64,000 nucleotides of DNA from Meiothermus sp. Pnk-1 (GTDB taxonomy: Bacteria; Deinococcota; Deinococci; Deinococcales; Thermaceae). Below are positions 1 to 64,000 of this stretch, one piece after another. Both the position numbers and the translations under genes were made by a program. Position 1 is the stretch's first letter. The number at the start of each line of letters is the position of its first letter. A model generated the notes under the pieces. That model had not been told where the DNA came from and searched no databases. It saw only the letters and a program-made list of their open reading frames with translations. Where the stretch lies: the NCBI RefSeq assembly GCF_003226535.1, contig NZ_QKOB01000002.1:124001-188000 (forward strand), written 5' to 3'.

Positions 1-979
1 CGGCTTCTACCACCACCTCATCCTCGCGCTCTACCCGGTCTAGCGCCGCCCCCGCCCCGGAGTCCAGCAGGTCGGGCCTCCACACGTAGGGCAAGAACGA
101 GACTTTGGTGAGTTCCGGCCCCAAAGGCCGCACCACGTTCACCGAAAGGCCCCAGGGGTAGAAGTTCAGCATCAGGTTGGGAAAGACCCAGTAGTAGTAG
201 GCCCCGATGCGCTGGCCATAGTCGGGGGAGTCTTTGGGAAGCTCGAAGGCCGTCTCGCCCGAGGCCGCTACGCCTAGCTGTAGGTTGCACCAGCCGTAGA
301 CCTCGGTGGTGTAGCTGCCGTAGTCGATCGCCGCGTTCAGCGAGGCGTGGATGAAGGGGATGTGGAAGCCCTCGAGGTAGTTGTCGCAGTACAGGGCCCA
401 GTTAGCCCGCACCAAATAGTCACGGGCCCGCGCGGGTTCGAAGTAAAACTGCTGCAGCGGCAGCCAGCCCAGGCGCTCCTCTATGGGCTTCAAGACCTCC
501 TCCAGCGGCACCGCCGGGTCTAGGCTGGCAAAGAGAAACTTACCCCGCCACAGCCCGAAGGGAACTTTGGGCAGATGGTCTTTCTCGCTGGGGAAATCCT
601 TCACCCCCTCGAACTCCGGCATGGCCTGGAAACAGCCGTCCAGGCCGAAGCGCCGCCCGTGGTAGCGGCAGCGCAGGTAGCGGGCGTTGTCCCCGGTCTC
701 AGCCACCAGCATCCCCCGGTGGGTGCAGACGTTGGAGAGGAGGTGGAGCCGGTCGTCGTGGTCGCGGGTGATCACCAGCGGCTCGTCGAGGAAGCCCTCC
801 AGCAGGGTAAAGGGCTTGACCGTGCCAGGCGCTTTGAGGTCGTCGGTGTCGCCCACCCACTGCCAGGTGCGGGCGAACACCCGCTCCTTGGCCCGTTCGA
901 AGATCTCAGGGTCTTTGTAAAACGCCGCGGGCAGGGTAGAGGCTTGGGAGATATCCGGGTGGACATACAGCTCGGGCAT
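1..979 (-). CDS. Rieske [2Fe-2S] aromatic ring-hydroxylating oxygenase, alpha subunit (3' end outside window)
   Basis: Reading the reverse strand from 979 gives a protein with a Rieske signature: CTHRG followed about 15 residues later by CRYHGRRFG, i.e. the C-x-H...C-x2-H iron-sulfur ligand set. Further on come NYLEGFHIPFIH and a D/E-rich stretch that match the mononuclear iron domain of ring-hydroxylating oxygenase large subunits (2-His-1-carboxylate site). Known family role: hydroxylation or demethylation of aromatic or quaternary-amine substrates using electrons from a reductase; the substrate cannot be read from the sequence. Two in-frame ATGs exist (985 and 979); 979 is preferred because AAGG lies about 6 bases upstream. 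The C-terminus runs off the left edge and no reductase gene is visible. Confidence 0.85.
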   Translation of the reverse strand, partial: MPELYVHPDISQASTLPAAFYKDPEIFERAKERVFARTWQWVGDTDDLKAPGTVKPFTLLEGFLDEPLVITRDHDDRLHLLSNVCTHRGMLVAETGDNARYLRCRYHGRRFGLDGCFQAMPEFEGVKDFPSEKDHLPKVPFGLWRGKFLFASLDPAVPLEEVLKPIEERLGWLPLQQFYFEPARARDYLVRANWALYCDNYLEGFHIPFIHASLNAAIDYGSYTTEVYGWCNLQLGVAASGETAFELPKDSPDYGQRIGAYYYWVFPNLMLNFYPWGLSVNVVRPLGPELTKVSFLPYVWRPDLLDSGAGAALDRVEREDEVVVEA

Positions 980-1131
980 GGGCATCCTTTCTTGTGCGGA
1001 TGGATTGGCTTTGGGTCTGGATCGGCCATCAACCGCGGGTCCGCGCTACTTCCCCGCCGCGACGATGGCTCGAGCAAAGCACAGCCGTTTCGCCTCGAGG
1101 TCAATCCAGGAGCTGCCCATAGGGTAGAGGA

Positions 1132-1137
1132 ATCATA
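1132..1137 (-). promoter_or_regulatory. possible -10 box for the Rieske oxygenase gene
   Basis: TATGAT on the reverse strand, about 150 bases upstream of the gene, in the otherwise empty gap 986-1206. No convincing -35 was found, so this is only a candidate. Confidence 0.25.
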
Positions 1138-1206
1138 GCAAAATTCCCCTTGAGGTGTCTTCCAGAGGAGATTGAGCGCCCTCGGCGCTGCTGGGCCGAG
1201 GTCTCG

Positions 1207-1866
1207 CTAATCGCCCCTGAGCCGGTAGCCCTGGCCCCACACCGTCTCAAGCCGATCCGACTCGGTGAGGAGCTTTTTGCGCAGCCGGCCAATGTAGATG
1301 TCCACCACCCGCTCGGTACCCTCGTACTCGGCGCCCCAGTGCCGCACCAGCAGTTCCTCGCGGCTGAAGATGCGCCCGGGGGCCTGGGCCAGGGTCATCA
1401 GCAGGTCGAACTCCAAAGGCGTGAGGTGCAACGTGTCGTTGTCGAGCCAGGCTTCGCGGCTGCCGGGGGAGAGCTTGAGCGAGCCCATCACGATGAGCCC
1501 CAGCCGGCCCGAACGGCGCAAGAGGGCCTTCACCCGGGCGGCCAGCTCGCGCACGCTAAAGGGTTTGGTGAGGTAGTCGTCGGCCCCGCTCTCGAGGCCC
1601 CGCACCCGGTTGGTCTCGTCGGCATGGCCGGTGAGCATCAGCACCGGCAACTGGCCGAAATTCTGGCGAATGCCCTCGAGGACTTCCCAGCCGGATTGTC
1701 GCGGCAGGCCCACATCGAGTACCACCAGATCCGCTTCCGGTACGAAGTCCATGGCCTCGACGCCGTCACGGGCCTCCAGTACGGTAAGCCCTGCCGATTT
1801 CAGGGTAGAGGCGACCAACATACGAATGCCCGGATCGTCTTCTACGACCAGTACTTTGGCTGGCAT
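1207..1866 (-). CDS. OmpR/PhoB-family response regulator
   Basis: A 219-residue two-component regulator. Receiver domain: acidic pocket E9/D10/D11, phosphoacceptor D51 (VVLDVGLP), T79 (MLTG) and K101 (TKPF). The C-terminal winged helix (about 130-219) ends with RVVDIYIGRLRKKL...VWGQGYRL, typical of OmpR-type DNA binding. The start at 1866 was chosen because the receiver fold begins there (MPAKVLVVEDD) and GGGGGAAG lies 5-6 bases upstream; the longer frame to 1935 adds unrelated residues. It lies 34 bases downstream of the DUF11 operon on the same strand, so co-transcription is possible. No histidine kinase gene is in the window. Confidence 0.9.
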   Translation of the reverse strand: MPAKVLVVEDDPGIRMLVASTLKSAGLTVLEARDGVEAMDFVPEADLVVLDVGLPRQSGWEVLEGIRQNFGQLPVLMLTGHADETNRVRGLESGADDYLTKPFSVRELAARVKALLRRSGRLGLIVMGSLKLSPGSREAWLDNDTLHLTPLEFDLLMTLAQAPGRIFSREELLVRHWGAEYEGTERVVDIYIGRLRKKLLTESDRLETVWGQGYRLRGD

Positions 1867-1900
1867 CGCGTCTTCCCCCCACCAAGGATAACCCATCGTT

Positions 1901-4900
1901 CTAAAGGATCTTGACCCTGTAACAGACCTCACCACTGCCTCCTGCGCTCACACTCCCGACGCGGACCACGACCAAACCGCTGGAGACTTCACCGGCATCG
2001 GCATCGGCACCGTCTGTCAGAATTGTACCGTTCAGGCGCAGGCTTCCGGTGACATATGCACTGAAAAAGGGAATGGGGTCGGTGATGACCACCTGGGTCA
2101 CGGTCTGGGTGCCTTGGTTGCGGTAGGCGATGCAGTACTCGAGCACCTCTCCGGGCTTGGCGAGGGCGCTGGTGGAGAAGCTGCCGCTACAGGTGCCGTT
2201 GGGGTTGGTGAGCGCCCCGCAGTTGCGCACCTGCTTGCTCAGGGTGAGTTCGCCGGGGGCTTGCACGGTGGTGGTGTCGGTGAGGGTGCGGGGGTCGCTG
2301 ACGCTGGGGTTGCCCGCCCAGACCAGGCTCGAGCCGAGCTGGGCTATATCCACGCTGCCTACAGGCTTTCCGGCGGGGATGATCCCCCGCAGCTCGAGGG
2401 CACAGGCCCGCAGGCTGCCGTCGGCCTCACGGGGCCAGCTGCTGCCTACGCTAAAGCTAAGGGGAAGGTTCTGGAAATCCTCGCCGGGGTCGAAGCTGCC
2501 GTTGCAGTTGGCGTCCAGACGGGCCTGGTAGGTAAAGCTCCCGCCGCTTTGGCTAAGGGTGACGCTTCCCAGGGTGCCGGGGCGATAGAGGTGGCTATAG
2601 GTGATGGTGCCGGGGCTGGGGGCCTGGCCGGCGCTGTTGGGGTAGAGGCGGCTCTCGCGCACCAGGCCGAAGTTGTACCCGGCGTAGCTCTGGCCGTTCG
2701 CGAAGGTGAGGGTGCGCTGGCGGGCAGCGGGGTCGGCGAAGCTCGAGGCCAGGGTGACGCTACCGCCCGCGACATTGCTGCCGGTGGCCGGGTTTTGCGG
2801 GTGCGAGAGGGTTAGGTTGCCCGCGCTGAAGAGGCTGGCCGGCAGCCACAGGGTGTAATCGCCAGAGGTATCGGTGAGGGCGGTGCGGGTGTTGGCCCCC
2901 TGGGTGGCGCTCACCGTCACCCCCGGCACCCCGCGCTCGCCCCCGTCCTGCAAGGCGTTGTTGGCGGTACCTCCTGCCTCGCCGTCATCGTAGAAAACCC
3001 GCCCGCTGACCCGGCTGCCGTTGAAGAGGCCAAAGTCCTGGCCGCCGATGTTCGAGGTGCTTACGCTAAGGCTGCGGCTGCCCGTCATGGGCTCCACGAA
3101 CAGCCAGCCCGCCGGGGGGGTGGGGGTGGTGGCGCTGGCCGAGTTCGTCACCACCAGGGTGTAACTCCCCGGCACCACCCCGTTGAAGGTAAAGCTTCCC
3201 GTACCTGCGCTCACCGCCACACTCTGCACCACGCTCCCCCCCTGCACCAGGTTGACGTAGACCGTGGGGCCGCCGCTCCAGTCCTCGGAGGGCTCGCGCA
3301 CGGCGTTGGGCTGCTGGTCCTGGTAGATCCGCCCCGAGAGGGTCACCCCCTGAACGGTGAGGGTGGCGCTGGCGGGGTTGGGGCTATTGCCCAGGTCGGT
3401 TTGCAGGGCCCCTGCGGGCAAGGTGTTGGTATAGCTACCTGGGCTGTTGCTGGTGACCTGGACGCTTACGGTGCAGGTGCCGCCCGCCGGGATCTGGGCT
3501 CCACTACCCAGGCTCACCGAACTGCTCCCGGCCGCTGCCGTTACCGAACCGCCCGGGCAGGTGGTGCTGGCCGCCGGGGAGCTGGCCACCACCAGGCCTG
3601 CGGGCAGGTTGTCTATCAGGGCGGAGGTCAGCGTGGCCACAGCGGCGTTGGAGTTGCTCAGGGTGAGGGTCAGGGTGCTGGGGCTCCCCACGGGGATGCT
3701 TCCGGGGCTGAAGGCCTTGGCCAGACCCGGCGGGGTGGGCACGCTGGCGCTGGCGCTAGCCGAGGCGGCCTGGCTGAAGGCGGTGCCCAGGGTCTGGCTG
3801 TTGTAGTCCACCCGGGCGGTGTTGGTGAGGGTCTGGCCGGCGGCGCTGGGCAGGACCTGCACCCGGAAGCGCACCGTGGCCCCCTGGGTGGGCAGGATGA
3901 GGCCGCCCTGGGTGGCGTTTGCCCCGGTGCCGAGCCGGAAGCGGACGCAAGGGGGGCTTCCGGGAAGCTCGCTGCAAGCGGAGCTGTACTCGGCGATGTC
4001 GTCGCCTGCGGCGTCGGTGAAGGTGCCGGTGGGGGCGCCGGCGGCGTTTTGCACTACCCGGAGGCTACCCGGCACGTACTGGGTCCCGGAGGGGATGGGG
4101 TCCCGCAGCACCACGTTGGTGGCCCCGTCCCCCCCGGTGTTGGTGAAGCCCACGGTGTACTCCAAAACGTCCCCCACCACCACGTTCCCGCCGTTCAGGT
4201 CCTGCACCGTCTTGGTGAAGGAGGTGGTGAGGTCGGGGGCGTAGAGGTCTATGGCGAAGGTGAAGACGCCGGGGTAGTACCAATCGCCCCCGGTTTGGAA
4301 GGCGAAAGTGGCCGAGGTGGCCCCGTTGGGCAGGCCGCTCACCTGCAGGCGGTCTATGTCAAAGCCGAGCTGGTTGATGTAATTGGGGGTCTTGCCGGAG
4401 ACGTAAGCGCCCAGATCGCTGATGGTGGAGTTGAAGAAATTGTCGGCTGGGTTGACCGCGTTGGAGAGGGTAGCGCTGAAGCTGCCGCTGTTTAGCGTCA
4501 CGCTATCGCCCTTGGTGCCCAGGTCGCCCTCGTAGGCCACCATGCCCAGCCGGGCGTTCACCGGGCCGCTCAAAGGCGTGATGAAGCCGCTGACCGTTAT
4601 GGAGACGCTGGGGTTTGAACTGGTCACCGCGGCGAAGCCATCGTAGACCCTGAGGTGGCGCAGGGGCTCGCCGGAGCGCTGGTAGACCACCACCAAGCTC
4701 CAGCCAGCGTAGGGGCTGGGGGCGGTGCCGCTGGTGTACTGGGTGGCCTGCACGTTGGCCACCCAGTAGGTGCCGCTGCCTCCGGCCTGCACCAGGGAGG
4801 TGACCTCCGCAAACCGCTGGTAGCGGATGTAGCCTGGATCTGAGTTCGCGTAGTCGGTCTGGGTAGCGGTCAGGGTCTGGTAGCCGCTCATGGCAGGCGT

Positions 4901-5284
4901 GCGGAAGCCCACCTGCGCGGGGCTGGGGGGGGCGCTGCCCTGGTACTCGGCTCCCCAGTAGAGCCCCGCCCAGAGCACCGTGGCCCCGGCGGGCAGGCTC
5001 AGCGTGGCCGAGGAGGAGTTGAAGGTGGAGGGGTCGGTGTCGGCATCCACGTAGACCATGGTGAAGTCGTTGTTGTTGAGGGGGGAGCCGGTACCGTTCC
5101 GGGCGTTCGCACACTGGCCGGCATTGCTGGCCCCGCTGGCCGTGGAGCAAGTCATCAGGGTGTTGCCGATCAGCAGGATGTCGCCCTGGGTATTGGTGTT
5201 ATAGCGGGAGGTGAAGTTGCGCACCACCTGGGCCTGGGCCAGGCCCAAGGCGAAAGCGGCCAAAACCAAAAGAAGGCGCTTCAT
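1901..5284 (-). CDS. secreted DUF11 / SdrD-B-like surface protein (operon gene 5)
   Basis: 1,127 residues. Signal peptide 1-18 (MKRLLLVLAAFALGLAQA). About 20-345 is a beta-rich domain beginning QVVRNFTSRYNTNTQGDI, of the kind found at the front of many bacterial DUF11 proteins. Two DUF11 repeats follow (about 350-650; motifs VLEYTVGFTNTG..NVVLRDPIPSG and LTLTLSNSN..LPAGL), then two SdrD-B/Cna-B-like folds (SGRIYQDQ and SGRVFYDDG), a calcium-loop-like RLDANCNGSFDPGED, and a last DUF11 unit (VLEYCIAYRNQG..VVITDPIP). Such domains build rigid surface stalks; Lys/Asn isopeptide bonds are possible but unproven. Its ATG overlaps the stop of the upstream barrel gene (ATGA), so translation is coupled. 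Function is otherwise unknown. Confidence 0.85.
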   Translation of the reverse strand: MKRLLLVLAAFALGLAQAQVVRNFTSRYNTNTQGDILLIGNTLMTCSTASGASNAGQCANARNGTGSPLNNNDFTMVYVDADTDPSTFNSSSATLSLPAGATVLWAGLYWGAEYQGSAPPSPAQVGFRTPAMSGYQTLTATQTDYANSDPGYIRYQRFAEVTSLVQAGGSGTYWVANVQATQYTSGTAPSPYAGWSLVVVYQRSGEPLRHLRVYDGFAAVTSSNPSVSITVSGFITPLSGPVNARLGMVAYEGDLGTKGDSVTLNSGSFSATLSNAVNPADNFFNSTISDLGAYVSGKTPNYINQLGFDIDRLQVSGLPNGATSATFAFQTGGDWYYPGVFTFAIDLYAPDLTTSFTKTVQDLNGGNVVVGDVLEYTVGFTNTGGDGATNVVLRDPIPSGTQYVPGSLRVVQNAAGAPTGTFTDAAGDDIAEYSSACSELPGSPPCVRFRLGTGANATQGGLILPTQGATVRFRVQVLPSAAGQTLTNTARVDYNSQTLGTAFSQAASASASASVPTPPGLAKAFSPGSIPVGSPSTLTLTLSNSNAAVATLTSALIDNLPAGLVVASSPAASTTCPGGSVTAAAGSSSVSLGSGAQIPAGGTCTVSVQVTSNSPGSYTNTLPAGALQTDLGNSPNPASATLTVQGVTLSGRIYQDQQPNAVREPSEDWSGGPTVYVNLVQGGSVVQSVAVSAGTGSFTFNGVVPGSYTLVVTNSASATTPTPPAGWLFVEPMTGSRSLSVSTSNIGGQDFGLFNGSRVSGRVFYDDGEAGGTANNALQDGGERGVPGVTVSATQGANTRTALTDTSGDYTLWLPASLFSAGNLTLSHPQNPATGSNVAGGSVTLASSFADPAARQRTLTFANGQSYAGYNFGLVRESRLYPNSAGQAPSPGTITYSHLYRPGTLGSVTLSQSGGSFTYQARLDANCNGSFDPGEDFQNLPLSFSVGSSWPREADGSLRACALELRGIIPAGKPVGSVDIAQLGSSLVWAGNPSVSDPRTLTDTTTVQAPGELTLSKQVRNCGALTNPNGTCSGSFSTSALAKPGEVLEYCIAYRNQGTQTVTQVVITDPIPFFSAYVTGSLRLNGTILTDGADADAGEVSSGLVVVRVGSVSAGGSGEVCYRVKIL

Positions 5285-8200
5285 CGGCTACCCCCCAAGA
5301 CATCCAGGCGCACATAGAACCCTTCCCGCACGGTGAGTCCACCCCCGAAGGTGTATCCTGCCGCCACCCAAAGCTCTTCCAGCAAGCGGTAGCTGCCCTC
5401 GAGGCCCCAGGCCCAGGTGGCGGCCCCCAAAGCCGGGGTGAAGGTGCGGTAGAGGGCGCCGCCGATCCCGAAGCTGCGGCCCAGGTAGTAGGTGGCCCCC
5501 AGCCCGAGCTGGTAGGTGTTGCCCGCCCCGTCGTCGGGCAGGATGCGGTAGGCCAGGCTGGGACGGAGCTGGAAGGAGGACGCGGGGTAGTAGCTGAGGG
5601 CGGCCTCGCCCTCCAGCGTCCGCTCGGTGCCGCTTTGGAGCCGGTGGTAGGTGAGCAGGGTGACGTCGCTGCCGCGCAGGGCGTAGGCCAGGGTGAAGCG
5701 GCCTTCCGGGGTGGGCAGCACCTGGTAGGTGGCGTCCAGCGAGAGGGTCTGGCGGGGGTCCAGGCTGCCCGTCGCCCCACCCCGCAGGGTGAGCTTGGCC
5801 TGGCCGTTTTGGAAGGCCACTTCGCTTCCCGCGGTGGCGGAAAACTCCCCGCTCTGGTAGCGGGCGGCCAGGCCGAAGGCACTCCCATCGGCCCCGGTGG
5901 AGAGGCTGCGCTCGTACCCGGCGTTCAGGTTGAGGCTCCATTTTTCGTCCAAGGGGAGGGGCGCCTCGAGGCCGAAGCGGGCCCGGTTGCCCTCGCCGGA
6001 AGCGCCGGGAAGCTGGTAGGAGAGGGCCAGGTTGGCCCCTCCCAACTTCTGCTTGAGCCCTAGCGAGCCCGAGAAGCCCCCGCCCCAGGTGTAGCTCACC
6101 CCCGCTTCCGCGTCGAGGTTCGCCCCCAGCGGGTAGCGGGCGTCCAGGCGGCTCACCGCCTGCGCTTCGAGGCGGAAGGGCTGGGTGTGGGTGAGCTGGA
6201 GGCTGACCCCCTCCCCCTCGTAGCGGCCCCGCAGGAGCGCTCCCAGGCTCTCGCTCTCCCAGGTGTAGGCCAGACCGGCGCCCACGGTAAAGGCCGGGTT
6301 CAGGGGTTGTTCGTAGAGGAGGGCGGTCTGGTTTTGCTGGCTGCCTACGTGCTCGAGGGCGATTTTGCCCCCCGAGCCCAGGGTGGCCGCCACACGGGCG
6401 CTGCCCTGTACCCTATCTTCCACGCCGAGGCTGGCCTGACCCTCGAGCCCTCCCTGCCGGAGGCGCCCTTCAAACCCCCAGTGGCTCTTTCCATCGAAGC
6501 TGTAGCGGGCCTGCAAGCCATAGCCCTCCGCCTCGTAGCCCACCTGGGCTCCCCACAGGAGCCGCTCGAGCTGGGCCAGCCCCAGGCCGAACCTCCAGCC
6601 CCCGCTTTTGTACTCGAGCCCCGCCCCGAAACCGATCCGGTCGCGGGGGGCGTTTTCCGGGGCATAGGTGACGCGCAGGCGCACCGGCTGGAAGTCGGGG
6701 GTGGTGGGCCAGAGCGGTTTGGCGAGGGTCAGGGTGCCGCTGGGGTAATCCAGCGTGTAGTCTTTGAGGCGCTCGAGGACGGTTTCCTGCTGGCCCTCCA
6801 ACAGCACCACCTTTTCGCTTCCCGAAAGCACCGGCTCGCCCAGGGAGTAGATCCGGGTCCCGTCGGGGAGGATCTCCCGGGTCCGGGTCGTGCCGGGCAG
6901 CAGCGCGGCGAAGCCCTTCAGGCTGAGGTCGCCCCGGGTTTCCCCGCGCAGGGCGGTGGCCGCGGGCAGATTGCTCACCCCCGGCACGCTCAAGCCGTCG
7001 GCGTAGTAGCCGAGGCTGAAATGGGGGTCGTCGTAGCGCAGGGCGATGGGGTCGTCCGAGCGCAGGGCGGGTTTGGCCTCTTGGCCCGAGCCCAGCAGGG
7101 GGAAGCGCCCGGTGGGATCCACTTGCCGGTCGAGGCCGCCGTTCAGTTGGGGGTGCCCCTGGTCGAAGCCCAGGGCGGCGTCAAGGGCTCCCTGCAAGCG
7201 GCCCTGGCCGAGGGGCAGCTCGAAGTAGCCCCGCGCATGGCCGAAAGCCTCCACGGTCTGCCCTACCCGCAGGCCGATGCTGCCTTGGTACTGGTAGAGC
7301 GTGGCCTGGCTACCCGGCACGAAGAACTCGGCGGCGCTTTGCAGGTTGTTGTAGGCCAGCTCGAGCCGCACCTGCCCAGGGGTGCTGAGGGGCTTGAGCC
7401 GCAGCACCGCCCGCCCGTCCTTGAGCAACACCTGGTACCCAGCCTCGGCGGGGAAGGCGTCGGGCTCGAGCGGTTCGGCGCCCGCGGCGGCCACCGTGAG
7501 CGGGCCGAAGCCCGAGGGCAGGCCCAGCGCGTCCTGGGCCAGCAGCTCGAACTCCAGGGGGGAGCGCCCGTCGGCCAGGAGCTTCAAGGGGCGGACCAAG
7601 AGCCGCACCGGAGCCCCGGCTAAGAAGACCTCTACCTGGTCGTGTAGCTCCCCGGCGGATAGCTCGATCCGGTTCAGCCCCGGCTTCAGCGGCAGGCCGT
7701 AGAACTCCAGCCGCTGCACGCGGGTGGACTCGTCGTACTGGGCCTTACCGAGCGATTGGGCGGTGGCTGCCTCGCCGTTTACGTATAGTTCCGGGTTTGG
7801 CCCCAAGGGCAGCTCGAGGATGACGCGGATGCGCTCCTCCCGGAACACCGTGCCCGGCTGGGGTTCGCGGATGAACCCCTGGCGTTCTCCGGCTTGCCAG
7901 GGCCGGGCTTTCTCGGCCTGGGCGAAGGACAGGGTGCCTTTGAGGAAGACTTCGCGCTCGCCGGTGCGCAGGGTCAGGGTGGGTTCTTCGAGCGCGCCCA
8001 GCGCGTCGCGGTGGCGCAGCGTATAGCTGAGGGTGCCGCGGGGCTTTACCGGGAGTTCCCAGAATAGCCGCCCCTCGGCGTCCACCTTGGGGTCGGGGAG
8101 GGGTAGCCCGTCCAGTCGGCTCGAGCCCGGCTCGTAGGTGGCCCCGCTCGGGGGGCGTTGGGTGATGAGCAACCGCTCGCCCTGGCCCTCTAGGCTAAAC

Positions 8201-10812
8201 GGCAGTTCGATTTGCGATAGGCGGATGGGCTCGAGCCTCGGCTTCACCCGCAGGGAAGCGGTAGCCGGGGAGGCAGCGGGGGTGGTGCCCAGCCAGGCGC
8301 TGACTTGGTTCTCGAGGGCACCCAGGAGGTTGGGCCGGGCGGGGAAGGTGAGCTCTCGGGCCTCGCCCGGGGCGAGGGTCAGCTCGAGCGCGCTGGCCTC
8401 CAGGCCCAGCCCGGCGACGGGATTCTCGCGCAGGGTGAGGGTGAGGGGGCGGGCCAGCGGGTTGCTCAGGCGGGCTTTGAAGGTGGCCTCACCTCCCGCC
8501 ACCACCACCCCTGGCTCGGCCACCTGCTCGAGCCCCACCAGACGGCGGCGCAGGGTGTCGGAGGCCGCCTGGTCCCCTCCGTCCGAATGCAAAGTCGCCC
8601 GGAACAACCCCACCCCTTCGGGGCCGAAGGCCACCCGCACCCGGTAGGTGTGGGTCTGGGTTTGCCCCGGCTCGAGCCGGCCTTGCCAGCGAGGGTTCTC
8701 CAGGGGGATTACGCTTTCCGGCGGGGTGTCGGTGAGGGTGTAGGTGAGGGGGGCCAGCCCCTGGTTCTCGACCTTCAGCGTGACCGTTAGTTCCTCGCCG
8801 GGGACCGCCTCGCTGAACTCGAGGCGGCGGGTCAGGGTGGCGCGGGGGCGCAGCACCCGGATTTCCGCCTTCGACTCGGTCCCGTCGGCCAGGCGGGCGG
8901 TAGCGCTCAGGGTGTCCGCCGCTTCCGGGGTGACGCGACCTCCAAACTCCAGGCTCCAGCTCTGGCCGGGCCCAAGCCGTATCTCCACGGCTTGGGCCCG
9001 CTGCGGGCGTACCTCGAGGCCTGAGGGCGGGGTGAGTTCCACGGCTGTTTCCCCGGCCAAGTCGCCGGCGTTGCGCACCGTGAGGCGGTAGGTGGCCTCC
9101 TCCCCCACCGCGGCGGCGGGCTTTAGGGCCTCGAGCTGGAGGGTGAAGGCGGCAGGCTGCCGGACGGTCACCTGGGCCGCCTGCGCCAGCCCCCAGGGGG
9201 ATAGCCGGGCCTCGGGGGTGAAGATCCCGCGTTCCCTGGCCCGTACCCGCACGGTGAGGGTGGCGCTTTGGTTGGCCGAGAGCGGCGCGGTAAGGCGGGG
9301 GGTGGAAAGGGCTTCCAACCCGGCGGGCAAGGCCAGCTCGAGGTCGGCGGGGAGGAAGTCGGGGAAGGCGGTTCGGGCGCTGAGGGTGAAGGCCGCTTCC
9401 TCTCCGGATTGCAGGGTGAGCTCGTGGGGCGCGAGGCTCAGGGTCACCTCTGGCCTGACCCGGTAGGTGAGGCTGCGGGCCTCCCCTGGCCGCAGGGTCA
9501 CTTCCTTTGGCCCCTCGACGCTGGCCCCGCTGACCTCGGGCTTTAGCGGGTAGGTGCCGGGGGCGAGCGCGAGCTTGGCCGAGCCGCCGCCGAGCTGTAC
9601 GGCCCGTTCGCCTACGCGCAGGTTGAGGTCGTAGGGGACCTCGCCCCCGGGCAGCACCAGCACGGCCTGGATTTCTAGGGTGCCCTTGGCCGGGGTCGGT
9701 TCGGGTTTGGCTAGCCCTTGCAGCACAAAGCGCACCGTGCCCCCGGGGAAGCCCACCTGGGCCTTGCCCACCCCCACCACCCGGCCCCCGCTGACCTCCG
9801 CGCGGACGAAGCGGTAGCCGTCGGGGAGGGGGCCCAGCGTGACGACCCGCACCGCGTCGCCCTCGAGGGTGTAGGAGGCCTTTAGCGGGTGGCCCGCGGT
9901 ATCTACCACCTCTACTTGCACCGGGCCGGGATCTCGCACAGCCAACGTGCCGTCGGGGCTGATCTGCACCCACCGGCCAAACTGCAAGCCGATGGTGTTG
10001 GAGTACTGCTTAGCCTGAAGGCCGGGGCGAGCCAGGATGGTGTAGCGCCCAGGGCGCTCGATCTGGAAGTAGACCCACTCCCGGTCCCCCGACACCGGCA
10101 GCACCGAGAGGCTGCCGTCGGGGTTCTTGAGGCGTAGCTCGAGCTCCTTGGGGCCGTCGCCGTCGTAGATGCCGACCCGTAAGCCCTTCTCGTCGTGCAC
10201 CTCGAGGGTGTAGACCTCCTGGAAGCCGTGGACTTGCATCCAAACATTGCGGGTTAGGCGGATATCCTCGAGCTTTAGGGTGGGGTTGAGGGCGATGGTG
10301 ATCGCGCCTGGGTCCTGGGATGCGACCCGCAGCCGGAAGGCGTTTTTGCCGAAGCCCTGAAAGCTCGAGAGAAAGATGTACTCGCCAGGCTCGAGTCTTC
10401 CTGAATAGAAACGTTCCCAGCGGTGCGACTCGAGGCCATAAGTTTTTCGGGCCAACACTCGCCCTTGCTGGAAGTAAGCGAAGCTATAGCTGGCCGAGAG
10501 CGCTCCCTGACCCTTGTCGTAGCGTTCGTCGCCGAGTTCCTGGGCTCCGCGCATGGCCGAGCGATAGTCTTTGGGGTCGAAGCCGGGCGAGTATAGCCAT
10601 AACTCGACCTGGGTGGGTTTGCTCACCAGGAGACGAGCCTCATAGCGGTTGATCTCCCAGCCCAGCTGGTCGCCGGGCACGATGCCCACCAGATCCACCG
10701 CTTGGCTCGCGGCGGGCACACTTTTTTGTGCGGAGGCTACGCCACCCAACGCCAGAGGCAAGGCGCAGAACGCCAGCAGAAGGGTGTAGAGCGTTTTGCG
10801 TTGAGCGCTCAA
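5281..10812 (-). CDS. giant Ig-like plus outer-membrane beta-barrel protein (operon gene 4)
   Basis: 1,843 residues from TTG at 10812, which has GGAGG five bases upstream; a longer frame from TTG 10824 is possible. Signal peptide about 1-28 (hydrophobic, ending ASAQ). About 30-440 is a beta-rich region of unknown family. About 450-900 holds at least four CARDB/NEW3-like Ig repeats (for example VGEEATYRLTVRNAGDL and PGEELTVTLKVENQGL). Further beta-sandwich domains run to about 1150. The last ~650 residues alternate aromatic/Gly strands with short turns (GFGAGLEYKSGGWRFGLGL, FGLAARYQSGEFSATAGSE), as in a large outer-membrane barrel. DYTLDYPSGTLTL in the barrel entry resembles a motif in SprA-type and usher-like proteins; that comparison is from memory. 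It may anchor or export the DUF11 proteins encoded beside it (inference). Confidence 0.75.
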   Translation of the reverse strand: MSAQRKTLYTLLLAFCALPLALGGVASAQKSVPAASQAVDLVGIVPGDQLGWEINRYEARLLVSKPTQVELWLYSPGFDPKDYRSAMRGAQELGDERYDKGQGALSASYSFAYFQQGRVLARKTYGLESHRWERFYSGRLEPGEYIFLSSFQGFGKNAFRLRVASQDPGAITIALNPTLKLEDIRLTRNVWMQVHGFQEVYTLEVHDEKGLRVGIYDGDGPKELELRLKNPDGSLSVLPVSGDREWVYFQIERPGRYTILARPGLQAKQYSNTIGLQFGRWVQISPDGTLAVRDPGPVQVEVVDTAGHPLKASYTLEGDAVRVVTLGPLPDGYRFVRAEVSGGRVVGVGKAQVGFPGGTVRFVLQGLAKPEPTPAKGTLEIQAVLVLPGGEVPYDLNLRVGERAVQLGGGSAKLALAPGTYPLKPEVSGASVEGPKEVTLRPGEARSLTYRVRPEVTLSLAPHELTLQSGEEAAFTLSARTAFPDFLPADLELALPAGLEALSTPRLTAPLSANQSATLTVRVRARERGIFTPEARLSPWGLAQAAQVTVRQPAAFTLQLEALKPAAAVGEEATYRLTVRNAGDLAGETAVELTPPSGLEVRPQRAQAVEIRLGPGQSWSLEFGGRVTPEAADTLSATARLADGTESKAEIRVLRPRATLTRRLEFSEAVPGEELTVTLKVENQGLAPLTYTLTDTPPESVIPLENPRWQGRLEPGQTQTHTYRVRVAFGPEGVGLFRATLHSDGGDQAASDTLRRRLVGLEQVAEPGVVVAGGEATFKARLSNPLARPLTLTLRENPVAGLGLEASALELTLAPGEARELTFPARPNLLGALENQVSAWLGTTPAASPATASLRVKPRLEPIRLSQIELPFSLEGQGERLLITQRPPSGATYEPGSSRLDGLPLPDPKVDAEGRLFWELPVKPRGTLSYTLRHRDALGALEEPTLTLRTGEREVFLKGTLSFAQAEKARPWQAGERQGFIREPQPGTVFREERIRVILELPLGPNPELYVNGEAATAQSLGKAQYDESTRVQRLEFYGLPLKPGLNRIELSAGELHDQVEVFLAGAPVRLLVRPLKLLADGRSPLEFELLAQDALGLPSGFGPLTVAAAGAEPLEPDAFPAEAGYQVLLKDGRAVLRLKPLSTPGQVRLELAYNNLQSAAEFFVPGSQATLYQYQGSIGLRVGQTVEAFGHARGYFELPLGQGRLQGALDAALGFDQGHPQLNGGLDRQVDPTGRFPLLGSGQEAKPALRSDDPIALRYDDPHFSLGYYADGLSVPGVSNLPAATALRGETRGDLSLKGFAALLPGTTRTREILPDGTRIYSLGEPVLSGSEKVVLLEGQQETVLERLKDYTLDYPSGTLTLAKPLWPTTPDFQPVRLRVTYAPENAPRDRIGFGAGLEYKSGGWRFGLGLAQLERLLWGAQVGYEAEGYGLQARYSFDGKSHWGFEGRLRQGGLEGQASLGVEDRVQGSARVAATLGSGGKIALEHVGSQQNQTALLYEQPLNPAFTVGAGLAYTWESESLGALLRGRYEGEGVSLQLTHTQPFRLEAQAVSRLDARYPLGANLDAEAGVSYTWGGGFSGSLGLKQKLGGANLALSYQLPGASGEGNRARFGLEAPLPLDEKWSLNLNAGYERSLSTGADGSAFGLAARYQSGEFSATAGSEVAFQNGQAKLTLRGGATGSLDPRQTLSLDATYQVLPTPEGRFTLAYALRGSDVTLLTYHRLQSGTERTLEGEAALSYYPASSFQLRPSLAYRILPDDGAGNTYQLGLGATYYLGRSFGIGGALYRTFTPALGAATWAWGLEGSYRLLEELWVAAGYTFGGGLTVREGFYVRLDVLGGSR

Positions 10813-13508
10813 GGGTACCTCCAACGCGCCTGCGGGTCGGTAAGCGCGCTCTGATCTACGTCGTAGGTCAGAACCTGCTCCCCCTCAAGCCGGGGGAAGT
10901 GGAACACCTTCTCCCCGCCGCCGGCCAGCGGATCGGTAACGGTGAGATCCGAAAGCGCTTCGCGGGCCTCGAGCCTAAGCACCACCCGGTAGCCCCGGGG
11001 CAGGGGTACGAGGCGTTTTTCGATGCGCAGCGGCCCGAACTCCAGCACCGTGCTGCGGGCTGCGGTGATGGTACCCTGGGGGGCCTCGAGCGGGAAGTCG
11101 CTGGTGGTGAGGCCCTGCACGGTAACCCGGTGGCGGTAGCCCTCCCCGCTGGCCTCGGGGTGGGGGAGCAGGGAGAAGGGGGCCGAGGCCGGATCGAGCA
11201 TCACCGTCCAGACCCCCGGCTCGAGGTCGCGGAAGGCGTAGCGCCCCTCGGCGTCGGTGAGCCCCTGCCAGCCGTTGCCCAGGATCACCCGGGCGCCGGG
11301 GAGGGGCAGGTCGAGCCCTGGGGTGTACCGTCCATCGCGATTCACGTCCAAAAACACCCGCCCGACCAGGGTGCCCCGGGGGGCAAAGGTACCTGGCTCG
11401 AGCTGCACCCGGGCCTGGCTCCTGGCGCTGGCCAGCGCGGTCCCTGCGCCGGTGGTGCCGAAGGCTTGGGCGGTGTTTAGCAACTCCTGGGGGGCTCCGG
11501 GGAGCACCCGGAGCTGGTAGCTCAGGCAGCGGCGTTCCTTAGCCCTCAGGGCGATTCCCTGCCATACCAGGTGGCCCTCTTGCCCGGTCGGCTCGAGGCC
11601 CTCCCCGCTGCCTGCGCAACCCCCCCCGGCGGGGTAGAGCCGAGCCGAGCCGGCCACGTACTGGGTTCCCTGGGGTGGGGTGTCCACCAACCGCACCTCC
11701 AGGTCCGCCGTGCTGGGGTTGGCCACCTCGAGGCGGTAGGTGAGCCGGTCGCCGTAGCTGGCCTTGGAGCGGTCCACCGATTTTTGCAGCAGCAAGCCCG
11801 CGCTCAAGACCCGGTTTTGTACGAGGTTGGAGCGGAGCGGGTCGGGGGTCAGGGTGGAGGTCAGGCTGAAGCGGTTGAGGATTAGGGTGTCGTCGGGGGT
11901 TCCTGGGCGCACCCGGGCCTGGAGGGTGAGGGTGCGGGTGAGGCCGGAGGGCAGATCTCCCAGCTCCCAGACCACCTGCCGGGTGGCGGGGTCAAAAGCG
12001 CCGCCATCCGAGGCCGAGGCGAACTCCAGCGCCGGGTCCAGGGGATCCACCACCCGTACCCCGCCCAGGTCTGTCAAGGTGTTCTCGATGCGCAGGGTGT
12101 AGGTCAGAAGGGTTCCCTCCGCCACCGTCCCGGTAGGGCTCACGCGCTTGCCCAGGAGCAGCCCGGCGGGATCGAGCACCGCGAGCACCTGGTCCTGGGT
12201 ACGGTTGGCCTTGCCGGTGGTCACGGAGACGGCGGACAACTCCACGGTGAACCCCGCGAGCACCGCGTCCACCCGCAAGCAGTAGCGGAAGTCCCGACGA
12301 GTCCCGGCCGCCAGGGGCAGCGGGTCGGGCAAGGGCGAGCCATCCAGGCTCTGGAAGCTCCCCGTGGCCCTGCCGGGAAGCCCGGAGGCTTGCAGGGTGT
12401 AGGAGTCATCGGCCGTCCCGGCGTTCTCCAGGGTATGGGTGAAGCAGTAAGGCTGCCCGGCGATCAGGCCAACCGCTTGCTGCTGGTCGTTGAGGCTGCC
12501 CTCGCCGCCGGGAAGGGCCCGGGGGTTGCCATAGGGGCCTAGGTAGTGCGCGTAGCTGCCCAACAGCTCGAGCGCGGCCTCACCCCGCGAAGGCCCCCCC
12601 TCGCCGCTGGCTTCGGCCCGGTTGGTGCGTACCCCCGGGGTAGCCGAGACCGCCCGTACCCGGAAGGAGAGCCGGGCTTCTTCCCCGCCCTCGAGCTTGG
12701 GCAGCACCAGCCGCACCCCGCGCACGCTGGCCGGTTCGCTGGCCGTCCAGGTAGTGCCGTCGGCGGTGTACTCGAGCTGTCCCTTGGCCGCCTGGGCGGA
12801 ACCGGCCACGTACTCCAGCCCGTTCATCTCGGGGGTATCCAGCCGGTCGGTGAGCACCACCGGACCCGCTGCGACCTGGTTGCCGGCGTTGCGCAGCACC
12901 AGGTCGAAGGTGGCTTCCTCGCCGGACGAAATTCGGCTTGGGCTCACCGCCTTGCTGAGCTGCAAAGCCGGGCCGCTCCCCACCTGGATATAGGCGTAGT
13001 TGTCGCTGTCCTGGGCGCTGCCGCAGGTGGCGATGGGCGAGAGGAATAGATCCCCGCTGGCCGGACTGGGCAGCACCACCTCGAGCACCAGCCAGACCTC
13101 CTGGCCCGGCGCGAGCGAGAGGCTATTCACCACAGGCTCGCCGGGGTCGCGCTGGGCGTTTTGGTTGGCATCCAGGTAAAAGCGCACCGCGCTGGGGGAG
13201 AAAGTTGAAGCTGCGGCTTGGGCCCAGGAGAGGGAAAAATCAAAGGAGGCGTTTCCAGCGTTTCGTAACCGGTAGGGAAGGTACGCCGTACCCCCGGCGG
13301 AGGCCACCACGCGCAAGGCAGGGCTGGCCGGGGTGCCATTGGGGGAGACCACCGGCACGCAAATCGCCTGCACGAGGGTCTCTACCGGGTTAGAAAGATA
13401 AACCTGACCCTCCACCGTGGCCACCGCCTGGTTGCGGATCACCGTGCCCGCCGGAGTGGCCCAGGCTAGGCCGGCCAGGGCGAGGAGGAGGGTCGAAAAA
13501 AAGCGCAT
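10809..13508 (-). CDS. secreted DUF11 repeat protein with SdrD-B domain (operon gene 3)
   Basis: 899 residues from MRFFSTLLLALAGLAWA, a signal peptide; the frame extends to 13562 but the extra residues precede the signal. The mature N-terminus TPAGTVIRNQAVATV matches that of the next upstream protein (TPAGTSIQNQASATY), so the two are paralogues. It has calcium-loop-like FYLDANQNAQRDPGE, then about four DUF11 units (motifs such as EATFDLVLRNAGN..VLTDRLD and LTYTLRIENTL..VVDPLDP), and an SdrD-B/Cna-B-like fold (LVGRVFLDVNRDGRY...GLTDAEGRYAFRDLEPG). Its TGA stop overlaps the TTG start of the barrel protein by four bases. The role is likely structural at the cell surface. Confidence 0.8.
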   Translation of the reverse strand: MRFFSTLLLALAGLAWATPAGTVIRNQAVATVEGQVYLSNPVETLVQAICVPVVSPNGTPASPALRVVASAGGTAYLPYRLRNAGNASFDFSLSWAQAAASTFSPSAVRFYLDANQNAQRDPGEPVVNSLSLAPGQEVWLVLEVVLPSPASGDLFLSPIATCGSAQDSDNYAYIQVGSGPALQLSKAVSPSRISSGEEATFDLVLRNAGNQVAAGPVVLTDRLDTPEMNGLEYVAGSAQAAKGQLEYTADGTTWTASEPASVRGVRLVLPKLEGGEEARLSFRVRAVSATPGVRTNRAEASGEGGPSRGEAALELLGSYAHYLGPYGNPRALPGGEGSLNDQQQAVGLIAGQPYCFTHTLENAGTADDSYTLQASGLPGRATGSFQSLDGSPLPDPLPLAAGTRRDFRYCLRVDAVLAGFTVELSAVSVTTGKANRTQDQVLAVLDPAGLLLGKRVSPTGTVAEGTLLTYTLRIENTLTDLGGVRVVDPLDPALEFASASDGGAFDPATRQVVWELGDLPSGLTRTLTLQARVRPGTPDDTLILNRFSLTSTLTPDPLRSNLVQNRVLSAGLLLQKSVDRSKASYGDRLTYRLEVANPSTADLEVRLVDTPPQGTQYVAGSARLYPAGGGCAGSGEGLEPTGQEGHLVWQGIALRAKERRCLSYQLRVLPGAPQELLNTAQAFGTTGAGTALASARSQARVQLEPGTFAPRGTLVGRVFLDVNRDGRYTPGLDLPLPGARVILGNGWQGLTDAEGRYAFRDLEPGVWTVMLDPASAPFSLLPHPEASGEGYRHRVTVQGLTTSDFPLEAPQGTITAARSTVLEFGPLRIEKRLVPLPRGYRVVLRLEAREALSDLTVTDPLAGGGEKVFHFPRLEGEQVLTYDVDQSALTDPQARWRYP

Positions 13509-13567
13509 TCTCTTTTGGCTAGGGGTATCCCTGCCCCGGGCAACCGACCGGGGCAGGGCCAAAGGGC

Positions 13568-16318
13568 TTACTGTACCTGCACCCGCAGGGTCAGGGTGAT
13601 CTTGGCGGCGGGGGGCATGGTGTCGGCTGCGGTAATGTTGTTATCGCCGTTGGTATCCACCGCCACGTAGACGCTACCGCCCGCGGGCACGCTGGAGGGA
13701 GCCGTGGTGGACCAGGTGGTGCCGTTGGTGGAGTAGAGCACCGTGCCGGAGATGGTGGTGGTCGCGCTCACCGAGACAAAGGTGGTGTAGGCGGGAATGG
13801 GGTCGGAGACCACCACCTTGGTCAGGTTGGCGGTGCCGATGTTCTCGGCCACCACGGTGTAGACGATCTGGTCGCCGGGGTAGGCCTGGGCGCCGCTACT
13901 CGAGCGCACGGTGGAGCTCGAGCCCACGTAGCTCACCGCGCTCTTGTTGAGGCGCAGGTCGCCGCCCACGACGGTGGTGGTGTCGGTGACGCTGGCCGTA
14001 GCCGTGCCGCTGGCGTAGGTGGCGGTGGCGGTGAGGTTGGCGGCCTCGCTGCGGCCCACGGGCTCGCCCGCCGGGACGATCACCCGCACCTGCAGGTTGG
14101 CGCTGGCCCCGATGGGGAGGGAGAGCCCGCTCACGCTCGAGGTCCAGGTGCTACCGCCGTCGGTGGAGAACTGGTAGGTCCAGCCGTAGGCGCTGGTGTA
14201 GGCCGGGATGCTCACCGTGGCCGGTTGGTTGCCGTTGTTGGTGAGGGTGTGGGTGTAGACGATGGTGCCGGGGCTGGTCACGGTGCCGGAGCGGTTGGGG
14301 GTGAAGGAGAAGGCCCGCACCGCGTTCACGTCCACCGCGCCCAGGAGGGTATCGGAGACGCTGCCCAAGGTGGTGCTGGTGACGGTGAGCTGCACGTTGT
14401 CGCTGGTCCCGGGGGTTACGTCCACCGGGGTGGCGTTCGCGGGAACGGTCACCACGGCGATGAAGCACTTGGTCTGGCCGGCGTTGATCAGCCCGGTGCT
14501 GCTGACAGGGGCCGGCTGGGGGGTGTCCATGTTGCCGTCGCAGTTGGCGTCGGGGTAGAAGCTGACCGTCCAGCCCGTAGGCAGGGTGCTGGCGAGGTTG
14601 TAGGTGTCGGGGTTGACGCCGGTGTTTTTCACCTCGAAGGGGAAGAGGGCGCTGCCGCCGGGGTTCACCGCCGGGTTGTAGCCGGGGCGGGTGTTGTTGG
14701 CCGGGTTAGCCGGTTCGCCACCCGCGGCCCCGTCGGTGTTGTGGGCGGCATCCACGCCGTAGCCGGAGACCACCTGGCTTACGGTATCGGTGGTGGTGTC
14801 CGACTTGGAGGCATCGCCCGTGCTGGTGGCCTTCACCGTGATGGGGGTCGCGCTGGCGTTGGTGTAGCTGGCGGGGATGTTGCACTGCAGGGCGAAGCTG
14901 TAGTCGGCCCCGGCGGCCACCGGGCCCACCGGGCCGGAGATGGGCGTGCTGAGGTCGTCGGCCACCAGCTGGCAGCTCCAGCTTGCGGGCTGGCCGGTGT
15001 AGGAAAGGTTGAAGCTGTCGCCGGTGTTTCCGGTGTTGCGCAGGGTGTGGCGGAAGAGGACCGCGGTGCCGCTGTTGGCGGAGGCGATGCTCTGGGTGTC
15101 CCCGCTGCGCGTCACGGTGTAGCCGCCGGCGGTATAGGTGCCGGAAGCGCTGCCCAGAGGGTTCTGGTAGGGGCCTACCTGGACGTTATAGGCGGCGGCT
15201 ACGGTGGTGCTGGTGGTGTTGGAGGTGACGGTCTCCCCAGGGTCGTTCGCGTTGCCGTTGCCGTTGGCGTCGAATTTGAGGGTGGCGGAGTTGCTGTAGG
15301 AGGTGCCGCTGGCAGCGCCGGAGGGAACCTGGGCCTGGAAGCTGAGGGTGTAGGTCGCGCCCTGGGGGAAGAAGTTGCCGCTGCCTTCGATCAGCATCCC
15401 CACCGCGTTCACCCCCGAGCTAGGCTGGGTGGAGGTCCAGGAGGTGCCGCCGTTGGTGGAGTAGATCAGGGTGACGGTCCCGGCCCCGGCGCTGCCGCTG
15501 AGGGAGTTTGCCACGTACGTGAGCCCGCTGGGGATCACGTCGGTGATGAGGATGCCGTTTTTGGCGGTACTGCCCAGGGTGACCACCCCGGTCACCGCGC
15601 CCGCCGCGCTCCCGCCGGTGTTGGAGCCCGTGAGGGTGTAGGTGATGTTCTGGCCGGGGGTGACGCTGGAGGAGGGGCTGGCCGATTTGGTCAGGGTCAG
15701 GGTAGCAGCGGTGTTGGCGATGACCCGGGCCCAGTTGTCGTTATCGCTGACGCTGGAGTTGCCCTGCGAGGTGCCGACCAAGTTGACGTTGGCGGTCTGG
15801 CCGTTGGTGGCGCTGGCCGGAACGGTGCCCTGGAGCACCAAGCAGGCCGAGGCCCCCTGGGCCAGGGTGATGCTGGTCACGGTGGGCTCGCCGGAGTCGG
15901 GTTGGCCGTTGCAGTTGGCGTCGCGAACGATGCTGGGGGCAGAGAGGTCAAAGTTGTCGGCGGTGCCCTGGGCGACGCTAAGGTTGATGGTGTCGGTGCC
16001 GTTGCCGCTGTTGGTTATGGTGTAGGCCAGGTAGGCCGGGGCGCCGGGCAGCGCGGTGCGGGTCTGGCCGGGGCTGGTCAGGTTGGCCTCGCTGGCCGGG
16101 GAGCCGGAGTGGGTGCTGTTGGGGGTAATGGTGAAGCTGTAGACCTGCTGCACTACCGTCACCACCAGGTTGGAGGTGGTGCTGCGGGGTTGGTTGGCCG
16201 AGTCGATATAAGTGGCCGAAGCCTGGTTTTGGATGCTGGTTCCCGCCGGGGTCTGGGCGAGGGCCAGGCCAAACCATAAGGACAACACCATGCCGAGTAT
16301 GCCGACGAGTCTTTTCAT
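13568..16318 (-). CDS. secreted DUF11 repeat protein with EF-hand-like C-terminus (operon gene 2)
   Basis: 916 residues. The start at 16318 is set by AAGGAGG three bases upstream and by a signal peptide (MKRLVGILGMVLSLWFGLALAQ). The rest is Thr/Ser/Asn/Gly-rich beta repeats: several DUF11 and NEW3-like units (ITYTLTGSNTGGSA..ILITDVIPSG, IVYTVVAENIGTA..VVSDPIPA), three DxNxNGxxDxGE loops (DANCNGQPDSGE, DANGNGNANDPGE, DANCDGNMD) and near the C-terminus VDTNGDNNITAAD, which fits an EF-hand or dockerin calcium loop. The high Ser/Thr/Asn content contrasts with the Leu/Glu-rich cytoplasmic proteins. It is likely a calcium-stabilised surface component; no enzyme motif is seen. Confidence 0.8.
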   Translation of the reverse strand: MKRLVGILGMVLSLWFGLALAQTPAGTSIQNQASATYIDSANQPRSTTSNLVVTVVQQVYSFTITPNSTHSGSPASEANLTSPGQTRTALPGAPAYLAYTITNSGNGTDTINLSVAQGTADNFDLSAPSIVRDANCNGQPDSGEPTVTSITLAQGASACLVLQGTVPASATNGQTANVNLVGTSQGNSSVSDNDNWARVIANTAATLTLTKSASPSSSVTPGQNITYTLTGSNTGGSAAGAVTGVVTLGSTAKNGILITDVIPSGLTYVANSLSGSAGAGTVTLIYSTNGGTSWTSTQPSSGVNAVGMLIEGSGNFFPQGATYTLSFQAQVPSGAASGTSYSNSATLKFDANGNGNANDPGETVTSNTTSTTVAAAYNVQVGPYQNPLGSASGTYTAGGYTVTRSGDTQSIASANSGTAVLFRHTLRNTGNTGDSFNLSYTGQPASWSCQLVADDLSTPISGPVGPVAAGADYSFALQCNIPASYTNASATPITVKATSTGDASKSDTTTDTVSQVVSGYGVDAAHNTDGAAGGEPANPANNTRPGYNPAVNPGGSALFPFEVKNTGVNPDTYNLASTLPTGWTVSFYPDANCDGNMDTPQPAPVSSTGLINAGQTKCFIAVVTVPANATPVDVTPGTSDNVQLTVTSTTLGSVSDTLLGAVDVNAVRAFSFTPNRSGTVTSPGTIVYTHTLTNNGNQPATVSIPAYTSAYGWTYQFSTDGGSTWTSSVSGLSLPIGASANLQVRVIVPAGEPVGRSEAANLTATATYASGTATASVTDTTTVVGGDLRLNKSAVSYVGSSSTVRSSSGAQAYPGDQIVYTVVAENIGTANLTKVVVSDPIPAYTTFVSVSATTTISGTVLYSTNGTTWSTTAPSSVPAGGSVYVAVDTNGDNNITAADTMPPAAKITLTLRVQVQ

Positions 16319-16328
16319 AGGCCTCCTT

Positions 16329-16853
16329 CTATCTGACGACGCTGCGTAGCTTGAGCAAAACTTTTTCCTTGGGGGCCAGCTCCGGTAACACCCAGCGGGC
16401 ATGGGTGTACTCCTCGGGCTTGACCTCGAGCTCTTTTTCAACTTCCTTGCCGTTTTCGCTCACCCGCACCTTACGCTTGAGCGGGGGAAGGCCATAGGTC
16501 TGTCCCCCGTCGTAGGAGAACATGGGCAGCAGCCGGGTACTGCCTCGCTCGAGCACCAGCGCGCTCCCCTCCAGGTAGCGGGTCTCCTTGGGGATGGGAA
16601 TCACCAAGACCACCTGGCGCAGCGGCCGCTCGGTGGTGTTTTCGGCCTCGAGCCGCCACTCCAGGATGTCCCCCGGCTTGACCGCTAGCGCCGGTTGGAA
16701 GGTCTCGCGGGGTTGTCCCTCTCCTTTTTCCTGAACCACCCGTACCGAGCTCAGGGTGAGCTTCACCGGCTCGGCGGATTGCGCCAGGGTGGGCAACAGC
16801 CCAAGAACCGCCCCGGCAAGTAGCTGTATCGCGCGTGTCCAAAGCCTGTTCAA
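16329..16853 (-). CDS. small secreted protein with a single DUF11-like domain (operon gene 1)
   Basis: 174 residues from TTG 16853 (GGAGG five bases upstream), or 178 from ATG 16865, where no ribosome site is visible. Signal peptide about 1-26 (ends LAQSA). The mature part has one beta-sandwich with the DUF11-like phrase LEWRLEAENTTERPLRQVVLVIPIPKETRYL, then a Lys/Glu-rich stretch (RKVRVSENGKEVEKELEVKPEEY). It is the first gene of the envelope operon, ends 10 bases before the next start, and may be a periplasmic or surface adaptor; no specific function is known. Confidence 0.7.
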   Translation of the reverse strand: MNRLWTRAIQLLAGAVLGLLPTLAQSAEPVKLTLSSVRVVQEKGEGQPRETFQPALAVKPGDILEWRLEAENTTERPLRQVVLVIPIPKETRYLEGSALVLERGSTRLLPMFSYDGGQTYGLPPLKRKVRVSENGKEVEKELEVKPEEYTHARWVLPELAPKEKVLLKLRSVVR

Positions 16854-17048
16854 CGCCACCTCCATGGGGGAGTCCCTTCCCTATGGAAGGTTAGACTAAA
16901 TGTATAAATAGAAATTAAAAACCCGCCGGTCGCCTATGGATTTGACGCACCGCGACTCGCGAGGTTTACGTATTGCACCGGCAGCTTGATTTGGGCTGAC
17001 CGCATGTTGGACGTCGTACGGCCTACGTCATACGTCATACGAAGAGGA
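16854..17048. promoter_or_regulatory. AT-rich probable promoter region of the envelope operon
   Basis: 16888-16922 is a marked AT-rich island in a GC-rich region. On the reverse strand it contains TATACA and TAGTCT, either of which could be a -10 for the operon starting at 16853; no clear -35 is present. Beyond it, 16985-17045 carries TACGTCATACG-type short repeats seen again near 58,300 and 63,430. No gene is seen. Confidence 0.4.
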
Positions 17049-17336
17049 TCGTCCCTCGGGTGTACGGCGGTACGCCGTCCCGTTAGGGAATCTACCCCAG
17101 GTGTACGGGCGTAGCCCGTCCCAAAGGGAATCTACCTCTAGGTGTACGGCGGCACGCCGTCCCGATAGGGAATCTACCCCGGGTGTACGAGCTTTGCTCG
17201 TCCCGAGACGCTTCCTTCGCCGCCGGTAGGCGGGGTAGGGAATCTACCTCCGGGTGTACAGCCATAGGCTGTCCCGAAGGGGATCGTCCCCTAGGTGTAC
17301 GGCGGTACGCCGTCCCGATAGGGAATCTACCCCCGC
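17049..17336 (+). repeat. tandem 41-bp hairpin repeats (six units)
   Basis: Units begin with TGTAC at 17061, 17102, 17143, 17184, 17254 and 17296 (steps 41, 41, 41, 70, 42). Each has a 6-bp perfect stem with 3-base loop, then GTCCCGATAGGGAATCTACC or, for the flanks, GGATCGTCCC. The stem arms differ yet always pair: ACGGCG/CGCCGT, ACGGGC/GCCCGT, ACGGCG/CGCCGT, ACGAGC/GCTCGT, ACAGCC/GGCTGT, ACGGCG/CGCCGT. The 70-base step contains an extra hairpin (CCGCC GGTA GGCGG at 17220-17233). The open frames that read through it have periodic phrases such as GRFPIGTAYRRTPRG and are repeat translations, not genes. Confidence 0.85.
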
Positions 17337-17574
17337 GTTTAGCGTCTGGCGTTTTGCGTATTGCGTATGGCGTACGGACGTATACCAGCCCCACCCCAAC
17401 CCTCCCCTGCTAGGGGAGGGAGCACCCCGCGTTTAGCGTTTTGCGTACGACGCATACCAACCCAGCTACTAGAGGAGGGGGTATTTAGCTTCCCTGGCCC
17501 TCGGCCTGGCCGCCTACGGGCAAGGCGAAGGGTGAGATCGCCCTCTCCTGGCGGGCCATCGTGGTACCAGACCC
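17337..17574. repeat. mixed intergenic repeats including a palindromic CCCTCCCC element
   Basis: Two copies of a GCGTTTAGCG...TTTTGCGTA phrase (17335-17360 and 17429-17450) flank CCAACCCTCCCCTGCTAGGGGAGGGAG at 17396-17422, an inverted repeat (CCCTCCCC TGCTA GGGGAGGG). Similar CCCTCCCC/GGGGAGGG elements are widespread in bacterial intergenic DNA. It lies between two genes read leftward, so it could act as a transcription barrier; there is no T-tract. No gene is seen. Confidence 0.6.
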
Positions 17575-19017
17575 TCAATATAGCCCGATCGAGATGAGCT
17601 TGGTCTCGAGGTATTCCTCTAGCCCCCACCGGCCGCCTTCGCGCCCAATGCCGGAGTTCTTGTAGCCGCCAAAGGGTAGGTTGGCCCCCATCGCGCTCGG
17701 CACCGGGTCGTTGACCCCTACGATGCCGTATTCCAGGGCCTCGGCTACGCGGAAGGCTCGGGAGAGGTCCTTGGTCCAGAGGTAGGCGGCTAGGCCGTAA
17801 TCGGTATCGTTGGCCCAGCGGATGGCTTCTTCCTCGTCCTCGAAGGGGATGATGGGGGCTACCGGACCGAAGGTCTCCTCCTCGAGGATCCGCATCCCTG
17901 GCTTGACGTGGGTAAGCACGGTGGGGGCGTACATCAACCCGCCCAAGGCCTTGCCGCCAGCCTTGACCTGGGCCCCTTGTGAGAGTGCGTCCTCGACATG
18001 CGCTATCACCTTATCTAACCCTTGCTGCTCCACTAACGGCCCGATCTGGGTGGTGGGGTCGAGGGGATCGCCCACCTTCAGGCCCTTCACCGCCTCCGCC
18101 AAGGCCTCGGCGAACTCGGCCTCGAGCTTTTTGTGGACGTAAAGCCGGTTGGCCGAAACGCAAGTCTGACCGGCGTTGCGGTACTTGCAGAGGATGGTGA
18201 ACTTCACCGCAGCTTCGATGTCCGCGTCCTCGAAGACCAGGAAGGGAGCATGCCCGCCCAGCTCGAGGCTGATCCGCTTCATGGTGTCGGCGGCTTGGCG
18301 ATAGAGGAGCTTGCCCACCGGGGTCGAGCCGGTAAAGGTGATCTTGCGGATGCGCATGTCTTCCATCAACGCCCTCGAGACCGGCACCGGGTCCAAAGCC
18401 GGGAGCACTTGGAGGGTCCCGGCAGGCCCCCCGGCTTCCTCCCACAGCTTGGCCAGATAGAGGGCGCATAGAGGAGTCTGCTCGGCAGGCTTGAGGATGA
18501 TCGTGCATCCTGCCGCCAGGGCGGGCGCGGCCTTACGGGTGATCATGCTGGTGGGGAAGTTCCAGGGAGTCACCGCGTAAACCGGTCCTACGGGTTCGTA
18601 GACGGCCATCTGGCGCTTGTCGGGGAAGCGCGACTGGATCAGCTCGCCGTTCACTCGGCTGGCTTCCTCTGCACACCACTCCACGAAGCTCGCGGCGTAG
18701 AGCACCTCTCCCTTGGCCTCGGTGATGGGCTTGCCCATCTCGAGCGCGGTGAGCCGCCCCAGTTCTTCCTGATGGGCTACCAGAAGGTCGAACCATCGGC
18801 GCAAGATCTTGCCCCGCTCGTGCCCGGTCTTGGCCTTCCAAGCCCTGAAGGCCTCCACCGCAGCGTCGGCAGCGGCCCTGGCCTCGGCCTCGCCGCAGTC
18901 CGCCACGTCGGCGATTTTCTCCCCGGTATAGGGGTTCTTGACCGCAAAGGTCTTGGGGGTGCGGTGCCATTTTCCGCCTAGATAGGCGGCGCTGGGGAAG
19001 TCGAAGTTTTTGACCAT
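17575..19017 (-). CDS. NAD(P)-dependent aldehyde dehydrogenase (succinate-semialdehyde dehydrogenase type)
   Basis: 480 residues, normal for the ALDH superfamily. PWNFPTSM (151-158) and GSTPVGK (230-236) form the nucleotide fold, E252 in LELGGHAPF is the general base, and C286 in NAGQTCVSANR the catalytic cysteine. Overall it is closest to GabD/YneI-type succinate-semialdehyde dehydrogenases, but substrate choice cannot be settled from motifs. AAGAAGG lies just upstream of the ATG. It is a single-gene unit; the downstream side is the repeat region. Confidence 0.88.
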   Translation of the reverse strand: MVKNFDFPSAAYLGGKWHRTPKTFAVKNPYTGEKIADVADCGEAEARAAADAAVEAFRAWKAKTGHERGKILRRWFDLLVAHQEELGRLTALEMGKPITEAKGEVLYAASFVEWCAEEASRVNGELIQSRFPDKRQMAVYEPVGPVYAVTPWNFPTSMITRKAAPALAAGCTIILKPAEQTPLCALYLAKLWEEAGGPAGTLQVLPALDPVPVSRALMEDMRIRKITFTGSTPVGKLLYRQAADTMKRISLELGGHAPFLVFEDADIEAAVKFTILCKYRNAGQTCVSANRLYVHKKLEAEFAEALAEAVKGLKVGDPLDPTTQIGPLVEQQGLDKVIAHVEDALSQGAQVKAGGKALGGLMYAPTVLTHVKPGMRILEEETFGPVAPIIPFEDEEEAIRWANDTDYGLAAYLWTKDLSRAFRVAEALEYGIVGVNDPVPSAMGANLPFGGYKNSGIGREGGRWGLEEYLETKLISIGLY

Positions 19018-19083
19018 AGCCTTCTTAGCCTACCGCTTCGCCCGGCTTTGCAAAACACCCGCTAACCCAATTCGATCCTGGGC

Positions 19084-19701
19084 TTAAAATAGGCTTTCCT
19101 GGCTCACTGCTCTGACTGCGCGGTCGGCTTTAGGCCCCAGAGCATCCATCTTTTGCTTGAGGGCCTGGATGTCTATCCAGGTTAGGTGTTTGGGGCTGCC
19201 TGCGGCCCTCGAGGGGTTTCTAAGCAGATAGGCCGGGTGGAACATGGGAAAAAGCAAAATGCCGTGCCAGTCCATCCACTGCCCGCGGATCTTGGTGATG
19301 GAGACCTTCTCGCCCAGGAAATATTCCGCCGCGGTCGCGCCCAGGGGCACGATGATCTGGGGGCGAACCAGCTCGAGTTGCCTGTTCAACCACAGGCCAG
19401 TGCAGACTTTGACCTCATCGGGGAAGGGGACCCGGTTCTGGGGTGGGCGGCACTTGACGATGTTGCTGATGTAGATGGACGCTCGAGGAATCCCGGCGGC
19501 CTCTAGGATACGGTCTAAAAGCTGCCCAGCTTTACCCACGAAAGGCCGCCCGGTCTTGTCTTCCTCTTCTCCCGGCCCTTCCCCCACGATCATCACTTTG
19601 GCGTCGGGGTTGCCTTCGCCGAAGACTACCTTGGTGCGGGTCTCGGCCAGACGGCAGGCAGTGCAGACTTGCGCCTGCGCAGATAACAGCTCGAGGTTCA
19701 T
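19084..19701 (-). CDS. family-4 uracil-DNA glycosylase (iron-sulfur)
   Basis: 205 residues, the usual size for thermophile family-4 (UDGa) enzymes that excise uracil from deaminated DNA. Cluster cysteines C13, C16, C84 and C100 fit C-x2-C-xn-C-x15-C. Active-site motif GEGPGEEED (39-48) and the second motif FHPAYLLRNP near 155 are present. Deamination repair suits a hot habitat. The ATG is seven bases after a TACTTT -10-like box, so the mRNA may be leaderless. Confidence 0.93.
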   Translation of the reverse strand: MNLELLSAQAQVCTACRLAETRTKVVFGEGNPDAKVMIVGEGPGEEEDKTGRPFVGKAGQLLDRILEAAGIPRASIYISNIVKCRPPQNRVPFPDEVKVCTGLWLNRQLELVRPQIIVPLGATAAEYFLGEKVSITKIRGQWMDWHGILLFPMFHPAYLLRNPSRAAGSPKHLTWIDIQALKQKMDALGPKADRAVRAVSQESLF

Positions 19702-19708
19702 AATGTCT

Positions 19709-19714
19709 AAAGTA
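19709..19714 (-). promoter_or_regulatory. -10-like box, leaderless start of the uracil-DNA glycosylase gene
   Basis: TACTTT on the reverse strand, seven bases before the ATG at 19701. No clear -35. Confidence 0.35.
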
Positions 19715-19733
19715 CAAGCTTTAGGAGCGAGCG

Positions 19734-20102
19734 TTACTCCACGGGTTTACGAGCCTTGCGCGCTTCGCGGCGAATTTTTGGATCCAATCCAATCATTAAA
19801 AAGAAGTTCTCGAGAGCGTTTTCTTTCCCCTTGATCTCGGGGTAAGCGTCCTCGGCGGTGCCCGTCACAAAGGGGAGATTTTGATACAAGTGGATAGCCT
19901 GCTCAACCACTTCTTCTGGACCGTGCAACTCAGCGATCTCGGCAAGCTGGGCGTATACTTCACGCCGGGCTTCGGCGTGGCGCTTGAACACCTCAGGGTT
20001 GGGGGTCTCGGGCGACCGGAGGACATCCTGCTTGGCGATACGCCGGTAATGCTTGAGCCCCCGCACGATCTCCTCGGTCGAAAGCGTAATTTTGTACTCC
20101 AT
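19734..20102 (-). CDS. conserved hypothetical helical protein
   Basis: 122 residues (MEYKITLSTEEIVRGLKHYR...). The start at 20102 is set by AAAGGAG six bases upstream; the frame reaches 20216 but the extra residues look random. It is mostly charged helices (EVFKRHAEARREVYAQLAEIAELH), with no signal peptide or known catalytic motif. Probably a small cytoplasmic protein; I do not recognise the family. Confidence 0.7.
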   Translation of the reverse strand: MEYKITLSTEEIVRGLKHYRRIAKQDVLRSPETPNPEVFKRHAEARREVYAQLAEIAELHGPEEVVEQAIHLYQNLPFVTGTAEDAYPEIKGKENALENFFLMIGLDPKIRREARKARKPVE

Positions 20103-20216
20103 CCCAACTCCTTTCAGATCTACTCCCGAAAAGGCCGAAAGCAGCATGGCACTATCGGACCGGGACGTGTTGGAAGAGCAAGCTGCTTCAGCTTCCTGGC
20201 TAGGTCTGAGCAACAC

Positions 20217-20368
20217 GCTCGCGTAGAGGAATTATAGGTGGGGGCAAAAAGCGGTGTCAACGATGGGTTGTTCTGGCGGCGGCAACCGGCTGTGGCACGG
20301 CAGGCTAGGGGCTATGGGTCGGCTGGGTTCTCTGTCCGAGCACCTTTCACGCTGGCAGGGCGGTAGGC
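20217..20368. other. intergenic gap between divergent genes
   Basis: No gene, hairpin or repeat stands out between the hypothetical gene read leftward and the pseudokinase gene read rightward, apart from the promoter at 20369-20397. Confidence 0.4.
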
Positions 20369-20397
20369 TTGGTAGCGCCGCTTAGGCGACTTATACT
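20369..20397 (+). promoter_or_regulatory. promoter for a leaderless mRNA (pseudokinase gene)
   Basis: TTGGTA (20369-20374), a 17-base spacer, TATACT (20392-20397), then seven bases to the ATG at 20405. The expected start of transcription is at the start codon itself. Confidence 0.6.
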
Positions 20398-20404
20398 CAA
20401 GGCT

Positions 20405-21682
20405 ATGGAAAGCTTGGGGCCTTATCTTCTGCGTCGGCCCCTGGGATTGGCCGGGGATATTACGACTAAAAATGGTCAACCGCTGACCGTGTTTGAGGCT
20501 CAGGATGCCCGTACGGGCATTCCGGTTTTGGTATACCGCCCAGTGCAGGCCGCATTGCCCGAGAAGCGGGTGGAAGGAAGTTTGCCTTGGCTCGAGGCCC
20601 TCACCCCTGAGGATGGCTCAGGGGCGGCCTGGATAGCTGAGCTGCCCCTGGGGGCGGTTCCGGCTAGCCGCTATTTGGGATCGGCCCCAGCGGAGCGGCT
20701 GCGCGACTGGGTGATTGCCCTGGCTGAGACCCTCGAACGGGCGGAAGCGGCTCACCTCGAGCACGGCGCGATCACCCCTGAGCGAATCTGGGTTAAAGGC
20801 TCCAAAGCTTGGTTGGAGGGCCTGGGATTACCGATCCAGCCACTTCGCCCCGACCGGGAAGGGTTGCTCGAGAGCGTACGGGCCTTGGCTGGAGAAGACT
20901 GGAGCGGCCTTCCTTGGAAGGGAGCTTTCGAAGCTTGGGTTACGGGAAATTTGGCTGCCGAACAGCTGCGCGAGCAACTCCAAGCCGCTGCCCAAACCGT
21001 TCCTTCCTCCCGTTCCGCCCCGAAACGACGGGGATCGTCGCGCATAGAGCCAGAGGAGTTTTCTTTCCCTGTCTCACCCCGCCCTGAACCTTCTCCGGTG
21101 GAGCCCGCGCCTACTCTTGAACAAAAAGGAGAGGAGACCCTCGAATCCGCCACTACGGGGATCGAACCCTCCGACCCCTCCCCGCCTAAGTCCAAGGCCT
21201 CGCTCAAGGTAGAGATTGCTGAGCAGACCTCGGCTTCCGAGCCGTTGGACACGCATCAGGCGAGCCCTCCCAAAAAGGTGCGTATTGATGACCCCCTCGA
21301 GCCTCCTTTCCCTGTGATCGACCCAGGTTACCGCCGTAGAGCCATTCCTGGTTGGTTGCGTGGGGTGCTGTTGTTGCTTGTGCTGGTGGGAATTGGTTTC
21401 CTCGCTTATCAGTACTGGCCTCGCCCAAGCCCCGCAACCCACCCAGGTTTCACGGTGACGTTCCGGGTAGAACCTGCCGGACAAAACGCGCGAATCGAGC
21501 TGCTAGAAGCCCCCGAAGGCTCTACCATGTTGGTGGGCACGGTAATCGCGGAGGTGCCGGGGCCGGTTTTTTTTGACAAGGCCGGGGTGTACCGCTTGCG
21601 TATCCGCGCCAATGGTCGGGAGCCGAGCGAGTTGCTGCTCGAGGTCCCTGCCCCTAACGGGGTCAACATCCGACTTCGCTAG
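20405..21682 (+). CDS. membrane-anchored pseudokinase-like protein with extracytoplasmic beta domain
   Basis: 425 residues. The N-terminus (LGPYLLRRPLGLAGD..., then QDARTGIPVLVYRP) follows the layout of a Ser/Thr kinase N-lobe but lacks the glycine loop and the VAVK lysine (Y44 instead). LEHGAITPERIWV (118-130) lines up with the HRDLKPENILV catalytic loop without its Asp, and LEGLG (137-141) replaces DFG. About 190-310 is a Pro/Ser/Glu-rich linker; a single transmembrane helix (about 323-343, LLLLVLVGIGFLAYQYW) is followed by a small beta domain (TVTFRVEPAGQNARIELLEAPEG) similar in shape to PEGA. An inactive receptor-like kinase homologue is the best guess. The start fits the leaderless promoter upstream. 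Confidence 0.65.
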   Translation: MESLGPYLLRRPLGLAGDITTKNGQPLTVFEAQDARTGIPVLVYRPVQAALPEKRVEGSLPWLEALTPEDGSGAAWIAELPLGAVPASRYLGSAPAERLRDWVIALAETLERAEAAHLEHGAITPERIWVKGSKAWLEGLGLPIQPLRPDREGLLESVRALAGEDWSGLPWKGAFEAWVTGNLAAEQLREQLQAAAQTVPSSRSAPKRRGSSRIEPEEFSFPVSPRPEPSPVEPAPTLEQKGEETLESATTGIEPSDPSPPKSKASLKVEIAEQTSASEPLDTHQASPPKKVRIDDPLEPPFPVIDPGYRRRAIPGWLRGVLLLLVLVGIGFLAYQYWPRPSPATHPGFTVTFRVEPAGQNARIELLEAPEGSTMLVGTVIAEVPGPVFFDKAGVYRLRIRANGREPSELLLEVPAPNGVNIRLR

Positions 21683-21715
21683 CTTCTACCCTGGCATTTT
21701 GTGTCTCGCCTTCGG

Positions 21716-21721
21716 TACACT
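21716..21721 (+). promoter_or_regulatory. -10 box, leaderless start of guaA
   Basis: TACACT six bases before the ATG at 21728; no clear -35. Confidence 0.4.
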
Positions 21722-21727
21722 CCTGGC

Positions 21728-23251
21728 ATGAGCGTCGTCATCCTCGATTACGGCTCGCAGTACACCCGGCTTATCGCCCGGCGCGTCCGGGAGCTGAGGG
21801 CTTTTTCGGTTATCCTACCGGGGACAGCTCCGCTGGAGCGTATTCTGGCGGAAAAGCCCCAGGCGATCATCTTGTCGGGTGGTCCTAACTCGGTCTTCGA
21901 TCCGGCAGCGCCACGGGCGGCGGAGGGATTGCTCGAGCAGAATCTCCCCGTCCTCGGCATCTGCTACGGGATGCAGCTGTTGGCCCAGCACCTGGGCGGG
22001 CGTGTCGAGCGGGCTGGGCGGCGCGAGTACGGTAAGGCTATCCTCTCCCGCCACGAGGGGCCGCTGTTTGCCGGGCTCGAGGGCGAGATCCAAGTGTGGA
22101 TGAGCCACTCTGATGCCGTCACCGGGCTGCCCCCAGGGTGGCGGGTGATCGCCGAGACCGAGGAGAATCCGGTAGCGGCCATCGCTGCGCCAGACGGCAG
22201 AACCTTCGGGGTGCAGTTTCATCCCGAGGTGGCGCACAGCCCCAAAGGCATGACCATACTGGAGAACTTCCTCGAACTGGCCGGAGTGGCCCGGGACTGG
22301 ACGCCAGAGCACACCCTCGAGACCCTGATCGAAGAGGTTCGCGCCAAGGTCGGTGACGACCGGGTGATGCTGGCGGTCTCGGGGGGGGTAGATTCTTCGA
22401 CCTTGGCCCTGCTGCTCTCGAGGGCTATTGGCGACCGACTTACCGCGATCTTCGTTGACCATGGCCTGCTGCGCCAGGGGGAGCGGCATGAGGTCGAGGC
22501 CGCCTTGCGCCCCTTGGGCAGCGCCTTACGGGTGGTGGAGGCCTCGGCGCAGTTCCTCGCGGCCCTCCGGGGGGTGAGCGATCCCGAGCAAAAGCGCAAG
22601 GTGGTGGGCCGAGAATTCATCCGGGTCTTCGAGGCCGAGGCCCGCAAGCTGTCGCGGGAGGGTTACCGCTGGCTGGCCCAGGGAACCCTTTATCCCGATG
22701 TGATCGAATCGGCGGGCGGAGAGGGGGCGGCCAACATCAAGAGCCACCATAACGTGGGCGGGCTGCCTCCGGATTTGCAGTTTGAGCTGCTCGAGCCCTT
22801 CCGCTATCTCTTCAAGGACGAGGTACGCGAGCTGGCCCTACTGCTCGGACTCCCCGAGCACATCCGTATGCGCCACCCCTTTCCCGGCCCCGGTCTCTCA
22901 ATCCGCATTCTGGGCGAGGTCACCCCTGAGAAGCTCGACATTCTGCGCCGCGCCGACGATATCTTCATCAGCGCTTTGCGGGAGTGGAACCTTTACGACA
23001 GCGTTTCTCAGGCCCTGGCGGTCCTCACCCCGATGCAAAGCGTAGGGGTGATCGGGGACGAGCGCAGCTACGGCTACGTGCTGGGTTTGCGGGCCGTGAG
23101 CACGGTGGACTTCATGACCGCCGACTGGGCCCGCTTGCCCTGGGAGTTCCTCGACGAGGTAGCCCGTAAGATCACCCGCCAGGTGCCCGAGGTGGGGCGG
23201 GTGGTGTACGACATCACCAGCAAACCGCCCGCGACCATTGAATGGGAGTAA
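21728..23251 (+). CDS. guaA: GMP synthase (glutamine-hydrolysing)
   Basis: 507 residues converting XMP to GMP in purine synthesis. The N-terminal class I glutamine amidotransferase has the nucleophile C79 (VLGICYGMQ) and FGVQFHPEV with the catalytic His-x-Glu. The ATP-pyrophosphatase domain has the SGGVDSS P-loop, and the C-terminal dimerisation domain ends KPPATIEWE, the family's hallmark. The start at 21728 is chosen because [11 protein letters not shown] is the conserved N-terminus and lies six bases after a -10 box. Confidence 0.97.
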
Positions 23252-23387
23252 GCCCAGCGGGCGAACGCCCGTGGAGGCGGCACAGGCGCACCCAACCGGT
23301 GATTTTACGCGGGGTTAGCCTGGCCCCGGGTTGGCTTCACTTGGTTAGCCGGTTCGCTCGCGATGGCTCCCGGCCTGTCTATGCCGT

Positions 23388-23393
23388 TAGACT
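23388..23393 (+). promoter_or_regulatory. -10 box, leaderless start of the acyl-CoA carboxylase gene
   Basis: TAGACT six bases before the ATG at 23400. Confidence 0.4.
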
Positions 23394-23399
23394 CTAAGC

Positions 23400-25061
<1,662 letters not shown>

Positions 25062-25100
25062 GGGCGTAAACTTTCGCACCATCGCGGGGGCCTCATGCCC

Positions 25101-25106
25101 TACACT
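25101..25106 (+). promoter_or_regulatory. -10 box, leaderless start of the DUF433 gene
   Basis: TACACT six bases before the ATG at 25113; suggests the toxin-antitoxin-like pair has its own promoter. Confidence 0.4.
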
Positions 25107-25112
25107 TGAAGC

Positions 25113-25355
25113 ATGAAAATCCCCGAAAATCTGCTGGATCGGATCAACTCCAACCCAGATATTCTGCGGGGCCGCCCCCGCATCCGGGGGACGCGGATAG
25201 CGGTGTACATGATCTTGGAGGCTTTGGCGGTGGGGATGTCGGTGGAGGCGGTGCTCGAGGAGTATCCTGACCTCACCCCGGAGGACATTCAGGCCGCTTT
25301 GCTCTACGGCGCACGCATGAGCAACTACGAGTGGATCGAGCTCGATGGCGAATAA
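25113..25355 (+). CDS. DUF433 family protein, antitoxin-like
   Basis: 80 residues: SNPDILRGRPRIRGTRIAVYMILEALAVGMSVEAVLEEYPDLTPEDIQAALLYG, with the G-x-P-x-I-x-GTRI core and YPDLT phrase of DUF433 proteins, a MerR/HTH-like fold usually encoded directly before a PIN-like DUF5615 partner. The neighbour overlaps by 11 bases, as expected. It probably binds DNA and its partner (inference). Confidence 0.85.
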   Translation: MKIPENLLDRINSNPDILRGRPRIRGTRIAVYMILEALAVGMSVEAVLEEYPDLTPEDIQAALLYGARMSNYEWIELDGE

Positions 25356-25701
25356 GGTTTTGCTAGACGAAAACATCCCGACCGCGGTGCTCTGGTGGTG
25401 CATCAGCCAAGGTTTCGATGTGATGACCGCACGGGAAGCCGGTTTGGTGGGCCGCTCGGACAGCGAACTCAATGCCTTCCTGCACCGCGAGGGGCGGGTG
25501 CTCATCACCTTGGACTTGGATTTTTCTGATCCCATCAAGCTGCCGGTGGGTCCGGGGCGGATCGTCTTGCGGCCTTGGATCACCGACGGCGAGCTGATGG
25601 TGCGGTTGCTGCGCAGGATGATGCGGCTGGGGTTGCCTCGCGCGGGGGAACTCTTCGTGGTACAGGTGAACGGGATCGCCCGGTACGGAGGCGCAGGATG
25701 A
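25345..25701 (+). CDS. DUF5615 PIN-like protein, putative toxin nuclease
   Basis: 118 residues. MANKVLLDENIP carries the first acidic residues of a PIN-like fold, and RVLITLDLDFSDP the later Asp cluster typical of DUF5615. It overlaps the DUF433 gene by 11 bases and its TGA overlaps the HMG-CoA lyase ATG (ATGA). Family members are thought to be Mut7-C/PIN-like RNases in toxin-antitoxin pairs; activity here is untested. Confidence 0.82.
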   Translation: MANKVLLDENIPTAVLWWCISQGFDVMTAREAGLVGRSDSELNAFLHREGRVLITLDLDFSDPIKLPVGPGRIVLRPWITDGELMVRLLRRMMRLGLPRAGELFVVQVNGIARYGGAG

Positions 25702-26546
25702 GATGGGTAGAGTGCCCCAGGGATTCCTGGCAGGGTTTCAAGGGGTTCATCCCTACCGCGCAAAAGGTCGCCTACCTCAAGCGCCTGCTCGAGGCCGGTT
25801 TTCGCCACCTCGACCTCACCAGCTTGGTCTCGCCCAAATGGGTGCCCCAGCACGCCGACGCCGAGGCTGTGCTGGCCGAGCTGCCTCCACCGGAGGGCCG
25901 GGAATACCTGGCCGTCATCGCCAACGAAAAGGGGATGGAACGGGCCCTGCGGGCCGAGAACGTGACCAGCGTAGGGTATCCCTTCTCCCTCAGCGAGACC
26001 TTTCAGCGCAAGAACGTGGGCAAGACCATCGCCGAATCCTGGGAGCAAGTGGCCCGCATGCGCGAAAGGGTCCCAGAGCAGCTGAACTTCGTCGTGTACC
26101 TCTCGATGGGTTTCGGCAACCCCTACGGCGACCCCTGGAGCCCCGAGCTAGCGGTGGAGTTCGTGGGCCGGCTGCGGGAGATCGGCATCCGCGAGATCGC
26201 CCTGGCCGACACCTACGGCGTGGCGACCGCCGAGGTCATCGGGGAGACCCTGCGCGCGGTGGTCCGGGCCTTTGGCCCTGAGGGCCTCGGGGCCCACCTG
26301 CACTCCAGGCCCGAGGCTACCTTGGAGAAGGTGGAGGCGGTGCTGGCGAGCGGGGTGCGCTGGCTCGAGGGTGCGCTGGGCGGGATCGGGGGCTGCCCCT
26401 TCGCCGGGGACGATCTGGTGGGGAACCTGGCTACCGAGCGGGTGCTGCCCTACCTGGCCCGGAAGGGGCTCGAGCTGGGGGTACGGCTGGAGTCGCTGGC
26501 CGAACTCGCCGGGGAGGCCGCGTTACTCCGCGCCCGCTATGCCTGA
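25698..26546 (+). CDS. hydroxymethylglutaryl-CoA lyase
   Basis: 282 residues; cleaves HMG-CoA to acetoacetate and acetyl-CoA at the end of leucine degradation. ECPRDSWQG holds the conserved Arg-Asp; SLVSPKWVPQHADAEAV is the family signature; HLHS is the metal-binding His-x-His; GGCPFA carries the active-site Cys loop. The start at 25698 has GGAGG eight bases upstream and overlaps the DUF5615 stop, so its translation is tied to the putative toxin. A longer frame from 25575 lies inside that gene and is rejected. Confidence 0.9.
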   Translation: MRWVECPRDSWQGFKGFIPTAQKVAYLKRLLEAGFRHLDLTSLVSPKWVPQHADAEAVLAELPPPEGREYLAVIANEKGMERALRAENVTSVGYPFSLSETFQRKNVGKTIAESWEQVARMRERVPEQLNFVVYLSMGFGNPYGDPWSPELAVEFVGRLREIGIREIALADTYGVATAEVIGETLRAVVRAFGPEGLGAHLHSRPEATLEKVEAVLASGVRWLEGALGGIGGCPFAGDDLVGNLATERVLPYLARKGLELGVRLESLAELAGEAALLRARYA

Positions 26547-26553
26547 AAAGGGC

Positions 26554-26676
26554 TCACCTCAGGCTTCGTCGTCGCCGTCGTCTGGTAGGGGTCGAGGACC
26601 CTTGCTCCACCGACCGCCTTACCATCGCTGCGGCCACCGCCACGACCGCCAACCCCGTCAGAAACATCCAGAGCAT
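26554..26676 (-). CDS. 40-residue single-span membrane peptide
   Basis: ATG 26676 has GGAGG six bases upstream. The product starts MLWMFLTGLAVVAVAAAMV, a single transmembrane helix, and ends with a run of six Arg (TRRRRRRSLR). It lies just downstream of sucD, after the sucCD terminator. Similar tiny basic membrane proteins exist but I recognise no family; coding status rests on the ribosome site and the helix. Confidence 0.5.
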   Translation of the reverse strand: MLWMFLTGLAVVAVAAAMVRRSVEQGSSTPTRRRRRRSLR

Positions 26677-26731
26677 CTGCCGCCTCCTCTGTTGGGTTTC
26701 CGGGTAGCGCAGGGGACGGGTGGCCTCTGCC

Positions 26732-26780
26732 AAAAATGACCACGGCCCGGGGGGCGGCGGATCGCCAGGCCCGGGCCGCG
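26732..26780 (-). terminator. intrinsic terminator after sucCD
   Basis: On the reverse strand CGGCCCGGG and CCCGGGCCG form a 9-bp stem with a 19-base loop, followed by TGGTCATTTTT. It sits five bases after the sucD stop. Confidence 0.75.
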
Positions 26781-26784
26781 TTGT

Positions 26785-27657
26785 TCAGCCCAGCTTGGCC
26801 CGCACCAGCTCTACGATCTCGTCGATGGTCTCGGCCACGGGCACGCCGGCGGCGGCGAAGGCGGCCAGCTTGGACTCGGGGGTGCCCACGTTGCCCATGA
26901 TGATGGCCCCGGCGTGGCCCATCTTCTTGCCCTTGGGGGCGCTGCGCCCGCCGATAAAGCCCACCGCCGGTTTCTTCATGTGGGCCTTGATGTATTCGGC
27001 GGCGTCCTCCTCGTCGGAGCCGCCGATTTCGCCGCAGATCACCACGGCCTCGGTCTCGGGGTCGTCGTTGAACAGGGGCAGCAGGTCCTTGAAGGTGGTG
27101 CCGATGATGGGGTCGCCGCCGATGCCGATGCAGGTCGAAATGCCATACCCGGCGTCGGAGAGGGCCTTGGCGGTCTCGTAGGTCACGGTGCCCGAGCGGC
27201 TGATAAGGCCCACCTTGCCGCGCTTGAACACGTTGGCGGGCATGATGCCCAGCTTGCACTCGCCGGGGGTGATCAGGCCGGGACAGTTGCCGCCGATGAG
27301 GCGCACGTTACCCATGGCCTTGATCTCGGCTACGGCTTTGACCATGTCCAGGGTGGGGATGCCCTCGGTGATCAGCACCACCAGCGGGATCCCGGCGTGG
27401 GCAGCCTCGAGCGCCGCGTCCGCTGCACCCGGTGCGGGCACGAAGATGATCGAAGCGTCGATGCGGTGATGGCGGGTGGCTTCCTTGACCGTGTCGTAAA
27501 CCGGAACCCCCTGAGCCATCTGCCCGCCCTTGCCGGGGGTCATCCCGGCGACGATCTTGGTTCCAGCCTTGATCATCTGCTCGGTGTGGAAAGCGCCCTC
27601 GCGCCCGGTGATGCCCTGTACCAGCACTTGGGTGTCTTTATTCACGAGGATGCTCAT
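26785..27657 (-). CDS. sucD: succinyl-CoA ligase [ADP-forming] alpha subunit
   Basis: 290 residues. The N-terminal CoA-binding fold has [12 protein letters not shown] and [19 protein letters not shown]; the phosphohistidine loop is KMGHAGAI near residue 246. With SucC it interconverts succinyl-CoA and succinate plus ATP in the TCA cycle. The ATG overlaps the sucC stop (ATGA), the usual coupling for this pair. Confidence 0.96.
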
Positions 27658-28790
27658 CGGACACCTCCGGTCATCGCGACGATGGCTTTGGCGGCTTCGA
27701 TGGAGGTTGGGTACATGTAGATGGGGCGGTCCTCGAGCAGTTTCTTGGCCTCCTCCTCGGCAGTCCCGGCGACCCGCATGGCCACCGGCTTGGTCAGGAT
27801 GCCCTCGTCCATGGCCCGGATCACGCCCTTGGCCACCTCGTCGGCGCGGGTGATGCCGCCAAAGATGTTGATGAACACGCCCTTGACGTCGGGGTCTTTG
27901 AGCACCACCTTGAGCGCGTTGTACACGATGTCGGCCTTGGCCCCTCCGCCGATGTCGAGGAAGTTGGCGGCCTTACCGCCAACCCGGTTCACCAAGTCTA
28001 GGGTATACATCACCAGTCCGGCTCCGTTGCCGATCACTCCTATCCAGCCATCCAACTTGACATAGGAGAAACCGTAGTTGGAGGCCTCGACCTCGAGCGG
28101 GTGTTCGGCGTCCACCTCGCGCAAGGTGGAGAGGTCGGGATGGCGGTAGAGGGCGTTGTCATCCAGCACGATCTTAGCGTCCGCCGCGACCACGTCGCCG
28201 CCAGAGGTCACTACTAGCGGGTTGATCTCAGCGGTGGAGGCGTCAATGCCCACGTAAGCGTTATAAAGCTGTACCAAAATTTGCGCCAGCTTGTTGAGGT
28301 TGCCCTCGAGGCCGGCCCGTTTGACCAGCTCGCGCGCCTCGAAGGGCCGCAGACCCCGGTGGGGATCGATGGGGTACTTGATGATCGCCTCGGGGCGCTC
28401 GGCGGCCACCTCTTCGATATCCACCCCGCCTTCTTTGGAGAGCATCAGCACCACGCGCTGGGTCACCCGGTCCAGGATCAGCCCGGCGTAGTACTCCTTG
28501 GCAATATCGACGGCTTTGGCCACCAGGACTTTTTTGGTTACGAAGCCCTTGATGTTGAGCCCCAAGATCTGGCCGGCCTTCTCGCGGGCTTCCTCGGGGG
28601 TCTTGGCCAGCTTGACCCCCCCAGCTTTGCCGCGTCCGCCGGTATGCACCTGGGCTTTGATCACCACTGTGTCGCCGTACTCGCTGGCGATCTGCTTGGC
28701 CTCGTCGGCGGTGTAGGCGATCTTCCCAGGCGGCACTGGGATGCCGTAGCGGGCCAAGAGCTCTTTGGCTTGGTACTCGTGTAAGTTCAC
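27654..28790 (-). CDS. sucC: succinyl-CoA ligase [ADP-forming] beta subunit
   Basis: 378 residues, ATP-grasp fold ([19 protein letters not shown] at the N-terminus; [17 protein letters not shown] for nucleotide binding; NIFGGITR near the C-terminus). The start is GTG 28790, with AGGAGG seven bases upstream and matching the conserved N-terminus; the frame to 28829 adds unrelated residues. Confidence 0.95.
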
Positions 28791-28863
28791 CGCTTGCCTC
28801 CTGTGACAAACCTCAATCTGCTGCCCCATCGCGGCGCAGCGTTGACGGCCTAAAGCCTTAGAG

Positions 28864-28869
28864 ATTATA
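28864..28869 (-). promoter_or_regulatory. -10 box of the sucCD promoter
   Basis: Perfect TATAAT on the reverse strand, giving an untranslated leader of about 65 bases with a ribosome site before sucC. TTGTCA lies 14 bases upstream, too close for an ideal -35. The rest of the 28791-28985 gap holds no gene. Confidence 0.55.
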
Positions 28870-28985
28870 CGCTTCTAAAGCGCTGACAAGCACACTGGCC
28901 CGTGACGGCACGGGGTGGCCGCTGCCGGGATTTGTCCTCCGGGTGTCGGCGGGGTGAGCCACAAGGGGCAGCGAGTGGGGCGGGT

Positions 28986-30020
28986 TTACGTAGTGGGGCG
29001 GTCTAGCTTGGCAAACAGCAGCCGTCCCACCTGGGTCTGGATGGACTGGGTGATGGTCACCTGTACCTCTTGGCCGCGGTAGGCGAGCGCGTCATCCACC
29101 ACGATCATGGTGCCGTCCTCCAGGTACCCCACCCCCTGCCCCGGCTCCTTGCCCTCCTTGACGATGGTGATGCGCAGGCTTTCTCCTGCTGCGTGCGGGC
29201 TGCGCAGCGCTGCTGCCAGGGCTTGGACCGAGAGGGCCTTGACCCCGTAGATGCGGGCCAGTTGCAAGAGGGCGTGGTCATTGGTGACCAGGGCTGCGCC
29301 CATCCGCCGGGCCAGGGCCAAAAGCTGGTCATCCACCGGATCATCGCTTTTGGCGCTTTCCTCGATCACTTCCAAGGTGGCGGAGTTCTTCAGGCGCTCG
29401 AGGGTCTCCAGACCTCGCCGCCCCTTGGCCCGCCGCTGGGCGTCGGAGGCGTCGGCGTGGTACTGGAGCTCCCGGAGGATGAACTGGGGCACGTACAGGG
29501 GGCCTTCCAAGAAGCCCAGCTCGACCACCTCGGCTACCCGTCCGTCGATGAGGATCGAGGTATCGAGCAGCTTGCCACCTCTGCTGCGCAAGCCTGGCTG
29601 CGGGTTTACCGGCTGGCGCGGCTTGAAGTACTCCCGGTTGGCCAGGGCCACCGCCGAGAGCAGGGTGATCAGGATGCCGGCTAGCACCAGCGACAACACC
29701 GGCGAGAAGCCCTCCCACTGCGAGAGTAGGCTGGTGAGGAGCACCGACAGCAGCAGCCCGACGGTGGCGGCCACGGTAAGGGCCACCGGGACCTCGGGCG
29801 GCAGGGCCTTGATCCGCTCCTGCATTCGAACGAAAGCCCACTCGAGCGTTTCGGTGAGCCGAGGGACCAACAAAAACCCTACCAACAGCCCCACCACCGC
29901 CAGGTAGATGCGGTTGAGCGAGAGCGCTCCGGCGGAGGAGGATAGGGCATCTACCAGCGACCCGGCCTGGTAGCCGAGATAGACGAACAGCAAGTAGGCG
30001 AGGAGGCGAACGAAACCCAT
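28986..30020 (-). CDS. membrane-anchored PIN/TRAM-domain nuclease-like protein
   Basis: 344 residues. Four hydrophobic segments in the first 130 residues, then a PIN domain (LLDTSILIDGRVAEVVELGFLEGPLYVPQFILRELQ ... DDPVDDQLLALARRMGAALVTNDHALLQ, with the acidic active-site residues) and a C-terminal TRAM domain (QGVGYLEDGTMIVVDDA) that may bind RNA. This is the YacL-like arrangement conserved in Thermus and Bacillus next to radA. It is likely a membrane-bound RNase; the target is unknown. Confidence 0.85.
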   Translation of the reverse strand: MGFVRLLAYLLFVYLGYQAGSLVDALSSSAGALSLNRIYLAVVGLLVGFLLVPRLTETLEWAFVRMQERIKALPPEVPVALTVAATVGLLLSVLLTSLLSQWEGFSPVLSLVLAGILITLLSAVALANREYFKPRQPVNPQPGLRSRGGKLLDTSILIDGRVAEVVELGFLEGPLYVPQFILRELQYHADASDAQRRAKGRRGLETLERLKNSATLEVIEESAKSDDPVDDQLLALARRMGAALVTNDHALLQLARIYGVKALSVQALAAALRSPHAAGESLRITIVKEGKEPGQGVGYLEDGTMIVVDDALAYRGQEVQVTITQSIQTQVGRLLFAKLDRPTT

Positions 30021-30033
30021 AACCCGACCAAGC

Positions 30034-31323
30034 TCAGATAAGCTGGCGTATGGCCTCTTCGACGCTTCGGACGCGCCCGGGGTGCAGGGCCTGCTTGAAC
30101 CCGGCCCGTTCGCCCTCGCGCAATCGGCGCTCGAGGCCTTCCACGCTGCGTACCTCCCCGGCCAGCCCTACCTCACCCACCAAGGCCGTATTCTCTGGGA
30201 TCGGCTTTCCCACGACAGCAGAATACACCGCTACTGCTACCGCTAGGTCCAAACCGGCATCCAAGACCCGCAAGCCCCCGGCTAGGTTGACGTAGACATC
30301 TAAGTTACCCAAAGGCAGGTCAAGGCGGCGTTCCAAGACGGCCAGCACCACGTCTACTCGGCGGGCCTCGAGCCCTTGGGCGACCCGGCGCGGGGCAGGG
30401 AAGGGGGTGCGGGCGGCTAGGGCCTGCACCTCTAGCGCCAGGGCCCGTTCCCCCGAAAGCGCTAGGGCCACTGCGCTTCCCGGTACTCCCACCGGACGCT
30501 CGGCCAGGAAAGCCCCTGAGGGATTGGTGACCTCTTCCATACCCGCCTCGCCCATCTGGAAGACGCCCAACTCCCCCACCGGCCCGAAGCGGTTTTTGCT
30601 GCTGCGCAGCAGCCGGAAGGAACCGGCAGCCTCGAGGTAGAGCGTGGCATCCACCACGTGCTCGATCACCTTGGGCCCGGCTACCACCCCTTCCTTGGTG
30701 ACGTGGCCGACCAGCACCGTGGTCACGCCATAGGCTTTGGCATAGCGGGTGAGGGCGGCGGTGCCCTCGCGCACCGAGACTAACGAACCTGCCGGGGAAG
30801 CGGCCTCGAGGGTCTGGACGGAGTCCACGATTAGGAAATCCGGGCGCTCGACCTCGAGCAAGGCCAAAAGCAGCTCAAGGTTGGTCTCGCGCAACAATTC
30901 CAGGTCCTCGTCTACCCCTAGCCGCTTGGCCCGCAGCCGGATCTGCCCCGGCGATTCCTCGCCCGCCAGGTACAAGACGCGCTTGCCCTGCGCGAGCATC
31001 CGGTGCGCTACCTGGAGCAAGAGGGTGCTCTTGCCGATCCCTGGCTCGCCCCCGATCAGCAAAACCTCGCCTTTCACAAAGCCCCCCCCCAGCACCCGGT
31101 CGAGTTCCCCCAGGCCGCTCGAGAAGCGCTCTTCCAGGCTCGCCGAGGCCTCCCGCAGCCGCATGATGTACCCGCCGGAAGATATACGCGCTTTGGCCTT
31201 GGGCGCTTCCGGGACTTCTTCCTTAAAGCTGTCCCAAGCCCCGCAGTTGGGGCAGCGCCCCAGGGTCTTGACGGACTTGTAGCCGCACTCGGTACAGCGG
31301 TATTGGGTAGAGGTTCGGGCCAT
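30034..31323 (-). CDS. radA: DNA repair protein RadA (Sms)
   Basis: 429 residues. Zinc finger CTECGY...CPNCGAW (10-28), RecA-type ATPase with P-loop GEPGIGKST, the family KNRFG motif, and a C-terminal Lon-protease-like domain. RadA drives branch migration in recombinational repair. It sits 13 bases upstream of the PIN/TRAM gene on the same strand, an arrangement also common elsewhere. Upstream is the terminator of the Clp gene. Confidence 0.95.
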
Positions 31324-31361
31324 GATCTAGACTATTCTTCCTCAAGCGCGCGGTTTGACAA

Positions 31362-31391
31362 GAAAGAAAAAAGGAGGGGCTCACCACCCCA
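31362..31391 (-). terminator. intrinsic terminator after the Clp ATPase gene
   Basis: Reverse strand GGGG-TGGTGAG-CCCC hairpin followed by TCCTTTTTTCTTTCTT. The stem is short but the T-tract is strong. Confidence 0.55.
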
Positions 31392-31407
31392 CCCGAGGCC
31401 TTGCGCC

Positions 31408-33612
31408 TTAGACCAAACTGACTTCTTCTTCTTCGAAGGTAACCTCCCCCCCCTTGAGCGTGACCAGCAGGGTCCGCCCGGGGCGGGTCAGGAGGGCCAG
31501 CGAGAGCGGGTCTTCTACCTTTTCGCGAATCAGGTTGCGCAGGACCCGCGTCGAGCCCTTCTTGGGGGCTTGCTCGACCAACCAAGCAGCGATGGCCGGG
31601 TCGAAGCGCACCGTCTTCTCGCGGCTGGCCAGCTCCTGAGCGATGTCCTCTAACATGTTCTGGGTCACCTGGATCAGCTCCGCCTCGTTTAGGGTGCGGA
31701 AGCGGATCACCTCATCGAGCCGGTCCAAGAACTCTGGGGTAAACATCGCCCTAAGGGGGCTTTCGGTGTCCACTTCGCGGCTGGTGAAGCCGATGCCGGG
31801 GCCCACGTTGAAGCCGGTGTTGGAAGTCATGATCAGGATGACCCGGCGGAAGTCCACCGTGCGGCCTAGCCCGTCGGTCAGGCGGCCTTCGTCCAGCACT
31901 TGCAAAAAGGTGTTGTAGATGTCGGGGTGGGCCTTTTCTATCTCGTCGAGGAGCACCACGCTGAAGGGCTGGCGGCGCACGGCCTCGGTGAGGCGACCCC
32001 CCTGCTCATAGCCCACATAGCCGGGCGGGGCCCCGATCAGCTTGGAGATGGAGTGCGGCTCCTGGAACTCGCTCATGTCAAAGCGCACCAAGGCCCGCTC
32101 GGAGCCGAAGAGGACCTCGGCTAGGGCTTTGGCCAAGTGGGTTTTACCGACCCCTGAGGAGCCCACGAACAAGAAGCTGGCCGCAACCCGGGTCCGCCCC
32201 CCCAGGCCTACCCGGCTGCGCCGGAGGGCGGCCACCAGGGCTTCTACGGCCTCATCTTGGCCGATGACCCGTTTTTTCAGCTCCTCCTCCAGGCCGAAGA
32301 GCTTTTGGTCGTCCTTGTCATCCACATATACGCCGCCCCAGCTGTCCACCACGGCTTCGATATCCTCCCGGCTTACCAGGGGGGTGCCGTCCTCGTCCTC
32401 AGCTACCGGGAGGCCTAAAGAGGCATTGAGCCGTACCCGGCTGGCGGCCTCGTCGATGAGGTCGATGGCCTTATCGGGGAAGTTGCGGCCCGGCAGGCTG
32501 CGGATACCGATTTTAACCGAGAGGTCCAGGATCTCGTCGGGGATGACCACCCCGTGGTGAGCCTCGTAGCGAGGGCGCAAGCCCCGCAAGATTTCGCTGG
32601 TTTCTTCGGGGGTGGGCTCGAGAACGATCACCGGCTGGAAGCGGCGCTCGAGGGCAGCGTCTTTCTCGATGTAGCGGTGGTATTCGCCCGTCGTGGTGGC
32701 CCCGATGACCTGGATCTCACCCCGCGAGAGCGGTGGCTTGAGGATATTGGCCGCATCCAGGGTGCCCTCTGCTCCACCCGCCCCGATGAGGGTATGAAGC
32801 TCGTCGATAAACGCTACCACCTTGGCGTTCTTGAGCTCTTCGATGATCTGGCGCAGCCGTTCTTCAAACTCGCCGCGGTACTTGGTCCCGGCCACAACCC
32901 CGGCCAGGTCCACCGAGACGATGCGGGCCCCGCGCAGCACCGGGGGCACCCGCCCCTCGATGATGGCCTGGGCCAAACCCTCCACGATGGCAGTTTTACC
33001 CACCCCCGGGTCGCCGACCAGCACCGGGTTGTTTTTGGTGCGCCGGGCCAGGATCTGGATCACCCGGTTGATCTCTTCGGTCCTGCCGATCACCGGGTCG
33101 AGCTTGCCCTCTCGGGCTTCCTTGGTGAGGTCGCGTCCATATTCGTCAAGGAAGGGAGTTGCCACGGCCTTCTCCTTGGTGGTTTCACCAGCCTGTGACA
33201 GTACCCGCCAGCGGATGGTGTCCACGTCCTTGGCGTAATGGGTCATGATGCGGTAGGCGATGCCATCCCCCTCGCGGATAATGCCCAGGAGGATATGCTC
33301 TGTGCCGATCACTGGAGAGCCCATGTTACGGGCCTCGGCAGCCGCCAGTTCCATCACCCGTCGGGCCCTGGGGGTAATCGCTGGGGGCTCGCCGCTACGC
33401 GAACCCTCCCCCCGCCCGACCAGCTCTTCGACCATGCGCCGCATGGCCTCGAGAGTCGCCCCATACTCCATCAGGATGCGCGCGGCGGTACCCCCCTCGC
33501 GCATCAGGCCCAAGAGGAGATGCTCCGGGCCGATCATGCTGTGCCCGAGGCGACTACCCTCCTCCCTCGCGTAATGGAATACCAGCCTGGCGCGATCATC
33601 GTACCTGTTCAA
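31408..33612 (-). CDS. ClpA/ClpC-type Hsp100 ATPase without a middle domain
   Basis: 734 residues. Clp-N repeats (about 1-140), AAA1 with P-loop GDPGVGKTA and AAA2 with GSSGVGKTH. Between the ATPases there is only a short linker ([33 protein letters not shown]); neither the UVR motif of ClpC nor the long coiled coil of ClpB is present. GPGIGFTS in AAA2 carries an IGF triplet at the place of the ClpP-docking loop, suggesting it feeds ClpP. Start is TTG 33612 with AAGGGGG six bases upstream. No clpP gene is in the window. Confidence 0.85.
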
Positions 33613-33776
33613 GAGCTACCCCCTTCGTATTCAAGGCTCCTCACTTCTGATGATATACTACGCAGCCCCAGATGGGATGTTTGAGCGGCCGGTTACACGG
33701 TATAACCCGACCGCGGGGATGGCCTATAGTATCCGAAGGCTACGAAAAAACTGCTCGAGCTTTTGGTGGGAGGCGA

Positions 33777-33805
33777 TTGACCGGGTGGCTTTTTTTGTTC
33801 ATCAT
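33777..33805 (+). promoter_or_regulatory. promoter of the glyS T-box leader
   Basis: TTGACC (33777-33782), 17-base spacer, CATCAT (33800-33805). Transcription would begin near 33812, exactly at the base of T-box stem I. The gap 33613-33776 otherwise holds AT-rich stretches with TATACT and TATAGT that may also serve the divergent Clp gene; no gene is seen. Confidence 0.55.
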
Positions 33806-33810
33806 GGAAG

Positions 33811-34021
33811 GGCGTTGATCCGCAGGAGTACCCTGGGGCTCAGCTTCAGCGAGCCTGGGAGGGTGCGAGCCAGGTAGCCAGAGCCAGGGGAAGGGCGGCG
33901 GAGATTAGCCATGGGCCAACGCGAATCAGAGGGCTCGAGGGGCTCCCCTCGAGAACTGGGGTGGAACCGCGAGTAGTGCCTTTGCTATTCGTCCCCAGGC
34001 ATCGTGCCGGGGACGTTTTTT
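33811..34021 (+). ncRNA. glycine T-box riboswitch upstream of glyS
   Basis: The T-box GGGTGGAACCGCG is at 33958-33970. Stem I: base GCGTTG (33812-33817) pairs CAACGC (33917-33922); AGTAC (33827-33831) is the loop-E-like motif; the apical double T-loop region CCTGG-GAGGGTGCGAG-CCAGG matches that of known glyQS T-boxes; the specifier GGC (Gly) is at 33894-33896 after GGGGAA. A CTCGAGGGG hairpin fills the stem III place. Terminator: CGTCCCC (33990-33996) with GGGGACG (34009-34015), then six T. Uncharged tRNA-Gly binding should prevent termination. Confidence 0.9.
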
Positions 34022-34055
34022 GTTCCCCGGCTCCGCGTAAGGGAAAGGAGCTTCT

Positions 34056-35578
<1,523 letters not shown>

Positions 35579-35582
<4 letters not shown>

Positions 35583-35607
35583 CTTTTAGGGGCTTGGCGT
35601 GTAAGGT
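35579..35607 (+). promoter_or_regulatory. promoter for the asd leader
   Basis: TTGACT (35579-35584) overlapping the glyS stop, 17-base spacer, TAAGGT (35602-35607). The predicted start of transcription (35614-35616) coincides with the leader-peptide ATG at 35616. Confidence 0.6.
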
Positions 35608-35615
35608 CGAAGTCA

Positions 35616-35642
35616 ATGGTTTGGTATACCACTACTGGCTAG
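35616..35642 (+). CDS. asd leader peptide MVWYTTTG
   Basis: ATG GTT TGG TAT ACC ACT ACT GGC TAG: an eight-residue peptide with three consecutive threonine codons, directly before two hairpins and asd. It lacks a ribosome site but sits eight bases after a -10 box, so it would be translated from a leaderless mRNA. It is the sensor of a threonine attenuator (inference from codon content and position). Confidence 0.65.
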
Positions 35643-35695
35643 GCGACGGCTCCCCCGAGCCGTCGCCCTCACCTGCCTATCCAGGCGGGTTTTTT
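35642..35695 (+). terminator. asd attenuator: competing hairpins and terminator
   Basis: Hairpin A is a perfect 9-bp stem, GGCGACGGC (35642-35650) with GCCGTCGCC (35659-35667). The terminator is CCTGCC (35672-35677) with GGCGGG (35684-35689), loop TATCCA, then six T. TCGCC (35663-35667) can instead pair with GGCGG (35684-35688), so a ribosome stalled on the Thr codons would free it as an antiterminator. Confidence 0.6.
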
Positions 35696-35710
35696 GTTGA
35701 GGAGGAGCAG

Positions 35711-36727
35711 ATGAAAATCGCCATCGTAGGTGCAACCGGTGCGGTAGGGCAAGAGCTGTTGAGGGTGCTCGAGCAACGCAACTTTCCGCTTTCGGAGCTG
35801 AGGCTTTACGCCTCGGCGCGCTCCGCTGGGAAGACCCTGAGCTTTCGCGGCGAAGAGTACCCGGTGGAAGCCCTCCCCGAGGGTCCTTTGCCGGTGGATA
35901 TCGTGCTGGCTAGCGCTGGAGGTAGCCTCTCCAAGCAATACGCCTCTATCTGGGCTAGGCAGTCCGTCGTAATCGACAACTCTTCGGCTTTTCGCTACGA
36001 GCCTTGGGTTCCGCTGGTGGTGCCAGAGATCAACGCCGAAGCGATTCGGGGGCATAAAAACCTCATCGCCAACCCTAACTGCACCACCGCGATCCTGCTG
36101 ATGGCTCTTTATCCGCTCCATAAGGCCTTCAAGGCCAAGCGGGTCATCGTGAGTACTTATCAGTCCTCGAGTGGGGCGGGAGCCAGCGGGATGCAGGAAC
36201 TGCTAGAAGGAACGCGCGACTTCCTGGCGGGGAAGCCGCTTCAGAGCCGAACTTTTGCCCACCCCTTGCCGTTTAACGTCATCCCTCACATCGACGCTTT
36301 CCAGGACAACGGCTACACCAAAGAGGAGATGAAAGTGTTGTGGGAAAGCCAGAAGATCATGGGAGACAACACGGTGAAGCTTTCCTGCACAGCGGTGCGG
36401 GTCCCTACCTTGCGGGTCCACTCGGAAGCGGTGACGGCGGAGTTTGAACGCCCGATTACCCCGGAGGCTGCCCGCGAGGTGCTACGTCAGGCGCCTGGGG
36501 TGGATTTGGTGGACGACCCGGCCAACAAGCAGTATCCCTTGCCGCTTAGGGCGAGCGGCAAATACAACGTTGAAGTAGGCCGGATTCGCAAAAACCTGGT
36601 TTTTGATAACGGGCTAGATTTCTTTGTGGCGGGAGATCAGTTGCTCAAGGGGGCGGCCCTCAACGCGGTACAGATCGCCGAACTCCTCGTCGAGATGGGG
36701 GAAGTTCGCTCCGCGGTGGCCTCCTAA
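35711..36727 (+). CDS. asd: aspartate-semialdehyde dehydrogenase
   Basis: 338 residues. NADP fold [20 protein letters not shown], catalytic Cys in NPNCTTAI, and [15 protein letters not shown] as in the family. It makes aspartate semialdehyde for Thr, Met and Ile; Thermus makes lysine by the aminoadipate route, so Thr-centred control makes sense if that holds here. Start ATG 35711 has GAGGAGGAG upstream; the frame to 35579 covers the leader. Confidence 0.95.
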
Positions 36728-36783
36728 GCAATCAGAGATTTTCTTCACGAACAGGGTATCGTGAAGGGCTACTCAAGCTCAGC

Positions 36784-37116
36784 ATGGACGATTTTCTGAA
36801 AGCTACTTGGTACGTCCTCGAGGACCCTCAAGTTCCAGGCGAGTACCTCATCCTAGAGTCCTTGGGGCAAAAGCTTACGGCGATTTGGCTCAACCAGGAC
36901 GAGGCTCGAGCCTTCATGGCGAAGACTCCCAGCGCTGCGGGGATGCAAGTAGAGAAGCTCGAGGGCTATGCCCTCAAGGAGACGTACCTAGCTGCTCTAG
37001 GGCGTCTGGGGGTGGATCAGCTCGTGGTGGGATACCAGCCGGGAGTGCTCCAGGCCCGGCTTATACCGCGCGAAAAGGCCCTGCAAAGGCTACATCTATT
37101 GGCGTGGGAAGGCTAA
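36784..37116 (+). CDS. conserved hypothetical protein (possibly DUF3234)
   Basis: 110 residues, cytoplasmic, alpha/beta (TWYVLEDPQVPGEYLILESLGQKLTAIWLNQDEARAFM ... LGVDQLVVGYQPG). It resembles my memory of the Thermus DUF3234 family, which has no assigned function; that match is uncertain. It lies between asd and a small secreted protein. Confidence 0.65.
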   Translation: MDDFLKATWYVLEDPQVPGEYLILESLGQKLTAIWLNQDEARAFMAKTPSAAGMQVEKLEGYALKETYLAALGRLGVDQLVVGYQPGVLQARLIPREKALQRLHLLAWEG

Positions 37117-37183
37117 GCCACCGCCTCCTGCGTGTGACGTGAGCGCTGCACAATGCCCCAAAAATCAAGTTACCAGACCACTA

Positions 37184-37189
37184 TATACT
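37184..37189 (+). promoter_or_regulatory. -10 box, leaderless start of the small secreted protein gene
   Basis: TATACT seven bases before the ATG at 37197, which decides that start over the ATG at 37191. Confidence 0.5.
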
Positions 37190-37196
37190 GATGGGC

Positions 37197-37631
37197 ATGA
37201 GACGTTACTTGATGGCGTTGGCTTTGATCCTCTCGATTCCGGCGATGGCGCAAAGCTTCCAGGTCACCCTGGGCAGTTCCTTCGGCATTAACGCCGGGGT
37301 GCGTTTTCCCCTGGTTCCTTTGTTAGTAGACGGACGCGCCTATGCAGGGTACAACCCCTTTGGAGGTGGCGCCTTGGGCGGCGGGGTGGACGTGCTGGCC
37401 AAAATTCCCCTGACCGACCTCTACGCGGGCGGAGGGGCTTTCTTTGGAACCGGCCCGGCGATCTCCTTGCTTAACCAGGGGAACTACGGGGTGCGCGGGG
37501 TGGTAGGGACCTACCTCAACCTAGGGCTGCCCATGGTGGGCTTTTTCGTCGAGGTATACCCCACGATTTACCTAGGGGCCAACTCGAGCTTTGGTCTAGG
37601 TGGGGCGGTGGGAGTGAATATCGGCTTATAG
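37197..37631 (+). CDS. small secreted, glycine-rich beta protein
   Basis: 144 residues. Signal peptide MRRYLMALALILSIPAMA, then alternating hydrophobic/Gly strands (FQVTLGSSFGINAGVRFPL, YAGGGAFFGTGPAISLL, LGLPMVGFFVEVYPTIYLG) ending GVNIGL. This pattern suits a small outer-membrane barrel of about eight strands. I do not recognise the family. Confidence 0.7.
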   Translation: MRRYLMALALILSIPAMAQSFQVTLGSSFGINAGVRFPLVPLLVDGRAYAGYNPFGGGALGGGVDVLAKIPLTDLYAGGGAFFGTGPAISLLNQGNYGVRGVVGTYLNLGLPMVGFFVEVYPTIYLGANSSFGLGGAVGVNIGL

Positions 37632-37665
37632 CTGGCGCGTTCCCCAGAGGGCGGGGCCCCGGTAC

Positions 37666-38634
37666 TTAAACCCGGATCGTTACCCTGGCCCCGCGCTCGA
37701 AGAGGTGGATGCTGTCGATAAAGCGCACCACCCGGGTCTTGTACCCCATCACGATGGAGTGGGTACGGGCCCCGCCCCCGAAAAAGCGCACCCCCTCGAG
37801 GATATCCCCGTGGGTGATCCCGGTCGCCGCAAAGACGATCTCTTTACCGGGGGCCAGATCGTTGGTGCGGTAGATCTGGTGCTCGTTGGCCCCCATGGCC
37901 TGCATCCGTTCGCGCTGGGCATCGTCGGCGGGCAGGAATTTGGCTTGGATCTCGCCCCCCAGGCACTTGAGGGCTGCTGCGGCCAACACCCCCTCGGGGG
38001 CTCCGCCGCTGCCCATCAGTGCATGAACCCCGGTGCCGCGCACCGCCACCGCCAGCGCGGCCACCACATCCCCGTCCCCGATCAGCTTGACCCGGGCCCC
38101 GGCGTCGCGGATCTCCTGGATGAGCTTCTCGTGGCGAGGGCGATCCAGCACCACGACCACCAGGTCTTCCACGCCGCGTTGGAGCGACTCGGCGATCAAG
38201 CGCAGGTTGGCCTTGACGGGATACTCCAGGCTCACCTTTCCCGCCGCCGGAGGGGCCACCACCAGCTTCTCCATGTACATATCAGGGGCGTGGAGGAGCC
38301 CGCCTTTCTCGCTGATGGCGATGACCGTGATGGAGTTGGGCAGCCCTTTGGCGGTGATGGTGGTGCCCTCCACCGGGTCCACCGCGATATCCACCTCGGG
38401 GCCACCCGTCCCGAGTTTTTCCCCGATATAGAGCATAGGGGCTTCGTCCATCTCCCCCTCGCCGATCACCACCGTGCCGTTGATGGGTAGCTCGCCTAGC
38501 ACCTGGCGCATGGCCTCGGTACCGGCAGCGTCCACGGCTTCTTTGTCGCCTTTTCCGGCTAGGCGGCTAGCGGCCAAGGCGGCTTGCTCGGTGACGCGGG
38601 CGACCTCGAGTACCAGTAGGCGTTCGATCTCCAT
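37666..38634 (-). CDS. glpX: class II fructose-1,6-bisphosphatase
   Basis: 322 residues. [22 protein letters not shown] and [24 protein letters not shown] are GlpX signatures for metal and substrate binding. It removes the C1 phosphate of fructose-1,6-bisphosphate in gluconeogenesis. It converges on the small secreted gene. Its ATG follows TAGGCT (reverse strand 38646-38641) by six bases. Confidence 0.95.
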
Positions 38635-38640
38635 AAACTG

Positions 38641-38646
38641 AGCCTA
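38641..38646 (-). promoter_or_regulatory. -10-like box, leaderless start of glpX
   Basis: TAGGCT on the reverse strand, six bases before ATG 38634. Confidence 0.35.
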
Positions 38647-38787
38647 TCAAAGCTCGAGTCAGCCTCGCCGCGGTAGCGGTTCCAACAGACCGCTGCTATT
38701 TTGCGGACGGGCACCCATCAGCTCTGCGCGAAAAGCTACTGGGAGCAGGACCAAGATGCAGCGGTGAACGCGGCAAGCCCTCTTGGC

Positions 38788-39441
38788 TCAGACTGGGGGA
38801 ACACGCTCGACCGGGATGGACGCGCTTTTTTGGTTGCGCTCCCATAGCACTCGAGCCAGATCCTGAGGGCTCAGGCCCAGCTCGGTCAACGTAAAGAGCA
38901 GGTGAAAGAGCAGGTCCGCGGCTTCCCAGGCGAGTTCTTCCCGGCTACCATTCTTTGCGGCGATGATGACCTCTCCAGCTTCCTCCCCGATCTTCTTGAG
39001 GATGCGGTCGAGGCCCGCGTCGTGCATCTTTACCACATAAGAGCCCTCGGGGCGCTCGCGGAGCCGAGCGCGGAGGGTGCGGTAGACCTTTTCCAGCACT
39101 TCGCCCAGGGGAGGCGTCGTGGTTTCCGTAATGGAGTGGTGAAAACACGTCTCGGCCCCGGTGTGGCAGGCCGGGCCGGTAGGGATCACCCGGTAGAGCA
39201 CCGCATCCTGGTCGCAATCCAGCAGCACCTCTACCACCTCTTGGGTGTTGCCGGAGGTGGCCCCTTTGACCCAAAGCTCGCCCCGGCTGCGGCTCCAGAA
39301 GGTGCTTTGGCGGGTCTCGAGGGTTTTGGCTAGGGCTTCCCGGTTAGCGTAGGCCAGGGTCAGCACCTGGCCGCTTTGGGCGTCCTGTACGACCACCGGC
39401 ACCAGGCCGTTGGCGTCGAATTGCACGTCCTCGATATTCAT
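38788..39441 (-). CDS. hisI: bifunctional phosphoribosyl-AMP cyclohydrolase / phosphoribosyl-ATP pyrophosphatase
   Basis: 217 residues, the fused HisI-HisE layout. HisI: DCDQDA metal site, [12 protein letters not shown] zinc cysteines. HisE (about 115-217): [38 protein letters not shown] with the acidic helix of MazG-like pyrophosphatases. It performs steps 2 and 3 of histidine synthesis. The ATG overlaps the hisF stop (ATGA). Confidence 0.95.
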
Positions 39442-40199
39442 GCGGGCACCTCGATGCGGATAGGGAAACCCTTTGAAGCCAGGTACTCCTTGAGTTCGGG
39501 GATGGGGATTTCCCCAAAGTGGAACACCGAAGCGGCTAGGGCGGCGTCAGCTACCTCGAGCACCGCTGCGAAATCCTCGCGCCTTCCCGCTCCGCCCGAG
39601 GCGATCAGCGGAACCCCCACCGCCTCGCGGACGGCCCGGGTGAGCGGGAGGTCGTAGCCGGCCTTGGTTCCGTCTTGGTCCATGCTGGTGAGCAGGATTT
39701 CCCCCGCCCCTAGCTCTACCCCGCGCTCGGCCCATCGCACCGCATCGAGGCCAGTAGGGGTGCGTCCCCCCGCTACATAGACCTCCCAGCCATCGGGGCT
39801 CTTCCGGGCGTCAATCGCCAGCACTACCGCCTGCGAACCGAAGTGATCGGAGAGTTCCCGGATGAGTTCGGGTCGCCTGACCGCTGCTGAGTTCACCGAG
39901 ACTTTATCGGCGCCGGCGAGGAGCAGGGCTCGAGCGTCCTCCAGGCTCCGCACTCCGCCCCCCACGGTGAGCGGGATAAACACCTGCTCCGCTACCTGCG
40001 AAACCAAATCGAGCAGGATTTTCCGCTCCTCATGGGTGGCGGTGATGTCGAGAAAGACCAGCTCGTCAGCCCCTGCTCGGTCGTAGGCACGGGCGGCTTC
40101 CACAGGGTCTGCGGCGTCCCGCAGGTTTACGAAATTGACCCCCTTGACCACCCGCCCGGCGTGGACATCCAGACAAGGGATGAGGCGTTTGGCTAGCAT
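39438..40199 (-). CDS. hisF: imidazole glycerol phosphate synthase cyclase subunit
   Basis: 253 residues, TIM barrel. [23 protein letters not shown] and [15 protein letters not shown] carry the catalytic Asp residues. It works with HisH (not in the window) to make imidazole glycerol phosphate and AICAR. It is the first gene of a hisF-hisI pair. Confidence 0.96.
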
Positions 40200-40205
40200 G
40201 GACAG

Positions 40206-40211
40206 AGTATA
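40206..40211 (-). promoter_or_regulatory. -10 box, leaderless start of hisF
   Basis: TATACT on the reverse strand, six bases before the ATG at 40199. Confidence 0.5.
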
Positions 40212-40236
40212 GCCCCTGGGCGAAAGTTCTTTGTGC

Positions 40237-41457
40237 TCAGCGCTCGAGCAGGCTCAGCACCTCTACGTGATGGGTGAAGGGGTAGAAGTCATAAGGTCGG
40301 GCGAAAGCGAGCCGGTAACCGGCCTGGGTGAGCCCCCGCACATCCCTGGCCCAAGTCGCAGGGTCGCAGGAGACATAGAGCACCCGTCTAGGGCGGGCCT
40401 GTACGATCGCCTGCATCACCTCCGCCGCTAGCCCGGAGCGGGGCGGGTCCACCGCGACCAAATCGGCGGGGGTGAACCTGGAAAGCTCCCTTGCGTCCCC
40501 GCGGTGAAAGCGCAGGTGACTCACCCCCAGCCTTTCCCGGTCGGCCTCCCCGCGCTTTACGGCATCCCGGCTGATCTCGACGGCGATCACCTCGCAAAAC
40601 CGCTCGGCCAGGTGGAGCCCCAAGACCCCGCTCCCCGCGTAGAGTTCAATGGCTCTTCCTCCGTTCCCTACGATCCGGGCGGCTTCCTGGTACAAAAGCC
40701 CGGCGGCTTTGGGGTTGACTTGGGCGAAGCTCTGCACCTCTACGGTGGAGAGCACCCCGCCGAACTCCTCGAGCAAGCCTCCCTCCCCGGCCAGACGCCG
40801 CACCCGCCCCCGAAAGCGCCCTTTGGGGCTGACCTCGGCCCAGACCACCCCAGCCAGGCCCTCCCGTACCAAAGCCTGGGCGGTGGGCTTCCAAGAGTGA
40901 GCCTCCCCGCCGATCAGGCCCACCAGGGTGCGTCCCTCGTACAGGCTGCCCCGCAGCACCACCTCGTCGAGGTTCGAGAGCGGCCAGCGCGACAACAGCC
41001 GGAAAGCCTCCTGCAAGGGGGGCGCGATCAAGGGGTCTTGCTCGAGCTTTACCAGCTGGTGGCTGTCGGGTTTGCGGTAGGCGAGCCCGCCAGAAGGATG
41101 CAGCGCATACTGCGCGGCGGTGCGGTAGCCGAGGGCTTCCGGCGAGGGTTGGATGGGGGAGAGGGGAAACTCGAGCTTGGCAATGCGCCCCAGGGCTTCG
41201 TGCACCAAGCCCTGCTTGAGCGGCAGTTGGGCGGAGTAATAGAGGGGAAGATCAGCGGTCGGAGGAAGCGGGTCGGGATAGCGCTCAGGGTGGGCCTGGA
41301 GGATGTCCAATACCTGGCCCTCGAGGTGGTGCTTGCGCGACCGGAGCCCTACCCGAACCACCTCGCCGGGCAGGGCCCCGCGCACCAGGACCGTACCCAT
41401 CGCGGTACGGGCCAGGCCCAGGCCACCCGGCACTAGCTTTTCTATGGTCAGTGTCAC
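40237..41457 (-). CDS. TrmA/RumA-type RNA 5-methyluridine methyltransferase
   Basis: 406 residues from GTG 41457. N-terminal TRAM domain ([31 protein letters not shown]), SAM site [16 protein letters not shown], and the catalytic VDPPRSGL with [12 protein letters not shown], where Cys attacks uridine C6. There is no iron-sulfur cysteine cluster near the N-terminus. It modifies rRNA or tRNA; which uridine is unknown. The GTG was chosen because it is seven bases after TAAAGT and the longer frame adds non-homologous residues. Confidence 0.88.
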
Positions 41458-41464
41458 ACCCCTA

Positions 41465-41470
41465 ACTTTA
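41465..41470 (-). promoter_or_regulatory. -10 box, leaderless GTG start of the RNA methyltransferase gene
   Basis: TAAAGT on the reverse strand, seven bases before GTG 41457. Confidence 0.4.
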
Positions 41471-41570
41471 CGGGAACCTTCGGGAGGACCTAAGGGCACG
41501 GGTAATATTGATCTTCGGAGCGCCACGTCCCGCGTCGTACGCGAAGGACGGTTGCAGCGGCAAAGCAGGT

Positions 41571-41576
41571 TATAGT
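41571..41576 (+). promoter_or_regulatory. -10 box of the TAXI-TRAP promoter
   Basis: TATAGT, giving a leader of about 90 bases before the TAXI gene; the -35 is not obvious. The rest of 41471-41672 shows no gene. Confidence 0.45.
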
Positions 41577-41672
41577 AAGTTGCACCGGGGAAACCCTAAC
41601 CAGCGCCGTAAAGACGGACCGAAGAGTTTGGGGGGACCTGAAAATCATCTCGAGGCTTAGGAGGAAGATGCG

Positions 41673-42623
41673 ATGAAGAAAATCCTACTAACTTTAGCGT
41701 CGCTCACCTTGGCGGCTTCCGCGCTGGCTCAGGAGTTCGTGACCATCGGATCTGGGGCCACCACCGGGGTCTACTTTCCGGTGGCTACGGGCATCGCCAA
41801 GCTGATCAACGATGCCAACGCGGGTATACGGGCTAACGCTCGCTCCACCGGCGGGAGCGTGTTTAACATCAACGCCATCGCCTCCGGGGAGTTGCAGATG
41901 GGCCTTTCCCAAAACGATATCGCCTATTACGCCTATAACGGCAGCAGCATCCCCGCCTTCGAGGGTAAACCGGTCAAGTCCATCCGCTCCATCGCGGTGC
42001 TTTACCCTGAAGTGGTGCACATCGTCGCCCGGGCGGAGGCCAAAATTGACTCGGTCGCTGACCTCAAGGGCAAGCGGGTGGTGGTGGGCGACGTAGGCTC
42101 GGGCACCGAGCAGAACACCCGTCAGATCCTCGAGGCCTACGGGCTCACCTTTAACGACCTGGGCCAGACCATCCGGGTAGGGGCTTCCCAGGGGATCTCG
42201 CTGTTGCAGGATGGCCGGGCTGACGCCATGTTCTACACCGTGGGTCTGGGGGCTTCGGCCATTCAGCAACTGGCCCTCACCACCCGGATCAACCTGGTCA
42301 CGGTGGAACCGGCTAAACTCAAGACCCTCACCCAGAAGTATCCCTTTTACACCAGCTTCATCATCCCCAGCGGGGTCTACCGCGGCGTAGAGGTGAGCAC
42401 CCCTACCGTGGCCGTGCTCTCGATGCTACTGGCTTCCGACCAGCTCAGCGCGGATAGCGTGTACAAGATCATGAAGGCCACCTTTGACAACCTGGCTGAG
42501 TTCAAGAAGATCCACCCCAACCTCGAGCGCTACTTCGACCCGAAAAAGGCGGTGCGCAACCTCCCGGTTCCGCTGCACCCCGGTGCCGAGCGTTACTGGA
42601 AGGAAAAGGGCGTAATCAAGTAG
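41673..42623 (+). CDS. TAXI-type TRAP transporter substrate-binding protein
   Basis: 316 residues. Signal peptide MKKILLTLASLTLAASALA; the mature protein begins EFVTIGSGATTGVYFPVATGIAKLIN, the TAXI family signature, and continues with VGDVGSGTEQNTRQIL. It captures a small acid (glutamate, 2-oxoglutarate or similar in known cases) in the periplasm for the permease downstream. AGGAGG is eight bases upstream. Confidence 0.92.
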   Translation: MKKILLTLASLTLAASALAQEFVTIGSGATTGVYFPVATGIAKLINDANAGIRANARSTGGSVFNINAIASGELQMGLSQNDIAYYAYNGSSIPAFEGKPVKSIRSIAVLYPEVVHIVARAEAKIDSVADLKGKRVVVGDVGSGTEQNTRQILEAYGLTFNDLGQTIRVGASQGISLLQDGRADAMFYTVGLGASAIQQLALTTRINLVTVEPAKLKTLTQKYPFYTSFIIPSGVYRGVEVSTPTVAVLSMLLASDQLSADSVYKIMKATFDNLAEFKKIHPNLERYFDPKKAVRNLPVPLHPGAERYWKEKGVIK

Positions 42624-42642
42624 TCCGCTGGCCCCTTGGATA

Positions 42643-42669
42643 GGCCCCCTGTGCGGGGCCGATCTTTTT
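42643..42669 (+). terminator. terminator between the TAXI gene and the TRAP permease gene
   Basis: GGCCCC (42643-42648) and GGGGCC (42655-42660) form a hairpin followed by GATCTTTTTG. Partial termination would give more binding protein than permease. Confidence 0.65.
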
Positions 42670-42734
42670 GTGGAGCCAAAGGAGCTTCGAAGGGATATAT
42701 TGGCGTATGTTGCTCAGTGCCTGAGGAGGTAAGA

Positions 42735-44738
42735 ATGGCCGAGGACAACCGTGCCTTGGAGATCGTAGAGGAGTCTGAGTTAGGAGGGCGTAAACCCAAG
42801 GGTTATAGCCGTTGGCTGATCTTCGCCGTCGCCGTTGCTTGGAGTCTGTTCCAGCTGTGGGCCACCTGGGCCGGAACCCTGGATCCGCTCAAGCTGCGCG
42901 CCATTCACCTGGCCTTTGCCCTAGCCTTGGCCTTCTTGGTCTACCCCTTTTCCAAGAAGAGCCCTAGAGACCGGGTTCCTTGGGCGGACTGGCTGCTGGC
43001 GGGCTTGGGGGTGGTTGGGGCGCTTTATGTGGTGGTGGAGTATTACGGGATCACGCAGATCCGCGGCGGGGTGCCAAACCAGCTCGACAGCGTGATGGCC
43101 ACCCTGACCATTTTGGTTTTGCTGGTGGCCAGCTGGCGGGTTTTAGGCAAAGCGCTGCCGATCATCGCCGCGGTTTTTCTGCTATATGCCCTTACTGGTC
43201 CTAAGGGAGCGCTTCATTTCAGCCTACCTGCTTTTTTGCAGCTCCATGCTGGGTTTACCTGGCCCCAGGCGGTAGGCCAGCTCTACCTGACCACCGAGGG
43301 GCTGTGGGGTACGCCCATCGGGGTATCGGCTACTTTTGTGTTTTTGTTTGTGCTCTTCGGGGCGCTTTTAGATAAGGCCGGAGCTGGGCAGTTCCTGATC
43401 CAGATCGCCTACAGCTTGTTGGGAACCTTCCGGGGTGGCCCGGCCAAGGCCGCGGTGGTGGCTTCGGGGCTGCACGGGATGGTCTCGGGCTCCTCGGTTT
43501 CTAACGTGGTCACGGTGGGAACCCTGACCATCCCGCTGATGAAGCGGGTGGGCTACCCGGCGGAGACCGCGGGGGCCATCGAGGTAGCGGGGGGATCCAA
43601 CGGGCAGCTCATGCCCCCGGTGATGGGAGCGGCGGCCTTCATCATGGCCGAATACCTCTCCATCCCCTACAGCCAGCTCATCGTCTATGCCGCCGTGCCG
43701 GCGGTGTTGGCCTATGCCACCCTTTTCGTGGTGGTGCACCTCGAGGCCTTACGGCTGGGCCTCAAAGGGGTTCCGCGTTCCGAGCTGCCCGCTGCCGGGC
43801 CTATTTTGCGCAGCGGTTTCCACTATCTGATCCCTCTGGGATACTTGATCTACAGCCTGGTCATCGCCCACATGACCCCCGAGCGGGCGGCCTTCAACAC
43901 GGTGATGTTGATCGGCCTGTTGATCCTCCTGCAGGAGGCCTGGCGCGCTTGGCGAGGCGGCCAGGGAGCGCTATGGGGGCTGCGCCGGGGGGCGGGGCTG
44001 ATCTTGGAGGGCCTCGAGGCAGCGGGGCGAGGTATGGTGGGGATCGCCTTGGCCACCGCCAGCGCGGGGATCATCGTGGGGGTAGTGACCATCACCGGAA
44101 TCGGTTTTGGCCTCTCCGACATCGTGCAGGCCCTGTCCATGGGCAATATCATCGCCGTGCTGGTGATGACCCAGATCATCTGCCTGATCCTGGGGATGGG
44201 ACTTCCCACCACCGCCAACTACATCGTCATGGCGAGCTTGGTGGTGCCGGTGGTGCTCAACCTGGCGGAGAAGGCTGGCCTCCAGGTGCCCGCGGTGGCC
44301 GCCCACCTCTTCGTGTTTTACTTCGGCATCATGGCCGACTCTACCCCACCTGTGGCGCTGGCGGCCTATGCGGCGAGCGCTATCGCCAGATCGGATTTCT
44401 GGCGCACCGGGGTACAGGGCTTTGTCTACGAGATGCGCACCGCCTTTTTGGCCTACATGTTCTTTTTTAACCCCAAGCTGCTGTTGATCGGGGTGAATGG
44501 TTTCTTCGACGTCCTCGAGGTGGTGCTCTCGGGCTTCATAGGCATGGTGGCCTTTGCTTCGGGGGTGATGGGGTTCTTGCACCGCCCGCTCAACTGGCTG
44601 CAGCGGCTGTTGTTGCTGGGGGCGGCGGTGGCCCTGGTAACCCCGGGCATCCAAAGCGACTTGGTCGGGGCCGGGCTGCTGTTGCTGGTCTATGTTTGGC
44701 AGCGCATGACCTCGGCTCGAGCTAGGCTCAGCGCATAA
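42735..44738 (+). CDS. TRAP transporter fused permease (DctQ-DctM)
   Basis: 667 residues. About four N-terminal transmembrane helices form the DctQ-like part; the rest is the large DctM subunit with many helices, including GSSVSNVVTVGTLTIP and LGMGLPTTANYIVMASLVVP, characteristic of fused TAXI-type permeases. It uses a Na+ or H+ gradient. ATG 42735 follows GAGGAGGTAAG; the longer frame is rejected. Confidence 0.93.
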   Translation: MAEDNRALEIVEESELGGRKPKGYSRWLIFAVAVAWSLFQLWATWAGTLDPLKLRAIHLAFALALAFLVYPFSKKSPRDRVPWADWLLAGLGVVGALYVVVEYYGITQIRGGVPNQLDSVMATLTILVLLVASWRVLGKALPIIAAVFLLYALTGPKGALHFSLPAFLQLHAGFTWPQAVGQLYLTTEGLWGTPIGVSATFVFLFVLFGALLDKAGAGQFLIQIAYSLLGTFRGGPAKAAVVASGLHGMVSGSSVSNVVTVGTLTIPLMKRVGYPAETAGAIEVAGGSNGQLMPPVMGAAAFIMAEYLSIPYSQLIVYAAVPAVLAYATLFVVVHLEALRLGLKGVPRSELPAAGPILRSGFHYLIPLGYLIYSLVIAHMTPERAAFNTVMLIGLLILLQEAWRAWRGGQGALWGLRRGAGLILEGLEAAGRGMVGIALATASAGIIVGVVTITGIGFGLSDIVQALSMGNIIAVLVMTQIICLILGMGLPTTANYIVMASLVVPVVLNLAEKAGLQVPAVAAHLFVFYFGIMADSTPPVALAAYAASAIARSDFWRTGVQGFVYEMRTAFLAYMFFFNPKLLLIGVNGFFDVLEVVLSGFIGMVAFASGVMGFLHRPLNWLQRLLLLGAAVALVTPGIQSDLVGAGLLLLVYVWQRMTSARARLSA

Positions 44739-44742
44739 CCGG

Positions 44743-45150
44743 ATGCAGCGGATCCGTGCGCTATACGATCCCAAAGCCGACCCGGCCCTTCGCCGGTCGG
44801 CTTTGCTGGGTCTATATGCCCTGGCGCCGCTGCCCAACCTTCTGCTCGCGGTGATGGTTTGGTTGGTGGCCCACCGGGAACTCCAGCTCCCCGGTTGGGC
44901 GGGGGTGGGGTTGGTGGGGATTGGCCTGAGCGCGTACGTATGGGTTCGACGGCGCGTGCGCCAGCTCGACCCCAAGCGTTCCGGTTACGCCGTAGCCAGA
45001 GGGTTACTGGAGGCCGCCTCTTTGGGCACCTTTTTGCTTCTAGCGGCGCTGGCGGTGGCTTTCGGGTTGGTGGGCTGGGGGTTGCTGCTGCTAGGGATGG
45101 GGCTAGGGGGGTACTTGTTGGCCCTATCCCGCGCGTTGGATGCGCCGTAA
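44743..45150 (+). CDS. small integral membrane protein
   Basis: 135 residues with about four hydrophobic helices (GLYALAPLPNLLLAVMVWLVA, GVGLVGIGLSAYVWV, GTFLLLAALAVAFGLVGW, GLLLLGMGLGGYLLAL). It starts four bases after the TRAP permease stop, so it may be co-transcribed as an accessory protein. Its end overlaps the convergent patatin gene by 27 bases. No family recognised. Confidence 0.65.
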   Translation: MQRIRALYDPKADPALRRSALLGLYALAPLPNLLLAVMVWLVAHRELQLPGWAGVGLVGIGLSAYVWVRRRVRQLDPKRSGYAVARGLLEAASLGTFLLLAALAVAFGLVGWGLLLLGMGLGGYLLALSRALDAP

Positions 45151-45972
45151 CCAGCCTTTCCACCAGCGGCGAGGGCGGAGGAGTTCCCGGATGGCTGGAA
45201 GGGCCGCCGCGATGCGTTCCTGCCCCAGCCGGTAGATGTACTCGGCCTGGCGCGTGTCGAAGGTCTCGATGGCCCGAGGAGGATCTAGCCGGATCACCAG
45301 ATCGGCTTTTTCCAAGGCGAGCTGCAACAGCCGCCGTCGGGAGGCTTCTCCGGCTTGCAGCGCGGCCTCGAGGGCGGTTTTGGGTTCCACGGGAGGATAG
45401 GGGTTAGAGATATCCACCGCTAACACCGGCCCTGGGGCGAGGGAGCGGGCTACCGTCACGGGAACCTTTTCTGCCACGTCTCCGTCCACCAGAAGCCGCC
45501 CGTCCCAGACTACTGGGGGGAAAACGCTGGGAATGGCACTGCTGGCTTTAACAGCTTCCCAGACCAGACCTTCGCGAAGGGCTACGGCCTCGCCGGTGCG
45601 CAGGTCGGCGGCGACCAGGGCTAGGGGAATCGGGCTTTCCTCGATCCGCCGCTCGCCGAAAAGTCGGGCGTAACCGCTGCGCAACCCGGCCCCCTCGGAG
45701 AGGTGGGGTTTGCGAAGAAAAGCCACCAGCCGGGCCATCTGCCGCAGGGTTCCGGCCTGCACCAGCCGTTCCACATCCGGGTCGTAGAGGGTTTGCAATA
45801 CCAGCTGCGGGTCGAGCGGCAGATCAAAGGCGTACATGGCCGCGGCCAAGGCCCCGGCTGAGCTTCCCGCCAGCGCCCGGATAGGGATGCCCTCCCGGCG
45901 GAGGGTCTCGAGGATCGCCAGGTGGGCGATACCGCGGACACCCCCCCCTCCTAAGGCCAGGACCAAACCCAT
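45124..45972 (-). CDS. patatin-like phospholipase (RssA/NTE family)
   Basis: 282 residues. Oxyanion motif GGGGVRGIAHLAIL, nucleophile elbow GSSAG with S38, and the second catalytic residue in VDGDVAEKVP. It is a cytoplasmic serine hydrolase of lipid esters by family; the substrate is unknown. The ATG follows TACAGT by six bases. Confidence 0.9.
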   Translation of the reverse strand: MGLVLALGGGGVRGIAHLAILETLRREGIPIRALAGSSAGALAAAMYAFDLPLDPQLVLQTLYDPDVERLVQAGTLRQMARLVAFLRKPHLSEGAGLRSGYARLFGERRIEESPIPLALVAADLRTGEAVALREGLVWEAVKASSAIPSVFPPVVWDGRLLVDGDVAEKVPVTVARSLAPGPVLAVDISNPYPPVEPKTALEAALQAGEASRRRLLQLALEKADLVIRLDPPRAIETFDTRQAEYIYRLGQERIAAALPAIRELLRPRRWWKGWLRRIQRAG

Positions 45973-45978
45973 ATCTTC

Positions 45979-45984
45979 ACTGTA
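45979..45984 (-). promoter_or_regulatory. -10-like box, leaderless start of the patatin gene
   Basis: TACAGT on the reverse strand, six bases before ATG 45972. Confidence 0.35.
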
Positions 45985-46022
45985 TCAGCCGGCGGCCCGT
46001 ACACAACTCACCCCGGCTGGAG

Positions 46023-46028
46023 TAAGTT
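46023..46028 (+). promoter_or_regulatory. -10-like box, leaderless start of trpC
   Basis: TAAGTT six bases before ATG 46035. Confidence 0.3.
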
Positions 46029-46034
46029 AGGCCT

Positions 46035-46814
46035 ATGCACTGGGATCATGTACCTGGGGTCTTGGGGGAGATCATCCGGCGGCGCTGGGAGGAAGTGGCG
46101 CCCCGGGTCGGCTCGCCCCTGGCTGAACCGCCCGCGGTTCCCTCCTTTACCGAGGCCTTGGCCCAACCTGGTCTATCCTTGATCGCCGAGGTCAAACGCA
46201 AAAGCCCCTCTCAGGGAGACATCGCCCAACTCGATCCGGCGCAAGTCGCCCGTCAGTACGCCGAGGGCGGGGCTCGAGCCATCAGCGTGCTGACCGAGCC
46301 CCACTACTTTGCGGGTTCCGACCAGGACTTGCGGGCGGTGCGGGAGGCGGTGAGCTTGCCCATCCTGCGCAAGGACTTCACCGTGCATCCCTATCAACTC
46401 GCCGAGGCCCGCAGCTTAGGGGCTTCGGCGGCGCTGCTCATCGTGGCGGTGCTAGGTGAGGAGACCGCGGGCTTCCTCGAGGCTGCCCGCCAGGCCGGAA
46501 TAGAGGCCCTGGTAGAGGTGCACGACGAGGCTGAGCTGGAGATCGCCCTAGCGGCGGGGGCGACCCTCTTGGGCGTCAACAACCGCGACCTCGCCACCCT
46601 CGAGGTCGACCTTGAAACCGCCCCTCGCTTAGGTCGTCTGGCCCGGCAGCGCGGCTACTCGGGTTTGTTGGTGGCCGAGTCGGGGTATGGGCGGGCAGAA
46701 GAACTCATCCCGCTGAAGGGGATTTTTGATGCGGTATTGGTAGGAACCAGCCTGGCCCGTAGCGGTGGATGGCGCCAAGCCGCCCTCGCCCTGATGGGTC
46801 GGGGGGGATGCTAA
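46035..46814 (+). CDS. trpC: indole-3-glycerol phosphate synthase
   Basis: 259 residues, TIM barrel. [15 protein letters not shown] holds the catalytic Lys, [15 protein letters not shown] and [13 protein letters not shown] the next catalytic residues, and [14 protein letters not shown] the substrate loop. It closes the indole ring in tryptophan synthesis. No other trp gene is nearby. Confidence 0.95.
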
Positions 46815-46857
46815 CCGGGGCCCGAGGAAGCGCTATCGTGAGCAGATCATTAGCCCC

Positions 46858-49800
46858 ATGAAGCCCCACCTCAGCCTGCTCGGCCCACCGACCCTTACCC
46901 TCAAGGGAAAGGTTGTTGAGCTTTCCCAGCGCAAGGCGGTAGCCTTGGTGGCCTACCTGGCGACTCGGCGGGAGCCGGTGGAGCGTTCGGTCTTGGCTGG
47001 GCTTTTGTGGGAGGGGGACGAGGAAGCGGCGCGGAGAAATCTACGGCAAGAACTCTTCCGGCTCAAGGGCTCGGTGTTCGAGCCCTTGCTCAAGCAAACC
47101 CCCCAGACCCTGGCCCTAGGCGAAGTGGACACCGACCTCGAGGCCTTCCTGGGCCACCTGACCCGGGGCGAGTGGGCGAAGGCGGCGGGGATCTGGCGGG
47201 GGGGGTTCTTGTGCGGCTTCGAGGTGCGGGGCGGCGAGGCCTTTTTGGATTGGCTCTTGCCCGAACAGGAGCGCTGGCAGGGGCTGTACCGCGAGGCTAT
47301 GCTGGGCTGGGCCCGCAGCCGCGAGGCTGCCGGAGCCTACCACGAAGCGATAGAGATCTACCGGCGGCTGCTGGAGGCCGACCCTTACCAGGAGCAAGAG
47401 CAGCAGGCGGTGATTCGGCTTTACGCCCTTTTGGGCGAGACTCCGGCGGCGCTGCGGCAGTATGAGGGTTACCGTGAGGTACTGCGCCGGGAGTTCGGGG
47501 TGGAACCCTCTCCTGAGACCCAGGCCTTGTACCGCCGTTTACGTCAGGGCAAACCCCTAACCGAAGCGGAAGGCTTTTCGTTGCCTCGCGCGCTGAACGA
47601 GCCGCCGCTGGTGGGCCGGGCCGAGGACTGGATGTGGCTTGAGGCCAACCTGTGCTCGGGAGTGTTGTTGTTGGTGACCGGCGAGCCCGGGGTGGGGAAG
47701 AGCCGTTTGACCCAGGAGTTCTCCCGGCGGCGGGGCCGGACGCTCGTCGTGCGGCAGCGCGAGAGTGGTCGGAGGCTTGGCTTTAGCGGGTTTATCGAGG
47801 CCGTACGGGTGGCGCTCGAGCAAGGCTGGGATCCGGCGGGGATGGAGGCCGCTTGGCGGGACGAGCTGGCCTGGTTGGTCCCTGAGTTGGCCGGCAGCCT
47901 CGAGGCGTCCTTTCGCCGCGAGCGCCAAGAGGGGTGGCTTCGCGAGGCTGGCCGGGTGAGGTTCAAAACTCGTCCCTCCCGCTCGGCCAAGTCGCACCTC
48001 TTCGAGGCCTTGGCCCGCTTTGTACAGAACTGGGTGGGGCCAGGCGGGATCTTGCTGTGGGAGGACGTACATTGGGCCGACGAGTCCAGCCTGGAGTTTT
48101 TGCCCTACCTGGTGCAGCGTTCGGGAGGGTTAGGGTATATGGTGCTGGCCACGGCCCGCCCTGAAGAGCGGCACCCGGCCCAACTGCGGGCCGTTCTTCA
48201 GGAGCTCAAGGCGGAACAGGCGCTAAGGGTTCGCGTTCTACGGAACCTCGAGGTAGCCGAGGTGCTCGAGTTGATCCGCCACCTCTCCGGCCAAGAATCG
48301 GGGGGCAGCCTCTTTTCCGAGCGGCTGCACAAGAGTACCGGAGGGAACCCCTTTTTCCTGCTCGAAACGCTGCGCTTTTTGTTCGAGCAGGGGCTATTGC
48401 GGGTGGGAGAGGGGAGCTGGCGCACCCCCTATGACGCCTTCACCGCCGACTACCATGAACTCCCGGTCCCGCCCAGCGTACAGGGGGCGGTGCTGAGCCG
48501 CTTCCAGCACCTCACCGAGGGGACTTCGCCGATGCGGGAACAGGCCCTGCGGATCGCCCAGGCGCTGGCTTTGGCGGATCAGCCCCTCAGCCTCGAGGCC
48601 CTGCGGGATTTGCTTAGGGAGGGGTCGCCAGCAGACAACGCTCTGCTGGCTGCGCTGGACCAGCTGGTGCAGGCCGGGTTGGTGCGTGCGGGCTCGGATT
48701 CGCCGGGTGGGGTAAGGTTCAGCCTAAGCCACGAGCTCTCCCGCCAGGCTATCCTGGCCGCGATGCCCGAGACCACCCGGATGGGCTTTCATGCCCGCTT
48801 CGTCGAGCTGTTGCGGATCTCGGGGGCCCCTCCTGAGCGCTTGGCCCTGCACCTGCACCTCGCAGGCCGACCGCGCGAGGCGGCCCAGGCCTATCTCCAA
48901 GCGGCGCGCGCGGCCCGCTCGGGGCCGCTGGCCACGCAGGCCCTCAGCTACTACGCCGAAGCCCGGAGCCTGCTCGGAGAGAACCTCAGCCCGGCAGATT
49001 CCTTCGCGTTGCTGGCCGAGATCGCCGAACTCAAGTTGATCTTGGGAGAGAACCCCCGGCGCGAGGTGCACCAGATGGAGCCGCTGGCCGCCGAGCTGGG
49101 CAAGGCCGCCCAGTACCGGTTGCGCCTTTTGGAAGCGAACGCGGCGGTGCTGAGCGGGGTTGTGGAAGAGGGCATCCTCTCGGCTCGGCAGGCCCTCGAG
49201 CTGGCCGAAACCCCCCTCGAGCGGGGCCGAGCGCTGTTTCGGCTGGCCTGGCTGGAATACCGCGGCGGCGATCCCGACGCCCAGCTCGAGCCCTTGGAAC
49301 AGGCCATACAAGCTTTTCATGAGGCGGGCGAGAGGGGCCTGGAGGCCCAGGCGGTGCGAAACCTTTCCGGCTACTGGTTGCGCTTGGGCCAACTCGAGGC
49401 TTTTGAGGCTGCCTACGGCGAGGCTTTGCGGCTGGCCGAGGCGACCCAGGATCGCTACTTGCTGCGCCGGCTGATGGCCGACCGGGCCAATGTGGACTGG
49501 GTGAAGGGGCGCTATGGCCAGAGCCTGGCGGCGGGGGAGCGCCTTTTGGCCGAGGCCCGCCAGACCGGCGACCTCTGGGCGGTGTGGGATGCCTTGCAGG
49601 TACAGGCCCTCAACGCCAGCGTGTTGGGGCTCGACGAGGGGCTCGAGCAGGCCCTGCAGGATTCGCTCAGGGAAGCCGAGGCCGCCGGGGCCTGGCGCGA
49701 CCGGGCGGTGTTGCGGAGCGACCTGGGGGCTGGGCTGATGGCGATCAACCGCCTGGCCGAGGCCCGCGAACACCTCTCCATCGCCCTGCGTGAGCTACAG

Positions 49801-50232
49801 GAACTCGGCGAACGAGCCCGCTTGGGGCATACCCTTTTCGCCTTGGGGTGGACCCTTTTGGATTCGGGAGAGCCCGAGTTGGCCGAGGCTTACCTAAGCG
49901 AAGCCGCCGACTTGTGGGGAGAGCGCAAAGAGTGGCGCCACCGGGCGCGCTCGCTGGCGGCGTTGGCCTTGGCCCGCTTACGCTACGGGAACCGCGCCAA
50001 AGCCCGCGAGGCCGCTCAGGAGGCCATGCGCTACCTCGAGGACTGGGCCAAAGGGCTTTTCGACCTACCGTTGGTGCTCTACGCCTACGCCCGCGCCCTG
50101 GGCGACCACGAGGGGCGGCCCTATCTAATCCACAGCCAGCGGGGGATACACGAACTGGCGGCGGCGCTCGAGCCCACCCTGCGCGAGCGCTTGCTGGCCA
50201 ACCGTTTCGTAGCCCATGCCCTGGGTAAATGA
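46858..50232 (+). CDS. SARP/AfsR-like transcription regulator: winged helix, BTAD, ATPase and TPR
   Basis: 1,124 residues. About 1-95 is an OmpR-like winged helix (LSLLGPPTLTLKGKVVELSQRKAVALVAYLA), about 96-245 the BTAD helical repeats (EAIEIYRRLLEADPYQEQEQQAVIRLYALLGETPAALRQYEGY), then an AAA/STAND ATPase (GEPGVGKSRLTQEF; Walker B ILLWEDVHWADESSLEFLPYLV), and about 650-1124 TPR-like helices. This architecture is common in actinobacterial regulators and is less usual here; it likely switches a target operon on binding an unknown ligand. It stands alone, 43 bases after trpC. Confidence 0.85.
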   Translation: MKPHLSLLGPPTLTLKGKVVELSQRKAVALVAYLATRREPVERSVLAGLLWEGDEEAARRNLRQELFRLKGSVFEPLLKQTPQTLALGEVDTDLEAFLGHLTRGEWAKAAGIWRGGFLCGFEVRGGEAFLDWLLPEQERWQGLYREAMLGWARSREAAGAYHEAIEIYRRLLEADPYQEQEQQAVIRLYALLGETPAALRQYEGYREVLRREFGVEPSPETQALYRRLRQGKPLTEAEGFSLPRALNEPPLVGRAEDWMWLEANLCSGVLLLVTGEPGVGKSRLTQEFSRRRGRTLVVRQRESGRRLGFSGFIEAVRVALEQGWDPAGMEAAWRDELAWLVPELAGSLEASFRRERQEGWLREAGRVRFKTRPSRSAKSHLFEALARFVQNWVGPGGILLWEDVHWADESSLEFLPYLVQRSGGLGYMVLATARPEERHPAQLRAVLQELKAEQALRVRVLRNLEVAEVLELIRHLSGQESGGSLFSERLHKSTGGNPFFLLETLRFLFEQGLLRVGEGSWRTPYDAFTADYHELPVPPSVQGAVLSRFQHLTEGTSPMREQALRIAQALALADQPLSLEALRDLLREGSPADNALLAALDQLVQAGLVRAGSDSPGGVRFSLSHELSRQAILAAMPETTRMGFHARFVELLRISGAPPERLALHLHLAGRPREAAQAYLQAARAARSGPLATQALSYYAEARSLLGENLSPADSFALLAEIAELKLILGENPRREVHQMEPLAAELGKAAQYRLRLLEANAAVLSGVVEEGILSARQALELAETPLERGRALFRLAWLEYRGGDPDAQLEPLEQAIQAFHEAGERGLEAQAVRNLSGYWLRLGQLEAFEAAYGEALRLAEATQDRYLLRRLMADRANVDWVKGRYGQSLAAGERLLAEARQTGDLWAVWDALQVQALNASVLGLDEGLEQALQDSLREAEAAGAWRDRAVLRSDLGAGLMAINRLAEAREHLSIALRELQELGERARLGHTLFALGWTLLDSGEPELAEAYLSEAADLWGERKEWRHRARSLAALALARLRYGNRAKAREAAQEAMRYLEDWAKGLFDLPLVLYAYARALGDHEGRPYLIHSQRGIHELAAALEPTLRERLLANRFVAHALGK

Positions 50233-50426
50233 CGGGGATTTAGCGCCCTAGATGTTACGAACGTCCCACGTCCGCAAGGCGCGGGGTTGTACGTGAGAAT
50301 CTACCTGGGGCCTTGGCCCAAAGCGCCGTCCAGGGGAGCACGCACAGCAGATTGCTGAACAGCGGGGTCTGCCGAATACCGAGTCGAGGCCGGGAGATAT
50401 TCCCGGCCTCTGGAATGAGCTTGGGT
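50233..50426. repeat. intergenic region with degenerate repeat remnant and an inverted repeat
   Basis: TTGTACGTGAGAATCTACC at 50286-50304 matches the tail of the 41-bp repeat at 17,049-17,336. A perfect 10-bp inverted repeat, GAGGCCGGGA (50386-50395) with TCCCGGCCTC (50401-50410), follows the sodA stop on the reverse strand; it has no T-tract, so it is at best a weak terminator. No gene is seen. Confidence 0.5.
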
Positions 50427-51032
50427 TTAGAAGCGCTCGGCTACCTTGTCCCAGTTGATCACGTTCCAGATCGCCGCCAGATATTCGGGCCGGCGGTTTT
50501 GGTACTTGAGGTAGTAGGCGTGCTCCCACACGTCGATGCCCAAAAGTGGGGTGTCGCCTTCCATGAGGGGGGAGTCCTGGTTGGCGGTGCTGTAGATTTT
50601 CAGCTTGCCGCCCTTGTCCTTCACCAGCCAGGCCCAGCCCGAGCCAAAGCGGGTGGCCCCGGCTTGGGTCAGCTGCTTCTTGAACTCATCGAAGCTGCCA
50701 AAGGTAGAGTTGATGGCCTCGGCCAGCTTGCCGGTAGGTTCCTTGGCCCCGCCGGGGGTGAGGATGTCCCAGAATAGGGTGTGGTTGTGGTGGCCGCCGC
50801 CATTGTTGCGCACGGCGGTGCGGATGTCCTCGGGCACCTCGTTGATCCGGCGTAGCAGGTCCTCTAGCTCCCAGCCGTGGAGCTCGGGGTGCTTTTCCAA
50901 GGCGGCGTTGAGGTTGTTGACGTAGGCCAGGTGGTGGCCCTGGTAGTGCACCTCCATGGTTTTAGCGTCGATGTGGGGCTCGAGGGCATCCGCGGCATAC
51001 GGGCGTTCGGGCAACTTGAACGGGTAACTCAT
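50427..51032 (-). CDS. sodA: manganese/iron superoxide dismutase
   Basis: 201 residues. Metal ligands H29 ([10 protein letters not shown]), His in [14 protein letters not shown], and Asp/His in [20 protein letters not shown] and the overall sequence favour manganese. Start ATG 51032 has TAGGAGGTGA upstream. It removes superoxide in the cytoplasm. Confidence 0.96.
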
Positions 51033-51110
51033 GCTTTCACCTCCTAAAGGGGTACTCTATTACCGGTCTTCCTATCAAGTTGTGAGCCAATGCATATCTA
51101 CGCTTGATTT

Positions 51111-52511
<1,401 letters not shown>

Positions 52512-52567
52512 GGCGCACGTATTCTACCCTGGTAAGGCCATCCACACCTTGCCTGTCCGCCCTCGTG

Positions 52568-52573
52568 TACCAT
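52568..52573 (+). promoter_or_regulatory. -10-like box, leaderless start of ypdA
   Basis: TACCAT seven bases before ATG 52581; this supports 52581 over the in-frame ATG at 52572. Confidence 0.35.
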
Positions 52574-52580
52574 GGGGCGG

Positions 52581-53573
52581 ATGTACGACTTGGTGATCGT
52601 CGGAGCGGGGCCGGTGGGCTTGGCGGCGGCCATCGAGGCCAAGCGGGCCGGGCTCGAGGCGGTGGTGCTGGAAAAGGGTACCCTGCTTGAGACCATCTAC
52701 CGCTGGCCGCGCGAGACGGTCTTCTTCAGCGAGGCCAAAAACCTCGAGATCGGAGGTCACCCTTTTCCCTCCCTGGCCCCCAAGCCTACCCGCCGCGAAG
52801 CCTTGCAGTACTACCGCCGGGTAGCGGAGGTAGAGGGGCTCGAGGTCCGTACCTATACCGAGGCGACGGGAATCGCCGGTCAAGAAGGGAATTTCACCGT
52901 TCGCTACCACGACCGGGAGGGGGAGGGCAGGATGTCGGCCCGGTTCGTCCTGGTGGCCACCGGCTATTACGGCAATCCCAACCGGCTCGGCGTGCCGGGC
53001 GAGAACTTGCCCCATGTCCGCTACGGGATCGAGGAGACCCTGCCTTACTGGAACCGCGAGGTGGTAGTGCTGGGCGGCTCAAACAGCGCGGTGGAAACCG
53101 CCCTTGACCTATATCGGGGTGGGGCTAGGGTCACCGTCGTCCACCGCGAGAGAGAGATTCGGCCTAGCGTCAAGTACTGGCTCAAGCCCGACTTCGAGAA
53201 CCGGGTCAAGGAGGGGGCGATCCGCCTCATCCTGAATGCCGAGGTGCGGGAGATTACCCCCAACGAAGTGAGGCTTGTGGAGCGCTCGAGCACTCAGGCG
53301 TCTCTTACCCGCCTCCGCGCCGACTTCGTGGTCGTGCTGATTGGGTACCGGGCAGTGGACCAACTTTTGCGCCAGGCGGGAGCCCGTTTTGGCGGGGAGA
53401 GCGATGCTCCCTTGCTCTCCGAGGTCTTCGAAACCTCGATTCCCGGCTTGTTCGTGGCAGGTAGCGCAGGCTTTGGCCACGACACCCGCACGGTCTTTAT
53501 CGAAAATGGCCGGGAGCACGCCAAAATCGCGGTTAGAGAGATCGCCCGGCGGACGCAGGAGGTGCCGCGATGA
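52581..53573 (+). CDS. ypdA: YpdA-type NADPH-dependent bacillithiol disulfide reductase
   Basis: 330 residues. FAD motif VIVGAGPVGLAAAIEAKRAG, NADPH motif VVVLGGSNSAVETALDLY, and LFVAGSAGFGHDTRTVFIENGREH at the C-terminus, typical of YpdA. Unlike thioredoxin reductase it has no CxxC. YpdA recycles oxidised bacillithiol, the thiol of Deinococcota and Firmicutes. It overlaps the cupin gene (ATGA). Confidence 0.88.
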   Translation: MYDLVIVGAGPVGLAAAIEAKRAGLEAVVLEKGTLLETIYRWPRETVFFSEAKNLEIGGHPFPSLAPKPTRREALQYYRRVAEVEGLEVRTYTEATGIAGQEGNFTVRYHDREGEGRMSARFVLVATGYYGNPNRLGVPGENLPHVRYGIEETLPYWNREVVVLGGSNSAVETALDLYRGGARVTVVHREREIRPSVKYWLKPDFENRVKEGAIRLILNAEVREITPNEVRLVERSSTQASLTRLRADFVVVLIGYRAVDQLLRQAGARFGGESDAPLLSEVFETSIPGLFVAGSAGFGHDTRTVFIENGREHAKIAVREIARRTQEVPR

Positions 53574-54043
53574 CCTCGGCGGAGGTGATCCGGATCCTGG
53601 GGCTGAAGCCGCATCCCGAGGGGGGCCACTACATCCAGACCTTCAAGTCTCCGCTCCTCCTGGAGGCGCGGCAGGGGCAGCGGGCAGCTTCCACCGCGAT
53701 TTACTTTTTGCTCGAGGCTGGGGATTTTTCCGCTTGGCACAGGGTTTGCTCGGACGAGGTATGGCATTTTTATGCAGGGGGCGGGCTCGAGCTGCACCTG
53801 CTGAGCGAGGAGGGGGTATACAGCAAGGTTCGCATGGGTTCGAACCTCCTGCAAGGGGAGAGGCCTCAAGCCGTGGTTCCGGCGGGGGTCTGGCAAGCGG
53901 CGTGCCCGGTGGGGAATTATGCGCTTGTGGGCTGCACGGTGGCTCCCGGGTTTGAGTTTGCGGACTTTGAATTGCCCTCCCGGGAGGAGCTGGGTCGGCG
54001 TTTCCCTCAGCACGCCGAGCTCATCGCGCGCCTGACCCGCTAA
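53570..54043 (+). CDS. DUF985 cupin-fold protein
   Basis: 157 residues. LKPHPEGGHYIQTFKS, SAWHRVCSDEVWHFYAGG and VPAGVWQAACP with the His/Glu metal-type positions are the DUF985 signature. No function is established. Coupled by a four-base overlap to ypdA, so it may act in thiol or redox metabolism (guess). Confidence 0.85.
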   Translation: MTSAEVIRILGLKPHPEGGHYIQTFKSPLLLEARQGQRAASTAIYFLLEAGDFSAWHRVCSDEVWHFYAGGGLELHLLSEEGVYSKVRMGSNLLQGERPQAVVPAGVWQAACPVGNYALVGCTVAPGFEFADFELPSREELGRRFPQHAELIARLTR

Positions 54044-54088
54044 GCGCGGAAAACCTTGCAGCTTAGGCCGGGAGGTTGTAAGGCTGGC

Positions 54089-54118
54089 TTGACACGGTAT
54101 ACCAAGCCCGAGTAGACT
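54089..54118 (+). promoter_or_regulatory. promoter of the ilv-leu operon leader
   Basis: TTGACA (54089-54094), 18-base spacer, TAGACT (54113-54118). Transcription should start near 54126, about three bases before the leader-peptide GTG. Confidence 0.7.
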
Positions 54119-54128
54119 CCCTCTCAAG

Positions 54129-54209
54129 GTGATTCGAGCTTACGCCAGCATTATTAGCCTATCCCTAGCCCTAGTAGTAGCGGCTAGGGGGGGCTTGGTG
54201 CAGCGATAA
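54129..54209 (+). CDS. Ile/Leu/Val-rich leader peptide of the ilv-leu operon
   Basis: 26 codons from GTG to TAA. Residues 2, 8 and 9 are Ile, 11, 13, 15 and 23 Leu, 16, 17 and 24 Val: ten of 26 are branched-chain. The key Leu/Val codons are CTA and GTA, unusual in this GC-rich genome, and lie on the 5' arm of the first hairpin. It is followed by a terminator and ilvB. It has no good ribosome site, so a near-leaderless start is likely. Confidence 0.8.
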   Translation: MIRAYASIISLSLALVVAARGGLVQR

Positions 54210-54255
54210 GCCAGCAGAACACCATAGACCCCCCGCTCGAGCGGGGGGTTTAGGT
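54163..54255 (+). terminator. ilv-leu attenuator: pause hairpin, antiterminator and terminator
   Basis: Hairpin 1:2 is CCCTAGCC (54163-54170) with GGCTAGGG (54182-54189). The terminator is CCCCCCGC (54229-54236), loop TCGA, GCGGGGGG (54241-54248), then TTTAGGTTT. The G-run 54187-54193 can pair with CCCCCC 54229-54234; a ribosome stalled on the CTA/GTA codons blocks hairpin 1:2 and lets this antiterminator form. Confidence 0.8.
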
Positions 54256-54276
54256 TTGAGCAGACGGGGAGATCTT

Positions 54277-55965
54277 ATGAACGGAGCGGCGGCAATCCTC
54301 AAAGCGTTAGAGAAGCAAGGGGTGACCACCATCTTTGGGCACCCTGGGGGCACCATCATGCCTACCTACGATGCCCTTTACGACTCTCCCATCCGGCATA
54401 TCCTGGTACGGCACGAGCAGGGCGGAGTCCACGCCGCCACTGCCTACGCCCGCGCCAGCGGCAAGGTGGGGGTGGTGATGGCGACCTCGGGGCCGGGGGC
54501 GCTGAACCTGGTCACCGGGCTACAGGACGCGCTGATGGACTCCACCGCCGTCGTGGCCATCACCGGCAACGTGCCCCAGGCGCTCATCGGTACCGATGCT
54601 TTCCAGGAGGCCGACGTCTGCGGCATCACCCAGCCGGTCACCAAGCACAACCTCCAGATCCGCAACGTCAACGATATCCCGCGGGTGATTGCCGAGGCTT
54701 TCTACATCGCCTCCACGGGCCGCCCGGGGCCGGTGCTGGTGGACGTTCCCAAGGACGTGCAGCTCGCGCCCTTCAACGGTAGCTTCGATGTAGAGATCGA
54801 CCTCCCCGGCTACAAGCCCACTTACAAGGGGCACCCCCGCCAGATCGAGCGGGCGCTCGAGGCCATCGAGAGGGCCAAAAAACCCGTCCTGATGGTGGGC
54901 GGCGGGGCCCAGCACGCCGCGGCCGAGATCCTCGAGTTTGCCGAGAAGACCGGCATCCCGGTGATCCCCACCCTGATGGGGCTGGGGGCTTTCCCCGGCA
55001 CCCACCGGCAGTTTCTGGGCATGCCCGGCATGCACGGCTCGGTGGCGGCCAACTGGGCCATCCACAACGCCGACACCATCCTGGCCATCGGCCTGCGCTT
55101 CGATGACCGGGTGACCGGCAAGGTCTCGCGCTTTGCCCCCAACGCCCACACCATCATCCATGTCGATATCGACCCTGCCGAGATCGGCAAGCTGGTGAAC
55201 ACCGCCATCCCGGTGGTGGGCGACGCCCGGTGGGTGGCCGCCGAGCTGGCCAAGGGGGCCAAGCGGCTCGCCATCGCCGAGTGGTGGCAGCAGGTGGACG
55301 AGTGGCGCACCAAGCACCCCTTTAGCTGGACCCCCAAGCCCTACCTGCAAAGCCAGGAGGTTATCCACGCCTTCTGGGAGGCTACCGGTGGCCGGGCCAT
55401 CGTGACGAGTGGGGTGGGGCAGCATCAGATGTTCACCGCGCAGTTCTTCAAGTTCGACCGGCCCCGCTCCTGGATCAACTCCGGCGGGCTGGGCACCATG
55501 GGGGTAGGCCTGCCCTTCGCCATCGGCGCGGCGCTGGCGAGGCCCGGCGAGCTGGTCATCGACTTCGACGGCGACGGCTCCTTCCAGATGACCCTGCAGG
55601 AGCTGGCCACGGTGAAGAAGTACAACCTTCCCGTCAAGATCGTTCTCCTCAACAACGGCTTCTTGGGCATGGTGCGGCAGTGGCAGGACCTCTTCCACGC
55701 CCGGCGCTACAGCGAGGTCTACCTGGCCGACTCTAACCCCGACTTCGCCAAGCTGGCCGAGGCCTACGGCATCAAGGGCGTGACCTTGGAGGATAGGTCC
55801 CGGCTGGCCGAGGCGGTGCGGGAGGTGCTGGCGCACGACGGCCCGGTGCTGCTCGATTGCCGCGTGCACCACGAGGAGGGCGTCTTCCCCATGATCCCTT
55901 CGGGCGGGGCCGCCGAGGACATGATCATCGAGAACCCGCGCGAAGCGGTGGAGGCCGGAGACTGA
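54277..55965 (+). CDS. ilvB: acetolactate synthase large subunit
   Basis: 562 residues, thiamine diphosphate enzyme. The cofactor-activating Glu is in RHEQGGVHAATAYARASGK; the ThDP motif is GDGSFQMTLQELATVKKYNLPVKIVLLNN; WINSGGLGTMGVGLPFAIGAA is also typical. It forms acetolactate and acetohydroxybutyrate for Val, Leu and Ile. The start ATG 54277 has GGGGAG six bases upstream; TTG 54256 lies next to the terminator and is rejected. Confidence 0.95.
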   Translation: MNGAAAILKALEKQGVTTIFGHPGGTIMPTYDALYDSPIRHILVRHEQGGVHAATAYARASGKVGVVMATSGPGALNLVTGLQDALMDSTAVVAITGNVPQALIGTDAFQEADVCGITQPVTKHNLQIRNVNDIPRVIAEAFYIASTGRPGPVLVDVPKDVQLAPFNGSFDVEIDLPGYKPTYKGHPRQIERALEAIERAKKPVLMVGGGAQHAAAEILEFAEKTGIPVIPTLMGLGAFPGTHRQFLGMPGMHGSVAANWAIHNADTILAIGLRFDDRVTGKVSRFAPNAHTIIHVDIDPAEIGKLVNTAIPVVGDARWVAAELAKGAKRLAIAEWWQQVDEWRTKHPFSWTPKPYLQSQEVIHAFWEATGGRAIVTSGVGQHQMFTAQFFKFDRPRSWINSGGLGTMGVGLPFAIGAALARPGELVIDFDGDGSFQMTLQELATVKKYNLPVKIVLLNNGFLGMVRQWQDLFHARRYSEVYLADSNPDFAKLAEAYGIKGVTLEDRSRLAEAVREVLAHDGPVLLDCRVHHEEGVFPMIPSGGAAEDMIIENPREAVEAGD

Positions 55966-55984
55966 CCGGTAGACAGGAGAGTTC

Positions 55985-56497
55985 ATGCGACACGTGGTTT
56001 CCGTTTTGGTCCAGGACAAGCCCGGCGTCCTGCAACGCATCGCGGGCCTGATCGCCCGCCGGGGCTTCAACATCGAGTCGCTGGCGGTGGGGCGCACCCA
56101 CCAGGAGGGGCTCTCGCGCATCTCGCTGGTGGTGACCGGAGACGACCGGGTGCTCGAGCAGGTCGAGAAGCAGCTCAACCGCCTGATCGAGGTCATCAAG
56201 GTCACCGACCACTCCGAGCCCCACGTCGAGCGCGAGCTGGCGCTGGTCAAGGTGGCGGTGCCGGGCATGGAGGAGCGGCTGGAGATCAAGGACATCGCCG
56301 AGGCTTTCCGCGCCCGCATCGTGGACGTGGCCCGGAGGTCGATCATCTTCGAGCTCACCGGCGACTCGAGCAAGGTGCAGAACTTCATCGAAGCCATGCG
56401 GCCTTACGGGCTGATGGAGGTCATGCGCACCGGGGCGGTGGCCCTTTCGCGGGGCGAGAAGACCTTGAAAGTACGCGAGCGAAAGGAGGCCGTGTAA
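55985..56497 (+). CDS. ilvN: acetolactate synthase regulatory subunit
   Basis: 170 residues. ACT domain (VVSVLVQDKPGVLQRIAGLIARRGFNIESLAVGRT) binds valine for feedback inhibition; the C-terminal half (MEVMRTGAVALSRG) is the second IlvN domain. It follows ilvB by 19 bases and forms the holoenzyme with it. Confidence 0.96.
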   Translation: MRHVVSVLVQDKPGVLQRIAGLIARRGFNIESLAVGRTHQEGLSRISLVVTGDDRVLEQVEKQLNRLIEVIKVTDHSEPHVERELALVKVAVPGMEERLEIKDIAEAFRARIVDVARRSIIFELTGDSSKVQNFIEAMRPYGLMEVMRTGAVALSRGEKTLKVRERKEAV

Positions 56498-56525
56498 GGG
56501 CGCGGTTATCCGCGCCTTATCGTTT

Positions 56526-58284
<1,759 letters not shown>

Positions 58285-58367
58285 GCCGCGCGCCATACGC
58301 TGCATGTTACGCACCCCAAGGCGTATGACGTGGCACGTAAGACGTACGACCAAACCAGGAGGTTTCC
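58285..58367. repeat. short repeat remnant between ilvC and leuA
   Basis: GCATGTTACGC and GTATGACGTGGCACGTAAG (58302-58340) resemble GCATGTTGGACGTC...TACGTCATACG at 17,003-17,042 and 63,433-63,445, a dispersed short repeat. AGGAGG precedes leuA. Confidence 0.45.
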
Positions 58368-59927
58368 ATGCGCCACATCCGAATCTTCGACACCACGCTT
58401 CGGGACGGGGAACAATCCCCTGGCGTAGCCCTTTCGCTGCAGCAGAAGCTCGAGATCGCCCACGCCCTGGCCCGGCTGAATGTGGACATCATCGAGGCGG
58501 GCTTCCCGGTCAACGGGGCTAGCGAGTTCGAGTGCGTCTCCCGCATCGCCCGCGAGGTGCAAGGGCCGGTGATCTGTGCCCTGGCCCGTACCCACAAGCT
58601 CGACATTGAGCGGGCGGCGGCGGCGCTCGAGCCCGCCGAGCGGCGCCGCATTCACGTCTTCACCAGCGCCAGCCGGGTGCACCTGGAGTACATGCTCAAG
58701 AAGACGCCCGAGCAGATCCTCGAGCTCACCGACGAGATGGTGCGCTATGCCCGGCAGTTTACCGACGACGTGGAGTTCAGCGCCCAGGACGTCATGCGCG
58801 CCGACTTCGACTTCGTGCTGCGCCTCTACGACGCCGCCATCGCCGCCGGGGCCACCACCATCAACATTCCCGACACCACCGGCTACGGCACCCCGCCGGA
58901 GTACGGCGCCCTGATCAAGCGCATCCACGACGAGGTAGTACGCGGGCGCGACGTGCACATCTCCGCCCACTGCCACGACGACTTGGGTATGGCCACCGCC
59001 AACAGCCTGGCGGCGGTGGAGAACGGCGCGACCCAGATCGAGTGCACCGTCAACGGCATCGGGGAGCGGGCCGGCAACACCGCTTTGGAAGAGGTGGTGA
59101 TGGCGCTCTACGTCCGCCGCGACCACTACCAGGCCGAAACCCGGATCAACACCCGCGAGATCTACCGCATCAGCCGCATGGTCGAGCGCTACACCGGCAT
59201 GGTGGTGCAGCCCAACAAGGCCATCGTGGGGGACAACGCCTTCGCCCACGAGTCGGGCATCCACCAGGACGGGGTGATCAAGAACAAGGAGACCTACGAG
59301 ATCATGAACGCCGAACTCGTAGGCCGCGAGGCCGCCGTGCTGGTGCTGGGCAAGCACTCGGGCCGGGCCGCGGTCAAGAAGGCCCTGCACGACTTGGGCT
59401 ACGAGCTCGACGAGGGCCAGATGCAGACCGTCTTCCAGCGCTTCCGCGAGATCGTAGACCGCAAGGGCCCCATCTCCACCGAGGAACTGCGGGCTTTGGT
59501 GGAGAGCGAGACCGCGTCCAGCGCGCACCTCTTTACCATCGAACAGCTGCAATTCTTCTCCGGCTACGGCATGCTTCCCACCGCCACCGTGCGCCTGAAG
59601 ACCCCCAAGGGCGAGGTGACCACCACGGCCATCGGCGATGGGCCGGTAGACGCGGTTTACAAGGCGCTCGCCGAGGCCATCGAGATTCAGCCCGAACTCG
59701 AGCTCTACCGCGTGGAGGCGGTCACCGGCACCACCGAGGCGCTGGGCGAGGTCACGGTCAAGCTCAAGCTGGGCGAAGTCATGGCCACCGGCCACGGTAT
59801 CTCGCCCGACATCATCGAGGCTTCGGCCCGCGCCTACCTCGATGCGGCCAACAAGCTGGTGGCCGGGCAGGCGGCCAAGCACCCGCCGAGCCTGGACGAG
59901 GTGCAGACCAAGGGCGTAGAACGCTAG
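58368..59927 (+). CDS. leuA: 2-isopropylmalate synthase
   Basis: 519 residues. Catalytic barrel RIFDTTLRDGEQSPGVALS and metal site HISAHCHDDLGMATANSLAA, then the C-terminal LeuA dimer/regulatory domain (TATVRLKTPKGEVTTTAIGDGPVDAVYKALA) that binds leucine. It commits 2-oxoisovalerate to leucine. AGGAGG is upstream. Confidence 0.96.
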   Translation: MRHIRIFDTTLRDGEQSPGVALSLQQKLEIAHALARLNVDIIEAGFPVNGASEFECVSRIAREVQGPVICALARTHKLDIERAAAALEPAERRRIHVFTSASRVHLEYMLKKTPEQILELTDEMVRYARQFTDDVEFSAQDVMRADFDFVLRLYDAAIAAGATTINIPDTTGYGTPPEYGALIKRIHDEVVRGRDVHISAHCHDDLGMATANSLAAVENGATQIECTVNGIGERAGNTALEEVVMALYVRRDHYQAETRINTREIYRISRMVERYTGMVVQPNKAIVGDNAFAHESGIHQDGVIKNKETYEIMNAELVGREAAVLVLGKHSGRAAVKKALHDLGYELDEGQMQTVFQRFREIVDRKGPISTEELRALVESETASSAHLFTIEQLQFFSGYGMLPTATVRLKTPKGEVTTTAIGDGPVDAVYKALAEAIEIQPELELYRVEAVTGTTEALGEVTVKLKLGEVMATGHGISPDIIEASARAYLDAANKLVAGQAAKHPPSLDEVQTKGVER

Positions 59928-59932
59928 TGGAG

Positions 59933-60151
59933 ATGAACCCATCTCGCATGCTGGATGACCTCAAAGCTACCGTCCTTCGCATGGAACAGCGCTTGGATGC
60001 TCTCCAAGACGTGCGGATTGAGGAACTCATGAGGGCTTACCGCGAGCTGGTGCCACGCTTCGAACGGGACCTCGAGGACGAGCGCGACCGGCTCCTCTCG
60101 CGCGGCGCTGCGTTGATGCTGGTGCAGCAGGTATGGAAGGGCAGGCAGTGA
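59933..60151 (+). CDS. small coiled-coil protein in the ilv-leu operon
   Basis: 72 residues from ATG 59933 (alternative GTG 59927 overlapping the leuA stop). MLDDLKATVLRMEQRLDALQDVRIEELMRAYRELV is long amphipathic helix with heptad-like Leu/Met spacing. Its stop overlaps the start of the GNAT remnant (GTGA). No family known to me. Confidence 0.6.
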   Translation: MNPSRMLDDLKATVLRMEQRLDALQDVRIEELMRAYRELVPRFERDLEDERDRLLSRGAALMLVQQVWKGRQ

Positions 60152-60285
60152 TCCGCCCGGCCCGCGTGGGCGACGCCCCTGCCATCGCCCGCGTCCACGT
60201 GGACTCCTGGCGCGAGACCTACTCGGTGTCGGGGGAAGAAGCTGATGGAGTGGGCGTACGGTTGGCGCGACCCGAGGGGGAGTAA
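60148..60285 (+). pseudogene. remnant of a GNAT acetyltransferase gene
   Basis: 45 residues. IRPARVGDAPAIARVHVDSWRETY is the exact N-terminus of a GNAT N-acetyltransferase, but after residue 24 the acetyl-CoA-binding domain is missing and the frame stops. Full-length GNATs are about 150 residues, so this is probably an internal deletion; the coupled start (GTGA) shows it was once translated. Confidence 0.6.
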
Positions 60286-60288
60286 GAC

Positions 60289-61875
60289 GTGATCGAAATT
60301 CTAGATACCACCCTACGCGACGGCACCCAGGGGCAGGCTGTGAGCCTCTCCAGCGACGACAAGGTGGCCATCGCCCGGCGGCTGGCGGCCTTTGGCGTGC
60401 CGCTCATCGAGGGCGGCTGGCCGGGGTCGAACCCCAAGGATGCCGAGTTCTTCGCCCGCATGAAGGGCGTAGACCTAGGCCAGACCCGGCTGGTGGCCTT
60501 CGGTTCGACCCGGCGCAAGGGGCTCCGTCCACAGGACGACCCGTCGGTGCAGGCCATGCTGGAGGCCCACACCCCGGTGGTCACGGTGGTGGCCAAGAGC
60601 TGGGATTTTCACGTTGCCGAGGCGCTCGAGGTGAGCCTGGAGGAGAACCTGCGCATGATCGAGGAGACCTACGCCTACCTGGTCGCTCAGGGCCGGCGGG
60701 TCATCCACGACGCCGAGCACTTCTTCGACGGCTTCAAGGCCAACCGGGGCTATGCCCTGGCGACGCTCGAGGCCGCCGTGCGGGGCGGGGCCGACACGCT
60801 GTGTCTGTGCGACACCAACGGCGGCAGCCTGCCCGAGGAGGTCGCCGAGATCACCCGCGCGGTCGTGGAGGCTTTCCCGGGTGTTCGCATCGGCATCCAC
60901 CCCCACAACGACGCCGAGCTGGCCGTGGCCAACGCCCTGGCCGCCATACGCGCCGGGGCCACCCACGTGCAGGGCACCATCAACGGCTACGGCGAGCGCT
61001 GCGGCAACCTCAACCTCACCAGCACCATCCCCAACCTGATCCTCAAGTACGGGCTCGAGCTCGAGGGCATCGGCCGGGAGAAGCTCGCCGAGCTGCGCGA
61101 GGTCTCGCACTACGTGGACGAGCGGGCCAACCTCACGCCCAACATCCGCGCACCCTACGTGGGCGACGCGGCCTTCGCCCACAAGGGCGGCATCCACGTC
61201 TCGGCGGTGCTGAAGAACCCCCGCACCTACGAGCACGTGCCCCCCGAGGCGGTCGGCAACACAAGGCGGGTACTGGTCTCCGACCTCTCGGGCCGCAGCA
61301 ACCTGCTGGCCAAGCTGGCCGAGGCCGGGGTGCAGGTGCCCAAGGAGACGGCGGGGGCGCTGTTGGAAGAGGTCAAGCAGCTCGAGCACGCCGGCTACTC
61401 CTTCGAGGGCGCCGAGGCCAGCTTCTACCTGCTGGCCCACCGGCTGCGCGGGGGAAGGTTGCCTTTTGAGGTGCTGGGCTTCAGCGTCTTCATGCACGCC
61501 AACGACCACCGCCCCGACACCCCTACCTGGGCCGAGGCCACGGTGCGGGTGAGGGTGGGGGAGAGCGTGCAGCACACCGCGGGGGAGAGCGCGTTCGGTC
61601 CGGTTTCAGCGCTCGACATCGCCTTCCGCAAGGCGGTGCAGGCCTTCTACCCCGAGATCGGCGAGATCGAGCTCACCGACTACAAGATGCGCATCCTGAG
61701 CGGCCAGGAGATGGGCACCGCCAGCGGGGTGCGGGTTGTGATCGAGATGCACCGCGCCGGAGAGCGTTGGACCACCGTGGGCGCCAGCCGCAACAGCCTC
61801 GAGGCCTCCCTCAAGGCCCTCACCGACGGCTACGCCTACGCGCTGGTGAAGGTCCAGCCAGTGCCGCAGGATTGA
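60289..61875 (+). CDS. cimA: (R)-citramalate synthase
   Basis: 528 residues. EILDTTLRDGTQGQAVSLSSDDK at the N-terminus and GIHPHNDAELAVANALAAIRAGA for the metal site, plus the C-terminal LeuA-like domain (DYKMRILSGQEMGTASGVRVVIEM). The GTQG variant of the DTTLRDG loop marks citramalate synthases, which make isoleucine from pyruvate and acetyl-CoA. GTG start with GAGGGGG upstream. Confidence 0.92.
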   Translation: MIEILDTTLRDGTQGQAVSLSSDDKVAIARRLAAFGVPLIEGGWPGSNPKDAEFFARMKGVDLGQTRLVAFGSTRRKGLRPQDDPSVQAMLEAHTPVVTVVAKSWDFHVAEALEVSLEENLRMIEETYAYLVAQGRRVIHDAEHFFDGFKANRGYALATLEAAVRGGADTLCLCDTNGGSLPEEVAEITRAVVEAFPGVRIGIHPHNDAELAVANALAAIRAGATHVQGTINGYGERCGNLNLTSTIPNLILKYGLELEGIGREKLAELREVSHYVDERANLTPNIRAPYVGDAAFAHKGGIHVSAVLKNPRTYEHVPPEAVGNTRRVLVSDLSGRSNLLAKLAEAGVQVPKETAGALLEEVKQLEHAGYSFEGAEASFYLLAHRLRGGRLPFEVLGFSVFMHANDHRPDTPTWAEATVRVRVGESVQHTAGESAFGPVSALDIAFRKAVQAFYPEIGEIELTDYKMRILSGQEMGTASGVRVVIEMHRAGERWTTVGASRNSLEASLKALTDGYAYALVKVQPVPQD

Positions 61876-61919
61876 TCCCTCCACCGAGGTCGGTTTCTTG
61901 CACGTACGGCCGCAGATGG

Positions 61920-62648
61920 TTAAGCGCGGGCCTTCTTCGCCGCCCATACCAGCCGCACGAAGCGGATCAGCCGGGGGAAGCGCCCCCAGCGCTTGCGATC
62001 CAGCCCAACCCTGAGCAACCACTCGATGTTGAGGCGTTGTGCCCACACGGGCACCCGCCTGACCTCGCCGGAGAGCACGTCCAACACCCCGCCGACGCCG
62101 ATGGCGACCTTCGCACCCAGGTTCGCTTTGTTGCGGTGGATGAAGGTGTCTTGCCGCTCGCCCATCCCTACCAGCAACAAGTCCGGCTGGGATTGGCGGA
62201 TGGCCTCGAGCACGGCGGCTTCGTCCTGGAAATAGCCGTCTTGGGTGCCCACCACCTGGATTCCCCACTCGCGCCGGGAGCGTTCGGCGGCTTTTTGCGC
62301 GATCCCCGGTCTTGCCCCGAGGAAGAAGACCCTTAGGCGAGGGCCGAAGCGCTTGAAGAGTTCGACCGTCAGGTCGGCTCCGGTGACCCGCTCCTCCAGC
62401 CGCTTTCCCGTAAGCCGCTTGGCGGCCCAGAGGATCCCTACCCCGTCCGCAGTGACCAGCTCGGCCTCGAGGATGGCCCGCCGAACTGCTGGGTCGGATT
62501 GCGCCCGCACCACGATCTCGGGGTTGAGCGTCAGGACTTGGCGAGTGGGGCCGGACGTTTGCAGAAATCCCTCGATGACCTCGAGGGCCCCGCTCATGTT
62601 GACCAGGTCCAGGGGAAGGCCCACAAGGCTGATCCGCTCAGGCTTCAT
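61920..62648 (-). CDS. WecG/TagA/CpsF-family glycosyltransferase
   Basis: 242 residues. TADGVGILWAAKRLTGKRLEERVTGADL, FFLGARPGIAQKAAER and LLLVGMGERQDTFIHRNKANLGAKVAIGVGGVLDVLSG are the family's conserved blocks. It adds a sugar (N-acetylmannosaminuronate-type in known cases) to a lipid carrier in cell-surface polymer synthesis. Start ATG 62648 begins the conserved region and overlaps the upstream gene by 11 bases. Confidence 0.9.
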   Translation of the reverse strand: MKPERISLVGLPLDLVNMSGALEVIEGFLQTSGPTRQVLTLNPEIVVRAQSDPAVRRAILEAELVTADGVGILWAAKRLTGKRLEERVTGADLTVELFKRFGPRLRVFFLGARPGIAQKAAERSRREWGIQVVGTQDGYFQDEAAVLEAIRQSQPDLLLVGMGERQDTFIHRNKANLGAKVAIGVGGVLDVLSGEVRRVPVWAQRLNIEWLLRVGLDRKRWGRFPRLIRFVRLVWAAKKARA

Positions 62649-63414
62649 CGCTGCCCTCCAGTGCGGTAAAAGCATAGGCGATACGGTCTTTGGAGAGTCC
62701 GTAACGGGAAGCTTCCAGCAGCCGGGTTTCCTGCAACAGCGGAACTACCCGATCGAAGCCGATCAGGCTGGCCAAGGCGATATCCTCGTCGCGGCCCATG
62801 CGGTGCAGGCGCTGGCCCTCCCCACTCCCGAACAGGGCTTCTTGTGGGTCGGGGAAAAGCGAGAGCAGGTGGGTGGCCAGGGAAGCTCCCTGCATGGTGG
62901 TGAACGAAAGGGCCTGCTCGAGCCGTTTGGCGAAAAACCCCGCGGCTAGCATGTTCGCTTGGCTGGGCTCGCCCGATCCGGCGGATTGGGGGTCCCCGAG
63001 GGTTTCCGCCGCGCAGATGAGGGCCACTTCCTCCCTGGCCAGCCGGGGAACCGCGGCGAGCAGGGCCTTGGCGTTGCGGAAATGTCCCAGGACAGCCCGC
63101 GGGGCCTGGAAAGCCAGCGCTCTGGCCAAGGAAGGGGCGTGGACAACGCACCGAAGCCCACGCATATCGGCCGATTCCAAATCCCTAAAGCTCAGCCCGC
63201 GGTGGAATCCCTCGGGGGGGATCCCCTCCTGCTCTCCCAGCAACACGTCGCCGGGTTCGGCCAGGAGACGGGCCGAGCGGAGGCTAGGAGCCACCCAGAC
63301 CTCGCGGGCTCCCCGAGCCAGGAGCAGGCTCACTGCGCTCCCGGGAAAAACGTCTACCACCACCGCTAGGTCGGGGTAAGTCGGGTTAGGGCTCAGATCT
63401 ACCCGTAGGCGCAC
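62638..63414 (-). CDS. ComB-type 2-phosphosulfolactate phosphatase family protein
   Basis: 258 residues from GTG 63414. VVVDVFPGSAVSLLLARGAREVWVAP, LLGEQEGIPPEGFHRG and VLGHFRNAKALLAAVP follow the ComB block order (VIDVLRAT..., GGERGG...GF..GNSP, FLNA). ComB dephosphorylates phosphosulfolactate in coenzyme M routes of archaea; the role in Thermales is unknown. The start is six bases after a perfect TATAAT. Confidence 0.75.
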   Translation of the reverse strand: MRLRVDLSPNPTYPDLAVVVDVFPGSAVSLLLARGAREVWVAPSLRSARLLAEPGDVLLGEQEGIPPEGFHRGLSFRDLESADMRGLRCVVHAPSLARALAFQAPRAVLGHFRNAKALLAAVPRLAREEVALICAAETLGDPQSAGSGEPSQANMLAAGFFAKRLEQALSFTTMQGASLATHLLSLFPDPQEALFGSGEGQRLHRMGRDEDIALASLIGFDRVVPLLQETRLLEASRYGLSKDRIAYAFTALEGSDEA

Positions 63415-63420
63415 GGCGGC

Positions 63421-63426
63421 ATTATA
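63421..63426 (-). promoter_or_regulatory. -10 box, leaderless GTG start of the ComB-like gene
   Basis: Perfect TATAAT on the reverse strand, six bases before GTG 63414. Transcription is expected to start on the GTG. Confidence 0.6.
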
Positions 63427-63485
63427 TAAGGGGCATACGTCACGTCGTCGTGCCCCAAGCGATGGGCTTACGACGCCGAGGGCGC

Positions 63486-64000
63486 TCAACTGCGCAGCAG
63501 CAAGGTCGGCCCTTCTTCCATGGGCGGCAAGTCGTCCAGGCTTTGCAGACCAAAGGTGATCAAAAAGCGTTCGGTAGTTCCGTAGAGCTTGGGCTTGCCC
63601 AGCGCGTCTTTTTCCCCTACCACTCGTACCAGCTCGCGCTCGAGGAGCCCATCTAGCACCCCTTCGGCGCTCTTGCCCCGCAAAGCTTCGATCTCGGCGC
63701 GGGTCAGGGGTTGGTGGTAAGCCACGATGGCTAGGACCTCGAGCGCGGCCCTGGAGAGCTTGGGGGGAGTGGGGCGGAGCACCTGCTCCACCGCCGCGAG
63801 GTGGCGAGGGTGGACCACCAGCCGCCAGCCTTGGGCCACGTACTCCAGGCTGACCCCGGTGTCGCCGCTGGAGAGCTCGGCGGCCAAGGAATCGAGCGAG
63901 CGTAACAAGGCGTCCTTGGGGTAGCCCAGCTTGGCGAAGTCCTCGAGGGTCAGAGGCCTCCCCGCGGCAAAGAGCAGGGCCAGGAGGGTGGGACGGAGCT
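63486..64000 (-). CDS. scpB: segregation and condensation protein B (5' end outside window)
   Basis: Winged-helix pair: LALLFAAGRPLTLEDFAKLGYPKDALLRSLDSL and ALEVLAIVAYHQPLTRAEIEALRG, then GRPKLYGTTERFLITFGL-like GKPKLYGTTERFLITFGL, the ScpB signature. With ScpA and SMC it helps condense chromosomes. The frame is open to the right edge and its start, probably after scpA, is outside. Confidence 0.92.
   Translation of the reverse strand, partial: LRPTLLALLFAAGRPLTLEDFAKLGYPKDALLRSLDSLAAELSSGDTGVSLEYVAQGWRLVVHPRHLAAVEQVLRPTPPKLSRAALEVLAIVAYHQPLTRAEIEALRGKSAEGVLDGLLERELVRVVGEKDALGKPKLYGTTERFLITFGLQSLDDLPPMEEGPTLLLRS

Follow-up and report, generated by a model that had tools for sequence, protein, structure and literature searches.

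A Meiothermus operon predicted to encode a donor-strand surface fibre built from split DUF11 (CLIPPER) domains

Five consecutive genes of the thermophile Meiothermus sp. Pnk-1, here called A to E, raise the question of whether their secreted products stand separately on the cell surface or join into one structure. They lie in the window, the whole 64,000-nucleotide stretch of DNA that was analysed. Translation and reading of the gene junctions gave five minus-strand open reading frames in the order A-B-C-D-E, each with a signal peptide, which confirms the set of five secreted proteins described in the first-pass annotation. We consider it likely that the operon encodes a donor-strand fibre made from split DUF11 (CLIPPER) domains, with E as the tip, B as the shaft, C as the base, D as the platform and A as a cap, and with a lock that forms by itself. 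The genes are as follows.

16329..16853, minus strand: gene A, 174 aa; one acceptor-like domain of DUF11 type that lacks the catalytic Asp.
13568..16318, minus strand: gene B, 916 aa; donor N terminus and acceptor C terminus; proposed shaft subunit.
10809..13508, minus strand: gene C, 899 aa; donor N terminus, three complete DUF11 domains and a closed-looking C terminus; proposed base.
5281..10812, minus strand: gene D, 1843 aa, TTG start; N-terminal Ig-like/DUF11 region and C-terminal barrel.
1901..5284, minus strand: gene E, 1127 aa; a truncated DUF11 C terminus preceded by variable N-terminal modules; proposed tip adhesin.

The genes had been described as packed with 4-base overlaps. This holds for C-D (TTGA) and D-E (ATGA) but not for A-B, which are separated by 10 nt with an AAGGAGG site, or for B-C, which are separated by 59 nt. 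An alternative upstream ATG at 16865 would lengthen A to 178 aa. The B-C gap contains a hairpin, which was rejected as an expression step: its stability is about that of shuffled sequences (z -0.70), and it is absent from the list of terminator-like structures. No known RNA family was found in positions 1-20000 of the window. A response-regulator gene has a possible start 4 nt past E; it adjoins E in a close relative (L038) but not generally in other loci, and it was not retained as part of the system.

Pfam PF01345 (DUF11) matched B (28.3 bits), C (105.6), D (28.3) and E (64.4) above the gathering score of 24.6, and all DUF11 matches of the genome fall inside the operon. E also contains SdrD_B and DUF7933, B scores above the cut-off for NCBIfam TIGR04226 (isopeptide-forming fimbrial domain), and A has no Pfam family above the cut-off. 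The DxNxNGxxDxGE-type loops noticed earlier were located at B 133-144, B 350-362, B 590-601 (a variant), C 113-124 (a variant) and E 924-935, and the EF-hand-like loop at B 888-899. These motifs suggest a putative calcium stabilisation of B, C and E.

The main clue to how the proteins might work together is where they end and begin. A, B and E each stop within a DUF11 domain, short of its final strands. In B and C, the signal peptide is followed at once by AGTxIxNQAxA...SN, the stretch with which a complete DUF11 domain continues past that cut. We refer to the truncated domains as acceptors and to the N-terminal strands as donors.

16154..16255, minus strand: donor strands of B, residues 22-55, TPAGTSIQNQASATY...SNLVVTVV, immediately downstream of the signal peptide.
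13359..13457, minus strand: donor strands of C, residues 18-50, TPAGTVIRNQAVA...
13571..13966, minus strand: acceptor domain of B, residues 785-916, a truncated DUF11 with Lys792 and Asp839.
1904..2272, minus strand: acceptor domain of E, residues 1005-1127, a truncated DUF11 with Lys1017 and Asp1069.

The register of the split was computed with a DUF11 HMM of 136 positions, trained on 164 complete internal domains with terminal domains and N termini excluded. Alone, the terminal domain of B matched the model to position 100 of 136 and that of E to position 98. Appending a donor to these acceptors extended the match to position 132 (B donor) or 126 (C donor) and added 10 to 14 bits; the extension was reproduced for B and E with Pfam's own DUF11 model. 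In a scan of 3,647 windows, each 34 residues long, taken from all five proteins with the training domains left out and appended in turn to the acceptors, window B:21 ranked first for the A, B and E acceptors alike. Window C:16 came second with the B and E acceptors; with the A acceptor it came third, after B:22. B:21 and C:16 are the mature N termini of B and C. Across relatives, the B donor gave a median gain of 14.2 bits for A (n=35), 12.5 for B (n=35) and 14.0 for E (n=25), and of 5.9 bits at the C terminus of C (n=28); such gains come mostly from the donor's resemblance to the end part of a DUF11 domain, and so they identify the missing piece rather than the acceptor that takes it.

By their sequences, A and E appear to be acceptors only, B both donor and acceptor, and C a donor. 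The end of C is probably closed, given its poor DUF11 score and an invariant LTDPxxRWRYP tail; this is the weakest point of the assignment. From this pattern we infer polymerisation and an order of subunits. B, with a donor at one end and an acceptor at the other, would polymerise head-to-tail into a shaft; E, with an acceptor only and variable N-terminal modules, would sit at the tip; and C, with a donor and a closed-looking end, would terminate the chain at the base.

The gene set is kept well beyond this strain. D was found in 37 of the 50 Thermaceae genomes searched, and 12 of the 13 genomes without it belong to one genus. The order A-B-C-D-E on one strand was present at 27 of 33 Thermaceae loci examined; five of the others are cut by contig ends, and the sixth (L051) lacks E and has a broken D. 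The full set also occurs at two Trueperaceae loci (L099 and L100) and on pTT27 of T. thermophilus HB8, with only remnants (D, a portion of C and E fragments) in T. thermophilus HB27 and diverged or reduced sets on Deinococcus megaplasmids. Scattered genes in relatives, which had been named beforehand as evidence against a functional set, were not what we found, as the order is kept across genera. In Pacificitalea (L122) and Acinetobacter (L123), a C-like donor and a D-like barrel are part of one polypeptide, which supports C as the subunit adjoining D. On rhizobial and cyanobacterial plasmids, a query with this fused barrel gave matches that were weaker and partial. A-, B- and E-like proteins of Deinococcus, Pacificitalea, Acinetobacter, Novosphingobium (L125) and the cyanobacterium Kovacikia (L126) mostly have the same cut, and appending the window's B donor raised the score of every one by 8.6-16.0 bits. 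Related gene sets are present in at least three phyla, Deinococcota, Pseudomonadota and Cyanobacteriota.

DUF11 received the name CLIPPER once the crystal structure 9IFR had revealed a Lys715-Asn806 isopeptide bond with Asp748 as the presumed catalyst (PMC12617251). We counted this triad across relatives. It is near invariant where B and C have complete internal domains, except that in the first of the C domains the Asp is kept in 20/28. In the truncated domains, the Lys and Asp are kept in 35/35 and 34/35 B acceptors and in 24/25 and 25/25 E acceptors, respectively. The Asn lies in the donors, where it is found in every relative (Asn31 of B, 35/35; Asn26 of C, 28/28), and the donor Asn and Ala residues are invariant. 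A differs at the Asp position, which is Ile or Val in all 35 relatives. A-like proteins of four other lineages likewise have no Asp there, while the B- and E-like acceptors of those lineages keep it (Glu in one).

Conservation of E is low to about residue 620 and higher beyond, and its relatives swap upstream modules, among them L-type lectin-like (below the Pfam cut-off), lamin-tail, GEVED and SpaA_4 domains. Such variable upstream modules are as expected of a tip adhesin, the putative role that we propose for E. For A we propose a reversible cap or chaperone: as an acceptor-like protein without the catalytic Asp, it would keep donor strands reversibly bound in the periplasm before they assemble. 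A could also serve as a tip or cap without acting as a chaperone. That it is a second tip or a fibre-initiating subunit is the less likely reading: A, being acceptor-only like E, could occupy a chain end; against this, the catalytic Asp is missing from A in all lineages examined, and A carries no extra module.

The placement of Lys and Asp in acceptors and of Asn in donors, together with the loss of the Asp in A, suggests that joints are covalent everywhere except with A. At each joint, the acceptor Lys and Asp would meet the Asn of the incoming donor, and a Lys-Asn isopeptide bond would form spontaneously and lock the fibre. We infer that the fibre is probably covalently locked in this way. 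A donor-strand fibre with non-covalent joints, in which the triad is kept for packing only, is rather unlikely. It would be in keeping with reports that the bond is missing in some DUF11 domains (PMC12617251) and with the fact that the DUF11 bond is known within one chain, with no two-chain example; it sits poorly with a Lys, Asp and Asn that are near invariant across the split and with an Asp lost specifically in A, the one acceptor expected to release its donor.

The proposed donor-strand joint was also considered at the level of structure. In a Thermaceae relative (L064), the B stop, a short signal peptide and the C donor follow one another in frame, and the B acceptor and C donor were modelled as one linked chain with the stop read as a residue. 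AlphaFold2 gave a pLDDT of 90.7 and a pTM of 0.84, with the donor (161-180) at 95 and the signal-peptide linker at 57-61. Strands were predicted at 160-164, 167-170 and 173-176, the strand pairing being judged from secondary structure and confidence only. CLIPPER 9ifr was among the top PDB structural neighbours, along with isopeptide pilins and adhesins such as BcpA, SspB and RrgB; no meaningful sequence relatives of the construct were found in the PDB.

In a rival reading, each DUF11 protein is a fibrillar adhesin or S-layer-like stalk of its own, tethered to D, and the half domains are relics of repeat duplication or intrachain pairs rather than subunit joints. This would agree with the usual place of DUF11, in the stalks of fibrillar adhesins made of a single chain (PMC12617251), and with the lack of a reported fibre for this operon. 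It is improbable, since A and E have an acceptor without a donor and C a donor without a clear acceptor, so that intrachain pairing cannot serve them, and since the cut falls at the same place in several phyla with the donor Asn and Ala invariant.

D is the candidate outer-membrane component of the proposed fibre. Its C-terminal part was modelled from an alignment of 23 relatives.

5284..7713, minus strand: modelled part of D, last 810 aa; an Ig-like domain, about 8 strands, a plug-like insertion and about 31 strands.

In the AlphaFold2 model (pLDDT 83.9, pTM 0.67), which has a single Ig-like domain, the plug-like insertion lies at about 277-350 of the model, and the roughly 31 strands behind it continue to the end. 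The structure prediction that the first-pass annotation had proposed as a check points to a large, presumably closed beta-barrel and supports its reading of D as an Ig/outer-membrane barrel fusion. Foldseek against the PDB ranked LptD first, followed by the FimD and PapC ushers; the target TM-scores to the FimD and PapC translocation domains were 0.35-0.37, and these matches indicate likeness to giant barrels rather than function. The large number of strands is reminiscent of the type IX translocon SprA, which is not among the 50 fold matches listed. Some members of the D family have weak porin matches, and no meaningful sequence relatives of D were found in the PDB. On the basis of the model, we propose that D is an outer-membrane assembly platform that exports and/or anchors the chain. 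The kept gene order, the barrel model and the proteobacterial fusions of C-like and D-like parts lend good support to the earlier suggestion that D acts for stalk-like DUF11 partners. The partners themselves do not look like free-standing stalks; their split DUF11 ends, which had been overlooked, predict a directional chain between them.

The proposed fibre would work like chaperone-usher pili (FimA/FimH/FimC/FimD, PapC). In those pili, the end of an Ig-like fold is missing and is supplied by the N terminus of the next subunit, the tip adhesin has no donor, and the operon includes a large outer-membrane barrel; FimD and PapC are among the best fold matches of D. The incomplete Ig-like fold and N-terminal donor of those pilins have counterparts in the operon's subunits by analogy only, the proteins being unrelated. 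The operon differs from chaperone-usher systems in that its subunits are large multidomain DUF11 proteins whose split domain carries an isopeptide triad, and in that its presumed chaperone, A, offers a groove and not a strand. The usher family PF00577 had no match in D or in the whole genome, and the two-domain chaperone family (PapD, PF00345) had none in the genome; E. coli controls matched both. Membership in the chaperone-usher class was rejected on the absence of these two families, leaving a pilus-like working in a different family.

Sortase-assembled pili of Gram-positive bacteria (BcpA, RrgB and SpaD) resemble the operon in their isopeptide-stabilised Ig-like pilin domains, as seen in the fold matches and in TIGR04226 in B. 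In those pili, however, a sortase joins the subunits; the pilus sortase family PF04203 had no match in the Meiothermus genome, while Gram-positive controls matched, and sortase assembly was rejected. In the archaeal threads (Saci_0406/Saci_0405), subunits are joined by donor-strand complementation and apparently also by an isopeptide bond between them, and a putative cap has no acceptor site (PMC9715654). They are a precedent for donor strands combined with such a bond, compared here for mechanism only and from that report. Their subunit is unrelated and small, the bond joins an N-terminal Asp to Asn57 between subunits n and n+2, and there is neither an outer membrane nor a barrel. DUF11/CLIPPER fibrillar adhesins share the domain family and the Lys-Asp-Asn triad (PMC12617251), but their domain is complete and the bond lies within one chain, whereas the terminal domains of the operon are cut between subunits.

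Literature searches on DUF11 together with donor strands, Thermus or Deinococcus returned no account of such a system, which is weak evidence because subscription papers and preprints fell mostly outside their scope. Nothing was found on the HB8 locus (inferred old tags TTHB179-183) or the Deinococcus MP1 tags. The operon may represent an undescribed class of diderm surface fibre, found in at least Deinococcota, Pseudomonadota and Cyanobacteriota, a broader proposal to which we give about an even chance. In such a class, a self-catalysing isopeptide domain would be split between subunits so that insertion welds the joints; with a usher-like barrel of its own and a chaperone of groove type, whose lack of the catalytic acid would let it hold donors reversibly, the fibre would amount to a natural tag/catcher polymer. 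If true, the few known kinds of donor-strand fibre would be joined by one with a new assembly route, which would explain the role of many operons of 'DUF11 domain-containing' proteins. It would also provide a thermostable, natural split-isopeptide polymer useful for protein engineering.

Some Thermaceae (loci L070, L071, L072 and L073) carry an additional, diverged gene pair in which a long protein resembling C, the proposed base, is followed by a barrel resembling D, the predicted outer-membrane component of the operon. The open frame of the C-like protein in this second pair ranges from 966 to over 3000 aa, and its C-terminal end is a similar TDPDLxxEE tail. The pair occurs without A (the acceptor-like single domain), B (the proposed shaft) or E (the proposed tip adhesin).

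The locus in Thermus thermophilus HB27 (L119, 7904-14897) has lost A and B and retains D, together with part of C and fragments of E; this remnant adjoins a type I-C CRISPR locus, whereas the operon of T. thermophilus HB8 is intact and adjoins a type I-E locus. On Acinetobacter haemolyticus plasmid p4 (L123, 10848-13051), the B-like gene is split over several frames, reflecting either sequencing error or decay, and the open frames of the A-, C/D- and E-like genes are intact.

A gene for an OmpR/PhoB-type response regulator lies at 1207-1896 of the window, with a possible start 4 nt past E, and such a gene is likewise found downstream of E in Thermaceae locus L038. Elsewhere in the Thermaceae the response regulator is a different one and is encoded upstream; a response regulator gene also lies near the operon in Pacificitalea. 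Upstream of the operon, at 17015-17341, is an array of imperfect ~41-nt repeat units containing short palindromes (GTGTACGGCGGTACGCCGTCCCG...GGGAATCTACC).

Follow-up and report, generated by a model that had tools for sequence, protein, structure and literature searches.

A predicted leaderless threonine attenuator that overlaps a probable repressor site upstream of asd in Allomeiothermus and its relatives

What does the short interval between glyS and asd contain, and how might it control asd? We addressed this question in a window of 64,000 nucleotides (the whole stretch of DNA analysed; contig 2, positions 124001–188000) from a 3.5-Mb genome that is Allomeiothermus-like and not Thermus. The genome contains lysW, and dapB is absent from it; lysine is therefore made by the aminoadipate route, asd is not required for lysine, and the gene serves threonine, methionine and isoleucine. 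The initial annotation had invoked this metabolic logic for Thermus to argue that threonine sensing makes sense. The logic holds, but the genus does not: the element is missing before asd in all 27 Thermus genomes, whether judged from the asd upstream regions or with a covariance model. Comparative analysis indicates that asd is very probably controlled by a threonine-sensing attenuator, with the following features in window coordinates.

34056..35582, + strand: glyS (glycine–tRNA ligase), the upstream gene, whose stop codon overlaps the −35 hexamer
35579..35584, + strand: −35 element TTGACT, overlapping the glyS stop TGA at 35580–35582
35602..35607, + strand: −10 element TAAGGT (TANNNT), with a 17-nt spacer to the −35 element
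35616..35642, + strand: predicted leaderless leader ORF MVWYTTTG, stop TAG at 35640–35642; ORF conserved in relatives
35628..35636, + strand: three tandem Thr control codons, ACC ACT ACT
35620..35632, no strand assigned: predicted GntR/FCD-type operator TTTGGTATACCAC with palindromic core TGGTATACCA, within the leader ORF
35642..35667, + strand: hairpin P1, 11 bp (35642–35652 with 35657–35667), beginning at the last base of the stop codon
35671..35695, + strand: intrinsic terminator, consisting of hairpin P2 (35671–35690) and a U tract (T6, 35690–35695)
35699..35707, + strand: asd Shine-Dalgarno sequence GAGGAGGAG, read from the sequence
35711..36727, + strand: asd, aspartate-semialdehyde dehydrogenase (TIGR01296 and NF011456, both above cut-off)

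The start of asd is taken as 35711, a longer listed ORF with a TTG start being a mechanical ORF call. The promoter overlapping the glyS stop codon is located where the initial annotation had placed it, as are the short leader and the terminator that follows the first hairpin; that hairpin itself is present with 11 bp, where nine had been described. The leader reads ATG GTT TGG TAT ACC ACT ACT GGC TAG, and its ATG lies 8 nt past the −10 element. RNA from 35616 to 35700 folds with −39.2 kcal/mol, compared with −25.5 ± 3.2 for shuffled sequences (z = −4.2).

Relatives were sought among 111 genomes of the class, a set that a phylum-wide search did not enlarge and that does not include Deinococcaceae, and comparison of their leaders provides the conservation, codons, structures, promoter spacing and operator sharing described here. 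The same cassette precedes 27 asd genes, in Allomeiothermus, Meiothermus, Calidithermus and two sister families, and one ilvA gene. Its elements follow a fixed order: a TTGACN promoter, a leader start 6–9 nt after the −10 element, an ORF of 7–14 codons, a stop codon at the foot of P1, P1 (11 bp) and then P2, with a P1–P2 gap of 0–3 nt in 26 of 26 leaders. Within the Thermaceae, all 22 genomes of Allomeiothermus, Calidithermus and Meiothermus (g1–g3) have the asd cassette, and it also occurs in three genomes of sister family f3 and two of sister family f2. It was not seen in the asd upstream regions of g5, f4 and f5 genomes.

The covariance model recovered exactly the asd copies and a single ilvA copy, in f2 genome G002; this ilvA copy excepted, the other weak matches scored below the asd copies and were rejected as plain terminators. 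A search of Rfam gave no match over the gathering score and just two at chance level. We also used a scanner requiring an ORF, a stop codon at P1, P1, a gap of at most 6 nt, P2 and a T run. Among the loci examined it picks out the asd leaders together with the ilvA copy, and it finds no copy on either strand of 0.79 Mb of sister genome G023. Promoter-adjacent ORFs of 7–15 codons are themselves rare, with four in the same 0.79 Mb, none of which has three Thr codons in a row. Compensatory changes are found at 7 of the 11 P1 pairs. Over P1 and P2 together, 37 cells are changed on both sides, compared with 6.5 in shuffles; each of five covariation measures stays below the observed value in all 500 shuffles, and the signal is lost when the partners are slid. 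The cassette is more than a chance assembly, since it recurs before asd in relatives, P1 covaries and the scan of the sister genome finds no other.

The spacing of the promoter bears on how the leader is translated. A TANNNT hexamer ends 6–9 nt ahead of the leader start codon in 28 of 28 leaders, and TTGAC(N) lies 17–18 nt further upstream in 27 of them (TTGATC in the remaining one). A −10 motif about 6–7 bp upstream of leaderless ORFs is a common pattern in this phylum (PMC12340547), and the spacing observed here indicates that the leader ORF is very likely leaderless, as the initial annotation had suggested. Two Calidithermus asd leaders (L004, L005) show an additional feature at this position, in which GTGAGC at the start is complementary to GCTCGC a few codons downstream. 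The resulting 6-bp hairpin holds the leaderless GTG start codon and might set the initiation rate.

The control codons are the most constant part of the peptides. Three to five tandem Thr codons are present in all 25 asd leaders of g1–g3 and f3, including those whose peptides otherwise diverge, which bears out the earlier proposal of Thr control codons and transcription attenuation of asd. The initial annotation had staked its case on conservation of these codons and of the hairpins in relatives, and both are conserved. The peptide is MVWYTTT(T)(T)x in 20 genomes (Allomeiothermus and Meiothermus), VSLARTTTT in Calidithermus, and VSQRFNNTTTI, VNVWYTTTTTI and MQFWNTTTTTK in f3; the f2 asd leaders read VKFDSSTSNTTIF and MKLASHICNIMITP. 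The ilvA leader of G002 (L183:1010-1110, G002:C193) encodes VKIQSSTPQIIIF, followed by a stop codon, with three tandem Ile codons, and its promoter, TTGACC-17-TACACT, ends 7 nt before the GTG start; this copy is an isoleucine version of the attenuator. What the leaders share is confined to the control codons, whose identity fits the pathway: Thr, or Ile/Met/Thr, before asd and Ile before ilvA. The arrangement is that of a leader-peptide attenuator, with a short ORF containing tandem end-product codons before a biosynthetic gene and an intrinsic terminator (P2 plus T6) between the ORF and the structural gene.

The N-terminal part of the peptide appears to be conserved for a different reason, one that the initial annotation had missed. 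A 17-nt segment, ATGGTTTGGTATACCAC, is identical in 20 of 20 Allomeiothermus and Meiothermus genomes. The codons of asd itself are seldom so constant: at its invariant residues, just 1 of 86 four-fold and 2 of 57 two-fold codons are identical. This segment contains the palindrome TGGTATACCA, and the MVWY(T) stretch contains TTTGGTATACCA, a palindrome that the promoters of leuC and a GntR/FCD regulator also carry. MVWY(T) is fixed at the nucleotide level, probably because its codons hold this predicted operator. With both strands counted, and palindromic sites therefore counted twice, TTTGGTATACCA occurs 107 times in the 22 g1–g3 genomes but once in 28 Thermus and g5 genomes; a reversed control sequence occurs four times.

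Sites for the palindrome lie between the −35 and −10 elements of leuC and upstream of metH, of the GntR/FCD regulator gene and of a gene named from its sequence as DAHP synthase/chorismate mutase. For leuC of the source genome, TTTGGTATACCAAA (G000:C6:116660-116673; L076) fills the spacer between −35 TTGACG and the −10 element; the site is found at the same place in nearly all g1–g3 genomes and is predicted to bind a repressor. The regulator is encoded by 20 of 22 g1–g3 genomes, four of four f3 genomes and one of 28 Thermus and g5 genomes, and TGGTATACCA, with at most one mismatch, precedes 25 of 28 copies of its gene, including the Thermus copy. The operator is thus shared with the regulator's own promoter, and the regulator is found in the same genomes. 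Three of the regulator-family genes are located as follows.

C18:68638-69294 (L079): GntR/FCD regulator gene of the source genome, palindrome in its own promoter
G030:C1:2870093-2870775 (L306): GntR/FCD regulator gene, palindrome in its own promoter
C2:23603-24226: second GntR/FCD paralogue of the source genome, without the palindrome

Leader codons 2–6 are therefore likely to contain a GntR/FCD-type operator, and the regulator would repress asd from it. With leuC, asd, DAHP synthase/chorismate mutase and metH as its predicted targets, the protein may be an amino-acid regulator. In Calidithermus the palindrome is absent from the asd leaders, which read VSLAR in its place. The conservation and sharing of the palindrome suggest that the N-terminus of the leader is dictated by the operator and the Thr run by attenuation, and the overlap of operator and ORF would explain an otherwise odd, codon-perfect peptide. 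A role for MVWY as an arrest peptide is unnecessary: the sequence is absent from Calidithermus and some f3 species, and the operator accounts for it. The palindrome is also found at the start of a purF-like glutamine amidotransferase ORF, in codons 6–12 (YPGIPN; L309, L316, L318), where it may be either a coding coincidence or an operator.

Ribosome effects on the hairpins were modelled by masking the RNA up to 12 nt beyond the first base of the A-site codon and folding the remainder. In 28 of 28 leaders, this thermodynamic model gives P1 a probability of 0.75–1.0 for a ribosome at the first control codon and of 0.00 once the stop codon occupies the A site; for a ribosome at the last control codon the range is 0.00–0.60. 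Formation of P1 in the model thus depends on whether the ribosome is at the control codons or at the stop. The distances are consistent with this behavior: P1 is always separated from the first control codon by 12 nt or more, and its foot is never more than 3 nt from the stop codon. P2 remains favored for nearly all ribosome positions at both 37 and 60 °C (exceptions L014 and L021), and the two hairpins share no strand for which they compete and are compatible as secondary structures.

On balance, the explanation that we favor as a whole is a ribosome-mediated threonine attenuator of asd in which P1 opposes P2, together with an operator in the leader. Transcription would start on or beside the A of the leader ATG, and a 70S ribosome would load at the leaderless 5′ end and read the eight codons. 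When Thr-tRNA is sufficient, the ribosome would reach the stop codon and its front would cover the 5′ arm of P1; P1 could not form, and P2 with the U tract would terminate transcription, a step that is strongly supported. When threonine is short, the ribosome would halt at the Thr codons and leave P1 free to fold, which is strongly supported as geometry. P1, which lies 0–3 nt before P2, would then hinder closing of P2 at the RNA exit channel, and RNA polymerase would read into asd. The DNA of codons 2–6 would also serve as the operator of the GntR/FCD repressor acting on leuC and its own gene, as the shared palindrome supports.

The weakest step is the action of P1 as an antiterminator, which follows from attenuation logic (P1 forms on stalling and is prevented on completion) and from its adjacency to P2; we regard this step as tentative, at somewhat less than even likelihood. 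P1 would also form in the absence of a ribosome, giving read-through by default if P1 opposes P2. Still more tentative, though a real possibility, is the full minimal form, an attenuator without strand exchange in which a ribosome at the stop codon of a leaderless eight-codon ORF melts a P1 that otherwise sterically blocks P2, and in which the first codons are a repressor operator. If this is correct, one 27-nt stretch would be peptide code, amino-acid sensor and DNA-binding site, in an attenuator near the smallest conceivable (no 5′ UTR, 7–9 codons, two hairpins). The lack of the textbook antiterminator would make it testable whether a hairpin antiterminates merely by touching the terminator.

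The adjacency of P1 and P2 can be read in the opposite sense, with P1 stacking on P2 as part of a compound terminator and aiding termination; a ribosome slowed on the last Thr codons would then melt the foot of P1 and lower termination. The gap of 0–3 nt and the P1 probability of 0.00–0.60 with the ribosome on the last control codon fit such a model, and tandem hairpins can raise termination, as reported for M. smegmatis gyrA (cited in PMC8355165). However, starvation usually stalls a ribosome on the first Thr codon, a position at which P1 stays intact, so that under this reading asd would be off when threonine is lacking; a ribosome at the stop fully melts P1, which would give antitermination in plenty. 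We consider this alternative rather unlikely.

The order of synthesis points to another role for P1, which is the first structure made. In E. coli trp, 1:2 hairpins are pause hairpins, and P1 might likewise only hold RNA polymerase until the leaderless ribosome loads, with termination decided on another basis. This is unlikely: we found no second RNA switch to make the decision, and the exact register of the stop codon with P1 and the short P1–P2 gap would be left unexplained.

A classical attenuator, as the initial annotation had envisaged, would have the freed 3′ arm of P1 pair with the 3′ arm of the terminator and so prevent P2. The complementary segments TCGCC (35663–35667) and GGCGG (35684–35688) are present as described, and most leaders have a 5-bp match of this kind (X′:Y′), worth −5.8 to −10.5 kcal/mol. 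One lineage (L012) also shows a paired change, column 65 from C to U (weakening P1 to G–U) with column 89 A in GGCAGG, in which the pairing is kept; a single lineage is not enough. In almost all leaders, however, P2 is stronger (about −11 to −14 kcal/mol where the alignment spans the whole stem), and at 37 and 60 °C hardly any ribosome position dissolves it. The pairing forms only with the ribosome late or at the stop, which corresponds to threonine excess and is the wrong logic. Nor is the 5′ arm of the terminator captured before its partner is made. For E. coli thrL, trpL, leuL, hisL, pheL and ilvL, with the ribosome on the control codons and the 3′ arm not yet made, the antiterminator captures 70–88% of the terminator 5′ arm. 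The same test gives mostly 0.0–0.5 for the asd leaders, mostly near zero at the first Thr codon, with a mean of per-leader maxima of 0.2–0.3 (the value for L021, where the terminator is mis-assigned, was set aside). The test that finds a canonical 2:3 antiterminator in six E. coli leaders thus finds none in the asd leaders. As a switch, TCGCC/GGCGG was rejected on energy, order of synthesis and logic, and the classical arrangement is quite improbable. A further candidate, pairing of GGCTAGGC (35637–35644) with GCCTATCC (35675–35682), captures about half of the terminator 5′ arm in the window leader without a ribosome; it was rejected as not conserved (0.01–0.07 in L003).

That the interval senses no threonine, and holds an ordinary glyS terminator and a repressor site with an accidental ORF, is very improbable: glyS in the window is indeed followed by a terminator, and as a predicted operator the palindrome is convincing, but most Meiothermus have a gene other than glyS upstream and still keep the cassette, Calidithermus has the Thr run, stop codon and hairpins without the operator, and there is no room for a promoter between the terminator and asd.

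Our search of open-access literature turned up no attenuator described for either Meiothermus or asd. The predicted threonine attenuator of asd is of a known kind, but its form is new and minimal: it would be leaderless, has no canonical antiterminator and overlaps a probable repressor site. Like thrL and the trp, his, leu, phe and ilv leaders of E. coli, it has a short ORF rich in end-product codons and would couple ribosome position to an intrinsic terminator before a biosynthetic gene. The E. coli leaders start with a Shine-Dalgarno sequence, whereas the asd leader is predicted to be leaderless and encodes a peptide of 7–14 amino acids; the E. coli leaders rely on a 2:3 antiterminator for capture of the terminator 5′ arm (0.7–0.88), and the asd leaders have no 2:3 helix. 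The asd leaders also differ in having control codons upstream of P1 and the stop codon at its foot and, if P1 opposes P2, in reading through by default without a ribosome, unlike E. coli trp. The element also resembles the leader peptide attenuators of Corynebacterium glutamicum ilvBNC, trp and leuA, whose start codons lie at or 1 nt from the transcription start (PMC11857589; PMC3890552). In ilvBNC the antiterminator and terminator hairpins adjoin, like P1 and P2 (PMC11857589; PMC3890552), but share a GCC that switches between them, whereas P1 and P2 share no base. The predicted operator resembles the autoregulated operators of FadR/FCD-type GntR proteins, where the regulator's own promoter holds a palindrome whose core is GTATAC; the family consensus is NyGTM-N(0-1)-KACNy (PMC4494728). 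Unlike those operators, the asd site is inside the leader ORF, downstream of the predicted transcription start.
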